From contig NW_024883481.1 of NCBI RefSeq assembly GCF_019059575.1, positions 23,881-87,880 of the forward strand: DNA of 64,000 nt. Reading direction: 5' to 3'. Of this stretch, positions 1 to 64,000 are shown piece by piece. The notes beneath the pieces are model-generated. The model did not search any database, was not told the origin of the DNA, and worked only from the letters and a program-made list of their open reading frames with translations. The stretch comes from Amphibalanus amphitrite. Lineage: Eukaryota > Arthropoda > Thecostraca > Balanomorpha > Balanidae. A program made the translations under genes and the position numbers. The number at the start of each line of letters is the position of its first letter. Positions within the stretch are counted from its first letter, which is position 1.

Positions 1-1050
1 TGACCCCGGCCGGTGTCACCGTCCTCTGAACAGTGGACGGCTAAACTCGAAAAACGGGAAAATTTAGGGAAATTTCACCTTTCGAATATATAATTTCCCC
101 AGAATTTTGAATTTTTCATTTTACAAAAAATCCGAGATAGCAGTTTTTTAGCCCCCTTCATTCTGTGCCTATACCCGTTTTCAGATCGACCCTATCATAA
201 AACCTGACGGCCTGACGGCTATTTCCCCCATTCCTTGCATTTCACAATGCTAGTATATTTAAGCACCAAAATTGACCCCGTGCCACGGCACGTGCAATAG
301 CACGTGGCCACGTGACCACTAGTGCGACAAGCTGGACTCATCTGCTCACCGGCTGCACTGATTTGGTGTCGCTAGGTGGAGTGGTTTCCACGCCATAGGA
401 CCCCCAGTTGGCCAATGTCGCATTTACCACGAGGTTACCCCATCAAACACGTTTGCACGTGGCACGTGCTTTTCAATCGCCCCATATCTGACCCATACCA
501 CGTGGTAGCCGACACCCCGGGACACAACATATTCGAACATTTTCAAAATCTAACGTGGAAATTTTTGGCAAAATCGATTTGAAAATAATTTTTCGAAAAT
601 GCCATAGGCTCAACATGGGGTAACTGTCGGCGTCGATTACCCGAAATTTTGTCATTTATATTTTAAATAATTACCCCCAGAAGGTGAGGTGCCAGCCAAA
701 GAACTGACCCTAAAAATGTGGACAAATATTACTGAACAGATTTTGCGCAAATCGCATTTTCAATTTTTCCCCATGTTAACCCTATGGGAAAATGCACGTG
801 CCGATTACCCCAAAACGGGTTAATTATATTTCAAGCAACCGGTACCAGCCGGTAGCTCCCCCATAGGGGACCAAACGCTGAAAATGGCAAGAAAATCTAA
901 CGAGCCGTTTTCGAGGGTATCAAGATGTCCTAAATCGCGGCAGAAACGCTAAACACCCCCCTAGAGAGGTAGCTCAGGTTGGGATTTTCAATAGAAAATC
1001 ACAATTCTAAAGAATAGTGATTGTCTAATTGAAAAGTCCCAACCTTCGGA
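1..1050. repeat. Dispersed repeat A, copy 1 (left end cut by window)
   Basis: About 1 kb of AT-rich DNA that matches 22203-23255 in the same orientation with roughly 85-90% identity by eye. It contains clustered CACGTG palindromes near 285-320 and 450-500. It ends in a long imperfect hairpin at 977-1044, whose arms read GGTTGGGATTTTCAAT and ATTGAAAAGTCCCAACC. Both copies stop matching a few bases after this hairpin, so the hairpin marks the right element end. No coding potential was recognised; the short ORFs here are not supported. Confidence 0.8.
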
Positions 1051-1470
1051 TACAGCAGAAAAGCAGCCACCAGGTGTCGCCACAGTCGCCACTTGGTCGC
1101 CACACAGATGTCGCGCGCGTCGCCAATCGCCACACTACCGATTTCCATAAGGACGCATATGTACGGATATGTATAGGAAAGTCGCCCTTAAGGATTACGC
1201 TTACATCCTTTGCTTATGAGGTCGGTGGTTGGAAATTGGGAGGGGCTCAGCTATTTTCGACCACGGATATGCCTTTATCACATGATGAGGAACATGCTGA
1301 TAAGCGTTTTATGCGTCATAACAGCACAAAAGTATTTTTAATCATTTTTCAAAAATAGCCGTTCTGCCGTATCTTTCAGTGCAAGGTGCCGTCGGTCATC
1401 CCCGACGTGACGTCACGCAGGGAATTTGCCAGATTTTCCTACTAGACTTCGACACCCCCTGGTTTCACGG
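1051..1470. repeat. Direct repeat B, copy 1
   Basis: A ~420-bp segment nearly identical to 1655-2079 in the same orientation; the offset is 604 bp at the left end. It begins TACAGCAGAAAAGC and ends near GACACCCCCTG followed by GTTTCACGG. It abuts the hairpin end of repeat A. The open frame shared by both copies contains no recognised domain and is treated as chance. Confidence 0.85.
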
Positions 1471-1654
1471 TTGATTATTTAAATAATTATTCAATCAAAA
1501 TTTCTTTACTATTATCTCGTAATCATTTATAAGCAATTTTATAAATCAACTTTCAATTTGCTTGCCTTTTACTAGCAAAATAACTTTTCTAGTATTGGGT
1601 CAACATAGTGGTGTAGCAGTAGGAACCACATCTGGCAAAACCCCAATGCCTACA

Positions 1655-2079
1655 TACAGCAGAAAAGCAGCCACCAGGTGTCGCCACAGTCGCCACTTGG
1701 TCGCCACACAGAATGCGCGCGTCGCCAATCGCCACACTACCGATTTCCATAAGGACGCATATGTACGGATATGTATAGGAAAGTCGCCCTTAAGGATTAC
1801 GCTTACATCCTTTGCTTATGAGGTCGGTGGTTGGAAATTGGGAGGGGCTCAGCTATTTTCGACCACGGATATGCCTTTATCACATGATGAGGAACATGCT
1901 GATAAGCGTTTTATGCGTCATAACAGCACAAAAGTATTTTTAATCATTTTTCAAAAATAGCCGTTCTGCCGTATCTTTCAGTGCAAGGTGCCGTCGGTCA
2001 TCCCCGACGTGACGTCACGCAGGGAATTTGCCAGATTTTCCTACTAGACTTCGACACCCCCTGCTCTGACGTTTCACGG
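1655..2079. repeat. Direct repeat B, copy 2
   Basis: Second copy of the 1051-1470 segment, separated from it by ~190 bp of AT-rich sequence. Differences include GATGTCGCGCG versus GAATGCGCG in the shared GTCGC tract, and a ~9-base indel just before the common GTTTCACGG. No gene is seen. Confidence 0.85.
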
Positions 2080-3718
2080 GGCTCTGGAGCACCTAAGCTT
2101 ATGTGATGTGATGGCTGCAGATGTGATGCGTCGGATGGCCGCAGGCCGGAGTCCGGCACCGGCGGCGGGCACAGCCAGTTGGGTGCAGGCGAGGCCGCCG
2201 TGTCCAAACATGTGCATCAGAGCTTATTGCAGATAGACGGATACCTATCGCGTGCAATCGATCTACCGCACAGGATAAATTCCACGGACAAGGATTCGTA
2301 GATCTGCGCAAAAAAGAAAATGCCAGACGAAAATCTGTCCAGATACCCACTTGTTCTAAGAAACTCTGATTTTTCTGGTCGTATCTTCATTTCATTTATT
2401 TCATTTATTCAGCAAAATCATCTACGGGGAGTCCCCCAATTAGCGACGAAGTCAAAGATTAAAAACACAGATATGGCATATAAATGAACACTAACAGCAT
2501 ACAGTTTAAAATACATACAGATAAGATAGCAAAACAGCTCATGCCTACAGCCACGCGAAGAAACTTCTCATCACGCAGCACACACATATGCGATAGCACT
2601 GGAACGGAACGTGACATGATATGAGTCGTGAAAGATGTCAGCTTGCAATCGCTGTCTCAGAAAGTTTGTTCACGACCTTCGGCAAACGCACAAATAATCC
2701 ACCCTTCACAGTGCTGACTCTAACTAGCATAGGGCACATTCGCCTGAGTATGCCCCTTGGGCCGCAAATGTTGTTTTCCATTGTGAAAAGCGTGCCATGA
2801 ATGTAAAGTTTCTGTCTGATATGGTTAAACGAATCCGATCGAAACGACTACTTTTTGGTATCATCTGTAACATGCAGTTCGCGGTGCCTGAAAACCCATG
2901 GACTTGGCATAACTTTGGAGACAGGTATATCCTGTATGCTATTTTCGTGTAGTAATAAATACAACAAATACTAAGAATAGCTTGAGATAGCGGGATACGT
3001 TTAGTGAGATGGTTGCGTGCGAAAGTTATCTTTAACAAAAGCTGCTAGAAACGTGCTGGGTATCAACAATTATCAAGTATCAAAAGTCTCATTATAAAGC
3101 GCAATACAAGTCGTACATTTATGATCGTATGAGACGTTCTGCATTGTTCTTATAACCACTTTCAAACAGACAAAATAGAAACGAAAAAAGTAATTATGCA
3201 GCGAACTCTGTGAAGTTCATTCGACGTCAGGCAACCATCTCTCCGGGGGCGCCACGAGGAGGCATCCCACAGTGTGGCATATCGGCAAACACAGATCTGC
3301 TGTAGCAGGTGAATATTATTTACCCTGCCGATGGCATTGGCAGCAATAGCCGATATTCCCACTGTCCGCCCCCATAAATTTTGCCTGTGGCAATGCAAGC
3401 CACTCCATTCATTATGAATGGTTTACCTTATTGTTCAACATCAAAACTAATAATGGGTCAGCTACTCAGGACGAGTCAGCATCACCTAGCCTTACGTAAC
3501 ATACATTGCTTTTTTGCGAATAGTTGATGAATGCGTCTACAGCTTCAATTTAAAATTGGACGTCATTTACCCCAAGAAAAGCTTTTAAAAGAATATTACT
3601 CAATTAGATAGTGACTACTTCACATTTGGCGAATAGTTTGCTGAATGGATGCCAATGAGATAGGTCATTAGAACGCTTCTTTGAAGTTCATATTTAGACA
3701 TTGCAGCCACTACAAAAC
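2080..3718. other. Non-coding stretch, nothing recognised
   Basis: AT-rich DNA with only short chance ORFs. No RNA gene, repeat pair or domain could be recognised by reading. Confidence 0.5.
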
Positions 3719-4000
3719 GGTTATATCGGGGATCAAAACCCAAACGGAGCTAGGAATCTGATGCAACTCGCTTTTGTACCTTTCTTGACGCAACTACACT
3801 TAGTTTGCATAATACGTTCGTGGAACTGGGATAAACCTATTATATTACTGACACGTTTATATTGGGGGATCAAAAGCCGAACGGAGATAACAGCCTGATG
3901 CAGCTGATGCATTGTACGTGTCTTGACGTAATTAGGATTAGCTTTCAAAAGAAATGGAACTGGTTTAACTATACATTTTTGCCCAAAGTACAAGATAGTT
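3719..4000. repeat. Imperfect tandem duplication of ~137 bp
   Basis: Two diverged units share the order GGGGATCAAAACCCAAACGG / GGGGGATCAAAAGCCGAACGG, then GATGCAACT / GATGCAGCT, then CTTGACGCAA / CTTGACGTAA, then GGAACTGG. The unit boundaries are approximate. Confidence 0.55.
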
Positions 4001-4958
4001 ATTGACGTCCCAAAACCTGCCATAACCAACAAATTTAACTAAAGAAGAAATGAGGTACATGCATTCCCAAATAGACCATGCGAGCACACATGCAAGTCAA
4101 GCAAGCACGTAAGTTTTTTTTTTTTTGAGGGTGGCATGCAAGCAAGGAAGTTTTTTTTTGTTTTTGTTTTGTGGAAGATGGCACGCAAGCACACATGCAA
4201 TCTCTTAGTGTTGGAATTGAATAGATTGCGTAATGTCGTTTCGTTTTTGGCCTACCTAAGGTTCAGTAAACCCCTCATTGGTTAATTAAGGCTACAGGGT
4301 GGGGAATAGCAGTCTCCCGGCAGAGTTTAGTCACCTGCCCACTAACCGCCTACCTATTTAACGTTGACATCAGCAGGCTTCCCCCTTGGCCAAGGCCTCG
4401 GCGTGGCCCGCTTCAGCCACGATCTAACGCACGCAGCGCAATCTAACGCACCTCCCACGCCTGGGCAAGGTTCCGTAAGCTCACGCCTTGGAGACTGCTA
4501 TGGGAGAAGAACAATGAGCGGGGACAGTGCAGCCTCGAGATTTTTCACCTATGTACTTGTTTTCAGGCTCTTTACATCCTCCTACCTAGGTATAATAGAA
4601 TGAACGCCTAGCGACCTAGTACCACTTTTTTGACAGCTTCCTACCAGCGACGCGTATTGACCAGCTGGTGCATACACCATGAGCGTTATTAATGGCACCG
4701 GACCAGCGTAAAAATGTGCAGTTGTGCACTGCTGATGGGTGTGTTAAGGAAAGAAACTCCGGAAGCTCCTACGGTAGAAAGGGCTAAGGGCAGAAAGAAA
4801 GAAATACCGGTTGGCCTAGGCCTCCCAGACCCCGAATTCAACACCGACCTAACTGTGTGATATTCTGCTTCCAAACATGTAACGTAACCAGCTTGTGGAG
4901 CCCATTGACACGCGCGTGACCAAGTGTCGGTCATCTTCTATCCGATGAATAGATAGCA
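4001..4958. other. Non-coding flank downstream of the giant Helitron-like ORF
   Basis: Contains T-tracts near 4109-4125 and 4151-4175 beside repeated ATGCAAGCA/CACGCAAGCA motifs. Because the ORF is on the minus strand, the 3' end of the mobile element should lie here. No convincing terminal hairpin or CTRR-type end was identified. Confidence 0.4.
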
Positions 4959-7900
4959 TTACTGTGCAGGCTTACCAGTTTTGCGACCCCTCTTGGCGGG
5001 TCGTCCGCGATTAACTGAAGTGGACGCTGGCCTTTTAGCCCCGGTTGAAGACCGCTTACGCTTGGGAACACTCATCTCTAGCTGTCTGTGTTTGGACTGA
5101 GTCAAATAGATGGGCCTGGCGAGTATCAGGCTTTCTTCTGTAGCTAACATTTTGTTTATAACCGCTACGACTTCCACCATTTCTACATGTCTGCCGGAAG
5201 CAGCGAGACATTGCAAAACAATTTCACCTACGTCCTGAACATGATGCTGTCTCCACGCCCTGTGTACGTAATCTGCAATCAAATTTTGCTCCCGTGACCA
5301 TTCAGCTCCGCCCTCTATCTCTACGTAAAGACGCCACGTTTTGGCGGCATTAATGCGCATTTGGCGCTCAAAAATTTCTGCTTCAATGACGTCATCATTA
5401 AGGCGCTGAACATTTATTTCCTGCGCGGTAGGCCATTCTGTCTCAGGAATGTACATGTGCTTTGGATGTTTAACGCGCGAAACTACGACAGTCCAAAAGC
5501 CCGGATTGCCCACCCATTCCTTTACTTTAACTTCTACCCGAGACAAAGTGGCACCCTGGCCTTTAAAGCCGGTAAACGCGCTGCCCCCCTCGAGCGGAAA
5601 ACCTACGCGAAATTCAGAACAGTTATCTTCAGAAACAGCGCTGCCCTTTTTGCGAGATGCACGGCCGCGTTTCACTGCACGGATGGGAACAAGATCATCT
5701 GCGTCTTCTATGCCTAGAACGTTTTGACCACCGTTGGCGGTATAGCCAGGAACACGAACGACAATAAACTCGGGCAAATGAGGCGCACACTTTGGTGTGC
5801 GCAAAACTAGCTTAACAGGGTCCGCGGTGGCCACTAGTTCATCCAGACAGTTGCCCTCTAAATCATTGCCATTTACTTTAACGATGACGCTTCCCACCGG
5901 CACCTGATAGACGTTTTCCCTATCTGAATGGGGCGTGTCGATAGGCTCCACAAGTGTCACACCTTCAACACGTACTTTTTCCGCAAAGTCGCGACGGCTA
6001 ATAGTCACGAGCAAATCATCTTCTAGATATAGGGGACCCACAAACTCTACCTGAGACCCGTTAAATAGACCAAAGCTGGGTGCTACATTTTCTAGCAGCA
6101 TCAGCGGCAGACCCCTACACGCAAAGAGAACCGAAGGCACCGCGCGAAACTCTTTTGCCGATAATTTTTGTAATTTCTGAGCCTTCCTGGCTGGCATGTG
6201 CTGTGAATTTACGGCCATGACGTGAGCGCTCCTATCTGCAGCAAAATTAACCAGAGCACGAGCATTATCAGATTCTACTGTTGAACGGTTTGCAGCCCAC
6301 TCACTAAACCAGTGATACCCATGTAACGTTATAGCACATTTCCACGCAGGATCGGCAGACAAGTCCTCAGTTGTGGCACAGTTTTCCTTGAGCCACTGAA
6401 TTTTCTCCGGGGTGGCCTTACCGTATCTCATAGACGGAAGAATCTCCTTAGTAAATTTTGCGGCTACCTCGTCATTTTCAACAGTACGACGCACCTCATT
6501 TAAATAAACAGTTTCATAGTCGCCGTCGTACGCGGCGGCGCGAAAACGAGCTACTTCCGCACGTACGCGGTCACTAAGATCAGCGCGGTTTACACCTAGC
6601 GTTTTTCTCCACGTTTCATACCCTGGCAAAGTGTCAAGCGCCGGCATTCTGAAAAGTTCACGGAAAGATGCCATACCCAAAATAGAGGCCTCACAGCATG
6701 CATTACCGTCGTCCGAGCGCTGACGCAAGCTCCAAATAGGAACATCCCCGATTGGAAAAATTTGCGCTGGATCACCGACAAACAGGACACCTATGTGATC
6801 CATGTTAACACCTGCCTGACCGAGACGCTGCATTACCCAACGTATCATGCGACGCTGAATCATTGAAAATTCGTCAAAAATTATCAAACCTAGCTCAGTA
6901 CTAAGGCTATCACAAAGCTGCAAAAAGCGACGGCTATCCTCGGCCAGTGGCTCGTCCCCTGTTTGGCCCACGCTGATGGCGTATAAGCGGTGAATGGTAG
7001 TGGCGCCATGCGCCATGTGAAAAGACGCACATCCTGTGGGCGCCGACAATTTAACTACATCCGTCCACTTGGCAAAATCATCACCTAACATTTCACTGAG
7101 CTGATGCACGGCCGAACGCAAAGTAAAAGATTTGCCGGCACCGGGATCTCCTAGCAAGAACGCGCGCAGTGCCTTCGGCGGCGTTTGCCGCAAGTCTACA
7201 ATATCCGGTCTGACGGGTGGGACCTGACGCGATGAGCCCGCCAGCCGCCACTGCTTCACCTGCCTATCGTATGAATCCCACTGGCGACGCGAGCAAGCAA
7301 ATTCCCTCTGTTGCGTTAAATAGCGCTTTAAAACCGCCGACAGCACGCGCTGACGCCCTGAGAGGGCAGCCAGCGGTGCGTGTGCGACGTCTCCTGTACC
7401 GCTAGCGACTAGCCTACGATAATTGCGACGCACTAGGTCGGGATTAACTGGCCTGTCTCCTAGCCAGTCTGCCTGAAAATCAAAGCCAGCCGGATTGGCA
7501 ATGCCGGCCGCGGCCACCCCTGGTACGCAATTTGCTTCCCCATCATCCGCCGACCTATCATCCCCCCGATTACCTAGCATTGCGTCTAGAGCCGTCTGAT
7601 AAAAACGATCGGGCAAACGCGTCGCATTCGCCTCCGGCTCCACTGGTTCATTTTGTTCTAAAACAACTTGATCTTCGGGATCGGGGTCGTCGCTATCCGA
7701 CGACTCGGACGCACTCGAATCGTCGTTGGCGTCAGACGGGTGAAAATGATTATAATACCGCCGCACAAAAGCCGGAACGTCTAAGCCTGTTGACAGCAGA
7801 CGGTGGTACCTACAGATCCAATGGATGCACACCTCAGCCGGTGAAGCCTGCTGAGACGGCATCAGGTCCTCTGCAAGCAAGCAGGGTTCACACCAAAGAA

Positions 7901-10900
7901 CAATATCGCGGGCGTATTTCCAGAAGCCCTGCCTGGACGGATTGGCGCTACTTTTACCGTAGTGTGGAGTCAGACGGACGCACACACGTGACCCGCAAAC
8001 CTGGTGACGCCGACGCCCAATTGTCATTACCTTTTGATCACCTATCTTTTTCTCAGAGACTACAAAAGTATCAAAAAATTGACGAACCGACATGACACGC
8101 TGAAACTCGTCGGCAGCTATGCCGCCATGATGCACATTATCATTTAGACGCGCGTTGAAATGCTCCAGACGGCTAGCAAACACATACTCTCCGGCATCTT
8201 CCGCAGAAATTGGCCGCAGAAGGCGAGTACCACTAAAGCCGAAACCGCGCGCGCGAATATTCCTATACAGCAGAGGCAGCTGCCAATTTTTGTGCATTGC
8301 CTGAAAGATTGATTGACACCTAGCCGACGAAACTGCATTATACATTCTCATAACTACGCCAGCGTCTATATTTGCGGTGGCGCCGCGCGTCTCCAGAGCC
8401 GTAAGAAGAACATCGGCCGGAGTTCGCACGGGAGCAACTGGCTTAAAGCCGTACTTTAGCGCGTATTCTACGTTAGCATCACCTGACCCAATTGCCAACT
8501 GCATTGTGAAAGAAAAGGCTACACCATCGTCTGTAGTTACGCTTTCCCAAACGACAGACGGCGGCCGCGCCAGCCACGCCGGCACGACCGCTTTATCGTC
8601 TACGTTATTCAAAATGTGCAAGACGGCGAATGGATCATGCCCTCCCATCCACACGTCATTGCACGCCGTTTCACACTGTTTTATACGCCTATCGTGAGAG
8701 TCTGACGCAACGACCGATTCAGTCCGAAGACGACGAGGCATCCGCCTTTTGCACCGAACAACCTCTTTCTTCACTGGTGCCGCGTTAGGATTTACTCTAC
8801 GTGCTTCCGCGGTGGCTGCCTTGTCGACTTTCAGACGTTTAACTGCACATCCGTCTTTCAGCGACGGTGCTGTACCCCTACCGCTGTGACCCGTGTGGCG
8901 AAGTGTGCCGTTAATTACGCTCACATACAGCTGGTCAATATAAGCAAAGTCACCGGAGGACATGGCCCTATCGAGCTCGGCGGCCATTCGCGCGCGACAA
9001 ACGGTTGTTTTCCTATCGTAGGCAAATTCAAATGTGCGCCGACCACCCTTAGTAAAGCCCGCGTTCCAATTTGTGTACATGTTCTCAATGCGCCTAATGT
9101 AGGACTGCTGACAAGACTGCCACGCCGCGCGCACCTGTGTCTCGACCGCGCTGCGGGACGTGTCCCGTGCCAGCGTTGGGTCCTCGTTGCGCGCCGCGCG
9201 GTCAATCCTTTCAGCCTCAATGCGAAGCTGAACCTGAAGACGATGCAAGAAAGTAGAAAACGATTCACTAATTATATTACGGTGAATGTGAGGATTGGCG
9301 TTCGCGCCCCACTCCGCACGCACAATATGGTACGTGGCGGAGTAACGCACGCGCGCCAACGCAAGGGTGTCCATTTCCCCAATGAACGCTGTGACCCACG
9401 AAACGATGCCCGGATGCTTAAGGGTGTTGGCAAATCGAGCGTGTAAATACTGCTCGTCACTAAGTGTTTCGCTGGCGGCTGCGCCGTCAGACAGACGATG
9501 AATAGCGGGATGGTGGTTATACGGGACGGCCCTAGTTTGCCAAAGATGAACTACGAGCGGAATGTCACCAACCCGCCATGACGGCGGGTCTTCTAGATCA
9601 CGAATAGCGCCTATCATTTCGTGCTTGTGTGCACGCCAAAATGCATCCGAATCATCCAATTTTGTTTGAAAACAGAGCAGAGAGCGAGCCAGCGTGCGGC
9701 ACAATTGGGGATCGTCTACTAGCTGCTGTTTTGTGGGGAGACCATCTGGAAAATCGGTCAGATTTAGAGCGACGGTGGCATCGCGATTTGAAGAGTCCCT
9801 ACTCTTTTGGTTGCTTATTACAAATTGTAGCTCAATGTTACCCTCGGATTCTGGCTGCTGGGCTAGCCAGTGCAAATACGTCTGACGCCAAGTCGTTATC
9901 GGTTGGCGAATAAGAACAGGCCGCTCCTGAAACGGGTCGGCATCACCAGTTAAAAAGACGTCTGGAAAACAGAGCTGAAAATAGCCGGGCGTCCACTCCG
10001 GCAATGGATGCTCGCGGTCGGCCGGAGGCATGCTAATACGGTGCAAGGCTGTCTGTGCCAGTCCTCGCTGACGAATGTCCTCCGGCCGTTCACTTTCGGG
10101 TGCGGCAACGCCGCCTACCGCCACGCCGCTGGCTCCGCCCTCGTCATTACCAAATTCACGGCTTAGAATTTCGAGTTCCTCGCAGCACATCAGCAGAAGC
10201 GTAGAACCGCGAGGAACAGTGCCTGCCGCCTCGTCTTCGACGGACGGCGCTAACAACCAGTGACGCTCCACCGCGCACTGAACTACGTGTCGTATCGTTA
10301 CGTTAACATCGTCATCGTCGCCCGACCCGTCGTCCCGTGAGTCCCTGACAGCATTGCGAATTTCATCCCAAAGATTTTTCAAGCAAGTCTCGCTCGTGTC
10401 CGCGCCCTCACCCCCGTGCTCCAGTGAGTAGCTGGTGCGGAGTATGTCCGCCATCGGAAAGCCCGACTCTAGCCAGTTAACAAATTGATTAAAATGTAAA
10501 ACTTTATTTACGCGCGCGTGAACCTCATCTACGTTAAGTACGCGCAGACCGTGTGGCTGGCAGGGACGGTTGCGTTCGGGAAGGCGACTCTGAAGCTCCC
10601 GCAAATTTTCATTGGAAAATGGCACCCACTGCTCGGCCACGAAGCGATAGAACGGCCGCGTGTTTCGCGGATTGTACTTGCACGGCATTAGCCTTTCCAT
10701 GAGGTGCCTAGCTTTTAGAATTGTCTCCATATTAACCATAGCCTCGCAATGGGTGCCGTCACGCCTGTTTTGCTGGACGACAATGAACGGCAGCTGGGCA
10801 AAATCGTACCAGGGCAGACGCGCGGCTTGGACGGGACGCTTCATGGGATAGCAAATTGATCCGTGCTTTGTGAAAGGTACGTTATTGGCCCTGGATCTTA

Positions 10901-13900
10901 GCACGGCAACAGTAAGATGAACGGGGCGCAGAATCATGGTTTCCGCACGGGTCCACGAATTAACAAAGAGACGGTACTCATCATCACCATAAACGTCAGT
11001 AGACATTAAATTTCGTGCAGAATAGGGGCAAATGTGAGTACGGGGACCATTTAGCTCCTCAGAATCCTGACTATCGCCGGCAACGTCTGCCATATCGGCA
11101 GACGCACCGGCCTGTGAAGACGGCAGCGACTGGTCCGTGTCGGACACAAGTGGTCGCGGCACGATGTTATTTAAAGGGTCAATTTGGAATGAGGGGGAAC
11201 ACGTTACGCAGACGCCTAAGGCCTCGCGGTCGGTTAAAACGGTGCCGTTGGCACCGAAGAATTCCGGATCTAACCTAATCGTACACTTGTTATCTCTACG
11301 CAAAATTTCTGAATTTGACAGCGCGTCGTCTACGATACCTCCCGGCACGAGCTGGACCATGTTGCCGCGTTCCGGGACACGAACTACCCAGCCCGGATGC
11401 GGCAGCCCTGGCGTTTGTTTTTTACAAATGATACAACGAACTTGACGAAGCGAATCATATACGGCATGCAAGTCTCTGAGCACCTGCAAAGAGCCTACGG
11501 TTAACTCTACCGACGGATCCTCGTGGTCAATGCCGTCCCCAATAGGATCGTGCCAAGCTTGACAACACTTGGCCTCGCGCGGAGTGGCCACCGTGAAGCG
11601 AGCGGCCGTGAAAGGTAAGTTCCGCATTGCCTGAAAACGTTTACGGCGCGACATTAAACCTACAGTTACTTTACCTACCGGTGAGGTCCGCGTCACGAGC
11701 GAGCCACGGTCACGCCACACGACGGATCCCGAATCCCCGCGATGGCAGTAGGAGCCCATAATTTGATTTTCCTCCTTACAATCCCCAGAGTCCAGAACCC
11801 GCAATGTCTGCAGCCGGATGGCGGCCGGCGGCAAATGGTCACCGAGCTCGCTGACAGCTAACGCTACCCATGTTGAGGGTTTCTCTTGGCGACTGCACTG
11901 CGCAATGTCTATGGCTGTGCCACAGGTAGTACCTACCAGACGGTCACAAGTGAACTTTATGGTTTGTTTCCCACCGGCGTAGGTGTAAGAGCCTAACGGA
12001 TATTTGGCAGCCGCTCTGCCGTCTATCACGCGAAGTTTATCACATTCACAGCAGCGACGAATGAAAAAGGTTGGGAATTCACGGCCTACATCGTCGCTGC
12101 TGACGTCTGCGGTCTGCTGAGAACCGGCGAGCGGCGGACGGTTGCGACCGCCGCCCGGCGCACTAGCCTGATGTGATGTGAATTTAACGTCATAAGCTAC
12201 GCGAGCACTGTAAGCCCTATCCTCATGGCATTGGGGACCCGCAAAAGTTTCAAAGAGGTGAGTGTGCCGGGCATGATTTTTCCTAATTTTTTCATGAACC
12301 TGCCTAAGAAGCTGCTCAAAGTGCTGCTCGGACACTGTGTCCGTCTGCGGATTGGCCTGAAATTGCTCCCACCCGTCCCGGCCGTACATATGAGAAAATT
12401 CTTCCTGGAATGTAGTCTTTCTATAGTACACATACCACCCCCTACCGTAATAATGAAGTTTCAGCAAATTGTAAGCGTCCTCCCAGCGTTGTGGCCCTCT
12501 GTGCGGTTCTAGACCCTCCTCCTCTACACAGCGGGCGTGTACTGAATAGTAACGGTTAACTTCACCGAGAATTTTCATGAAAAGATACTCGCTGTCGAGG
12601 ACGTCTGCCACTGAGTGACCAGACTTCTTCACGAAATCTTTAAACCTCAACCATGAATAAAACCTGAAGTTAACAAAACTACCACGAGAGGGGTCGCAGA
12701 AGCCCCGCCTACAAAGATTGCTCCACAAGGTCCGGCGCCTCTCCCCTATCTCACCGGTTAGATAAGTGATAACCACCTTCGTACTATCCCTGTACGCCCA
12801 TGGACCGGTAAGGTCGGATGTTGCGCCTAAAAGATCTGTCTGAACGGATTCTATAACTATATCACTATTGCTGCGCTCTTCAAGCTCTTCGAGCATGGCG
12901 CGCGTCAAGAATGAAACTCTGTTTAAGTCTAAGGGGTTGATTTGCCTAGATGAGAAGAGACGGTCTACATCCGGTTCACTGTGCACTGATGGTGCCCTTT
13001 CCCTATCGGACCCTTCCTCGGGGGGTGCCTGACACGTACCCTCCACGATTTTGTCTGCGGGTGTCTCCCTGGCAGCGGCCACCTCCTCATTTGGAGGAGC
13101 GCTGCCAGTCGAGGGGCGCCTAGCAAACCGCCCACGTTTCCCTCCCCCTCCCCTACCTCTAGCACGTGGGACGGTATCATGTGAGGCCGATTGTTTATCA
13201 GCCGGGGAAATAGTTAGAACGCTACCGTCGAAAATATCTGGACTTACACTACGCGACGGCGCCCGCTTTGCTGTTTTCCTACCTCTGTTTCCCCTACCGC
13301 GACCCCCGAAGACTCCACGGGCCCTTCCCCTACACGGGGGCTTGGCTACACCACTCGATTCCGGCTGAATCACTACTAACCGCGGGGGGAACTGGATCTG
13401 CGGGGCGCCGTCTTCAAGAATATCTACAGTTACAGCACGATTGGGAGAAAACCCGTTTTCAACCATCCCACCCCTGCCACGACCGCGCTTAGCCCTAACA
13501 ACCTCTACCCATGGCTCATCAGCCGGCTTCTGAGCCTCGGAGCCGACTACGGTACTACCTACTGGTTCGTCTACTGTTAGCAGAGGTGACTGTACACTTT
13601 GTGCACAGTCACCGGCACTGAGCATCGGCACTGAGCTCGACACTTCGGTGACAATGTTCTTTGGGACCTCTACAGCTGTGGTGACCTCTACAGGGGAAGA
13701 TACGACAGGCTCAGATGGAGCCGGGACCGCCTGACTAATACCTACACTACCTAGCACGAGATCGAACGCCTCCTTATGGGAAGCGAACGTTCTCTTGCCC
13801 CTACCACGCATCGTCTTACCCGTCTTTGAGCGTTTGGGACGGCGCGAGGCGGACACTGCGGGGGTCTGGGCGCTATCGGAGGGGGGCTTCTTGACCTGCG

Positions 13901-14369
13901 TTTCGCGGGTCACCTGGGACGGCTGGGGGGATGATGACCTAGGCGGCACAGCATACAGGTCATAATGACCACCGTCGATTACCCCAGTGTACCGCACATG
14001 AATTTCGGGGTGATCCGGGTTCCCATGGCGCTGCATAACTTGCCCATTGCGCCAGACGACGATGCGGCGCCTCACGACGGCAGCCGCCGCGGTCAGCTCC
14101 GGCTCGGCGCCCCACTCTGCCCTAGGCACCACCCTCCTATTTAGGTAATCCTCAAAGTCTCCCACGATGAAACCCTCAAAGTCTGCGCGGTTAGCCCACA
14201 TGTACGTCACTACCATGAAACGCAACATTTCCGCGTCGATGACCCCACCTCCGACGCCGCGCGAGATAGCATGGAACATACAATCCCCATCCATGGGCAT
14301 GTTGATGATGTTTAGGTTCTGGGGGCCACTTCCCGTTTTGACTACCTCCGCATAGGTGTTGAGCGCCAT
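4959..14369 (-). CDS. Giant OTU-Rep-Pif1 polyprotein of a Helitron-like rolling-circle transposon (3,136 aa)
   Basis: Single uninterrupted minus-strand ORF. The start at 14369 is chosen because CAAAATGGCG is a good Kozak context and the next residues lead straight into the OTU domain; the frame stays open upstream to 14801 without homology. Seen in order: an OTU-type cysteine protease (~20-143) with DGDC (D27, C30) and GGHYDLY (H135); RGG/RGRG and basic linkers (~170-480); a ~600-aa region of unknown origin with Cys pairs; the Cys-rich segment that precedes Helitron Rep (~1000-1260); a Helitron Rep with PHIH (HUH, H1694/H1696) and YALKY (Y1969, Y1973); an acidic linker; and a Pif1-like helicase with GDPGAGKS (2407-2414), DEFSM (D2499) and KGQGATL near the C-terminus. 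The tail is Arg/Lys-rich. Known family role: Rep nicks and joins single strands while the helicase unwinds. The intact frame suggests recent activity (inference). OTU-bearing Helitron relatives (Helentron/Helitron2 group) are known; the length and linkers here are unusual. Confidence 0.9.
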   Translation of the reverse strand: MALNTYAEVVKTGSGPQNLNIINMPMDGDCMFHAISRGVGGGVIDAEMLRFMVVTYMWANRADFEGFIVGDFEDYLNRRVVPRAEWGAEPELTAAAAVVRRRIVVWRNGQVMQRHGNPDHPEIHVRYTGVIDGGHYDLYAVPPRSSSPQPSQVTRETQVKKPPSDSAQTPAVSASRRPKRSKTGKTMRGRGKRTFASHKEAFDLVLGSVGISQAVPAPSEPVVSSPVEVTTAVEVPKNIVTEVSSSVPMLSAGDCAQSVQSPLLTVDEPVGSTVVGSEAQKPADEPWVEVVRAKRGRGRGGMVENGFSPNRAVTVDILEDGAPQIQFPPRLVVIQPESSGVAKPPCRGRARGVFGGRGRGNRGRKTAKRAPSRSVSPDIFDGSVLTISPADKQSASHDTVPRARGRGGGGKRGRFARRPSTGSAPPNEEVAAARETPADKIVEGTCQAPPEEGSDRERAPSVHSEPDVDRLFSSRQINPLDLNRVSFLTRAMLEELEERSNSDIVIESVQTDLLGATSDLTGPWAYRDSTKVVITYLTGEIGERRRTLWSNLCRRGFCDPSRGSFVNFRFYSWLRFKDFVKKSGHSVADVLDSEYLFMKILGEVNRYYSVHARCVEEEGLEPHRGPQRWEDAYNLLKLHYYGRGWYVYYRKTTFQEEFSHMYGRDGWEQFQANPQTDTVSEQHFEQLLRQVHEKIRKNHARHTHLFETFAGPQCHEDRAYSARVAYDVKFTSHQASAPGGGRNRPPLAGSQQTADVSSDDVGREFPTFFIRRCCECDKLRVIDGRAAAKYPLGSYTYAGGKQTIKFTCDRLVGTTCGTAIDIAQCSRQEKPSTWVALAVSELGDHLPPAAIRLQTLRVLDSGDCKEENQIMGSYCHRGDSGSVVWRDRGSLVTRTSPVGKVTVGLMSRRKRFQAMRNLPFTAARFTVATPREAKCCQAWHDPIGDGIDHEDPSVELTVGSLQVLRDLHAVYDSLRQVRCIICKKQTPGLPHPGWVVRVPERGNMVQLVPGGIVDDALSNSEILRRDNKCTIRLDPEFFGANGTVLTDREALGVCVTCSPSFQIDPLNNIVPRPLVSDTDQSLPSSQAGASADMADVAGDSQDSEELNGPRTHICPYSARNLMSTDVYGDDEYRLFVNSWTRAETMILRPVHLTVAVLRSRANNVPFTKHGSICYPMKRPVQAARLPWYDFAQLPFIVVQQNRRDGTHCEAMVNMETILKARHLMERLMPCKYNPRNTRPFYRFVAEQWVPFSNENLRELQSRLPERNRPCQPHGLRVLNVDEVHARVNKVLHFNQFVNWLESGFPMADILRTSYSLEHGGEGADTSETCLKNLWDEIRNAVRDSRDDGSGDDDDVNVTIRHVVQCAVERHWLLAPSVEDEAAGTVPRGSTLLLMCCEELEILSREFGNDEGGASGVAVGGVAAPESERPEDIRQRGLAQTALHRISMPPADREHPLPEWTPGYFQLCFPDVFLTGDADPFQERPVLIRQPITTWRQTYLHWLAQQPESEGNIELQFVISNQKSRDSSNRDATVALNLTDFPDGLPTKQQLVDDPQLCRTLARSLLCFQTKLDDSDAFWRAHKHEMIGAIRDLEDPPSWRVGDIPLVVHLWQTRAVPYNHHPAIHRLSDGAAASETLSDEQYLHARFANTLKHPGIVSWVTAFIGEMDTLALARVRYSATYHIVRAEWGANANPHIHRNIISESFSTFLHRLQVQLRIEAERIDRAARNEDPTLARDTSRSAVETQVRAAWQSCQQSYIRRIENMYTNWNAGFTKGGRRTFEFAYDRKTTVCRARMAAELDRAMSSGDFAYIDQLYVSVINGTLRHTGHSGRGTAPSLKDGCAVKRLKVDKAATAEARRVNPNAAPVKKEVVRCKRRMPRRLRTESVVASDSHDRRIKQCETACNDVWMGGHDPFAVLHILNNVDDKAVVPAWLARPPSVVWESVTTDDGVAFSFTMQLAIGSGDANVEYALKYGFKPVAPVRTPADVLLTALETRGATANIDAGVVMRMYNAVSSARCQSIFQAMHKNWQLPLLYRNIRARGFGFSGTRLLRPISAEDAGEYVFASRLEHFNARLNDNVHHGGIAADEFQRVMSVRQFFDTFVVSEKKIGDQKVMTIGRRRHQVCGSRVCVRLTPHYGKSSANPSRQGFWKYARDIVLWCEPCLLAEDLMPSQQASPAEVCIHWICRYHRLLSTGLDVPAFVRRYYNHFHPSDANDDSSASESSDSDDPDPEDQVVLEQNEPVEPEANATRLPDRFYQTALDAMLGNRGDDRSADDGEANCVPGVAAAGIANPAGFDFQADWLGDRPVNPDLVRRNYRRLVASGTGDVAHAPLAALSGRQRVLSAVLKRYLTQQREFACSRRQWDSYDRQVKQWRLAGSSRQVPPVRPDIVDLRQTPPKALRAFLLGDPGAGKSFTLRSAVHQLSEMLGDDFAKWTDVVKLSAPTGCASFHMAHGATTIHRLYAISVGQTGDEPLAEDSRRFLQLCDSLSTELGLIIFDEFSMIQRRMIRWVMQRLGQAGVNMDHIGVLFVGDPAQIFPIGDVPIWSLRQRSDDGNACCEASILGMASFRELFRMPALDTLPGYETWRKTLGVNRADLSDRVRAEVARFRAAAYDGDYETVYLNEVRRTVENDEVAAKFTKEILPSMRYGKATPEKIQWLKENCATTEDLSADPAWKCAITLHGYHWFSEWAANRSTVESDNARALVNFAADRSAHVMAVNSQHMPARKAQKLQKLSAKEFRAVPSVLFACRGLPLMLLENVAPSFGLFNGSQVEFVGPLYLEDDLLVTISRRDFAEKVRVEGVTLVEPIDTPHSDRENVYQVPVGSVIVKVNGNDLEGNCLDELVATADPVKLVLRTPKCAPHLPEFIVVRVPGYTANGGQNVLGIEDADDLVPIRAVKRGRASRKKGSAVSEDNCSEFRVGFPLEGGSAFTGFKGQGATLSRVEVKVKEWVGNPGFWTVVVSRVKHPKHMYIPETEWPTAQEINVQRLNDDVIEAEIFERQMRINAAKTWRLYVEIEGGAEWSREQNLIADYVHRAWRQHHVQDVGEIVLQCLAASGRHVEMVEVVAVINKMLATEESLILARPIYLTQSKHRQLEMSVPKRKRSSTGAKRPASTSVNRGRPAKRGRKTGKPAQ

Positions 14370-15110
14370 TTTGCTTTGTTTTTTTAAAGAAAATATAACT
14401 AGAACAAAAAGCCAACGGGCTAACTGATCTGCGAACAAATGCAAATCCAAGCAAGAAAACGTTCGAAAAATATAGATACGTGCAAGAAAGGAACTACAAA
14501 CTGGCGCAACAGGCGCAAACAACAAGAGGAAGTTGGCAGTTGTGTCTGGCTGTGGGCCTCTCAGAACTGCTCGGCAGACAGGACAGGACAGGCCTGGAAA
14601 AGGAAACATCCAATCAGATGTTAGACCGCTGATAGATGCATTCTTGTGGGGCGACATCCGAGAAGGGACACGGGTGGGGACACTTATGAGTTGTAGCCAC
14701 AACTGCAAGGTAGGAGGGGGGAGGAGCAGTGGAGGCGGAACACCTTCAATTAAGGGGGGCACTGCCGACCTTTGGTCCCATTCTTTCCATGCAACGCCCA
14801 TAGGGCTAACGCCCCTAGAATAACAAGCAAAAACAGGTTTTGACGCAGCAGTCGTCTTCAGTTTCTATTTCAATGAAAACGGTCGTCCAAAACAGGGTAT
14901 GTATGGCCTTAGCTTCAACAAAATTTGATTCTGAGAGGTCAACGAGCCAAATATCGTCAAGCAACCAGATGAAGGACATGACTTTGAGCCATGCAGTATG
15001 AACCAGGGTATATTGATTTAGGTGTGAACTCCGACACCGGAGTCGGAGTTGGTAAGATTTTAGTGATTCCAACTTCGACTCCTGGCAAAACTGCCGACTC
15101 CGAATAAAAT
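14370..15110. other. Leader and 5' flank of the Helitron-like element
   Basis: Upstream of the start codon (reading minus) is an A-rich leader, then ~430 bp with an open but unrecognisable frame. A small hairpin GCCCATAGGGC lies at ~14797-14807. A TCCGACTC/GGAGTCGGA-rich patch occupies 15030-15105. The element's 5' terminus should lie hereabouts but could not be fixed. Confidence 0.35.
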
Positions 15111-15114
15111 ACAA

Positions 15115-15306
15115 CGCAAAACCAACATGAAATCAATGCTGGATCGATGTCAAAAGTCGGCTGATCCTCAATGTTGACAATCAACCTGGATTGAAGCAAT
15201 TAGTTATAACGCAAAATTAAACGTGAAATCAATGCTGGATCGATAACAAGTCTGTTAATCCTCAATGTTGACAATCAACTTAGATTCAACCAATTCTAAT
15301 GTTGAA
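15115..15306. repeat. Two-copy tandem repeat, period 96 bp
   Basis: Units begin GCAAAACCAACATGAAATCA at 15115 and GCAAAATTAAACGTGAAATC at 15211. Both contain AATGCTGGATCGAT and CTCAATGTTGACAATCAAC. Confidence 0.75.
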
Positions 15307-15587
15307 TCAATGTTGTGTGCTACTATGGAGCCAGCCATTCCAAATAGGGTCCACCTAGGCTAAAAGAAGGAATCCGGGCGAAGGTTGGCATGGGCAACAT
15401 CTGCGCTTTTATTTGGGCTCAATTGGGTTGACCACAAGCTGAAGCTTTTCTAGGGTTCCAACATGAATTTAAAACTCAATCATTTCAGTTTTTACATATC
15501 ATATAGATAACCCATGAATAAATCTTAATAAAATCAAATTGATGAAATGCTGGTACAGTTTTTCCCTTTACCGGTATCACAGAGCAT

Positions 15588-15842
15588 GGGCGTAGGAACC
15601 TCACAAAAAGTGGGGAAGGGGAGGAGGCAGAGAAACTTCAATGTCACGTTATGGGAGCTCCAATACCCCTATGAAGAAGTTCTTTTTAGTTTTGTGCTCA
15701 TCTCACCTTGCTAAACGATTTTCTGCTCTTAGTATTGTATTTAAATCAAAAATAAAGGTCGTACTTAAAAATGGTTGAAAAGAGGGGGCTATAACCCCCC
15801 CCCCCTGTTCCTACGCCTAGGAACAGGGGTTTCCTACGCCTA
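15588..15842. mobile_element. Putative small inverted-repeat element (MITE)
   Basis: Left end reads GGGCGTAGGAACC and right end GGTTTCCTACGCC, forming terminal inverted repeats about 250 bp apart. Next to the right end is a palindrome at 15802-15829, CCCCTGTTCCTA-CGCC-TAGGAACAGGGG, that reuses the end sequence. No clear target duplication was found, so the class is undetermined. Confidence 0.5.
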
Positions 15843-16300
15843 GAGGGTTTCTGGGATTGCATGCCACCTGGGCCCCAAACGAGTCCCACCTGGGTCCCAG
15901 TTGATATTTATGTTGGCCCCAAGTGGGCTTTTTAGCGAATACCCATGTAAGCCTGAGCTGGAAAAGCCCATTAGGCTAAATACAGGCCCATCTGGACCAA
16001 ATATGCCTAAATGGACCCCTCTGGGATGCCCAGATGGGACCCAGATGGTTAAAAGTGTAGAAGTCTGAATGAAGACAAAAAACATAATCTGATCTGATTT
16101 AACCTTACCTACTCACCTACCAACCTAAAACCTATCAACCTACAACCTGACAATCCATAAAATGCCAACCTACAATATATTCAGACTTTTTAAAAAGGTA
16201 CCAATAACCCCAGCTGGATACCCATGACATATCCATCTGAGTCTGTAGTGGGCAGCCCGGATGGACCCCACTTTGGTGCACACTTGGGGCCTCAAACAAA
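15843..16300. repeat. Degenerate CCCA(N)nTGGG-rich repetitive segment
   Basis: Many variants of CCCACCTGGG, CCCATCTGG, CCCAGATGGG and GGCCCCAAG recur in 15870-16060 and again in 16200-16290. No coding frame. Origin unknown. Confidence 0.4.
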
Positions 16301-19090
16301 TCACATTTTTAAGAGCAGATACAAGGCAAATTTAATAAGTGTTATTTTCCATAATTCATTATGGAAAAAAACTTTTGAATAATAGCAAAGATTTCAAATA
16401 CTGCTTCACCGACAACAGAGCTAATGCAAAACAGAAGTTGGGAGGCATTGCATCTGATGTTGGGAGGCATTGCATCATCTGATATTGCATATAGGCAGAG
16501 GGGCCACATATGGCACAAGGTGTACACAAGTTTGAAAACGTGTAAAAAAGGTCAACAAAATTGTGCCAATCCATAGTCTCTCTTGTATCAAGAACAACAC
16601 AAAACTGAGCCTATTGAGCCCAAATAATCGATTACAATGACAAGATCTGATTGAGGTGTACAATATTATGACTGGCAATGTGAACATTGACAAGACAAAC
16701 GTCAATTCTTTGAATAGGTAATGAATTACAAGTAGATCCCAGAACAATAGGTCAGCTGTTGAAACTTAGGAAAAGGAGAACTTTGCAACATTTCAGAATA
16801 TATATTACTGAACAGCTCTGGGAAATAAAAAATGGAAACCGAGGTCCATAAAATTTGTTGGCATGAGGCGTAGCTGAGTGGTTACCAGATACTTTTTGAA
16901 GGCCAAGGTTTCCATTTTTCTCCCAGAGCAAGTTCAGTAAGTTATTTCCAAGACGTCATTTGGCTATCCATTCACAAACTCACAAGTGTATTGTTTCCAT
17001 CACCTTTAAAGGTATTTTATTATGAAATCACTAGTACTGTAGGTCATCAACCCTTGCCGGAAAACAGTGCGGGAAAGATCATTTGCAATGTTTCCTGCAT
17101 GGCTAGGATAATGCTTCTACCTTCACTACATTTGATAACAATTCACAATTTTTAAAAGTGAAGAATACAAAAACTGAAGCAACAGGTAAAAACCATATAA
17201 CAAATATAAAAGCACTACAACAATGATAATCAGGGGTTTGAAAATTTCATTTTGCCATTTTACACAAATACTGATTGTTTAGTATGCGATTCATGATGCA
17301 AAAATAACATACAGTGTGATTTCCTCAAAACAGCTTTAACATGATGGACAGTGGCTCTGTCTTTTTCCCACTCACAAGGCCAAAGGGACAATTCTTAGTT
17401 TTAAGGTAACACTTTTTGCAAACCTACCACATTTTTCTACCTTTTTCAAGAAAAATCTCACCGTCATGGGCCTTTTTTCAACCGTAACGATACATTTGAA
17501 GTCAAAAGTGTACCCAAATGAATCAAAAAATTGATTCCATGCCCATATTTGGTCATGGCTCCTCCCACCAGAATCAAACTATTGATGCCTCCATATTTTT
17601 ATTCCAAAAGTCTAGTTTGCCCAACTGATGTTTATTTGGTATAAATTGCTACTCATCAACTCTTGAGATATTTACACAAAAGTCCACTGCGTGCTGGTAA
17701 CACAGACCTGGCACAAGCTACCTACCATAAGCACGGAATTGCATCTTTCTCACCAAACCAAAAGGGTGGTGTTTCACCATTGATAGCAACACGCTGCTAT
17801 TACACATGTCAAATTGGTTTTCTATGGAGACGTCAACAAGCCCATTGCTCCAACCGGTAAAACACTGACAAAACAAATCAAATCAAACCTTAGCTGCTAC
17901 CTACAGCCTACTTTTTAAAACCTACAACCAACATATCACAAATGGCAGCTCGTGCCGTCTGCTCTGATACCAAATGCCTTACAAAAAGTTATGAGCTTAA
18001 AGCCCTTTCCAAAATATATAACAGAACAGGTGGACATGCCATGAGTACCTTAAATGTTTTATCTCAGCATTTTACGTCAGCATCCAGCATGTAGGGAGGA
18101 AAATCAAAATGATTGTTTTCAAATTTCAGCTTCAAGCGCGTTATATATGCGTCGGAATTGCCGCATCATAAACTTCTAGCCATAAATAGCTTCAGCATGG
18201 GAGAAAAGCAAAAAACAACACTATCCATATTTTCCACAACCAATAACATTAATTTTGGCATCATACATACACTTCACAATGTCAAATTTCCACTTAATAT
18301 CTATCCGAATAAAATGTCAACCACCCACCTTCTAGCTCATGCCCAAGCAGGCCGTTAGAAGTGGCGGGAACGCCGGTAACGATTACTTTACTGCGGGAAC
18401 AAGTGTACTTTTTAATTATTCAAATTTTGGCCTGCAAACTGGAGCGACAGACCCTTATTTGTTTGTATAACTTCTTTCATTTGATCATATTATTAATAAC
18501 ATGGCAGCAAATAAAAAATACTTGAAATATTTTCAATGAAAGCTGTGGTTGCAAATAATTATGTTATTACTTAAGTCATTGATATAAATATGAGCTACAA
18601 CTTGGCGCATATGTGGCACTTATGATTCATTTGAAGCTTTTTGTAAACACTTTTGAAGTGTGCATATTTTTATCCCCAACAGAAATCACAAACAAGGTCT
18701 GCAATACCGGGCGAGTATTCAACAAGCAGATGAGAAGAGCAGACGTGCCAATGCTGCTCTTGAAAATGAAAAGTTTGATCGATTTTAATAATTTCTGCAC
18801 AATTCGATAGCGGAGACCGAGGATCGTTGCCGTTTTTCGGTGATAGATTACTCTGGGCGGACCAACAGGCAACAAGAGTGAGGACCAAATCGGTCCAGAT
18901 TCCAGAACCCCCCCCCCCCCGCTAAAAGCAGACGAGCCCATATGGCTGTTCGGGTCCCTGCAGCATAGATCTGTGTACTGTGTGCGTCATACTTGGGTGA
19001 CGTCAGCCGCCCGGCTCCACCCACCCTCCACCGGCACGCCGGGGCCGAGCGCCGCTGCAGCCTGCAGCCTATTCCAACCGTGGCGCTGAG
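16301..19090. other. AT-rich intergenic DNA, no gene recognised
   Basis: Apart from the hairpin at 16805-16940, nothing supportable is seen. A run of C lies at ~18907-18920 and a GC-rich patch follows at 19000-19090. Confidence 0.45.
16805..16940. repeat. ~135-bp hairpin element with a tRNA A-box-like loop
   Basis: The arms are long inverted repeats: the left arm carries TTACTGAAC, CTCTGGGA and AAAAATGGAAACC, and the right arm carries GGTTTCCATTTTT, TCCCAGAG and GTTCAGTAA. The loop contains TAGCTGAGTGGTTA at ~16871-16884, which fits a Pol III A box, but no good B box follows. It is called a small foldback element, possibly with a tRNA-derived core. Confidence 0.6.
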
Positions 19091-19339
19091 GAACTAGTGA
19101 TTGTCGTTCAAATAACGGTTAAAATGCGTTCAAATGTGGTCAATAACCCATGTAAATACTTACTCAGCTCAATCAGTTCACTCTATATTGACTCAAGTCA
19201 TATCAAGCGAGCGCAATTACAAACTATGTAGAGCACCAGACAGCGCAGAGGTCCCCAACTCACTGCTCGCCCAGTCCATCGGGGCCGGCGCCACGACGGC
19301 CCCCCGCAAGTAGGCAGCCCGCACTCTACCGGCAGCCGC

Positions 19340-19465
19340 GGGCAGCACGCTCGTCTTTTCCGCGAAGCTCTAGCTAGATCAGGGGCCAAACGCGAGGGGG
19401 TCGTACCTACCCCCTTAACCCCCTTGTGCCGTCGAAGGACGCAAAATGGCCTGTGCCGGCGAGGG
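19340..19465. mobile_element. End fragment of a TTAA-type MITE
   Basis: Contains TTCCGCGAAGCTCTAGCTAGA and TCAGGGGCCAAACG, which also occur near 45850-45890 and (inverted) at 57930-57960. It then ends GGCGAGGG followed by TTAA at 19466-19469. The remainder of the element in the expected order is missing here. Confidence 0.6.
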
Positions 19466-19530
19466 TTAAGTTTGTCGAGAGATGCGTAGGGATGACAGAC
19501 CCGAGTCTAATTTTTGCTTGAGATCCAGTG

Positions 19531-19859
19531 AGATCATAGATCCTCATTTACTTTTGTCAACTCAGAAATCCCAGCAAATCACTCGTTGCAACTTGCAAGT
19601 CACAAACGTTCAGTTTTAGAGCTTCTATGTGATTGCACGTCATATCCACAATTTTGTGGCACTTGACATAGAAACACTTCGAAACCCTGGTTTCAAATGC
19701 TGTGCATGGAAGGATCCACTCAGATCATAGATCAAAGTTCTTGGTTTATCGTCAGATCCTATGAGATCATAGATTAAGATTAAATTTTTCACGCTGAATC
19801 CCGTGGGACCATAGATCCTAGCCTGCAGTTTCCTTCGAGGTCCACAAAGATCATAGATC
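19531..19859. repeat. Five dispersed copies of AGATCATAGATC
   Basis: The 12-mer or a close variant occurs at 19531, 19722, 19764, ~19807 (variant) and 19848, each preceded by a GATCC/GGTCC-like half about 9 bases upstream. Spacing is irregular, so this is not a simple tandem array. Confidence 0.65.
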
Positions 19860-19879
19860 CATCACTCGGACCCATGCAC

Positions 19880-20448
19880 GTGTCTGGTAGGAGGGTCCCT
19901 TAAAAAAAGCGAAACGGGCACGTCAGTTCCCTTTTTAGTTCCGTTGTTTACTCCCATGTGTACCGACGGATCGGCCAAATCTGGCACCAAGAACAGATGA
20001 GGCGAAGCTCTACTCCAGCTGAACTGAGATGGCCGCGACCTGGAGACGATGTTGCCGGATGGCGTGGTCTGCTGCAGTAGAGCTGAACTGGCGGCGATGC
20101 TGGCCTCCCCCACCTGCCTGCGGAGAGCCGATCCGCATTGGTCGTACTCCCGCTCAGGAGTCCAGCTCCTGCAGCGCAGCCCGGATGCTCAGCAGCTCAT
20201 CAGGGTCGCATCTTTGCAGTGATGATGATCGCGATGGAAAGTGTTTGTGAGTGTTCAGGCATTTGCATTCAAATATACATGTTTTAATCATAAAGCGTTT
20301 ATTCACAGAAAGGATTTCGTAGACTGATCACAGTAGGTAATATTTGGACATTACTTTCCGAAATCGAACCGAGACAGGGCATTATCCCCCCCGCGCCTCA
20401 GACACGTATGGCCAATGACCATGCATCCGCGCAGCTCTGCGCCGGCCG
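19880..20448. other. Unresolved stretch with possible minus-strand coding remnants
   Basis: On the minus strand, 20225-20165 reads CDPDELLSIRAALQELDS then a stop, and the adjacent frame continues REYDQCGSALRRQV, suggesting a frameshifted helical protein remnant. No family is recognised and the evidence is weak. Confidence 0.25.
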
Positions 20449-21050
20449 TTACTGGGGGTCGCCGGTAGACTGGGGAGGGAGCCGCCTCTGTTCAGGCGCA
20501 TTGCAGGGGCGCAGCCAAAGGGGGGCACACTGGTCTTAAACCCCTCCCAAATCTAGCAGGCGCCCTCCGTGAAGAGAAGACGATCATTTCCGGGCGCCTT
20601 TCCAGTGTCCAACACTCTAGGCGCCCTCGACGGTAAGTCATTGCGGTACACCACCCGGCACTGGCGCTAAGGCTTACAATTTCACATCTTTTCTGAGTGA
20701 AGACGCGAAATTGGCGCCCTTCCAACCCGAAATTGGCGCCCTACTGAGCCAAAATTGGCGCCCTCATCAATTCAAGCCCCCACCGAATTTTTTCCCTGGC
20801 TGCGCCCCTGGCGCATTGATGTCCTCCTTCGAGCCGATCGGAGGAGCCTCCAGCGCCAGCTGTCTTTCGCTTGTCAGCCAAGAACCCTGAGCAGACCATT
20901 TGAGTTTAACATTCCTTGGCTCGGATCAGGATGCCGTCAGCCCACTGCACCACCCTGATCGGCACAGCACCGGTCCTCTTTCCAGCAGCCTGTAGCAGCC
21001 CCCTCCTGCGGGCTGTGACAGCCAACCGAAACAGCTGTCTGAGGTAGGTT
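20449..21050 (-). pseudogene. Decayed minus-strand coding remnant interrupted by a hAT-like MITE
   Basis: Reading minus from ~21050 gives LRQLFRLAVTARRRGLLQAA and continues to GILIRAKEC before a stop. One frame over, VKLKWSAQGSWLTSERQLAL continues to SKEDINA, where the 20504-20810 MITE interrupts it. Beyond the insertion the same frame resumes APEQRRLPPQSTGDPQ and stops at 20449-20451. This behaves like a coding sequence with one frameshift and one insertion. The protein family is not recognised; a gene 3' end or a retroelement ORF are both possible. Confidence 0.35.
20504..20810. mobile_element. hAT-type MITE with 8-bp target duplication
   Basis: Terminal inverted repeats CAGGGGCGCAGCCAAAGG (left) and, inverted, CAGGGGCGCAGCCAGGG (right) bound a 307-bp element. 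It is flanked by the identical octamer GCGCATTG at 20496-20503 and 20811-20818. An 8-bp duplication and a CAG..CTG end are typical of hAT. The interior has three copies of AAATTGGCGCCCT at ~20708-20762. Confidence 0.9.
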
Positions 21051-21420
21051 TTGGAGCTGATTTCGAATTTAACAACCATTTGAACATTTACAAAATAGTG
21101 CTGGTGCCTTCGTAACATGTTACGAAGCTGCAGTGACAGGTGACACCTTCTATGGATGGCCGGCAGGACGCCTACTGGTTGACCTGACCTGACCTGACCC
21201 GACATGTCGTAAATGCATGAAGACATTGTCTGTGATCAAAACTAACATGAAATTCGGCTAAACCCCGAAATACCTCGCAATACCCTCACTTTACGAAGTT
21301 CCAAAAGGTCCCGATTTTAGGTGATTACCTAAACTGACTTAAGAAAGTCAGCTAATGACCTTGGACTTCCAAATTGGATATGTTCTGTCTTCTCTCGCCA
21401 TGGGTAGCACGCTCGACGGC
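21042..21420. mobile_element. Internal fragment of a TTAA-type MITE
   Basis: Shares GTAGGTTTTGGxGCTGATTTCGAATTT, CTTCGTAACATGTTACGAAG, ATGGATGGCCGGCAGGACGC, tandem TGACC and GATCAAAACTAACATGAAAT with 45480-45840 in the same orientation and with 57990-58340 inverted. It stops at GCACGCTCG, the word at which the separate 19340 fragment begins. Confidence 0.7.
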
Positions 21421-21487
21421 GACCAACTCTTCCAAAATGTGGCGACTAACTCTTGCTGACACGTGTCACGTGAAAGATTGTGCGATG

Positions 21488-21905
21488 TGCGGCGAAAATG
21501 GCGCCTTGCGAGTTGCGACAAGCGTAGCACATCTCGGCAAACGAGGCGCCTCTTTGCTTCTCGCTTTAGCATGCATCCCTCCGCCAAATAATGTCCTAAT
21601 CGGACCATATTTGGCAAAGTTGTGGACATATTGCGTTTTGCGGCATAAATGGCGCATTGGACATAGGTGGTGCATTGCGGCAAACGCGGTGCATTGTTAT
21701 TATCGTTAGAGCATGCATCATAACGCCAAATCGCATCCCAATCGGACCATGTTCGACAAAGTTATGGACACTTGTCGACTTGCGGCAAAAATGGCGCAGT
21801 GTTACAAATGTGGCGCATTGTGGCAAACGCGGTGCAGCTGTCCTTATTGCTTTATAATGCACCCATCCACCAAAATCTAGTCCAATCGGACCATATTTGA
21901 CAAAG
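21488..21905. repeat. ~145-bp degenerate tandem repeat, three units
   Basis: The word GGCRAAAATGGCGC or variants recurs at 21491, 21642 and 21784. AATCGGACCAT recurs near 21598, 21740 and 21884. GGCAAACGCGGTGCA occurs in two units. Spacing is 142-151 bp. Non-coding. Confidence 0.75.
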
Positions 21906-22202
21906 TTATGCATATTTAATATTTCGCTATGAAATATCTCCGCCACGAAGGTGCCCATCTTCGCACGTGTGCCACGTGACCACTGGTGGTGTAAGCAGGA
22001 CTTGTCCCCTCGCCGGTTGCACCATTTCAGGCTTCCTGACTGGTGCTGTTTTCGTGCTATAACGCCACAAATCGGCAAACACACGATAATCTGGGAGGTA
22101 CTCGAATCAAACACGTGGCCACGTGGCACGTGCTGGGCCTCGGGCAGCTTCGCCGTTTATGCCATGTTATGACCCATGGACGTGGCCATTAGCATATAAT
22201 AG

Positions 22203-23255
22203 ATGATCCCGGCCGGTGACTCCGTTGATGAACGGTGGGCAGCTAAACTTGAAAAATGGGGAAATTTAGGGAAATTTTACGTTTCGGAAATATAATGTCC
22301 CCAGAATATTTAAATTTTCAAAATATAAAAAATCCGAGATAGCAGTTTTTTAGCCATTGTCAATCTGTGTCTATAACGGTTTTCAGATTGACCCTGTCAT
22401 AAAAACTGACGGCCTCACGGGTATTTCCCCCATTCCTTGCATTTCACAATGCTAGTATATTTAAGCATCAAAATTGACCCCGTGCCACGGCACGTGCAAT
22501 AGCACGTGCGCCACGTGACCACTGGTGCGACAAGCTGGACTCATCTGCTCACCGGCAGCACTGATTTGGTGTCGCTGGGTGGAGTCGTTTCCACGCCATA
22601 GGACCCCCAGTTGGCCAATGTCGCATTTACCACGAGGTTCCCCCATCAAACACGTTTGCACGTGGCACGTGCTTTTCAATCGCCCCATATCTGACCCATA
22701 CCATGTGGTAGCCGACACCCCGGGGCACAACATATTGGAACATTTTCAAAATCTAACGTGGAAATTTTTGGCAAAATCGATTTGAAAATTATTTTTCGAA
22801 TTCGCCATAGGCTCAACATGGGGTAACTGTCCGTCAAGATTACCCGAAATTGTACCCTATGATTTTTAAATAATTAACACCAAAAGTTGAGGTGCCAGCC
22901 CTAGATCCGACCCTAAAAAAATCAGCAAATATAATTGACGAAATTTTTCGCAAATCGAATTTCCAATTTTTCCCCATGTTAACCCTATGGGAAAATGCAC
23001 GTGCCGATTACCCCCAAACGGGTTAATTATATTTCAAGCGACCGATGCCAGCCGGTAGCTCCCCGATACGGGACCAAACGCTGAAAATGGCAAAAAATTC
23101 TACCGTGCCGTTTTCTTCCCTATCAAGATGACCAAAATCGCGGCAGAAACGCTAAACACCCCCCTAGAGAGGTAGCTCAGGTTGGGATTTTCAATAGAAA
23201 ATCACAATTCTAAAGAATAGTGATTGTTCTTAATTGAAAAGTCCCAACCTTCGGA
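22203..23255. repeat. Dispersed repeat A, copy 2
   Basis: Full-length partner of 1-1050, starting at GATCCCGGCCGG and ending just after the terminal hairpin at 23180-23249. The upstream segment 21960-22200 also has CACGTGACCACTGG similar to the interior, so the family may itself be tandem. It joins directly to the 278-bp unit sequence at 23256. Confidence 0.8.
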
Positions 23256-23339
23256 TACTTGGGTTTATTGTTTGGGAAATAACGTTCTTTCCAATGATGT
23301 GCATATTGCCGGGGTTGGTCGTGAAATTAGGGGCAATAC
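23256..23339. repeat. Partial 278-bp unit left of the LTR retrotransposon
   Basis: Matches CTTGGGTTTATTGTTTGGGA through GGGGCAATAC of the array units at 30124-30209. Its last four bases ATAC (23336-23339) are the left copy of the retrotransposon's target duplication. Confidence 0.85.
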
Positions 23340-24334
23340 TGTAGAGATCATCTATGCGATTTGTCATCTATGCGATTTGTCATCTATGCGATTTGTCATT
23401 TCATGTTGTCATTTTTATTTATATTGTCACCGCCTTATTAATCAATCTGTTACCTGTTGTCAATTGCGCGTCAAGTTTGTTTGTTATTTGTAAACCGGCC
23501 TGCCGCTGGCCTCAACCTTCCTAGTAACCGCTGTGCCATACGCTATAGAACGTGTCGTGCAAAGGTCACGGCGGCACCCCTGAGGCGGCCGCTGCCCGTA
23601 CGTTTAGGAGCCCATTGTCGTGACGTCATGACTGTGGACAAAGGTCGCGGTAGGGGCTCTCCCGGCAGCCGGACGGTGACTCATACGTTGAGCTTGTCTC
23701 TCGCCGCGCCTGCGGGCATATTGGTAGTACTAGGGACGGCCAGCATATGACCGCGGTTTTCGGCGACATTGTCAATTCGTTTCTCGACTCTGCTGTTCGC
23801 TACAAGACAAATACACATAGAAAACGGCTCGGGCATTTGGAGAAGAGCGGCTACTCTGAGGCGAAGGAAGAACACGGAGATTCACACAAACGACCTGACT
23901 AGGTTGCACCGGCCACAGTCGACCGAGGTGGGCTTCTGCGCCCTTAAAGACGCCTCTGACTGGCCATTGCGCTGACACCCTGGTCGGACCACGGTCATTG
24001 ATCGGACCCTGCCACTGGTTCGTGCTCAGGCTGCCTTAGCGGGTAGACCTGCTCGACCAGACGCCCCACTGGTGGGCGAGTGCTCGGTTCCGACTTTCAC
24101 CGCCGGTCCAACAGCGTTCTGCTGGTTCCCGCCGATCCGGTTACGACACCGCAAGTGCCGTACCGACTCGGGCGTCCCAGGTGGGCGTAACGGTTACCAC
24201 ACCAGTTCGCGACCCCCAGGCTCTGTCAGCCGTCGTACGGCTCTCGGACGGACACTCTAATAGATCAGCCACAGATCAATAGATTGTCACGGACCGTCCG
24301 TCCAGCCACGCGCTACCCACAGCGCAGTACGACA
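23340..24334 (+). repeat. 5' LTR (995 bp)
   Basis: Starts TG and ends CA. The U3 edge holds three tandem copies of ATCTATGCGATTTGTC (23349-23396). It lacks the 62-bp T-rich block present in the 3' LTR; at least one other substitution is visible (G at 23912 versus C at 29223). Confidence 0.95.
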
Positions 24335-24336
24335 AT

Positions 24337-24355
24337 TGGTGACCCCGACGTGATC
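24337..24355 (+). other. Primer-binding site
   Basis: TGGTGACCCCGACGTGATC begins two bases after the 5' LTR. A TGG start complementary to a tRNA 3' CCA end is the norm for minus-strand priming. Which tRNA is used was not determined. Confidence 0.75.
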
Positions 24356-24382
24356 TCCGTTGTTCGACCTTAGCCTCTCGTC

Positions 24383-25303
24383 ATGCCCGCGGACAGCGCA
24401 CAGTCCGGCGCCGCAGCTCAAGACTCGGCCAGCGTTCCAGCTTCAGCCTCCGAGTCAACTCATCGGCCCATGGCTAGCTTCCGGCTACCACCATACTCTC
24501 CGGAAGAGCCCGACCTGTGGCTACTGCAGGTGCAGTGCGCTTTCGACGTCAGCGGGGTCGACTCCGACGAGCTGAGGTTTAAGCTCCTCGTCGCAAACCT
24601 CCCCGCCAACATCGCCGTCCAGGTCAAGGACGTCATCCGGTCATCCCGGTCTTTTGACGTGCTGTGTGCAGCGCTCCAAGCCCGCCTGGCACAGTCACGC
24701 GCCGACCGACTACAAGCCCTGCTCGGCCGCCAGCAGCTCGGCGATCAGAAGCCGACGGCGCTGTTGCGCTCAATGCGCAACGAGCTAGCCGCAGCCGGGG
24801 ACGCACCGGTTGATACGGAGCTCTTCCGTACCCTATTTCAACAACGGCTACCGCAGCCCGTCCGTGCTGCCCTCGCCCTCCTGCCAGCCGACAGCACGCT
24901 TGACGCACTGGCAGAAGCGGCCGACCGGTATCTGGAAGCTAGCGGACCGGACCCACGGCTATCAGCGATCGCGGCACAGCCGTACACACAGCCGGCACCG
25001 CCCATCGCTGCTGCAGCGACAGCCCCGGCGCCAGCTGCAACCCCTGCGCTGGACACCGTCATCGCCTCCCTGGTCGCTAAGATGGAGCGCCTGGAGGCCA
25101 GCAACCGACGACTCGAGGACGCCGTGCGGCGCGACCGCAGCCGTTCCCGGCCGCGCCAGGCGTCTCGCCAGTCACGCCGCCCGTCACCGGCTCGTCCTTC
25201 AACGCCGCCGCACGACGACACGCTGTGTTGGTACCACCAGCGATTCGGCGCCCAAGCGCGCCGATGCAAGTTGCCGTGCTCCTGGATCGCCTCGGAAAAC
25301 TGA
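24383..25303 (+). CDS. gag: Retrotransposon Gag (306 aa)
   Basis: First ORF after the primer-binding site. The N-terminus is Ala/Ser-rich; residues ~32-190 look like the helical Gag core ([19 protein letters not shown] and [10 protein letters not shown]). Then comes a Pro/Ala linker, an Arg/Ser-rich basic stretch, and a C-terminal Cys/His motif [20 protein letters not shown] near residues 281-299, the usual position of nucleic-acid-binding knuckles. The structural role in particle formation is known for the family. The ORF ends TGA at 25301-25303 and overlaps pol by at least 79 nt in a different frame, implying -1 frameshifting. Confidence 0.9.
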
Positions 25304-28300
25304 GGCGCCCCGTGCTGATGGCGCAAAGCACGGGCGCCCCTCCTGCCGCGCCACTCCTCTTCGTGAGGGACACGGAGACGGACCGGCAATTTCTAGTCGA
25401 CACCGGGGCGCAGGTCAGCGTGCTGCCTCGCCGCTGCCTGCCCAACGGGTCCACACTGACCCCTGCTCCTGTCGGCCAGCAGCTCGTCGCGGCAAACGGC
25501 TCACCGATCGCGGTGCACGGCACCTGCCTGCTGGACGTCACCTTGAGTCAGCAGCACCGCCTGAAACATCGATTCTTCGTCACTGACGTCACCACACCCA
25601 TCTTGGGCACCGACTTCCTGGCCGCACATCACCTCGTCGTGGACGTTGCCAACCAGCGTCTCCTGCGGGACGGCACCGTCTGCGCCAGCGCCGAGCGGTC
25701 ACGGCTGTGCTCCATCGGAGTGCGTCTCGTCCGGGAGCAGGCTGCTGCTCGCTTCGCAGCTGTCCTCGCACGGTACCCGGATGTGACCTCACCAAAACCT
25801 GGACCAACACCGGTGAAGCACAACGTGACGCACCACATCGTCACCAAGGGTCCACCGGTGTACCAGCGGCCACGACGCCTCCCGCCGGAGCGCCTTCAAA
25901 TCGCACGTGCCGAGTTCAACAAGATGCTCCAGCAAGGCATCATTCGACCGTCGAGCAGCAGCTGGACAACTCCACTCCACATGGTGCCAAAGAAGAGACC
26001 CGGCGAGTGGCGTCCTTGCGGCGACTACAGAGCGCTGAACGCCCGCACGGTACCAGACCGCTACCCACTGCCGTACCTGCGGGACTTTTCAGCCGACCTG
26101 CATGGGTGCACCGTCTTCAGCACCATCGACTTGGTGAAGGCGTACCACCAGATCCCGGTGGAACCTGCCGACGTCCCCAAGACAGCCATCACGACACCGT
26201 TCGGCCTCTACGAATGCGTTCGGATGCCGTTCGGCCTCAGAAACGCCGGACAGACCTTCCAGCGTTTCATGGATGAGGTCCTCCGCGGCATACCGGGCTG
26301 CTTCGTCTACCTGGACGACATTCTGCTGGCCAGCCCGACTGCCGAACACCACCTGCAGCTCCTGGACCAAGTGCTTCAGCGCCTCAACACCTACGGCGTC
26401 GTCGTCAACAGGCACAAGTGCGTCCTGGGACAGGAGCAGGTGGTGTTCCTCGGCCACTCGGTAGACGCCGACGGCGTCCGCCCGCTGCCTGGACGAGTCG
26501 AGGCCATCAAAGACTTCCCGGAACCGACTACTCAGTCCCAGCTACGGAGGTTCCTGGGGATGGTAGCCTACTACCACCGCTTCATCCCCCAGGCAGCCGA
26601 GCTCCTGCAGCCTCTGCACGCCTTAATCACCCACAAGGCAAAACGCTCGAGAGCGCCTGTCACGTGGACAGACTCGGCGCGGCAGCGTTTCAAGAACGTC
26701 AAGGACGCCCTGGCCACGGCGACACATCTCGCACACCAAGTCCCGGACGCGCCGCTCGCCCTCTTCGTCGACGCCTCGGACTGCGGAGTGGGCGCCGTCC
26801 TCCAGCAGCACGTCGCCGGCGAGTGGCAGCCCCTCGCTTTCTTCTCAAAAACGCTCCAACCTGCGGAGAAGAAATACAGCACGTTCGGGCGCGAGCTGCT
26901 CGCTATCTACCTGGCCGTCCGGCACTTCAAGCACGCCATCGAAGGACGGTCAGCAATCATTTTCACAGACCACCGACCACTGGTAACGGCCATCGGCTCC
27001 TCGTCCGACCGCTACTCGCCACGAGAGGTCCGCCACCTGGACTACATCGGCCAGTTCGTGTCTGACATCCGCCATGTGCCTGGCAAGGACAACGTGGTCG
27101 CCGACACGCTGTCACGCACGGTCTCGATGGTGGCCCAGCCGCGACCCCCGCTCGCCGACTTCACTGCCATCGCCAAGGCCCAGTCCGAAGACAGCTCGCT
27201 GGAAGACCTCGAGGCCTCAGACACCTCACTGCGCCTGCGCCACATCCCGGTCGGCGATGGACTCTGTCTGCTCTGCGACGAGTCCACCGGATCGCCTCGG
27301 CCGGTCCTCCCGGAGGCGCTGCGCCGGCCCTTCGCCAAGGCTCTGCACGACCTGTCGCACCCTGGCGTCGAGGCCACCGTCAAGCTCGTCTCTAAGCGGT
27401 TCGTCTGGCCCGGTATGGATCGCGACGTGCGCCGCTGGACCCGAACCTGCCTCGCCTGTCAGCGCTGCAAAATCGGCCGGCACACCAAGTCTGACGTCGG
27501 CACCTTCCAGCCACCTCAGCAACGCTTCGACCACGTCCACGTGGACCTCGTCGGCCCGATGCCTCCGTCAAGAGGGCACTCGTACCTCCTGACGTGCGTC
27601 GACCGGTTCACTCGGTGGCCAGAAGCCATCCCTCTGCCGGACAGCCGCACCACCACGGTCGCCCGCGCCTTCCTCGAGCACTGGGTCGCCCGATTCGGCG
27701 TTCCGTCCATCATCACGACGGACCGAGGTGCCCAGTTCGAGTCGGCCCTCTGGTCGGAGCTACAGCGATTCCTGGGCTGCCAGCGAACTCGGACGACGTC
27801 CTACCACCCGGCCTGCAACGGTATGGTGGAACGCCTGCATCGCCAGCTGAAGGCCAGCCTCCGTGCACACCAGGCTACGTCATGGACGGACGTGCTGCCG
27901 CTGGTGCTCCTGGGCATACGCTCCACCATCAAGGCGGACCTGCAGGCGACGTCAGCCGAGCTGGTGTACGGCTCCTCACTGCGGCTTCCCGGCGAGTTCT
28001 TCATCAGCAGCCAAGCCTCAGCAGCATCACCAGCCGGCTTCGTACAGGACCTGAAGCGCGCCATGTCTCAGGTGCGGCCGACACTCCCACGTCCGGTCCA
28101 GCGCGCCACGTACGTCCCGACGGCACTCCAGACGGCGACACACGTCTTCGTGCGCAGGGACTGTCACCGCTACCCGCTGGACGCTCCATACGACGGACCG
28201 TTCCCGGTTACCGAAAGGACCACCAAAACCATCACCATCGACCGTCGACAGAAAAAGGAGGTCATCAGCATCGACCGGTGTAAGGCCGCCTTCCTGGAGA

Positions 28301-28593
28301 CGCCAGACGAATCCGGTCATCGACAGTCTGACCTGCCGACTGTGCAGCCGCACGGTACTCAGTCCAGCGGCCCGCCGGCCGCGCCACCGCTCAGCAATGA
28401 GCCCAGCGGCCCGGAGCTTCTGATCTACGGTGACGCACCTAATCGCCCTGCAGCCGTCGCTCGGGCTGACGCTGCACCATTGCAGCCTCGGCCGGTACTA
28501 CGGACGACCCGCTCCGGCCGCGTCATACGACCTCCGGTAAGATATCGCCATGTCACTTTTGTCCGCGACATGTCTGGCGAGGGGGTACTGTAG
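25225..28593 (+). CDS. pol: Retrotransposon Pol: protease, reverse transcriptase, RNase H, integrase (1,122 aa from first Met)
   Basis: Domains in order: aspartic protease with DTGAQ (D59); reverse transcriptase with the YLDD active site (Y362); RNase H with FVDASD (D516) and TDHRPL; integrase zinc finger H-x3-H..CLACQRC; and catalytic D774, D833, E869, giving the D-D(35)-E spacing. The protease-RT-RH-IN order defines the Ty3 group. No stop or frameshift is seen. The start at 25225 is only the first Met; translation is expected by -1 frameshift from gag (phase 2 to phase 1), with candidate slip near GGAAAAC at 25295-25301. The C-terminal tail is Pro-rich and the ORF runs just into the 3' LTR. 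Confidence 0.97.
28576..28585 (+). other. Probable polypurine tract
   Basis: GGCGAGGGGG lies immediately upstream of the 3' LTR start and is the only purine run there; it is the expected plus-strand primer position. The tract is short and interrupted by one C. Confidence 0.5.
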
Positions 28594-29645
28594 AGATCAT
28601 CTATGCGATTTGTCATCTATGCGATTTGTCATCTATGCGATTTGTCATTTCATGTTGTCATTTTTATTTATATTGTCACCGCCTTATTAATCAATCTGTT
28701 ACCTGTTGTCAATTGCGCGTCAAGTTTGTTTGTTATTTGTAAACCGGCCTGCCGCTTTTTTTTTTTTTTTTTTTTTAATTTTGCTCCCGACAGGCCGAGG
28801 CCCTGGTCGGGGTAGGCCGGCCTCAACCTTCCTAGTAACCGCTGTGCCATACGCTATAGAACGTGTCGTGCAAAGGTCACGGCGGCACCCCTGAGGCGGC
28901 CGCTGCCCGTACGTTTAGGAGCCCATTGTCGTGACGTCATGACTGTGGACAAAGGTCGCGGTAGGGGCTCTCCCGGCAGCCGGACGGTGACTCATACGTT
29001 GAGCTTGTCTCTCGCCGCGCCTGCGGGCATATTGGTAGTACTAGGGACGGCCAGCATATGACCGCGGTTTTCGGCGACATTGTCAATTCGTTTCTCGACT
29101 CTGCTGTTCGCTACAAGACAAATACACATAGAAAACGGCTCGGGCATTTGGAGAAGAGCGGCTACTCTGAGGCGAAGGAAGAACACGGAGATTCACACAA
29201 ACGACCTGACTAGGTTGCACCGCCCACAGTCGACCGAGGTGGGCTTCTGCGCCCTTAAAGACGCCTCTGACTGGCCATTGCGCTGACACCCTGGTCGGAC
29301 CACGGTCATTGATCGGACCCTGCCACTGGTTCGTGCTCAGGCTGCCTTAGCGGGTAGACCTGCTCGACCAGACGCCCCACTGGTGGGCGAGTGCTCGGTT
29401 CCGACTTTCACCGCCGGTCCAACAGCGTTCTGCTGGTTCCCGCCGATCCGGTTACGACACCGCAAGTGCCGTACCGACTCGGGCGTCCCAGGTGGGCGTA
29501 ACGGTTACCACACCAGTTCGCGACCCCCAGGCTCTGTCAGCCGTCGTACGGCTCTCGGACGGACACTCTAATAGATCAGCCACAGATCAATAGATTGTCA
29601 CGGACCGTCCGTCCAGCCACGCGCTACCCACAGCGCAGTACGACA
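28589..29645 (+). repeat. 3' LTR (1,057 bp)
   Basis: Same boundaries as the 5' LTR but 62 bp longer because of an extra block at 28757-28818. The length difference equals that block exactly. Confidence 0.95.
28757..28818 (-). mobile_element. 62-bp block in the 3' LTR resembling a poly(A)-tailed retroposed end
   Basis: On the plus strand it is a run of 21 T (28756-28776) followed by AATTTTGCTCCCGACAGGCC and further GC-rich sequence. Read on the minus strand this is a short unique sequence ending in poly(A), the form of a 5'-truncated LINE-mobilised copy. A deletion in the 5' LTR is the alternative. Confidence 0.45.
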
Positions 29646-30740
29646 ATACTTAGAAAGGGCCTCTTTGGGGCCCTCTTTGGGCCCCTTCCTTTGGATTCCC
29701 CGGTAGGTTTCTTCAGCCAGATTGAAGAGGGGGCCCAGGAGAGTGTCTGTGCAAATTTTGAAGAAAATCGTAGGGGCCGCCCCATTGGGCCCCAAATTTC
29801 AATTGGGTCCCGTGGGCCCCAGGTGGGCCCCATCGAAAAATGTTACTTGGGTTTTTTGTTTGGGAAATTACGCTCTTTCCAATGATGTGCATATTGCCGG
29901 GGTTGGTCGCGAAATTAGGGGCAATACTTAGAAAGGGCCTCTTTGGGGCCCTCTTTGAGCCCCTTCCTTTGGATTCCCCGGTAGGTTTCTTCAGCCAGAT
30001 TGAAGAGGGGGCCCAGGAGAGTGTCTGTGCAAATTTTGAAGAAAATCGTAGGGGCCGCCCCATTGGGCCCCAAATTTCAATTGGGTCCCGTGGGCCCCAG
30101 GTGGGCCCCATCGAAAATTGTTACTTGGGTTTATTGTTTGGGAAATAACGTTCTTTCCAATGATGTGCATATTGCCGGGGTTGGTCGTGAAATTAGGGGC
30201 AATACTTAGAAAGGGCCTCTTTGGGGCCCTCTTTGGGCCCCTTCCTTTGGATTCCCCGGTAGGTTTCTTCAGCCAGATTGAAGAGGGGGCCCAGGAGAGT
30301 GTCTGTGCAAATTTTGAAGAAAATCGTAGGGGCCGCCCCATTGGGCCCCAAATTTCAATTGGGTCCCGTGGGCCCCAGGTGGGCCCCATCGAAAATTGTT
30401 ACTTGGGTTTATTGTTTGGGAAATAACGTTCTTTCCAATGATGTGCATATTGCCGGGGTTGGTCGTGAAATTAGGGGCAATACTTAGAAAGGGCCTCTTT
30501 GGGGCCCTCTTTGGGCCCCTTCCTTTGGATTCCCCGGTAGGTTTCTTCAGCCAGATTGAAGAGGGGGCCCAGGAGAGTGTCTGTGCAAATTTTGAAGAAA
30601 ATCGTAGGGGCCGCCCCATTGGGCCCCAAATTTCAATTGGGTCCCGTGGGCCCCAGGTGGGCCCCATCGAAAAATGTTACTTGGGTTTTTTGTTTGGGAA
30701 ATTACGCTCTTTCCAATGATGTGCATATTGCTGGATTTTG
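29646..30740. repeat. 278-bp tandem repeat array (four units)
   Basis: Units starting ACTTAGAAAGGG lie at 29648, 29926, 30204 and 30482, exactly 278 bp apart and nearly identical. Each contains several GGGCCC palindromes and paired GGGGCCC/GGGCCCC runs. Overlapping ORFs on both strands repeat with the unit and have no domain, so they are regarded as non-coding. The retrotransposon inserted into this array. Confidence 0.95.
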
Positions 30741-31080
30741 TCGATGTTATAGGCCTGAAATTGTTGAAAACGTTTATTTATGCCCCGAGGGCATACTCCC
30801 GGGCCCATATATTTGAAGCTGTTTTGTTCGGTTCAGGGGGGCGCTAGCCCCCTAAATTTGGTACCGTGGCACGTAAAATTTTGTCCTCTTTCGAATGACG
30901 TGCATTTTTAGCTGTTTTGACGGCTAGAAGTAGGGTTTTCAAAGTTCGTCGATTGTGCCCTGAGGGCATACTGTTTTTTGGGATTTGTGGCCCCCCTGAT
31001 GGATTCCCCGCATTTTGGCACTAGGATTTTCGATAGAGGACACCATTCTGCACCTCTCCACCAAAATTCAGCGAAATCGT
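30741..31080. repeat. Diverged units of the 278-bp family
   Basis: Recognisable words GATGTGCATATTGC, GACGTGCATTTTTAG, GATGGATTCCCCG and GCGAAATCGTAGGGGCCG appear in the same order but with low identity. At 31089-31130 follows a short run of TGAATCCCTGC-like 13-mers. Confidence 0.6.
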
Positions 31081-31420
31081 AGGGGCCGTCGATCCCTGCT
31101 GAATCCCTGCTGAACCCCTGCTGAATCCCTGCTAACTTCCGTTACATTGCGACCTGCGAGTCAGCGTGACAACGCGGGATTTCTCCCACACGCGAATTTC
31201 TGGCAAAGTGTCCTAAAAGACTGAGTGAGTGTTTTTATATACCTTGACTGAGTGAATCCGTAAACACGGTATCTGAAGCTGTATTGATAAGATTCCGCAA
31301 CAATATCAATGAAGCAATGTCAATTTGTATGCAATATGAATACTGATTCCTGAGAGCAAGAGAAGCTGAAGTCACAGAAGGCTAGGCTCGAAGCCGCCGC
31401 GTTCAAATCCATATTAATCT

Positions 31421-31583
31421 GAATCAGAGGCCAGTTTTACCAACAGAAAAATAGCAGCCCGGCGCAATTTTTCTGTCAAAAACCCGCCGACGAGTTTCAC
31501 CAACCAGGCGAAAAAATATCCGCCGGCGTGAAAAAATATCAGCCAGAAAAATAGCCAACGAGTTTCACCAACGGCAAATGCGG
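31421..31583. repeat. Left arm of a 4.6-kb imperfect inverted repeat
   Basis: Contains AGGCCAGTTTTACCAA and two copies of CGAGTTTCACCAAC with AAAAAATATC/GCCGGC words. The reverse complements occur at 35876-36033. Confidence 0.6.
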
Positions 31584-33027
31584 CATTAATGGAGTGTTTA
31601 TCTGCGCCATTATATGTAGAAAAACAGCCCAAAAAAATAGACAGGCGACCCCGTCTATTTTTTTGATGTCGTGTTGGAATAATTGGCCTCATTTGTTACT
31701 AATTATCGTGATTTGCGCTTCTCAGTTGATATAATAATTTAGTATCATTCATGGCCAATTTGTAAAGCATCTGGGCTTCAAGATTAGAAGAGGAATACTG
31801 ATGATATTGCGTAAAGAAAGAGCCTTTGTCACCAGGCAGGACCAAAAGGAACCAACAAGACGGGTGTTTGGTGTTGTGGTGTTAGTTTTTTCGTTTTATA
31901 TTATCTTTTTGCTACCAGCACCCAACAGCAAGATGATAGCGCATTAACTAGTGGTCAGCTTACAAGTTCATTGCTCGCACGGAAGTGGAAAATAATGATG
32001 GAAGGTCATTTTCGAAAATCGAAGGTGCTTGAAGAAATGCTGGAAGGAGAGGCAGAGAGGGTAGGCTCATTGGACTCAAGATTTTAAATGAATATGTCAC
32101 TGTTTTCACATATTCATCTACATTTGACATTGCAAGGTGCCAGCTACTGATACCACTACTACTTTTTGGTGGAACTTACTCGAGCTGTGCGGCATGGTGC
32201 ATTGACATTGCTAAGACCAAAATGGCAAGAGTGTCAAGACATAATAATTCAAGATAGTAATTCAAGATAATTCAACTCAAGATAGAATAAATTTAAAAAA
32301 GAAATTGAATAGCATGAAAGAAATGTATAAAGGCTTGTTTTTCAAGCAAAACGTGCAAAGTTTGCATGGTTGCGAACCCGAACAAACTTGCTGAATGCTG
32401 TCATAAGATTGTGCCACTGAACTCAGCAAGTCATGCTGCCAATATTGAAGGAAAAGAAAATAATAGTTATGTTGTAAAATGTAAATGAATCCATAACTCA
32501 TGTGTGTGCAGTGTGCACTGTGCTGATATTGAATGCATGTGTATCTTGCATGCATGAGTCATGCAGGGATCATGTTAAAACTGGCTGTAAGTATTGTGAG
32601 TTAGTTTTGCTAAATTGTGGAGGCACCAGGCAAATTGAGGTCGAAATGTTATTTGTTCACCTCAGCGCTGAAATTTCTGCACACAGAGTTTTCAGATCAT
32701 GCGCCGAAATGTTCATGCAGCCCGTCCGTTACGCTGGTCATGTTGACAGTGACAAGGATTTTTTCCCAGTCTCATGTTGAAATACAATAATAATTCACTT
32801 AGCTTGATTTTAGCTTATGTTTTTCATGCCAGTTCCTGGAATAAGGCAGCCAATATTTTCTGTCATGTGAGAAATAAAATGACAATATGCACAATTGCGG
32901 GCTGTGGCATGTTGTGATGTTTTTCCTTGTTTATTGCTGAGGTTTTTCCAGTCTCTGCTGCAAAAACGGTGGTGAATCCACCGTCGTCCGACGGTTTCGA
33001 TGACGCCAATCATCGGCGAGTGTTGCT
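31584..33027. other. Non-coding stretch before the helicase pseudogene
   Basis: AT-rich, no domain-bearing ORF. The last ~90 bases become GC-rich and lead into the DDX51-like sequence. Confidence 0.45.
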
Positions 33028-34536
33028 GTGATGGCCGACCTGACTGAGCGCACAGCGGCAGCCGCCGTCGCCAATAACGACAGTGAGGACGCCTCCGAGT
33101 CGGACGGAGACGCCGCCGCGGACGACTTCACCGTGCTGGACGAGGTGGAGCGCTCGAGCCGACAGGCCGTGCACCGCGTGCGCTGCCCGACTGGCTGGCG
33201 CACCCGCAGCCGATTGGCGACCGGCGGCCGGCGCCGGCCAATCTGCCGGCGCTCTGCCCCGAGCTGCGCGCCCGGCTGGCCGCCGAGGGCATCGAACAGG
33301 TGTTCCTGGTGCAGGTGACGGTGCTGCCCGAGTTGCTGGCGGCCGCAGAGTCGCCGCTGCCACCGGCCGACCTCTGCGTCTCGGCGCCGGCCGGCCGCGG
33401 TAAGACGCTGCCGTTCGTGCTGCCGCTGGTGCAGGCGCGGCGCCGCGGTGCGCCGGCCGCCGGGTGCGCGCGCTAGCTGTGCTACCCACACAGGCGCTGC
33501 CCGCTCAGGTGCCCGCCGTGTTCCGCCAGTACGACGCCGACACGCCGCTCTGCGTCCGGCTGCTGGGTGGAGACGAAGTGGCACGAGGGGGGGGGGGGGG
33601 GGCACCAACTGGTGGCGGTGGGGCCGCGCGGCCCGGTCTCCCTGGCTGATCGTGGTGAGCACTCCTGGCTGGCTGATGGATCACATAACCAGCGCCGAGG
33701 GCTTCTCGCTAGCGCACCTGCGCTACCTGGTGATCGACGAAGCCGACCGGGTGATCGAGATGGCCGAGACGGGCTGGCTGAAAGCGGTGGAGCGGGAGGC
33801 GGCAGCCACGGCCCACCGCCCTGCATCGCCGGCCGGCTGACGGCCGCCGCCGTCTGCGCGCCTCACCTGCCGCTGCAGAAGCTGCCGTTCTTGGCTACCC
33901 TGTCACAGAACCCGGAGGCCGGAGAAGCCGGAGCGAATGTCGCTGTTCCAGCCGCGACTGCTGGTGGCCGGCACGGCCGGCCGCCGTCGCACTGCCCGGT
34001 CAGTTCGTCGGCAGGCTCACCACGCCCGCCGAGCTGAGCGAGTCGTTCAACGTGGTGGCGCCGCAGCCGCTGAAGCCGCTGCTGATACACAATTTGCTCC
34101 GACAGCCCGACTGGCGGCGCTCGCTCGTGTTGGTCAACTGGAACGAGGCGGTGCACCAGCTGGAGCTACCGCTGTCGGTGCTGGGCGCGCGCGAGGCCGA
34201 GTTCCCTGGGGCAGTGCCGGCGGGCCAGCGGCGGCTCGCGCCAGCTGAGATGCTGGTGTGCTCGAGGCTATGGCGCGCGGTATTGACGTGGACGCCGTGG
34301 ACGCGGTCGTGTCGTACGACATCCCGGCGCTGTTGAAGGCACACTGCGTGCGTCGGACGGCGCGCGTTAGCCGGGCCGGCCAGGCGGTCACGCTAATGTT
34401 TGACCGGCAGCGCAGCCATTTCTAGCGGCTGATGGCGCAGGCGGGCAAGGTGGACGGCCGGGTGCGGGAGACGCCGGTGCCGCTGTACGAGCTGCGCCAG
34501 TACGAGGCGACCTACGTCAGTGGATTTCCACGCTAG
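33028..34536 (+). pseudogene. DDX51-like DEAD-box RNA helicase pseudogene
   Basis: Intronless, GC-rich remnant readable only by moving between all three frames at least six times. Recognisable pieces in helicase order: LPDWLAHP, a degraded motif [19 protein letters not shown] (motif Ib region), an intact DEAD box in VIDEADR, a degraded SAT motif (LATLSQNPE), ARGIDV, and RRTARVSRAGQA replacing the HRVGRTARAG motif. A stop TAG at 34433-34435 falls within the last conserved segment; the terminal stop is 34534-34536. A long G run (~33588-33602) breaks one frame. The order and spacing match DDX51/Dbp6, a 60S ribosome-biogenesis helicase. No poly(A) tail is obvious, so retrocopy origin is possible but unproven. 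Confidence 0.85.
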
Positions 34537-35875
34537 CTTCTAGTTGATCGCTTTTTTCACCTTTTTTACGCTCATCGCTCATGATTTATTTACATTTTAG
34601 AAATATTACAATGAATAGGTGTTTACCTTGTCATCAGCCCAGAAAAGTTAAAGTAAGTAAGGCGTTTTTAGTTGCATAATGTATATTTGTTCATGAACAC
34701 GGATTTAACGTGTCCTAACTCCTAACTCCCAAATACTTCGATACTAGACCCGAGTTTGGCAAACCAGTCGAAAGGCTTAGAACGATCATTTGGTTGGGGC
34801 GTAGCCAGACGGCTCGACTGGGCGTGGAAGCCGGCGAAAAGGTGGTCACCACGCGATCATCATGTAAAGCGGTCTCCGTCGGACGATTGTGTCCGTGCGC
34901 AACGAATGATCTCGGCACACGTGGACGAGTTCGGCAGGACTCTCCACTGAGCGGTACTGGGCGCAGTCGAACGACGGTCGACGAAGCTAGCGCAGGTATT
35001 GTTACGAGCCGGACCAGTGTAGCGGGGCCGGAGCTTATATTGTTTGCTGTGTGGCGTTCCTTCGTCCTGACCGGGCCCGGCAAACGGGGCCTGCATATCG
35101 GCTGAAACCACCTAGCCGGGCAGCATGACCTCCACCTCGCCGAAGTGGGGCGAACGACCGCCCTCAGCCCTGCAATGACCGCGGTGCAGTTAATCTGGGT
35201 AGGTATCTTCCTGAGGTATGACACTCGCCTTGGCACAAGGCTTTACCCATATAGGCTTTGGCGAATCCTTAGCCCTCTTGGTCCTAGAAGTAGGTGTAAT
35301 GCAGTGCGCGCGAAGCCGCCTCGCAGCACCGCAGTTCACTCGCTCGGCAGCGGAACTGTCCGTCCAGCTTCAGGTGGCGCCTCTGGGAACAATGTTTGCC
35401 GCTTCTTCCCCACTCTTTTGACATCTAGGAAAGAGGTGCGACTCCCGCGTCGGGAGCGGGTCCCATCTATTATAGTCCCCACCTCATAAAAGGTGGGAGT
35501 GGGGGTCCGTACATTGCGTGCACGTTCGACACGATTATTTTCTACAAGGTGCAACTAAAAGCAGACAAAAAGGTTAATTGCAAGTTGAAGGTATTGTAAA
35601 AATGAAAAATAATAGGCTGACAGGAAAAAAAGATCCACTAAAACGCAAGCTTCATATCGTGACCGTCATAAATGACGTAGGTTTACAATTTGGTGGTCTT
35701 GTATTGGCAAGTTTATTATGGTCTATTTTGTGGTTACAACCCTTGAAAATATAGGTTATGTTTTCCAATAATAATATTTCTCAATCTTTGTTGTATTTGC
35801 ATGAAAAAACACGCTTAACTTTAATTGACACATGTTTTAAATAATTTATCAATCTCCTTGACCATTATCGATATT
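34537..35875. other. Non-coding stretch downstream of the pseudogene
   Basis: Moderately GC-rich at 34750-35520 with small stem-loops (GACTCCCGCGTCGGGAGC near 35441; CCCCACCTCATAAAAGGTGGG near 35477). No RNA or protein gene was recognised. Confidence 0.4.
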
Positions 35876-36033
35876 AAAATATCAGCTGACTGCCGGCGAC
35901 AAATATTTCCGGCCGATGTTGGCTGGAATTTTTTTGTTGGTGAAACTCGTGGCTGTGTGGCGGCTATTTTTTCGGCTGGATATTTTATTTCGGCGGCCGG
36001 CTGGTATTTTTTGGTAAAACTGGCCTCAGAATC
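35876..36033. repeat. Right arm of the 4.6-kb imperfect inverted repeat
   Basis: Carries GTTGGTGAAACTCG and TTGGTAAAACTGGCCT, inverse to the left arm at 31421-31583. It ends about 36 bases before the NUBP2 start codon. Confidence 0.6.
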
Positions 36034-36069
36034 GAAAAGTTGTGGCCGGGTCAAGAGATCGAGCTTGAA

Positions 36070-39000
36070 ATGGATCAAAGTGGTAAGTGCATACACACCT
36101 GTCATTATTGTCTTCATTTTCACATAAAGCCCGGTCTCCACTACGCGATTTTCCATGCGATTTTGGGATAGTGCGAGAATGCTATGCCCGCCTTGGCAAT
36201 GCCAGAAAATGATCATCTTGTGCAAACGGACACGCTGAGCCACACTGCAGGAATGGTATAATTGCATGAAATGTCGTTCAATACTGCTCATGCTGATTAT
36301 CGCAAAACAATTCAGAATTCTGAACTTATTTGTGATAATGCGATATCGCAATACCAAAAAATCGCATTGAAAAATTGTGCATTGGAGCCTGGGCATAAAT
36401 GTTGGCTCAGGCATGGTTCAACTCAACTGTCATCTTGGCATAAAGCACAGAGAAATAAAAATATGATGAGCTATTTTTCTGCTAACGCATGAAAGTGAAG
36501 AACAGGATCTACTAGCTGATTTCAAAATGTCAAGTTTGGAAATCCTGCCTCTTATTTTGCAATGGTACATTAGCATACAAGTTAACAAATGCATTTTGGG
36601 CTTGAAGCTACAACCTAGTGGCTAGTCAGTTGTCAGGCTAATCTCATTTCCATTTTGACATGCACCCACCCTCTACAGGTGGAGATGCAACTCCATTGGC
36701 TGGTGTCAAGCATGTCATCCTTGTCATGTCAGGCAAGGGAGGAGTTGGGAAGTCCACAGTGGCCACACAGCTCGCGTTGGGTAAGCAGCATGGCTCTGCA
36801 GAAGCTGAACAGTGAAAGGGTGTGCTACTTGAGCTGGCTCATGCTGAGATACAAATTTAAGCCCCTGGGCTCTGGGTTATCCCATGCTTGATCATTTGTA
36901 TATGGTCATTGGGCATGTGATGGTTGGTTTTAAGAGCTGCATCAGCACATAGCTCACATAGACTTGTAATCTCTCCCTTCACTTTTCCACACAGGTATTC
37001 GTGCTGCCGGTCACCGAGTTGGTATCCTGGATATAGACCTCTGTGGGCCCAGCATTCCTAGGATGCTCGGTCTAGAGGGGAAGGACGTCCACCAGTGTCC
37101 ACAGGGGTGAGCGACTAAGACCTGCTTCTATGGGGTTGTTATTTGTGTAATTGACTTGCAATTGACTTGTAATTTGTGTAATTGAGTCATGAGTGTAAAG
37201 TCATATCATGAATGAGTTAACCCGCGCCGGGCCGGTGCTCTGAGATTCCGCGCCGGGCCGCGGGGGGGGGGGTGTTTGAACACCCCCCCCCCTTCTAACT
37301 CGGCTCGTGGGCCACGTAGGAACACGCGGTAAGCGGCAATCGAAAGAACGTCAAAAATAAGGACGAAAACACTTCGGTCATTTTTTTGGGTCAGGTCAAA
37401 GGTCAGGTCACCAGAGGTCACCAAAGGTAAAATGTTGACTATTTCAACATTTTGGAAACTGCCAACGGCTATCTCGGGAACCGATAGAGCTACAGCGCCG
37501 CAAAAAAGCGCATTCGATAGCCCTTTTACAGACCTTTCTGAGTAATGTTCTCAGATTTGACCTCAGGTCAACGGTTTAGCCTCCAGAGGGCAAAAACTCC
37601 AAAAATAGCCGTTTTCACGAAAAACGTTTTTCGGCAATAACTTTTTACTCAAAAGAGCTATGACATTACTTTTTCCAGCATCGTGTTCCTCTCGTCGAGA
37701 CGCGTCGAAAGAACTATAATTTGACCTTGAAAGGTCAGCTTGAAAATTTGACCTCAGGTCAAGGTCATGACCTGACCGGAATAGGTCGTGTTGCATATCA
37801 GTCGATCCGCAACGTCGAGCCGAACACATCTAAGGCGTTTTCAGCGCTCTGATTAGCGCTCTATCACCTAATCAGAAGTTATCATCGAAAAACTGTTAGA
37901 TTCTGTTCGTGACCTGAGATGACCTCGGGGACATAACGCGGGGTCACAGTTGCCATTTTCTGGTTCAGTGTGTCTATTTTACCTACATCTCTATGTTTGA
38001 GAGTGTCTAGAATAGCGTTCGTGCAAAACAGACGCTGTTCAATTTTCTCCCATTGACTTATAATGGAGAGACAGCAAAATTGACCTGAGCTTAGGTCACC
38101 GATATCAAAATTCCGAGATATACATTTTATAGATAGTGTTGCTCGAATCAATCGCTGAAAGTTCCAAGGCAATCGTTCAGTCGGTGTAGCTATGACGAGC
38201 ATTCTTATTTTTTTCTGAGGTGAGGTCACTTGGCGTGACCTGGTGACCTGACTTAAGGTGACCTGGTTCTGAAATTTTCACAACATGTGCGGAAAAGATG
38301 CACAAACAGGTGTGCCAAAAACGGCGGCGCTCAGTTTTTGAGATATCTGCGAAAAACTGCAAGGGGGGTGTTCAAACACCCCCCCCCCCGGCCCGGCGCG
38401 GGTAACAGCTGGAATGGATGTATATGCTAACAAGTAACAATGGTAGCCCTCTGCAGTTTTTGGTGATTGAGTACTGACGGTCGTCATCCCCCTTCCCCAG
38501 CTGGGTGTACTGATGGCCACTGTTACCCCCCCCCCCCTTCCCACAGCTGGGTGCCCGTGTACGCCGACCAGCAGCAGACTCTGGCCGTGATGTCCATCGG
38601 CTTCCTGCTGACTGACCGAGACGAGGCGGTCGTTTGGCGAGGACCGAAAAAGACTGGTACGACTCACTCACTCATTCATACCTACCAGTAAAACGCCTTT
38701 TGGGCGAAGAACGAGCGAGCGAGATAGTGAGCCCTGCACGTGCGGAAGGGCGATAGGGTACTTCCAACGGGCTTGTGCATAGCACCTTTCTAACCGGTCG
38801 CTAGCGGTGTGCCAAATTTGAACGCAATCGGCCCAGCCGTTCCTGAGATATGGAAGCGGCATTCTGCACGTGCGCACGTGCAAACGGGTCCAAAATGACT
38901 TTTGCACGGCACCCTACTAACTGGTTCCCAACCGTGTACCAAATTTGAGCGCAATCGGCCCAGCCGTTCTCGAGATCTGGAAACGCCCCCTGCACGTGCG

Positions 39001-42000
39001 CACGTGCAGTAACACCCTAACCGCAACACATGGGAATGCATTGCCTGGTGGGCGCCTACCTGTATGCCAAGTTTCAGCGAAATCGCCCCAGTAATTACCG
39101 AGTTACTGAAATGGGAACAATTTTGGCACCTCTTATTGTTGTATTTTGCACGTGCACTGGGGGTGAGCCACATGCATCGAGAGTATCCTATTTTGGGTAG
39201 AAGGGATGCTGCTACCCTACAAAAATTACCGCAAGTCAATCGCCCAAACGGCTGCTGAGATATGAGCCTCTCAAAATCACTACTTTTGCAAAACAGCTTG
39301 AACACCCTTGACTTTTCACGTGGCACGTGCGACGATGGTCACTGAGATGTATCAAAAGTAGTCAATTACGGGGTAGAAGGGATGGGGCTACCCAATAAAA
39401 AAGACCGCAGGCCAATCGGTCCAGCGGTTGCTGAGATATAAGCCTCTCAAAAGCGTTACAGGCCGGGCCGTGCCGGGCCGGGCCGCTCATACTGAGATTT
39501 TTCCGTTATATTGAAAAGACTCACTTCGCTCGCTGCGCTCGCTCGCTCGTAACAACCCAGTTGTAGATATCATTAAATGCTGCAGGAGTATGTGAAGATT
39601 CCTCACTAGCTCCATGGGTCTGTCTGACTTCCGCTGTGCATTCTGTGCTGCAGCCATGATCAAGCAGTTTGTGACGGACGTGGCCTGGCAGGACGTCGAC
39701 TACCTGTTGATCGACACACCGCCGGGCACCTCGGACGAGCACATCGCCATCCTGGAGAGCCTCAGGTCGGTGGTCGTTATCAACCGCCCTCCCCGACTAT
39801 GGAATTACTGCCCACAGCTCTCCCCATGGTAACTGTGTGATTCCCCTGTCCACAGTTCTGCCTACTGTGACCGTGTTACCCACAGCCCTCCCGCTCTGAC
39901 CGAACCTCCCCCACCCCCAGGCAGCTGCGCTGTGACGGCGCTGTGCTGGTCACCACTCCTCAGAACCTGGCCGTGGGTGACGTCCGCCGCCAGGTCACCT
40001 TCTGTCGCCGCACCGGCCTCAAGGTGCTCGGTATCGTGGAGAACATGAGTGGCTTCGTCTGCCCCAACTGCTCGGTAAGTGTCGGAGGCTGACTGCCGGC
40101 GGCGGTAGCTGCCTGAACATATATATGTGTTCACGTTATCGCTTTTCACAACAGTGAAACTGTTAATTTATCTTACAAGTTATGGATTTAGTGATGTGAC
40201 CCTCCCTTTCCGTGTGTTTATAAAGTAGGCTTGTCCACGGTGTCAACTGCCGCAATGGAACTGCTGTCGATATCCTTTACATTCCACCGTCCAGTTCTAC
40301 ACGACCACTCATCACTTAACATCGAGACTTGTAGAGGGCGGGGAGTGGAGGTCTGCTGTCTTTTTTGAACTCGATAAATTAAAGTAATGCAGAACGGGTC
40401 GGGCAAGTGTCTAAGGTGCTCTGGCGCTACTAGTCCGGTAAGTAGAGTGACTGACCGGTAGGTGGCGGGAAGCGATCGGGTGTTCGGTAGGTGAAGGCGA
40501 AGTGAGCACGAAGTAGGTAGGTGGCGGCAGCTGCTCTAGCAGCAACTGGCGGATGGTTTCGGAAGCCGTCCGCTAGGCGGCGCGGTGGGACCTGCTCTGG
40601 GTAAAACTGCTCTGCTTTCGGAGATGTCGGCTGATGCAATTTATGTTGCGACTTATGTTAACCCGCGCTCCACTGGGGTGTGCGTATAACACGCCCCTAC
40701 TGGGGGGGGGGGAGGGGGCTATTCATAGCCCCCCCCCCTAACTCCGAAACTACTGGGCCGATCGTCAAAATTCAACGGCGTCTGATAGCCCCGGAAAAAA
40801 CTGTCTAGCGAAACCTAATTTCATTGACCTCAAGGTCACCGATGACGTCACAGGTCAGGTCAAAGTAAAAATTATTAGCATTTTGGCTTGATCACCTTTT
40901 GGGCTATGGCCGCCGTCTTACAAGTCAGATCAGGTTGATTTTTCGTTTACACACTCGTGAACAGATGCTTTAGATACCATGAGGGTACTAAACTTGTACT
41001 TTGATTTTCAGGTCAGGGTCAGGTCATCACAGGTCACGGAAATATTTTATCATGCGTCGGTCACGTGACACATGTTTTATGGTCCATTTAGGCCATAGAT
41101 TTCGAATTTGATGCCGTCTGAGTCATTCGAGTTCATTTTGAGTCGAATTTAGCTTAGTTCAGGTCACTTTCAGGTCAAAAAAGTCAAATTTTGAAGTTAA
41201 AACTTTTCAACAACAAAGGTGTCTATTGGATGCAGTTTTAGCTCAGAAATACGATGGTGCTATTTATATTGGTGTACGATTTCAAATACGCACTGAAAAA
41301 TTGATTTGAAAAATTAATAATTGTGATTTTTTTTGCAATAATGCGTATAACTTGGCCATTTTTGAAGATATTTAGCTAAAACTTGCTAGAGCAAGTCATA
41401 AGCATGCGTTCTATGACATATATTGCGTTTTTTCGAAGTCAAAAACTTTTTTGAAAAAAATTAAAAATATAAATTTTGAATTTTATTTTATAAAATTTTC
41501 GAAATTTTCGAAATTTTGAAAATCCGAGATTGCAGTTTGATAGCGCAGTCTATTCTGAGTCCTTTCATGCAAAGAAATTGAATCTAGCTTAAAAATTGAG
41601 CTCTTGGGAGCGATTGCCGTGGTTCAATGTTTTGCGTCGAAATCGGCCGAACATGACGTCACTCTGACGTCATTTTTGGCCGACCTATGGTAGCTACGAA
41701 GTTCATATTTTGACACAAGGTGTCAAATTGATGCAGCCTAAGGTACTGAAAGTTTGGCGTCGATACACGTCAAGCGGTTTGGAAGTTATTGCAGAAAAAC
41801 GGAAGGGGGGCTATGAATAGCCCCCCCCCCCTCCGTGGGGCGCGGCTTAATGTTAAGTTACTTCCCTTACTGATAATTGTACTTTTGGTTGTATTTGTAA
41901 CATTTCTTCAAATGCATATCTTGTGTGTATTTGATGTAAATGGTTGATGCCGCCAACAGTTCGATGTAATATCCCTGTTCGCTGCGCGCAGTGCCCATTT

Positions 42001-45000
42001 TTTTTTTTTTAATATATATATGACTGAGGGAGGCTGCGCCATCAATCATCGGGTGTGTCCTATCTGTATCAGCCAATAACCCTGTTTGTCCCAGCGGGGA
42101 GCGGGCCATCCCTCGAGCAGAGGCACCATCTTTCTTTCACCGTCCATTGGCCCAGCTCGCCTGGGTAATCAGACGACCGGGATATGGTGACGATAAGCGC
42201 GGCAAACAAAACAAAAAACACACGGCGATCCGTGAACATCGTCTATATTGTAGCAAGGCGATACAGCAGCTGTATTTCAGGTCAGGTTTCGTCATCAGTC
42301 CTTTCCTATTCCAGGATACCGCTTGTCATTGCAGCAAGAAAAATTTTCTTCAGCCGTGTACCTATCCATTATGCTGTTTATAATGGATTATATCCATTAT
42401 GTTGTTTACAGGTTTACAGTCATTTATGTGGTAGTGCATACTGCGCATCAGACAACAATTTACGCTCGAACCAAATAATATTACAAACAAGTGACTACTC
42501 AGATTGCATTGCTTGCTGCGACGTCGTTCAATATTAGATGTGCGATGCTCGCTCTGTCGAGACGTACGCGACACGGGCCTGGCACGCGGAACACGTGACG
42601 TGGTAGGGTAAAAAATGGTTTAATGCAATATCGTGTCTTCGGAATTGCTTGTTAAAGGTGAATCGCCAGTACTCATACTGGATGCGAATATACGCTCACC
42701 AGTTAGCAGGTAGTCATTTCCCCGAGCATTTGCAATTACGCGTCCTATATGTTGTTCAGTGAGGTACATCTACATTGTACGAATGCCGGGCAACGGCCTG
42801 TCCCTGACCCTGCTTGATGGAACACACCTAGATATTAACACCTAGATATATAACTGCGTAGCATAAACGGAATTGATAATAAGAAAGCAATGAACAGATG
42901 TCGCAGGAGAGATGCTGACAACATATTGGCGGTACCTGGAAATTGGATATTTTGTCTCTGGGTAGGTACCGATGACATATGCGAAGTTGTGTGGTAGCGC
43001 AGTAGTATACATACATATAACTATTCTGACAATAGCGTAGGAACTGCTAACAAGTGCGATTTAAGCTCTGTGTAAGAGAAATTGACATTAAAAGCGCAGT
43101 ATTGCACGCTTCACCCGTCCGTCATTTCCATCCTCAGAACATTCAAAGCTTTCTCTTCCACGCCGCAACCATCGCACAGTGGGGATTTTTCCGATCTAGC
43201 GCGTCTTAATTCAAGAAATCTTTTTTGGATTTTTGTTTATTTTTTGTGTCAGTTGGGCTACGAAATGTCTGAATTTTTCATATATGGCATTTTTTATCTG
43301 TAAGTCCACAGCGAGACTAGGAAAAATGCGCCCAAAGTTCACACTCATGCGTTATTACTCAATGCGCTCAGTAAGGCCCGAAAGTATAGCTCGATTTCAT
43401 TGTCCTGTCCTGTTGGGTTTTATTCTTGCGAGGTCTTAAAGTTACATATATTCTGAAAGGCACCTTTATTAGGAATGGAATGGCAAACAGAAACTATGCC
43501 ACTACCTTATTAAGGTCACAAAAATGCCATTTACACAAAACCCTGACAGACACCATATTGAAGGAATTGTATTCTAAATAAATGTAGGAAATCAACAATG
43601 TTCTCCACACTTTTCCACTCCGAAACAAATCCTATCGAATTCGCCACTTTCTCCTGCACAAGACAACGCCTAGTTTGGCTGCCGGAACTTGCCTGAACAC
43701 TGAATATTCACATTGGAGTATCTTAACCCGCGCCCCACTGGGGGGGGGGGCTATTTATAGCCCCCCCCCCCTCCCGTTTTTCTGCAATAACTTCCAAACC
43801 GCTTGACGTATCGACGCCAAACTTTCAGTACCTTTGGCTGCATCAATTTGACACCTTGTGTCAAAATTTAAACTTCGTACCTACCATAGGTTGGCCGGAA
43901 ATGACGTCAGAGTGACGTCATGTTCGGCCGATTTCGACGCAAAACATTGAACCACGGCAATCGCTTCCAAGAGCTCAGTTTTTAAGCTAGATCCAATTTC
44001 TTTGCATGAGAGGACTCAGAATAGACTGCGCTATCAAACTGCTATCTCGGATTTTCGAAATTTTGAAAATTTCGAAAATTTTATATAATAAAATTCAAAA
44101 TTTATATTTTTACATTTTTTTTTCAAAAACCTTTCGGCTTTTCGAAAAAAACCGGAATATATGTGATAGAACGCATTATTATGACTAACTCTAGCAAGTT
44201 TTAGCTAAATATCTTCAAAACTGGCCAAGTTATACGCATTATTGCAAAAAATTAACAATTATTAATTTTTCAAATCAATTTTTCAGCACGAATTTGACAT
44301 CGTACGCCAATATAAATAGCACCATCGTGTTCCTGAGCTCAAACTGCATCCAATAGACACCTTTTTTGTTGAAAAAATTTTAACTTCAAAATTTGACCTT
44401 TTTTGACCTGAAAGTGACCTGACCTAAGCGAAATTTGACTCAAAATGACCTCGAATGACACAGACGACATCAAATTCGAAATGTTTGTCCTAAATGGACC
44501 ATAAAACATGTGTCACGTGACCGACGCATGATATAATATTTTCGTGACCTGTGATGACCTGACCTTGACCTGAAAATCAAAGTACAAGTTTGGTACCCTC
44601 AGAGTATCTAGAGCATCTGTTCACGAGTGTGTGAACCAAAAATGAGCCTGCTCTGACTTGTAAGACGGCGGCCAGAGCCCAAAACGTGAAGAAGCCAAAA
44701 TGCTAATAATTTTTACTTTGACCTGACCTGTGACGTCATCAGTGACCTCGACGTCAATGAAATTAGGTTTCGCTCGACAGTTTTTCCGGGACTATCAGAC
44801 GCCGTTTGAATTTTGACGATCGGCCCAGTAGTTTCGGAGTTAGCAGGGGGGGGGCTATGAATAGCCCCCCCCCCCCAGTAGGGCGTGTTATACGCAGACC
44901 CCAGTGGGGCGCGGGTTAATACCCCACTCTAGGAGCGCTAGGGCAAACAGCACGATATAGGTATGTCTCGGTGATAGGCGAATAATCTTGCTTCGTGATT

Positions 45001-48000
45001 TATATGATGCATATTTTCTGAGACACATTCATTAGGAATAGGATAACAAGCGTAAATTATACATACATACCGTAACCTTATTAACCCTCGCACTTGTGCG
45101 GAGGGGGAGGGGGAAGGGGTCGGATAAAACCCCATAGTTTTCCGCAAATTACTCGCGCAAAAAGCGGCCGATCGCGACGAAACTTTCAGTGCCCTCGAGA
45201 TCATCAATTTTACATCTAACCTAAAAATTTCATGACTCTGACCCAACTGACCTTTGACCTGTAGCATATTTCTCGAGACCATGTTTGGCCGGAATCGCGA
45301 TTCGGCGTAAGCCAGCTCACATTATCTGCGGTTTCCAGTCTCTTTGTGGTTTTAAACGTTCAAATATGTGAAATGATGTTGGTGCCATGCATTATGGTGA
45401 GTGTCAAGGTCACGTGAAGGTCAAGTCAAGACCATTGACCTTTGATAACCTTGGTTCACTTTTTCTAGTTTTACTTGTTTCTAGGGTAGGTTTTGGTGCT
45501 GATTTCGAATTTAGCAACTATTTGAATATTTACGAAGTAGTTTTGGTGCCTTCGTACTATGTTACGAAGCTGTCAGTAGTAGGTGACACCTACTATGGAT
45601 GGCCGGCAGGACGCCTACTGGTTGATCTGACCTGACCTGACCTGACCTGGCCTTAATGCATAAAGACATCGTCTGTGATCAAAACTAACATGAAATTCGT
45701 GATCAGCACCCCAAAATACCCCGTAACACCCTAACTTTACGAAGTTTCAAGAGGTCTCGATTTCCCTTGGAAAGTCAACTAATGAACTTGGACTTTGAAA
45801 TTGGATATATTCGGCCTCATCTCGTCATAGGCAGCACGCTTGATTTTTCCGCGAAGCTCTAGCTTGATCAGGGGCCAAACGGCTGAGCCGTGGGTCCAAT
45901 TGAACCCCCTATACTATCATACTATGTTGAGTATGCACATTTTAGGGTAACATGCTCACCAGAACACACCAGCCAACATCTGTGCACAATCTGGCTACAA
46001 TACTACCTATGGTTTGCCCTCTACGAATAAAGACGTGCTAGATCGGAAAAATCCCCACTGTGCATCGGTCCGGGCTGAAGCAACTTAACCCTCGCCCTGG
46101 CAGGGGGGGGGGGGTCGATGCGACCCCCCTAAGGTTTTTCGAAGATAGCGTAAAAAAGGCGGAGCGCAGCGCCGCCAAATTTGGCACAGCCTATGGGGCA
46201 ACCTTTTTACATATGACCTGAAAATTTTAGGTCCGGGTGACCTTAGGTCAGGTCACCAGGTCAGAAAAACCGGTACAAGGTCATGGTCAAATTTCAATTT
46301 TCTTTTTGCACCTGTCCAACTCACAGTTTTGGACTGATTTCCTTCAGACTTTCAGGATGTGCTAAGTTCACCGAGTTGTATAACATATACTTCGGTTTTT
46401 TAAGCCCACTGACCTGAGGTCAGTTAGAGGTCATTGCGTTGTAATGTTAAGCCTATGGGAAAATACTAAATTCGGAAAATACTGGAGATATCCTCTTCGT
46501 TCTATCACTTCTGTGCTTTGAATTCCACAGTACTTAACAGGAGGTCACTTGGTGCTTCTTTGTTTGGTGTACTTATCCATGGGTCAGGTCAAATGAGGTC
46601 AACTGAGGTCAAATGACGTTTTTGCCAATAACTTGGCACATAATGACGCTAGAGCTTAAAAAATGGTGTCATTGTGTTCCTGGTGATCAGCCGAATCGAA
46701 TGATATGCGATGCAATCATTATATCGAATCGAATATATGATGCAATTTGGTTAACTTGAACTTAATTAATTATTTAATTAAAGTTTACTTAAAAATTAAG
46801 AAAAACTTTAAGTACACTTAAGCAAGCTAAAAAGTATATCATCCGACGCGCCTTGACGTGCTGAGTTCACAGGTGTTTTTTTTTTCTCTATCTTAACCCT
46901 ATTCCTGGCGGGGGGCCTCAGGAGCCCCCCCCCTGAGGTTTTTTGGTTATTTCTCCCAAACGCGTTGAGCTAGGAAGCTCAAATTTTCTGACTTTTCCTA
47001 AAAGGCTTCTACGCAACATGTCTGAAAATTTTGAGTTGATCTGACCTCAGGTCAGGTCACCAGAGGCGGTTTGGTGACCCTACCTCAGAAAAGTTTGCAA
47101 TCACGCCAGAGCTAGAGTTTTTGACCGATCAATTTCTTCTCTTCAGGCTTTAGTTAAGGTACCAGTATGTGCAATTTGTATATCTCGGAATTTTGATATC
47201 GGTGACCTAAGGTCAGGTCAGTTTCGCGACCTCCCCATTATAAGTCAATGGGGGAAAAATCAACTCCCTGTTTTTACCACTAAAACGGGTCGGAATGGCC
47301 CCATATACCATACATGACTTCATATACGATCAACCTTCACTATCTTGAGGTCTGTTTTGCTGTTGGGCAGCTGTGAGGTCATGTGACGTCATCAAAGGTC
47401 ACCAAAGGTTTTTGGCCAATAACTCCGTACAGGAACAAGATACAGACGCGGGGATGGTCTCATTGTGTTCAGCTCGTCAAGACGCATCGAATGATATACA
47501 TGATGACCTCGAGGTCACGTGACCTGAGGTCAACCTTTGACCTTGACCTTGCGAGGTCAACATATATATCATTCGATGCGGATTGACGAGAGGATCACGA
47601 TGATGCCCTTAGTTTGTTCCTATCTTGACTAATTCGAAAGTTATTCGAGAAAAACTCTCTCCATATCTAGCGCCGCCATTTTGACTTTTTCGACCCCTGT
47701 GACGTCATCTTTGACCTCACCTGAAAATGACCTTAGTAAAAATTGTAGATCTTGACCGTGCGTATCCGATGCCGTTTACCGTTTGTCGCTATCTTGCTTC
47801 GTTCTCGAGATCTCAGGGGGGGGGGCCGAATCGGCCCCCCCCCCCCCCCCGCCAGTTTCTTGTCCCGGCGGAGCCCGCCAGGAATAGGGTTAATTAGATC
47901 AAAAGTTATAAGCGAAAAACTTTTGACCTGTTTTTAGCGAAATTTTTACATTTATACCCCCAAAAAAAACCCTAAATATTGACCTAGAGCAACCAAATTT

Positions 48001-51000
48001 GCACAGGGGCGAGAACTCCAGGGGGACCCACCTACCTACCAAATTTGGTGTTTCTAGGTGCCATAGGAGCCAATCGCGAGGGGGGGGTCGCATCGACCCC
48101 CCCCCCCCCCTGCCAGGCCGTGTTATGAGAAATGCCCTGCCAGGGCGAGGGTTAAGCTCATGCGGGCTGCTCCCTTGGAGCGGCTCTGCTGCTCCCAGGG
48201 GAGCACACCCGTAGCCGGGTGCAGTAAGTACTTGGGGGGGGGGGGGGGCTGGTCGGCCTGTCCTTTGGGACGGGCTCAGCCCCGGTGACTCACTTGGGTG
48301 CCTGCCTAGACCAATATCTCCCCCTAATTCCTATCATCCTTCCGGCTCTGAAATGGTATTGTCGGACCGAAAGGGCCTAACCGAGCAAAACAAACAAACA
48401 AATATTGCATGCTTTCATTTTTAAAACAATTAGGTTATTTATGAACAAATAAGTTATGACGCCACGCCGTCTTACCCACTGCAGTTATTTCAAGCGCGAG
48501 TGTCTTGGGAAAGGTCCAGGGGTGACCTTTACACACTGTTCAGGCGACCGGTTCGCTCAGTACCAGAAGTCGACAACTTTTGTGGGAGAATGGGAGGACA
48601 GGACAATATCACACCAAGTGTCCTCAAACGGAAAATGCTGGTAGCGAGACTGCCTGGTGTACGCCCGGGCGATGTCTGTTCATACCGCCTGGTGTCACTA
48701 GGCTCATTTCGCCCGGTATCGTTAGACCTTGATTGGTCTACGGCTGGGCGATGTCGGTGCGTTCTCGCCTACTATGCATTTCAGACCCCATGAGACCCTG
48801 TTTTTCGGTGATAATTTCTTCAATTTTTGTCAAATTAACTTGGAATTTTGGCAGACGATGTTTCAGCTCAAGCGCCAATTTTTGTCAATATGGTCTCTTA
48901 ACAAAATATCAAAATTTAGAGCACTTGTCGTTGGCTCGTAATGTTAATCAGTTTTTGCACCCGGATAGAGGCTCGCATCGCTACTGCACCGGATTGGATA
49001 GGAGCGCTGGCCAATCACGTTACGCCGTGCTCAACTTGACTCCGCCCACTGGCCGTGACCGCGATGGGTCTATGCCGCTTCAGTCGGTGTCAGCACCGCG
49101 GAGAGGTCGGAGCGGGACCACATTGGGGAAGCGGGGGGAACACCGCCACTGTGGGGACACACCGCCACCCCATCTGGCGGCGAAAGTATGAACTATAAAG
49201 TGTGAAAATCCGTTATTTCCTATTAACCGCACGAAGGTAAGCGTCTTCTGATTTGTGTTCCGGTGTTTCAGTGTAATCGAAGCTCAATGTGGGCATTTAA
49301 AGAAAAATGCACATTCTCTTATAAAAATCGATGAGTTGGGAGCACTTTTGAATGTCTTTAAGTAGAGACTCATTTTGATTTACTTGATTACCTACGTCGA
49401 AAAATAACTGATCGGCTTTGTCCAGTAAGATAGGTTTGCTTGAACCGTGTAGTACATTCTTGCCGCTGGCGATTTTTGCTTGTGATCACTTATTGGGGAA
49501 CACCGCCACCCCGTGGCGGTGTTCCCCCAATTGAGGTTGCGGTGTTTCCTGTTCGCAGCGTGATAAGTGATGAAACTCTAAAGACATGCTTTATTTATGT
49601 TCGTAGATGTTCCTAAGTCGGGAAAAAGCAGCTTATTTGATTTTTTTTTACTTTATATTTTTCATGCATCCCGACCAAGCACTTGCCAGCTGTATAAAAC
49701 TGGCAAACAGCTGATGAACCTATACCTATTTATGTGTCCTTTACCGATTATTTGCGAAAATTACCACTTACCGACAGGAAACTCATCGCACGCGATCTCT
49801 GAACAATGAAAAGCTTCGTAGGGATGGGTTGGGTTAACATCAACACCGGTGGCGGGGTTACCCACACAATTTGTAGGTGGCAAATATGCAAGGTATTTTT
49901 AAAAGTCGTGATACATGAAAACCTTTTAGGAGCATGCAAAATTAGTACCTAAAACACGTGAGAAATGTTTAAATATTGTAACCAAGACAATAACTACCAA
50001 GAGACTACACACATATTCTCTCATTTTGGCGAAAAGCTTAGGGGGGCGGTGTTACCCCCGCTTCCCCTACTGGAGACAAGTGAAGCTGGCAATGTTGCTG
50101 CGGGACGAAAGCCAAAAAATTATCCGTTCGAGGGCATTTGATGTCCTCTTTTCCTTCTTTTGGTATTTAAACGTCGAACCAGCTCAGAATATTCAGAATG
50201 ATCAGAATCAAGGTAGGATCTATTGGAACGGAACCGGCCGTAGAAGGAAAGATAGATGAACTCTTGGACTCTGAACACTTATTTAAGCCGGAGTTGCACC
50301 TATCTAATCGTCAGGCTGGGTCAGGTCACTACCCGATTATCTATAAGATCATGCGTAAGCCTCTGCATGACCCAAAAATATTAATATATTTGGCAGCGTC
50401 AATAAATGTTTCTGAGGAAGGCGCAGAAAGCAACAAAGTAGGATGAAGAGTCTCGGGCACGGCCGATTGCCTGGGGCATCGCTCCAGCGAGACGACCGTA
50501 TTCGTGATTCGTGAAGCGTTGCGGGGCGCCGGGTTGGGCAGAAGCGTAATGTGTCGTATGGTAGAATGTCATGTGTGTGTTACATTGTTAAGACGTGCAC
50601 AGAAAGAAATAGGAATGCCGGCAGGTGGACGTTGTGCACTACACGAGAACGATCAGCAAGAAACACGTATCTTTTTGTAAAACTTATGTAACAGTAGGCA
50701 TGTTCTCAATGCTGAAGAATTATCTCTAGGTTTTTACTTTTCATGTTTGCACTTCAACACACAAGATCTGGGGGTCCGGCACGAACACGTGAGGAGGTCG
50801 CCGGAAGCTAGTCCGGCGACCTCCTCAACCTAAGTCAATGATAACATGGATTAGTCCTGAAGGTGCTCAATGCTTATGCTGCACCGGGATGATATAAATC
50901 AATCACGCCGGCACAGTGGCTGATCCAGGGGGGGGGGGGGGCTAAATGGGCATTTGCCCCCCCAACGGCATAATTTTAACATTACGCCTATGGACGATGC

Positions 51001-52414
51001 ATGGAAAGAATCGATAAATTGTTATGGTTTGCCCCCCCCCCCAAAAAAAAAACTCTGAGCTGGATCCGCCTCTGCGCCGGCATAGGTACATTCCTAATCA
51101 AATTTCATATATTAAACACATAAACTGCATCCTATTAATGGTGATTCTATTATGCAAATTGGACGTAGTCTGACGCGATGCATAATTTTACGCAAGCATT
51201 TGAAATCAACAGCGTCTTTTATGTGCGTTTTTTTCACAAGCCCCGAATCTTGTGTGGAAATATATATTTTTGTGACTGAACAACGTGTACGTACATTTGT
51301 GATAATACAAAGTCGAGGGCTTCAGCTAGTGCGTTACTTTGCGCGCTATTTAGCTCGCTCGATGAAGTTACGGCTGCAACGACAACTGCACGGCAGAGCT
51401 ACGTTCCATGCGAGCCGCCCCCGGTGCGACAGCTACTGCCCCGCCCCGCTCCACGCAGCCGACTGACCGGCCAAGGTCACCGGGAGTCCGCCGGGAGGGC
51501 GGAGCTTAATGGTCACGTGTTTGTGACGTCACGCCTACGTACGGATAGCCTCTACTTCACTGGCGGATTTACGGAGCCGATTTTAACATTACGAGGCAAC
51601 GACAAGTGCTCTAAATTTTGATATTTTGTTAAGAGACCATATTGACAAAAATTGGCGCTTGAGCTGAAACATCGTCTGCCAAATTTCAAGCTAATTGGAC
51701 AAAAATTGAAGAAATTATCGCCGAAAAACAGGGTCTCATGGGGTCTGAAATGCATAGTAGTGTCGTTAGGCTCACTTCGCCCGACATCGTTAGGTTCAAC
51801 TCAGCTCTGTGTGTGACAGTCGTATTTTCAGCTCCTTTGAAGACGAGTCGCCCGCTGTGCGTCGCGATTTTCCTACACGGTTCACAGAGCAGACGCCAAT
51901 GCACACGAGCTGCGAATCACTCCTGGCATCGCCCGTATTGTGATTGCATCATCTTCCTTACAGCATTTCTTGTTAAAGCGACGTAGAACTACGGATAGTG
52001 GAGCACAGGCTCCGATGACGTTCGCCGTCATTTTCCACGTGGCCGGCTCTCTCAATGAGTAGGCATTGTGGGGAGAGTGCTGCAAGGAAGGACGTTTCCG
52101 CCAAATATCACTTCAGTCGGACAGGTCTCCAAATGTCGCTCTCTCGGTCACTGGAGCCCCGTCAGCGGCCGTGTTGACTGTCCGGCAGCGTCGGCCGGAA
52201 AGTGCGCCGCGCCGCGGGCCGGGGGAGACCGTCTGTGCGCCCGGGCCGTGAACGGTTATTGACTGCATAATTTCCCGGTCCGACCTGGAGCGAAGTGGGC
52301 TCCGTTTTCCATCGGCAGATACCCCGGGGTTAGACGGACTGGTCGCGACGATCGATGACGCCGCTCTGTGCTTCTACTCGCCTATCTTATTTCATACATG
52401 TCCTCTCTCTCTCC

Positions 52415-52476
<62 letters not shown>

Positions 52477-55400
52477 CCTCCCTCCCTCCCACCCTCCCTC
52501 CATCTTCTTTTCTCTCTACTCCCTTTCGCTCCCCTCCCCTTCTCTCTCCCTCTCTTTCTCCCTCCCTCTCTCTTTATCCCTCCCTCCCACCCTCCCTCCA
52601 TCTTCTTTTCTCTCTACTCCCTCTCGCTCTCCTCCCCCCCTCTCTCTCTCTCTTCTCTCCCCCTCTCTCCCTCTCTCCAGCCTGAAATCGGCACGCACAT
52701 CTAGAGAGGCCCGTCACCGACTCTGAATTTATGCTCACGAAGTTAGCGCGACGAAGTCAATCAGCGAAAGAATAGTCAGCTCAGCTTATCTCACAGCACT
52801 GAAATAATCAGCGTGCTACCGTCGGTGGCGCTTGGGTGGCGCCACCAACGTATAATGCGTGAAGCGAATTTACATAATACGTATTTATACGAATTGCTCC
52901 GCAATAGGGATTACGTCTTCCGGAGTAGGAATGTATGGATAGGTATAATTTGGTTACTGTTAGCGATGTCGTAGCAGGCGGATGTAACTTGTAAGTGAAG
53001 CTTAATAGATGGTGACTGTTTAACTTTTAAGGAGTTCTGTGATTTTTGTTGCTCTGTGACAGTTCCTGAAATGCCAAGAACGGTGCAGTGAAGTAGGCAT
53101 CACGCATTTTCATAATAGGTATCTTCATTTCCAGCTGGCTTGTTGCGGCTGGTTGACGCGACCGCTTTCCTTTGTGCTTCACCTACCATAGTCTGAGTAT
53201 CTTCCTGGAACTGGGAAAGTACAAATGTTCGAGATAGATGGACACCAGAAATAAAAACATGGAAATAAAAAACAAAATTAATTCAAATAAAATAAATAAA
53301 AAGTGGAAGCTGAATTGACATGTTCTGGGCATTTGTTTTAAGAAAATTGATTAAAGCTAACTATTTCCTAAATTTGTCTAAGCCTGTTGACAAATGTTCC
53401 ACTTGCGGCCTAGAAGGATGATAATACCGTGAAACTAGCTGGTCGGCACGTAGGTAGGCAAGTGTTATGACGATGTTCTTTGTGAACGATTAATTTCCCC
53501 GCCTTTGCTATACAGCCCATTCCATTATCTTCACAGCGTTAGTAGTTAGTACCTACAGCTATCAGCGACCCTGTTATCCGTCCCGTTGATTATTGTTGTT
53601 TCCGTTGTTAATGGGCTCTGATGCAGATGCTCTCTCTGTCCATTTTGTCTTAGTTACGGTGGCTGCCGCTTTCCTCGTGAGGCAGACATTAGAATGTTTC
53701 TTCTGACGGATGCGGAACGCCGAGGCCTTTGTCCTATATGACACTCAGCATCTCACGAACATGGCCTCGGTATATGATGCTGCAATGGACGTTGGAAAAG
53801 GGCTATTGCTTATCGCGGAAGTGGGTAGATAAAACTTAAGCCATAGAAAAGAAAACAAGATAGGAACAAGTATCGCCTTATTGCGGTACAGCGCAGTTGA
53901 TGTTTTCCCCTAGGCTCAATATTTTTTGAGTGATCATTGACCAGTGATCAAGAAAGAAACGAAATTCTGAGGTTACCAAACAACTCACTCAAGAGATGAG
54001 CCCATTGGCGCATTTTGCCAGAAAACTTATCTCTGAGTATCAGTAGCCGACTTTTTCTAATCTGTTTTCTGTGAGTGTAGTGTTCAGCAATTAGTCGCGC
54101 ATTATACTGCATGCTCACTTCCCAACTGATGCGGAATGATTGCTGTTAATGCATTCGCGCGTGTGTGTCTCCGAATGTCGGTAGATCTATGCAGATAAAT
54201 GGATTGGGAATTTTCTCCAATCAGCGATATACGCACATGTTGCGCACGTCCGGTGTCGTTAGGCTGTGTTATAACAACAGAGCCAAGGGTCCATCTAGCT
54301 CAGATCCCTCCCCTCCCCTCCCCTCCCCTCCCGCCTCCCCTATCCGACGCCAAAGGTCGCGCGCTGTTCTCAGAGAGTGTCAGTGGCCCATGCAGGCCTA
54401 AAAGGCCCTCCGGCGCCAGCGGCGCGCGAGGCAGCGCCATTGTGACGGCCGACGGACGACTTTCGCAGGCTGTTTTATATGCATTGCCGGCGGCGGCTAA
54501 CACCGGCCTGATACGCTGGAATAACCGCCGAGAGTGCGGCCTTCGCCCCGCACTTGGTAGCGGCGATTGATAAAGCAAACTGGGCGGAATGGCAATGTGA
54601 GTGCTGGCGGACCGACCACCGGATCAGTGTCGCCGGCTGGGCGCTGTGTCGCCGTGATGTTTAGACTCTCATCGGTGTTGCGGTGGGAAAATAGAGAGAT
54701 GGTGGTCACAAGGATTATAGGGATCGTCTGTGACTGCTAGCTGAGTCAGCATACATATGTGTGCTATGTGTGAGACATGTATTGGCCACGTTGCACCGTC
54801 GGATGTCTAACACGTGTTTAATACTTAATGTAAATATCTTTTCCGATGTAGGCATATGTTCTTTCTTTGTAGTCCAATTAAATCTGTCCCATCCCGAAGT
54901 TCCGAGCTATGTAAACCTTGCGTCAACTCGTGTTTCAGACACGTGCATGCAGCCAGTTGCTGAGACCGGGCCGACTTAAATAGCTTCATTGTGAGCAACT
55001 GCGGGGCGTTTAAATCGCTTACATATGGATGTGAGCCTCCGGATAGTTGCCTGTCTGGATGGATTTGACAATTTTTTTTAGCCAAGATATTTTACGGTTT
55101 CATCACTGCGCCGTTCAAATAAGCCGGTGGCGTATTTTCTCTGCAGCATATTTTGCAGTGTAAGTACACAGTCGTTTGGCCGGATGTGGCTCATATCTCC
55201 TTTTTGGTGAGCCCGCAGGCCGTTAGGAGTATCGCGCCGGCTGATAGCGGGGCCATTTTCCGTGAGTGAGTGGTACGGTACGAGCGAGCTGTTGACGCAC
55301 TCAGAGTGAGTGAGAGTTAGCGCCGAGTGCAGTGGAGGGGGGGGGGGAGGTGTGACTGCGAGTGGCTGTGAGTTTGACAGTGCGTATGGCGGTGGATGGT

Positions 55401-56771
55401 GCTGAGTCGACGCCAAGTGTGGCGGTGAGCTTGACGATGAGTGTGATGAGACGATGAGTGTTACGATGAGTTTGACAGTGAGTGAGCTTGACGCTTAGCT
55501 TGACGGAGTGCGGCAGTGAGTGTGGCAGTGAGTGCGGCAGTGAGTGTGGCGGTGATTGGCGCCAAGCTGACGCGCGCCGAGCGGCGTTGTTTGTCGGTCC
55601 GCGAGTGTCGATCGGCTGAGCTGTGACCGGGATCAGCTGCTGGTTCCAGCACCGCGCCACGGTCAACACACGGCGAGTCGGTCCGATGAGCCGGGGAATG
55701 CATCCGGGACGTCCCGCCCCGACAGCCAGTGCGGCAGGATCCGACTCTCCCGTCAGCGTGTGTTACATTTCCACTCCTTGATCGTCTTTGACATAGAGTT
55801 CTCAAACTCGGGTGTGACTAATATATCTATCGACACCTATACCCATCGGCACATTCTCATCGTGTGACCAAAACTGCGCATCGTGTGTGCGCAAAACGCA
55901 CACTGCGCATCGTGTGTGCGCGCAAGGTCTCTTTATTAGACGCCCGTGTGCTCGATTTATGTTGTCATCGTAATCTGCCGTTATTTGATGTGCTTTCCTG
56001 TGTTCGCCGCCGGTCGGACAGTGAGACCACCCGTTTCCAGTTGTCTCCCGGCGAACTTTATTGGGTGCTATGTCTGTGAAGTTGGCCAATATTGACAGCG
56101 CGTGTCCGATGGTCGTTGCTTTGTTTCGACCGGCCGCTTTAGGAGATTCCCAGCCATTCGTTATTGAAACTGAGAGAGTATGTAGAGTTACCGACGCAAT
56201 TCAGTGGGCTCGTGACGCTTTTGACCTTGGTCGTCTCATTTCTCATCCTTTAATGGTGGATGCAGTCGATTGTTGTTGACCAGTGGGATGTGAAGAGTCA
56301 TTTGTAGGGCTCGTCTCGGTACCAGTTGGGCACTCATTTAAAGTAACCCTGAATGATGGGTGTCAGTCCAGCATTTGCTAAATTTATTGTTCATGAGATC
56401 TTTGCTTAAATCGTTTATATTTAAACGCATAACTGAATGAGATTCGCCTTTATAAGGTTGTCTAAGGTGTGTCGTTTCGGCAGTGCTTTTATTTTCCCTC
56501 ACGAATAGAAAACTAGTTTCTCGCACGGCTATCTGTAACCACCCTTATGTCCACATGTCATTGACGTGGCGTTCAGCTGCCTTACGCTAGCGGTCCACCC
56601 GGGCTTTCCACCGAGTCTGACAGTCTCCTCCCCCTCTCTCGCCAGGAGTGCACCAACATCTTCTCGTCGGGCGGTGGTGAGCAGCTGAGCTCGGTGGCCG
56701 GCGTGCCGTTCCTGGGCCGTCTGCCGCTGGAGCCGCGGCTGGCCGCCGCGCTGGACGCCGGAGCGCGCTGA
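36070..56771 (+). CDS. NUBP2: Cytosolic Fe-S cluster assembly factor NUBP2 (P-loop ATPase), seven coding exons
   Basis: Coding exons: 36070-36082, 36679-36780, 36995-37106, 38547-38656, 39654-39765, 39921-40074, 56646-56771. All introns are GT-AG and the phases join to 729 nt (242 aa). NUBP2 with NUBP1 scaffolds 4Fe-4S clusters for cytosolic and nuclear apoproteins. Seen: the deviant Walker [10 protein letters not shown] in exon 2; [10 protein letters not shown] in exon 3; VVWRGPKK in exon 4; [10 protein letters not shown] in exon 5; [11 protein letters not shown] ending exon 6 and ECTNIF opening exon 7, together giving CPNC-x-x-C. The start follows MDQSG with GTAAGT at the donor. After DAGAR the frame stops at 56769, about 28 residues short of the usual ~270. 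The adjacent frame reads [19 protein letters not shown] to a stop at 56849-56851, like the normal C-terminus, so a one-base indel (real or assembly) is likely. Introns 3, 4 and 6 are full of mobile elements. Confidence 0.93.
37221..38402. mobile_element. TTAA-type MITE in NUBP2 intron 3
   Basis: Ends CCCGCGCCGGGCCG and CGGCCCGGCGCGGG form terminal inverted repeats. The left flank is TTAA (37217-37220); the right flank is TAAC, one T short of TTAA. Next to each end lies a G-run/palindrome/C-run (GGGG-TGTTTGAACA-CCCC left, GGGG-TGTTCAAACA-CCCC right). The interior has many AGGTCA/TGACCT words. TTAA targeting with CCC ends is typical of piggyBac-like elements; no transposase is encoded. Confidence 0.85.
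37393..37405 (+). promoter_or_regulatory. Exact DR1 direct repeat (AGGTCA-A-AGGTCA)
   Basis: Two perfect nuclear-receptor half-sites with a 1-bp spacer, followed by further GGTCA words to 37420. The sequence is seen; receptor binding is inference. Confidence 0.35.
38703..39550. mobile_element. Probable inverted-repeat element with ~115-bp CACGTG repeats in NUBP2 intron 4
   Basis: The left edge has GAACGAGCGAGCGAG and the right edge CTCGCTCGCTCGT, inverse to each other. Inside, at least two units carry GCAATCGGCCCAGCCGTTC and end in the palindrome TGCACGTGCGCACGTGCA (38867-38882 region and 38990-39008). Boundaries are approximate. Confidence 0.5.
40662..41846. mobile_element. TTAA-type MITE (CTATTCATAG subfamily), copy 1, NUBP2 intron 6
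   Basis: Flanked by TTAA at 40658-40661 and 41847-41850. Ends CCCGCGCTCCACTGG and CCGTGGGGCGCGGC. Subterminal G-run, CTATTCATAG or CTATGAATAG, C-run near each end. Inverted relative to the copy at 43737-44915, to which it is clearly homologous through its whole length. Confidence 0.9.
41851..43732. other. Intronic stretch between two MITE copies, nothing recognised
   Basis: AT-rich intron 6 DNA without coding or RNA signals. It includes a T run at ~41998-42010 and the repeated word CCATTATGCTGTTTA/CCATTATGTTGTTTA near 42366-42405. Confidence 0.45.
43737..44915. mobile_element. TTAA-type MITE (CTATTCATAG subfamily), copy 2, inverted
   Basis: Flanked by TTAA at 43733-43736 and 44916-44919. 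Ends CCCGCGCCCCACTGG and CCAGTGGGGCGCGGG. One end has the extra GTCTGCGTATAACACGCCC segment also seen at the matching end of copy 1. Its interior is the reverse complement of 40662-41846. Confidence 0.92.
45085..45915. mobile_element. TTAA-type MITE (CCCTCGCA subfamily), decayed right end
   Basis: Left TTAA at 45081-45084 then CCCTCGCACTTGTG. The interior is the reverse complement of the intact copy at 57851-58747. The right end has lost its terminal repeat, ending near GGTCCAATTGAACCCCC. Confidence 0.8.
45248..45260 (-). promoter_or_regulatory. Exact DR1 direct repeat (TGACCT-T-TGACCT)
   Basis: A perfect DR1 on the minus strand inside the MITE, at the position homologous to the triple half-site at 58572-58591. 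Function not demonstrated. Confidence 0.35.
46586..46611 (+). promoter_or_regulatory. Triple AGGTCA with 4-bp spacers (two DR4 sites)
   Basis: AGGTCA at 46586-46591, 46596-46601 and 46606-46611, with spacers AATG and ACTG. DR4 is a consensus arrangement for several nuclear receptor dimers. The sequence is exact; binding is inferred. Confidence 0.4.
46897..47889. mobile_element. TTAA-type MITE nested inside another
   Basis: Flanked by TTAA at 46893-46896 and 47890-47893. Ends CCCTATTCCTGGCGGG and CCCGCCAGGAATAGGG. It has CCTCAGGAG and a GGGCCGAATCGGCCC palindrome near its ends between G and C runs. It lies wholly within 46089-48151, so it inserted later. Confidence 0.92.
48200..48405 (+). mobile_element. 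Possible 3' end of a non-LTR retroelement
   Basis: GC-rich sequence ends in CCGAGCAAAACAAACAAACAAA, a CAAA-repeat tail typical of some LINE/SINE 3' ends. It includes a G run of ~15. No ORF domain, so low certainty. Confidence 0.35.
48771..48947. repeat. 177-bp inverted repeat, left arm
   Basis: The reverse complement of 51584-51760, nearly identical across all 177 bp (ACTATGCATTTCAGACCCC ... TAATGTTAA). Similar words TCGCCCGGTATCGTTAG and CGCCCGACATCGTTAG lie just outside both arms. Confidence 0.9.
49125..50067. mobile_element. Terminal-inverted-repeat element of ~943 bp
   Basis: 23-bp ends, GGGGAAGCGGGGGGAACACC.. on the left and ..GGTGTTACCCCCGCTTCCCC on the right, differ at one position. 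No clear target duplication (flanks CATT / TACT). A perfect related hairpin lies inside at 49495-49527. It sits between the 177-bp inverted arms. Confidence 0.75.
49495..49527. repeat. Perfect 15-bp-stem hairpin related to the element ends
   Basis: Stem GGGGAACACCGCCAC / GTGGCGGTGTTCCCC with a CCC loop. The stem sequence echoes the terminal repeat (GGGGAACACCGCC) of the surrounding element. Confidence 0.9.
50791..50826. repeat. Perfect 15-bp-stem GC-rich hairpin
   Basis: GAGGAGGTCGCCGGA and TCCGGCGACCTCCTC are separated by the 6-base loop AGCTAG. No T-run or gene end makes it a terminator; role unknown. Confidence 0.85.
50914..51074. mobile_element. hAT-type MITE (161 bp) with 8-bp target duplication
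   Basis: Ends CAGTGGCTGATCCAG and (inverted) CAGAGGCGGATCCAG. Flanked by the identical octamer CGCCGGCA at 50906-50913 and 51075-51082. Contains G and C homopolymer runs and no ORF. Confidence 0.92.
51584..51760. repeat. 177-bp inverted repeat, right arm
   Basis: Partner of 48771-48947. Together the arms bracket ~3 kb that contains the 49125-50067 element, one hairpin and the hAT-type MITE. Confidence 0.9.
51761..52397. other. Intronic stretch, nothing recognised
   Basis: Intron 6 DNA, moderately GC-rich, without exon-like or RNA features. Confidence 0.45.
52398..52680. repeat. CT-rich microsatellite (TC)n with TCCC variants
   Basis: Almost pure pyrimidine tract, including an uninterrupted (TC)n core at ~52424-52472 and two larger imperfect units containing CCATCTTCTTTTCTCTCTAC. 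Confidence 0.95.
52681..55289. other. Intronic stretch; only a CCCCT run
   Basis: No gene recognised. A (CCCCT)n tract occupies ~54305-54332. Confidence 0.45.
55290..55560. repeat. Degenerate GTGAGTKTGRCG minisatellite
   Basis: Repeats of GTGAGTGTGGCA, GTGAGTTTGACA and GTGAGCTTGACG-like 12-mers with variable spacing, plus a G run near 55338-55347. Confidence 0.7.
55561..56645. other. End of NUBP2 intron 6
   Basis: The copy of TGCGCATCGTGTGTGCGC at 55873-55890 and again at 55905-55922 is the only repeat noticed. The intron closes with a CT-rich tract and CAG at 56643-56645. Confidence 0.5.
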
Positions 56772-57846
56772 CCGAGGCGGCGCCCGCCGCCGGACCCGTG
56801 GCAGACGCCGTCTCAGAGATAGTGCGCGGCCTGCTGCAGACGGTGCGGTGACCGAGCGGCCGCTGCCGACGACTGCCGGCCCACCCGAGCGGTGGGTCGG
56901 GCCTCCTGGCCTGCTGTCGGGGTGCAGTGGTCCCTTCTGGCTCACCATCAGCTCAGAACTGGGTATTTCAGTGCCGCCACCAGTGATGAAACTGCTCAGC
57001 CAGTTGTGGGGATGTCGTATTCCCAACAGTGACGGGTACCCGGCTGCTAGTGTCGCCAACAGTGATTATATTTCCGAGAGGGCCAGTGACCGACTAGCGC
57101 TCCTGTGGCCCGTGTGATCATTGTCGGTCAGCACACCGCCCCGTGCTGATTGAGCCGTGAAGGCGCCGGAATGGAGTGGACACAGTCTCGGCACGGTGAT
57201 AGCAGTTGCCATCGGTGCCGCCGGGCCGTTCAACTCTCGCTGACCTGTCCGTCCGTGGGCCGGGCGGCTTCCCGACCCGTCCATGGTCTACCCGTTGGCC
57301 GGGCGGCTGTCCTGTTCTGTCTGAAGTAGTCGTCTGATCCGACTGAGTCCGGTCCGAATGATACCAAACACTGGCGCGAGGGCTACACTAGTGATCATAT
57401 ATTGACGAACGGAATAATATATGAAATAATGCTTTAATTTTATTTTTGTTTGTTGGGGAGATGTATGTATCCCTGACGCACATCTTTTACTCACGACATT
57501 ATATCTATCCGTTCAGATTTCCTGATAGTCAGCAGCCTTTGAAATATCGGGAAGGCGGTAGCATTTGTGTCGCCGTGACAGAACTACCGATGTCATCTTT
57601 TTTTCTAGTTAAATAACGATTGTCTGTCAGTTCTGCGACGAAAGTAATGGAAAACGTCACTTTTGCTTTTACAAAGAAAGGATAGTTAATTATTTTTGCA
57701 GGACTCAATAACATCCGTGTTTCGTTTGTTTACAAAGCTGTATTTGATATCCCGTGCAATCAGGGTGGCTTGTTTGCTTGATATTTTAGATGTTTACACC
57801 ACATTAAAGGGACTATCCCACCTTCTAAAATGTTGTTTAAAACCAG
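56772..57846. other. 3' flank/UTR of NUBP2
   Basis: Includes the out-of-frame C-terminal NUBP2 coding remnant to 56851, then sequence without coding signals. Confidence 0.45.
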
Positions 57847-57850
57847 TTAA

Positions 57851-58747
57851 CCCTCGCATGTGTGCGGCGTTTGCCAGCTTCTAATGTGTAGGGGGGGGGG
57901 GGTCGGTTGGACCCCCCCCCTTGCCGTTTGGCCCCTGATCGAGCTAGAGCTTCGCGGAAAAAACGAGCGTGTTGCCCGTGACGAGAGGAAGCCGATGATA
58001 CCCAATTTTAAGGTCCTAGGTCATTGGGTGACCTTCCAGGTCAGGTCAATGACCCAAAGTCGGGAAAATCGGGACCTGTTAGAAAGTCGTAAAGTGTGGC
58101 TTCTAAGGGGTTTTTCGGGGTGCTGATCACGAATATCGTGTTAGTTTTGACCACAGATGATGTCTTTAAGCATTTAGACTAGGTCGGGTCAGGTCAGGTC
58201 AGGTCAACCAGTAGGCATCGTGACGGGTATTCGTAGTACGTGTCAACCGCCTCTGACAGCTTCGTAACATGTTACGAAGGCACCAAAACTACTTCGTAAA
58301 TGTTCAAATGGTTGCTAAATTCGAATTCAGCTCCAAAAACTAGCCTAGAAACATGTACAGCTCGAAAAAGTGAACCGAGGTCACCCGAGGTCACCAAAGG
58401 TCAATGACCTGACCTGACCTTCAGGTGACCTTGACACCCACCCTAATGCATGGAAGCAACATCAAATCACATGTTTGAACGTTTGAAACCACGAAAAGCT
58501 TGCAAACGCGCGGCTAATGCGAGCCGACATACGCAGAATCGCGATTCTGGCCAAACATGGTCTCGGAAAAGAGGTCACAGGTCAAAGGTCATTTTGGTCA
58601 GGGTCATGAAATTTTTAGGGTAGGTGTAAAATTGATCAATGTGAGGGTACTGAAAGTTTCGTCGCGATCGGCCGCTTTTTACGCGAGTTATTCGCGAAAA
58701 ACCATGGGGGGGTCCATCCGACCCCCCCCCCCCTACACATGCGAGGG
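57851..58747. mobile_element. TTAA-type MITE (CCCTCGCA subfamily), intact copy
   Basis: Flanked by TTAA at 57847-57850 and 58748-58751. Ends CCCTCGCATGTGTG and TACACATGCGAGGG. Subterminal G-run/TCGGTTGGA/C-run on the left and G-run/TCCATCCGA/C-run on the right. The interior is the inverse of 45085-45915 and is rich in AGGTCA. Confidence 0.92.
58572..58591 (+). promoter_or_regulatory. Triple AGGTCA with 1-bp spacers (two DR1 sites)
   Basis: Three exact half-sites at 58572-58577, 58579-58584 and 58586-58591 inside the MITE. Homologous to the DR1 at 45248. Binding is inferred. Confidence 0.4.
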
Positions 58748-58751
58748 TTAA

Positions 58752-59439
58752 ATTGTGCCCGACTTTATAGATTGGATGACCAGGAACACGGTTCTGGCAT
58801 TTATTTTTCATTAAACATCTTAGGCTTCCCATATTCCAAACACAAACTTTCAAATATGTGACGTCACAGCCCAAAATTCCCTCCCCCAGGCCACATTTCT
58901 GTCATAAACTGATTCTTTTTACTCTGTAGGCACCACAACAAAGTTCAGACCAAGTTTTAAGCGATTTTTCAACGAACAAACCCATTTAAATCAGAATGAC
59001 TAAACGAGGTGACGTCACACTAACGGTCGCTCCATGTTGAAGATAGGGCCTTGTACAAGGCCCATTTTCAAATGAAGGGAACGAATTTCTTCAACACCAA
59101 GAGGCCGCGGGGGTTGCAACCTAGATAGATAGTGGTTTCTGAACCTCGCCGCAAACTGGCTATTTCAACTCAAACCCCATGTTAAAGGGGGATAGTCCCT
59201 TTAAATTTGCAAATTGAGTCTGCAGATGTTTGTTTTTCAATTTTATGTGACGTCGCCCTGTGTCCATCGTGCGGTTGTTAGATGCACGATGTAGCCCTCG
59301 CTTGTCTGGAGGCGAGCTATATTGTGTCCGTGATTGTCTTCCATTCTCCTGGCGTTAAGCTCGTACACCGACATTTCTCATTTGCCTTTGCCGTCCGCTC
59401 GCACTAGTTAACTTGCTGTGTATGCGTTCTAACCTCCGC
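58752..59439. other. Intergenic stretch, nothing recognised
   Basis: No gene or repeat pair was identified. Confidence 0.45.
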
Positions 59440-59670
59440 CGTTCGGCTATACTACTCAGCGTCTGGTCGTACTACCTTGGCCGTTTTGCTACCACTGCCA
59501 CTCGTTCGTGCTAACTACTTATGCTTTGGTGCTTGTTCTGTTCTCTGCCGTTTGGTTGTACTACTTCCGCCGTTCGGTCGTATTACATGTGCCGTTGGGT
59601 TTGCCCTCTCGGTCGTACTTAGTAGTCTGCCGTTCTGTCATGCTACCTCGGTCCTTTGTTTTGTCCTCTG
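59440..59670. repeat. Degenerate TGCCGTTYGGTCGTACTAC minisatellite
   Basis: The word GCCGTTYGGTYGTAYTAC and variants (GCCGTTCGGCTATACTAC, GCCGTTTGGTTGTACTAC, GCCGTTCTGTCATGCTAC) recur every ~30-40 bp. Confidence 0.65.
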
Positions 59671-59715
59671 CGGCTCGGCCGCCAGTGATGCATATCTCTG
59701 GTGTTCAGTCAAACA

Positions 59716-59787
59716 GCCGTCACCTCCGACAGTTTGGCTGTCGGCCTCCGAGCCGTCACCTCCGACAGTTCGGCTGTCGGCCTCCGA
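59716..59787. repeat. 36-bp tandem repeat, two units
   Basis: Units start GCCGTCACCTCCGACAGTT at 59716 and 59752. Each contains the small palindrome CCGACAG-YT-GGCTGTCGG. Confidence 0.85.
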
Positions 59788-60005
59788 GCCGCCACTGATC
59801 TCCCGGGGTCGTCCCGATCGTGCGGTGACGACCAACTAATGACCGCTGTCCGCCGCCCGCCCCGGCCCACCGACTGCCCCAGCCGGGCTGCGGGCCGGGC
59901 TCACCCGATCCGCGACCAACCCACCGCCGGGCCGGGGCGCCGGCCGTCCACGGCTACACGCTGCCGGCTCCATCGCCATTCACAGACGGGAACTGGGCGA
60001 GTTGC

Positions 60006-60071
60006 GGTCCGGAAGGGGATGACTTCCGGTCCGGAAGGGGATGAGTTCCGGTCCGGAAAGGGATGAGTTCC
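60006..60071. repeat. 22-bp tandem repeat, three units
   Basis: GGTCCGGAAGGGGATGASTTCC repeated three times at a 22-bp period; the last unit has AAAGGG. Confidence 0.9.
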
Positions 60072-62242
60072 GCTCCCGACGCTCAGAAGAGGCGCCTGTG
60101 GTTCCCCGGAAGTGTGTTCTCGGGGAGGCAAAATGGCGGCTGTTCTCCAGGATAGAGAATAGGATGGCTAAGAGCCAGTGCTCTGCTGTGAGGAGATGGC
60201 TTTGGGTTGTATTACCTCAGTGTCAACAGAGGAAGTGGTCCCGTCTCCGGGCCATCCTCATATATGGCTGCGCGGTCCGCGCCCTTCCCTGCGGCCGCTG
60301 AACAAATGCCAGTGTGCCCACTCATTTCCATTCAAAACAAAGAGGTGAATCGTTAACTAAAGGGGTACGACATCTCGTAAATGGGTATTTCAATGATATG
60401 GTAATATCGTACATCTTTATGACAAATGAGGGTTTATAGAATTTGCTATACTCACGTGAATATTGGGGCTAGGCCTATAAGGTGTACTAGTTAGCAGATT
60501 CTATAATAAGCCAATTGGATATATTTCTTTTATAGTCGTTTAGATGTTTCGTATTTTGTACGTGTTATAATTTATTTGAAGTACATCACAGCTGGTAGCC
60601 ATCAAACACCCATGCAACAAAATAGGTACGTCGTCAGAGGTCTGTTCTATCCAAACCTTAACACTTTACAGCCAAACCCATCGATGACAACATCGAACGA
60701 GCAAATGTAAATAGACACATACCTACTTACATACCTACGCTTCCATTGACTTTGAACATAGTGTTCCGAAAATAACACGTGTCTTTGGGTCATCCTCGCA
60801 TCTCCATTGCTCACATTGCCGGTTTAGTGAGCCATTCTTTGTCTCATTCGCGTCCATGTCAACAGTCCGTCGTGCCCAACCCCTCTCCAAAGAGTGTCAT
60901 TCCTATTGCGTTTTGACCATCATCGACAGCATTAAGCTCGGTACACAAGTAGACAGTGTAGTCTGCACACAGCGCACAGTGGACACACCGAAGGGGTTGA
61001 TGTTCTCGGAGAGCGGCCACACTCGTCATTTCCACCGTACACATATCCAGCACTAGCCCTGGCGCTCAAACGCCCAGCAAAAGGGGCGAACAGCGGGACA
61101 ATGGCGCCTGCCAAAAAGTTTTTTTTCAACATTACTATGCCTCGTGAAAATGAACAACTTGTTTGACCCCTCTCCTGAATACATTAAAACACATCATAGA
61201 CCAGCGCTGGCGTACACTCAGACACAACGTTGGTGGCTCTAATGACGCCTTCTTTTTAGAGACATCAAAGCCAAGCCGATAGATACAAGTTAATTTGACT
61301 ATCCGCGACCGAAATAGTAACTTATTGGCGATAAAAAAAGGTGGATATAGCTCGTTCTGAAGAGATAACACGTCAAGAATGGCGTACTCTGAACACAACA
61401 CATGGTCTCACATCACGCTCCTGTTGACATTAGCGTAATGTACACGCATCGGAAAACAGCACAGTCATTGCAATACATGCACATGGAGGACGCATGCCGT
61501 CCGCAATAGTAACCAGTAGACAACAGGGCTACTACAGTCCATTTCGGAGCCACACGTTACGGCTCCGCGGTACGTTGATGACACGTCTCCGCTCCGCTCT
61601 GTCTGGTGGAGACGGGGCGCGAGTGTCGCCCAGCGGGGCGCGACATCAGATCATTTGTGGTGGAGAACACAGTCCAGTGGGCCGCAGTGTCCGACGGACT
61701 GACCGATCGGGCTCACGGCGGGCCATCGACAGAGACCCAATTACTTAGTGAACAAGTCCACTCGGCGCCGGTTTTGGCTACCGTCCATCGGGAGGCTGCG
61801 ATTTGGCTCGGTGAGGAAATCAGATGTGCTTAGCTGAGCGGCAGGGTCATAGACCAGTCGTCTTTGCCTCACAGTTCAGTCACAGGTCGTCGTTGCCTGT
61901 GTGTCAGCCTCAGCTCCAGTCTCAAAGACCATTCTCACTTTGCAGGCATTTGGCCGTCTCACACCGGCCTCTTGGCCAACCGCAGCGGCTGGTCGGTCAG
62001 AGTTCTGCTCAACTTCTGAGTAGTTGAAAAGGTCACCTGTCCAGTCACCAGACATCCAGCCTCAGCCTATCTAGACTAAGCCGTCCGTGCAGTCGGTGAA
62101 GCTGTCGAGGACTGCTCAGGGACATCCAGCAGCAGAGATCCGCCGACCCACGGCAGGGGTCCGACCACCTGCGGTTTTTCACCGAGGTGCTACCGTTCCC
62201 TTGGAAAAAAAAATCCTGATCGGTCCCGCAGCAGGGCTGACC
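60072..62242. other. Intergenic stretch between NUBP2 and the GPCR; includes the GPCR 3' flank
   Basis: No supportable ORF or RNA gene. Short open frames lack domains. Confidence 0.45.
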
Positions 62243-63435
62243 TCAGCATTGGACCGGCTGCGGCGCGCCGGCGGAGCGCAGCACCCGCAGCGGGATCTCG
62301 GTGTGGCCGTTCTGCCGCAGGCTGGTGGCCGCCGTGGTGGTGGTGCGCAGTCCGCGCTGGGTGCCCGCCAGCAGGGTGGTGCGCGTGTTGCGGCCCGGCT
62401 GCAGACTGCCCGGCGTGCCCGGCCGACAGAGCAGCAGCTGCCGCAGCCGCCGCAGCGCCAGCTTTATCTCCGGCATGCGCGCCGCGTAGATAACCGGGTC
62501 GACCAGACACTTGAGCACGACCAGCGTGTTGGTGGTGATGGCCATCTCGAGGTGGGTGCGCCAGTGCAGCTGCCGCGGGTGCATCGAACAGTCGTAGCAG
62601 ATGAGGATGAACGTGACGACCGCCGGCATCCAGCAGAGGATGTACGTGCCTAGGATGAGCAGCGTCGTCACCACAGCTTTGACGCTGCTCTTGAGCTGCG
62701 ACGAGTTCTGGTTGCGCAGCGAGCCGCGCTGATGCTGGCGTACCATGATGAAGATGTGTGTGTAGGCGAAGAACATGCAGATGAGCGGCACGAAGAAGAG
62801 CGATGCCACCACACGACGGAACGTGCTGAACGGCAGAAAGTCGAGCGAGCAGCCGTCGGCGCGGAACCCGCCCGCCGCCGCAAAGTACACCAGGAAGAAG
62901 AGGATGGGCACCAGCCACAGGAAGCCGATGGAGGTGAGCACGCGGCCGCGCGTGATAAGGCGCGCGTAGTGCAGCGGGCGCAGGATGCCCACGTAGTGGT
63001 TCAGCGCCAGCGCCAGCAGGTGGGCGGCCGTGGAGATGACGCCTCCCAGCCGGAGCGCCTCCAGCACCAGCGTCGGACAGCGGCTCAGCGTCTCCACGCC
63101 GAACCCGACCGGCAGCAGGCTGTTGACCACCAGACCGAGGCCCAGGATGGAGGCGGCGTACGCGTCGGCGCCTGCCAGGCTCACTGAGAAACACATGGTG
63201 GGGCTGAGCGGGCGCCGGATCAGGCGCGCCGACACGCAGATGCTGAGGTTGATGACGGTGCCGATGACGCAGAAGACCAGCATGATGGGCACGGTGATGA
63301 GGTAGATGTTGCGCCGGTGCTCGAGCTCGCCCTGGCGCAGCTGGTTGCGGATGTGCAGCGCCAGCAGGTGACGCAGCACGGTCTCGTTCACCGTGCCGTT
63401 CGACGTCTCCAGCAGCTCGTGCAGTGGCCCGAACT
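62243..63435 (-). CDS. Orphan rhodopsin-family (class A) G protein-coupled receptor, 3' exon
   Basis: Minus-strand exon of ~397 codons ending TGA at 62243-62245. There is no Met near the start: the frame begins after a likely splice acceptor around 63435-63441, because an in-frame TGA lies at 63437-63439, so a 5' exon lies beyond the window. Numbering from 63391, seven hydrophobic segments lie at ~29-53, 66-91, 105-133, 151-172, 193-218, 236-265 and 281-303. Landmarks: sequons NGT and NET in the N-terminus; GTVIN (N48, 1.50); D76 (2.50); C105 and C181 for the extracellular disulfide; NHY in place of DRY (131-133); CWMP in TM6; DPVIY in place of NPxxY in TM7; then a basic helix 8 and a Ser/Thr/Arg tail. 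Position 3.32 is not Asp, so an aminergic receptor is unlikely. The ligand is unknown. Confidence 0.85.
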
Positions 63436-63441
63436 CACTGA

Positions 63442-64000
63442 AACGGGGAGCGCAGCGCGTGCGTCATTTACGGAATTATGCAAGTAACAGTCACAAAAGT
63501 AATAGAAATGCTGGATGGAAGCTGGTGGCTGAGCTTATAGTTAAATAGAACACTAGTGAAGTTCAGCGGATGTATGTAAACGAGAGCAATGTTACCGACG
63601 ACATCTCTTTCATTTTCAAACTTCTGAATATCTCACGCATCTAGTTACTTGGCACAGTTCTAAGCTGTTACAAATTAGGTCGGATTTTTTGGAGTTATAT
63701 TGAAATGAAATATAAGTGAGTGATTTGTGCCAGGTTGTAATAACTAGCATTCAGGTCTAGGGGCAGCTTTCTACAAACTAGCACTCAAATTATTTGTCAC
63801 CCTATAATACTAGTAGATAACTTGGCCTTGAGACTTATTTAAACTTATCTCATTATATGCTTATTCGGATGATTATGCGATATTTTGAAGGGTATACGGT
63901 GCTTTATATACCCATATACCCGTTGTTTTATTGAATAAAGGCTTACCTACCTCAAAGGCCGGAAAGGGCTCACTATCGGAGGGACACGACTTAGTAGTGG
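63442..64000. other. Probable GPCR intron reaching the window edge
   Basis: AT-rich sequence without coding signal on either strand. The acceptor side reads CCCGTTTCAG/TGAG on the minus strand. Confidence 0.45.

Follow-up and report, generated by a model that had tools for sequence, protein, structure and literature searches.

What kind of gene joins an OTU cysteine protease, a Rep-like region and a Pif1-type helicase in one frame of 3,136 codons, and what might the protease do there? The frame lies in a 64,000-nucleotide stretch of Amphibalanus amphitrite DNA (hereafter the window), which we compared with the 807.5-Mb genome of 2,644 contigs from which it comes. We conclude with good confidence that it encodes the transposase of a Helitron-superfamily rolling-circle transposon, autonomous and active in recent times, that is about 22–24 kb long and bounded by ends of the Helitron2/Helentron kind. 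The frame, its OTU and helicase domains, its genomic copies, the ends, precise insertion, arrays and selection on the OTU are all observed.

The ORF runs on the minus strand, from position 14369 to 4959 of the window, and translation of the plus strand across the same interval meets many stops; the original prediction had the coordinates right and left the strand unstated. The frame is open already from an ATG at 14801 (to 4959), and the ATG at 14369, in the context AGCAAAATGG, gives the protein of 3,136 residues. At a G+C content of 53% a chance frame of this length is very unlikely, and both the translation and the genomic copies bear out the intact frame that had been predicted. The residues predicted with it (D27, C30, H135, H1694, H1696, Y1969 and Y1973) all occupy the positions given for them, and the predicted Pif1-type helicase is present, with Pfam matches to AAA_19 (6.3e-10), AAA_30 (3.1e-8) and PIF1 (9.1e-6). 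PIF1 scores 25.8 bits in the whole protein, just missing the cut-off of 25.9, and 28.5 bits with the segment alone. Along this part lie, in order, GDPGAGKS, IIFDEFSM, VGDPAQ, TGFKGQGATL and VVVSRV, which we take to be the helicase motifs by role. Pfam matched neither a Rep family nor an endonuclease in the 3,136-residue ORF, gave no above-cut-off match to a tegument-type (VTD) deubiquitinase in residues 480–1440, and returned nothing to back the zinc-finger name for the Cys-pair stretch at residues 769–830. The layout is given in Table 1.

Table 1. Coordinates, in the window, of the transposon, the parts of its protein and the neighbouring copy.
Feature	Position	Strand	Evidence or remark
5′ end, starting at base 23257 with TATCCGAAGGTTGGGACTTTTC...; arm of the inverted repeat 23238–23256	23228–23257	-	Comparison of copies
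Non-coding 5′ part of the element, 8.4 kb	14802–23257	-	None of the ORFs scanned reaches the Pfam cut-off
Single ORF of the element: OTU, linker, Cys-pair unknown region, Rep-like part, Pif1-type helicase, basic tail	4959–14369	-	3,136 codons; translation, Pfam, copies
OTU domain, residues 1–143 (Pfam match 26–129); D27, C30, H135, D137	13941–14369	-	Pfam, family-2 comparison, pN/pS
Arg/Gly-rich, fast-evolving linker, residues 144–470	12960–13940	-	Pooled pN/pS 0.59, 11 copies
Cys-pair stretch, residues 769–830, possible zinc finger	11880–12065	-	Sequence; C773, C776, C808 and C816 common to family 2
Rep-like region, residues 1640–1980 (HPGIVSWV...EWGANANPHIH with H1694/H1696; YALKYGFK with Y1969/Y1973)	8430–9452	-	Motifs; family-2 alignment
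Pif1-type helicase, residues 2341–3040	5250–7349	-	Pfam, motifs
3′ non-coding part common to other copies	2899–4958	-	Comparison of copies
Start of a copy of about 2.4 kb without the ORF, inserted between CTGCTG and TAT in a 604-bp tandem repeat	1–1052	-	Continues past the window to C1984:22,518

The gene is far from unique in this genome. A central 1,001-bp piece of the ORF recurs at 92–100% identity in at least 40 places (39 whole and one split in two, with 40 of 106 candidates scored), and the top score is tied by at least eight places, the window copy among them. A protein search with the Rep part found at least 58 places (58 of 185 candidates scored), which fall into 36 at 94–100% identity (family 1, including the window copy) and 22 at 62% (family 2). 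Among the matches listed, no stop codon interrupts the matched Rep stretch in any of the 58, and 21 of the 36 family-1 and 19 of the 22 family-2 matches sit in open frames 3,100 or more codons long. The helicase part as query returned the same two classes in at least 57 places, family 2 at 64–65%, and across 491 columns the Rep-like regions of the two families are 66% identical. In family 1 the frame is open and the OTU motif DGDC stands 26 residues past the same ATG in all ten other copies examined (C1538, whose 5′ flank has no match to the window there, was kept out of this comparison), and the one family-2 copy read (C814) encodes 3,167 residues with its OTU at 63–168 (4.4e-10) and the same order of parts. 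Since further copies of both families show the same arrangement, the OTU, the Rep-like part and the helicase belong to one uninterrupted frame; separate OTU and Rep genes, named in the original prediction as the finding that would undo it, were looked for in these copies and not seen. The further copies that it had called for also served to define the termini of family 1. Scans of a viral collection with the protein and with the two-family alignment (26 pattern matches in the latter, none confirmed) identified no relative; both work through short exact peptides and are weak for distant kin.

The assignment of residues 1640–1980 as Rep-like draws on the motifs PHxH and YxxKYxxK and is accordingly worded as a likeness. 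H1694/H1696 and Y1969/Y1973 by themselves prove little, because H.H followed 80–400 residues on by Y...Y arises in 1,290 of 5,000 shuffled versions of the 3,136-residue protein. The more specific PHxH...YxxKYxxK occurs in 0 of 5,000 shuffles. So does the fuller pattern HP.[IV]V[SA].V...EW.....PHxH...YxxKYxxK, which is found in both families and in five of six canonical Helitron frames of the genome (the exception, L003, is a shorter frame), and which, because it was composed after the sequences were seen, is support and not proof. These canonical Helitrons (L001–L003 and L005–L007) thus resemble the giant families in the order HP.[IV]V..V, EW.....PHxH, YxxKYxxK in five of six cases, and their Rep shows no statistical similarity to that of the giant families: profile–profile comparison with six of eight canonical loci, using a shallow two-sequence profile, gave no match, and seven pairwise Smith–Waterman tests of 200 shuffles each gave z values of -0.1 to 2.3, none significant. 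Nor does the Rep part match Helitron_like_N in Pfam, even with the threshold relaxed to E<=10, and its profile has no match in the PDB at E<=10. A single-sequence AlphaFold model of residues 1540–2040 has a pLDDT of 37.5, too low to interpret.

The boundaries of the element were read from the flanks of ten further copies (one of them, C475, on one side only). Of 16 matches to the 5′ end in the loci examined, two are cut by the locus edge and the remaining 14 reach the end and all start with TATCCGAAGG. Directly upstream of these 14 starts lies a 3′ end, ...GCCCGGGCC, in ten cases, a 3′ end plus nine bases in one, and other DNA in three (window 23257, window 1052 and one start in L021). The same loci hold 13 3′ ends, ...AATTAAAGTCCCAACCTTCGGATCCGCAGTGCTGTTCGACAAGCGCTGCCCGGGCC, followed by TATCCGAAG in 11 cases and by host TAT in two. 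A 19-nt inverted repeat occupies positions 2–20 of the 5′ end, which holds a CC-GAA-GG core, and recurs 33 nt before the 3′ end. The palindrome that follows the 3′ arm folds as DNA only slightly more stably than its shuffled versions (z about -1), with 27 of 200 and 30 of 200 shuffles folding equally well. The 5′ end shows no such advantage, being equalled by 155 of 200 shuffles. On contig C194, two successive exact junctions at 721,735 and 745,291 lie 23.6 kb apart with a copy of the ORF between them. In the window the element starts at 23257 and the next one at 1052, a span of about 22 kb; sequence shared with other copies reaches 2899, and a search for a family-type 3′ terminus of its own found none. 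A second gene was sought in 10 of the 13 small ORFs and one longer ORF of the element, none of which has a Pfam match at the cut-off; the best match, MTA_R1 (0.0045; 17.6 bits, with the cut-off at 25), is regarded as chance. Around one family-2 ORF (L060 and L061, about 10 kb on each side) family-1 ends are absent save for a single weak match to part of the inverted-repeat arm, and family 2 may have different termini. These two flanks also contain a 168-bp patch that is 85% like family 1.

Genome-wide, 961 5′ ends (at most two mismatches), 705 3′ ends (at most one) and 400 head-to-tail 3′-to-5′ junctions (at most two) were counted, against none for the reversed control of each, and the listed ends are often about 2.4 kb apart. 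Insertion was read from seven copies of about 2.4 kb (2,375–2,413 bp between ends), chosen among the first 100 places listed, and from six further 3′ ends. The host bases after these 13 ends are TAT in eight, CGC in three, and TAC and TTA in one each; with two more, TAT follows in 10 of 15 non-array flanks and another triplet in 5 of 15. The three CGC cases (contigs C1, C5 and C9; L053, L054 and L056) have one identical 3′ flank starting CGCCTTACAG, and these copies perhaps ride in a larger repeat. When the host flanks of the seven copies were joined and searched for in the genome, uninterrupted sites were recovered for two, at 98–100% identity, in five places for the copy on C8 and in 35 for that on C93; the other five joined flanks had no empty site among the 40 scored of 3,773 candidates, which is uninformative. 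The element is therefore inserted precisely before TAT without target duplication, with a 3-nt ambiguity over the TAT itself; we assign the 5′ TAT to the element because it is constant there and the host side is variable. The window holds a further case, in the 604-bp tandem repeat at 1050–2063, where one unit bears the insertion, CTGCTG followed by TATCCG, and the other is empty, CTGCTGTATG; this comparison is one-sided.

Copies also lie in arrays, with four ORF copies within about 74 kb on C194. We also considered that the transposase-like gene might simply be part of a satellite or an ordinary tandem gene family, spread by unequal exchange without transposition. The many arrayed copies agree with this, and unequal exchange may well enlarge arrays; single copies with the same two ends do not, and the precise empty sites refute it, so that we give it almost no credence. 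Two neighbouring C194 units share a 4,079-bp stretch at 99.98% identity beside adjoining stretches at 86–93%. To the left of the window, the element beyond C1984:22,518 has nine extra bases where it is joined and, at a greater distance, part of an ORF copy; the junction itself (C1984:22,508–22,518) contains an extra TATCCGAAG, as though the 5′ tip had been copied twice.

Rolling-circle transposition fits these data because there is no net duplication, the ends carry an inverted repeat and a 3′ palindrome and are directly joined to one another, and the protein combines two tyrosines with a Pif1-type helicase. To place the element among known rolling-circle transposons we drew on excerpts of published reports (PMC4067079, PMC5148889, PMC6431247 and PMC9741609). 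Great size alone is not new, since Rep-Hel proteins can surpass 2,000 residues with added domains (PMC6431247). Canonical Helitrons have 5′ TC, 3′ CTRR and a target between A and T (PMC4067079), whereas this element starts with TATCC and ends in GGGCC before TAT. The asymmetric inverted repeats without an endonuclease are those of Helitron2, and in the FoHeli elements of Fusarium oxysporum the 3′ arm similarly lies 20–40 bp inside the end; FoHeli1 and FoHeli2 share the CC-GAA-GG core at the 5′ tip, and head-to-tail neighbours occur occasionally (PMC5148889). The target that FoHeli1 and FoHeli2 prefer, unlike ours, is TNAT before A (T is also printed), and the excerpt ties OTUs to endonuclease-bearing Helentrons, not to FoHeli (PMC5148889). 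Helitron2 has hairpins at both ends; here folding lends weak backing to the one at the 3′ end and does not support a 5′ hairpin.

We also entertained the possibility that the element is a Helentron proper, with an endonuclease that was missed or lies in another frame. Helentrons and their HINE partners have inverted repeats near both ends, 2–4 nt from the 5′ tip (here 1) and 38–60 bp before the 3′ end (here 33), together with a palindrome near the 3′ end, abundant ORF-less partners with the same ends, and the OTU as a recurrent extra domain, according to the excerpt (PMC4067079). In the traits that set Helentrons apart the resemblance breaks down: the ORF has no C-terminal AP endonuclease, neither it nor 11 further ORFs of the element (one longer one and 10 of the 13 small ones) match an endonuclease family, no RPA was found, insertion is before TAT and not within TT, and the giant Rep gives no Helitron_like_N match, whereas that of a mite Helentron matches pfam14214 at 1.62e-19 (PMC4067079). 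We regard this reading as quite improbable. Thus, of the original placement in the Helentron/Helitron2 group, the likeness to the Helitron superfamily with a fused OTU holds, and Helentron does not, given the missing endonuclease and a TAT rather than a TT target. The fusion of an OTU to a transposase is a known theme, here in an unusually divergent form; in the portion of the literature searched, we met no account of an element that lacks an endonuclease and combines an N-terminal OTU with insertion at TAT. Tentatively, and as a possibility we rate below an even chance, the two giant families could represent a separate deep rolling-circle lineage, neither canonical Helitron nor Helentron, with a Rep that has moved past the standard profile, a TAT that would serve both as its own first bases and as its target, so that each copy is the next landing site, and an OTU that would be obligatory. 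By eye, C2217, considered as a Helentron of the same genome, is a Helitron of the canonical type with an interrupted Rep frame; on C2217 and C173, split PF14214 matches are repeated every 11.5–13 kb or so.

The OTU itself matches PF02338 at 3.9e-11 over residues 26–129 in family 1 and at 4.4e-10 in family 2, and a two-family profile finds OTUD5 (2.1e-10) and OTUD3 (8.4e-10) in the PDB. The catalytic Asp, Cys and His of OTU cysteine proteases are present, in keeping with membership of PF02338, and D27, C30, H135 and D137 are invariant between families despite an OTU identity of only about 36%. In a comparison of 11 family-1 copies, three of which (C2082, C1095 and C412) are near-identical in the region, pN/pS is 0.124 for residues 1–143 and 0.59 for residues 144–470 (uncorrected Nei–Gojobori-style counts pooled over pairs). 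These two ratios show the OTU to be maintained under strong purifying selection and the linker to be under far weaker constraint. No between-family ratio is given, because synonymous sites between the families are saturated. In the linker, blocks within residues 201–500 retain 15 of 81, 19 of 73 and 27 of 96 aligned residues between families. At 12960–13940, copies with central parts that are 99–100% identical differ by indels and many replacements, a pattern that suggests mosaic exchange between copies.

What the OTU acts on can be approached from these constraints. One reading is that it processes its own 3,136-residue chain, for example by cutting in the Arg/Gly-rich linker and freeing the Rep-helicase as in viral polyproteins, an idea already published for Helentrons (PMC4067079). 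It would account for the OTU and Rep sharing one frame across a long linker, and a GRGG stretch occurs in the linkers of both families. Against this, one of 11 copies has GSGG in place of GRGG, and a linker rich in Arg and Gly would be expected to contain such runs. No other part of the protein is conserved so little as the linker (pN/pS 0.59), no fixed site was seen in it, and the tegument-type domains of zebrafish Helentrons cut ubiquitin chains in vitro (PMC9741609). We consider self-cleavage unlikely. We favour a deubiquitinase because conservation covers the catalytic domain and is lowest in the linker, the expected place of any cuts; we give roughly even chances to an OTU that would serve the element by keeping its transposase, or the replication machinery, un-ubiquitinated. 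Such a deubiquitinase appears more likely than a defence role, and self-cleavage less likely.

The zebrafish Helentrons DrT1 and DrT2 offer a parallel, in that a deubiquitinase-class domain is built into the Rep-Hel protein (a tegument-type domain at residues 300–520 of the zebrafish protein) and DrT2 also has an OTU; they differ in being endonuclease-bearing Helentrons with VTD domains, whereas here there is an OTU only (PMC9741609). The same excerpt counts 121 VTD-bearing Helitrons that also have OTUs and states that the activity of viral and transposon OTUs had not been assayed at its writing (PMC9741609), and roles in chromatin signalling or transposase cleavage have been suggested for transposon OTUs (PMC4067079). 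The literature thus already contains both the occurrence of OTUs in transposons of this sort and the suggestion that they act by cleavage (PMC9741609, PMC4067079). The retention of a fused OTU in two families that share only about 36% of its residues bears on why rolling-circle transposons and herpesviruses repeatedly recruit deubiquitinases. A young multicopy family with intact frames, known ends, short two-ended partners and a selected OTU makes the need for the OTU in transposition directly testable.

In the working that we propose, the two-tyrosine Rep would nick the 5′ end immediately before TATCCG, the helicase would unwind the strand, the palindrome-bearing 3′ end would terminate the process, and the freed strand would be joined to host DNA directly before TAT. 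Meanwhile the OTU may shield the transposase or the replication machinery from ubiquitination. The copies of about 2.4 kb, which have both ends, could be mobilised in trans. Because the element itself starts with TAT, any resident copy already presents a target at its 5′ end, and head-to-tail arrays could arise from insertion there and from rolling-circle read-through. Bypass of the terminator is the alternative published for Helitron arrays (PMC4067079), and evidence suggesting a circular intermediate is described for FoHeli1 (PMC5148889). The 400 head-to-tail junctions allow one to ask whether arrays grow beside a resident 5′ end or by read-through.

Elsewhere in the window, a Gypsy-type LTR element at 23505–29647, with LTRs that are 99.8% identical, lies about 250 bp from the 5′ end of the transposon; it contains a pol region at 25225–28593 (RT, RNase H and integrase) and a DUF7041 ORF at 24383–25303. 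A COX1 gene with 10 in-frame TGA codons on contig C2644 is indicative of an animal genome, as is an ORF at 62243–63391 of the window that matches the rhodopsin family of receptors (7tm_1, 1.4e-23).
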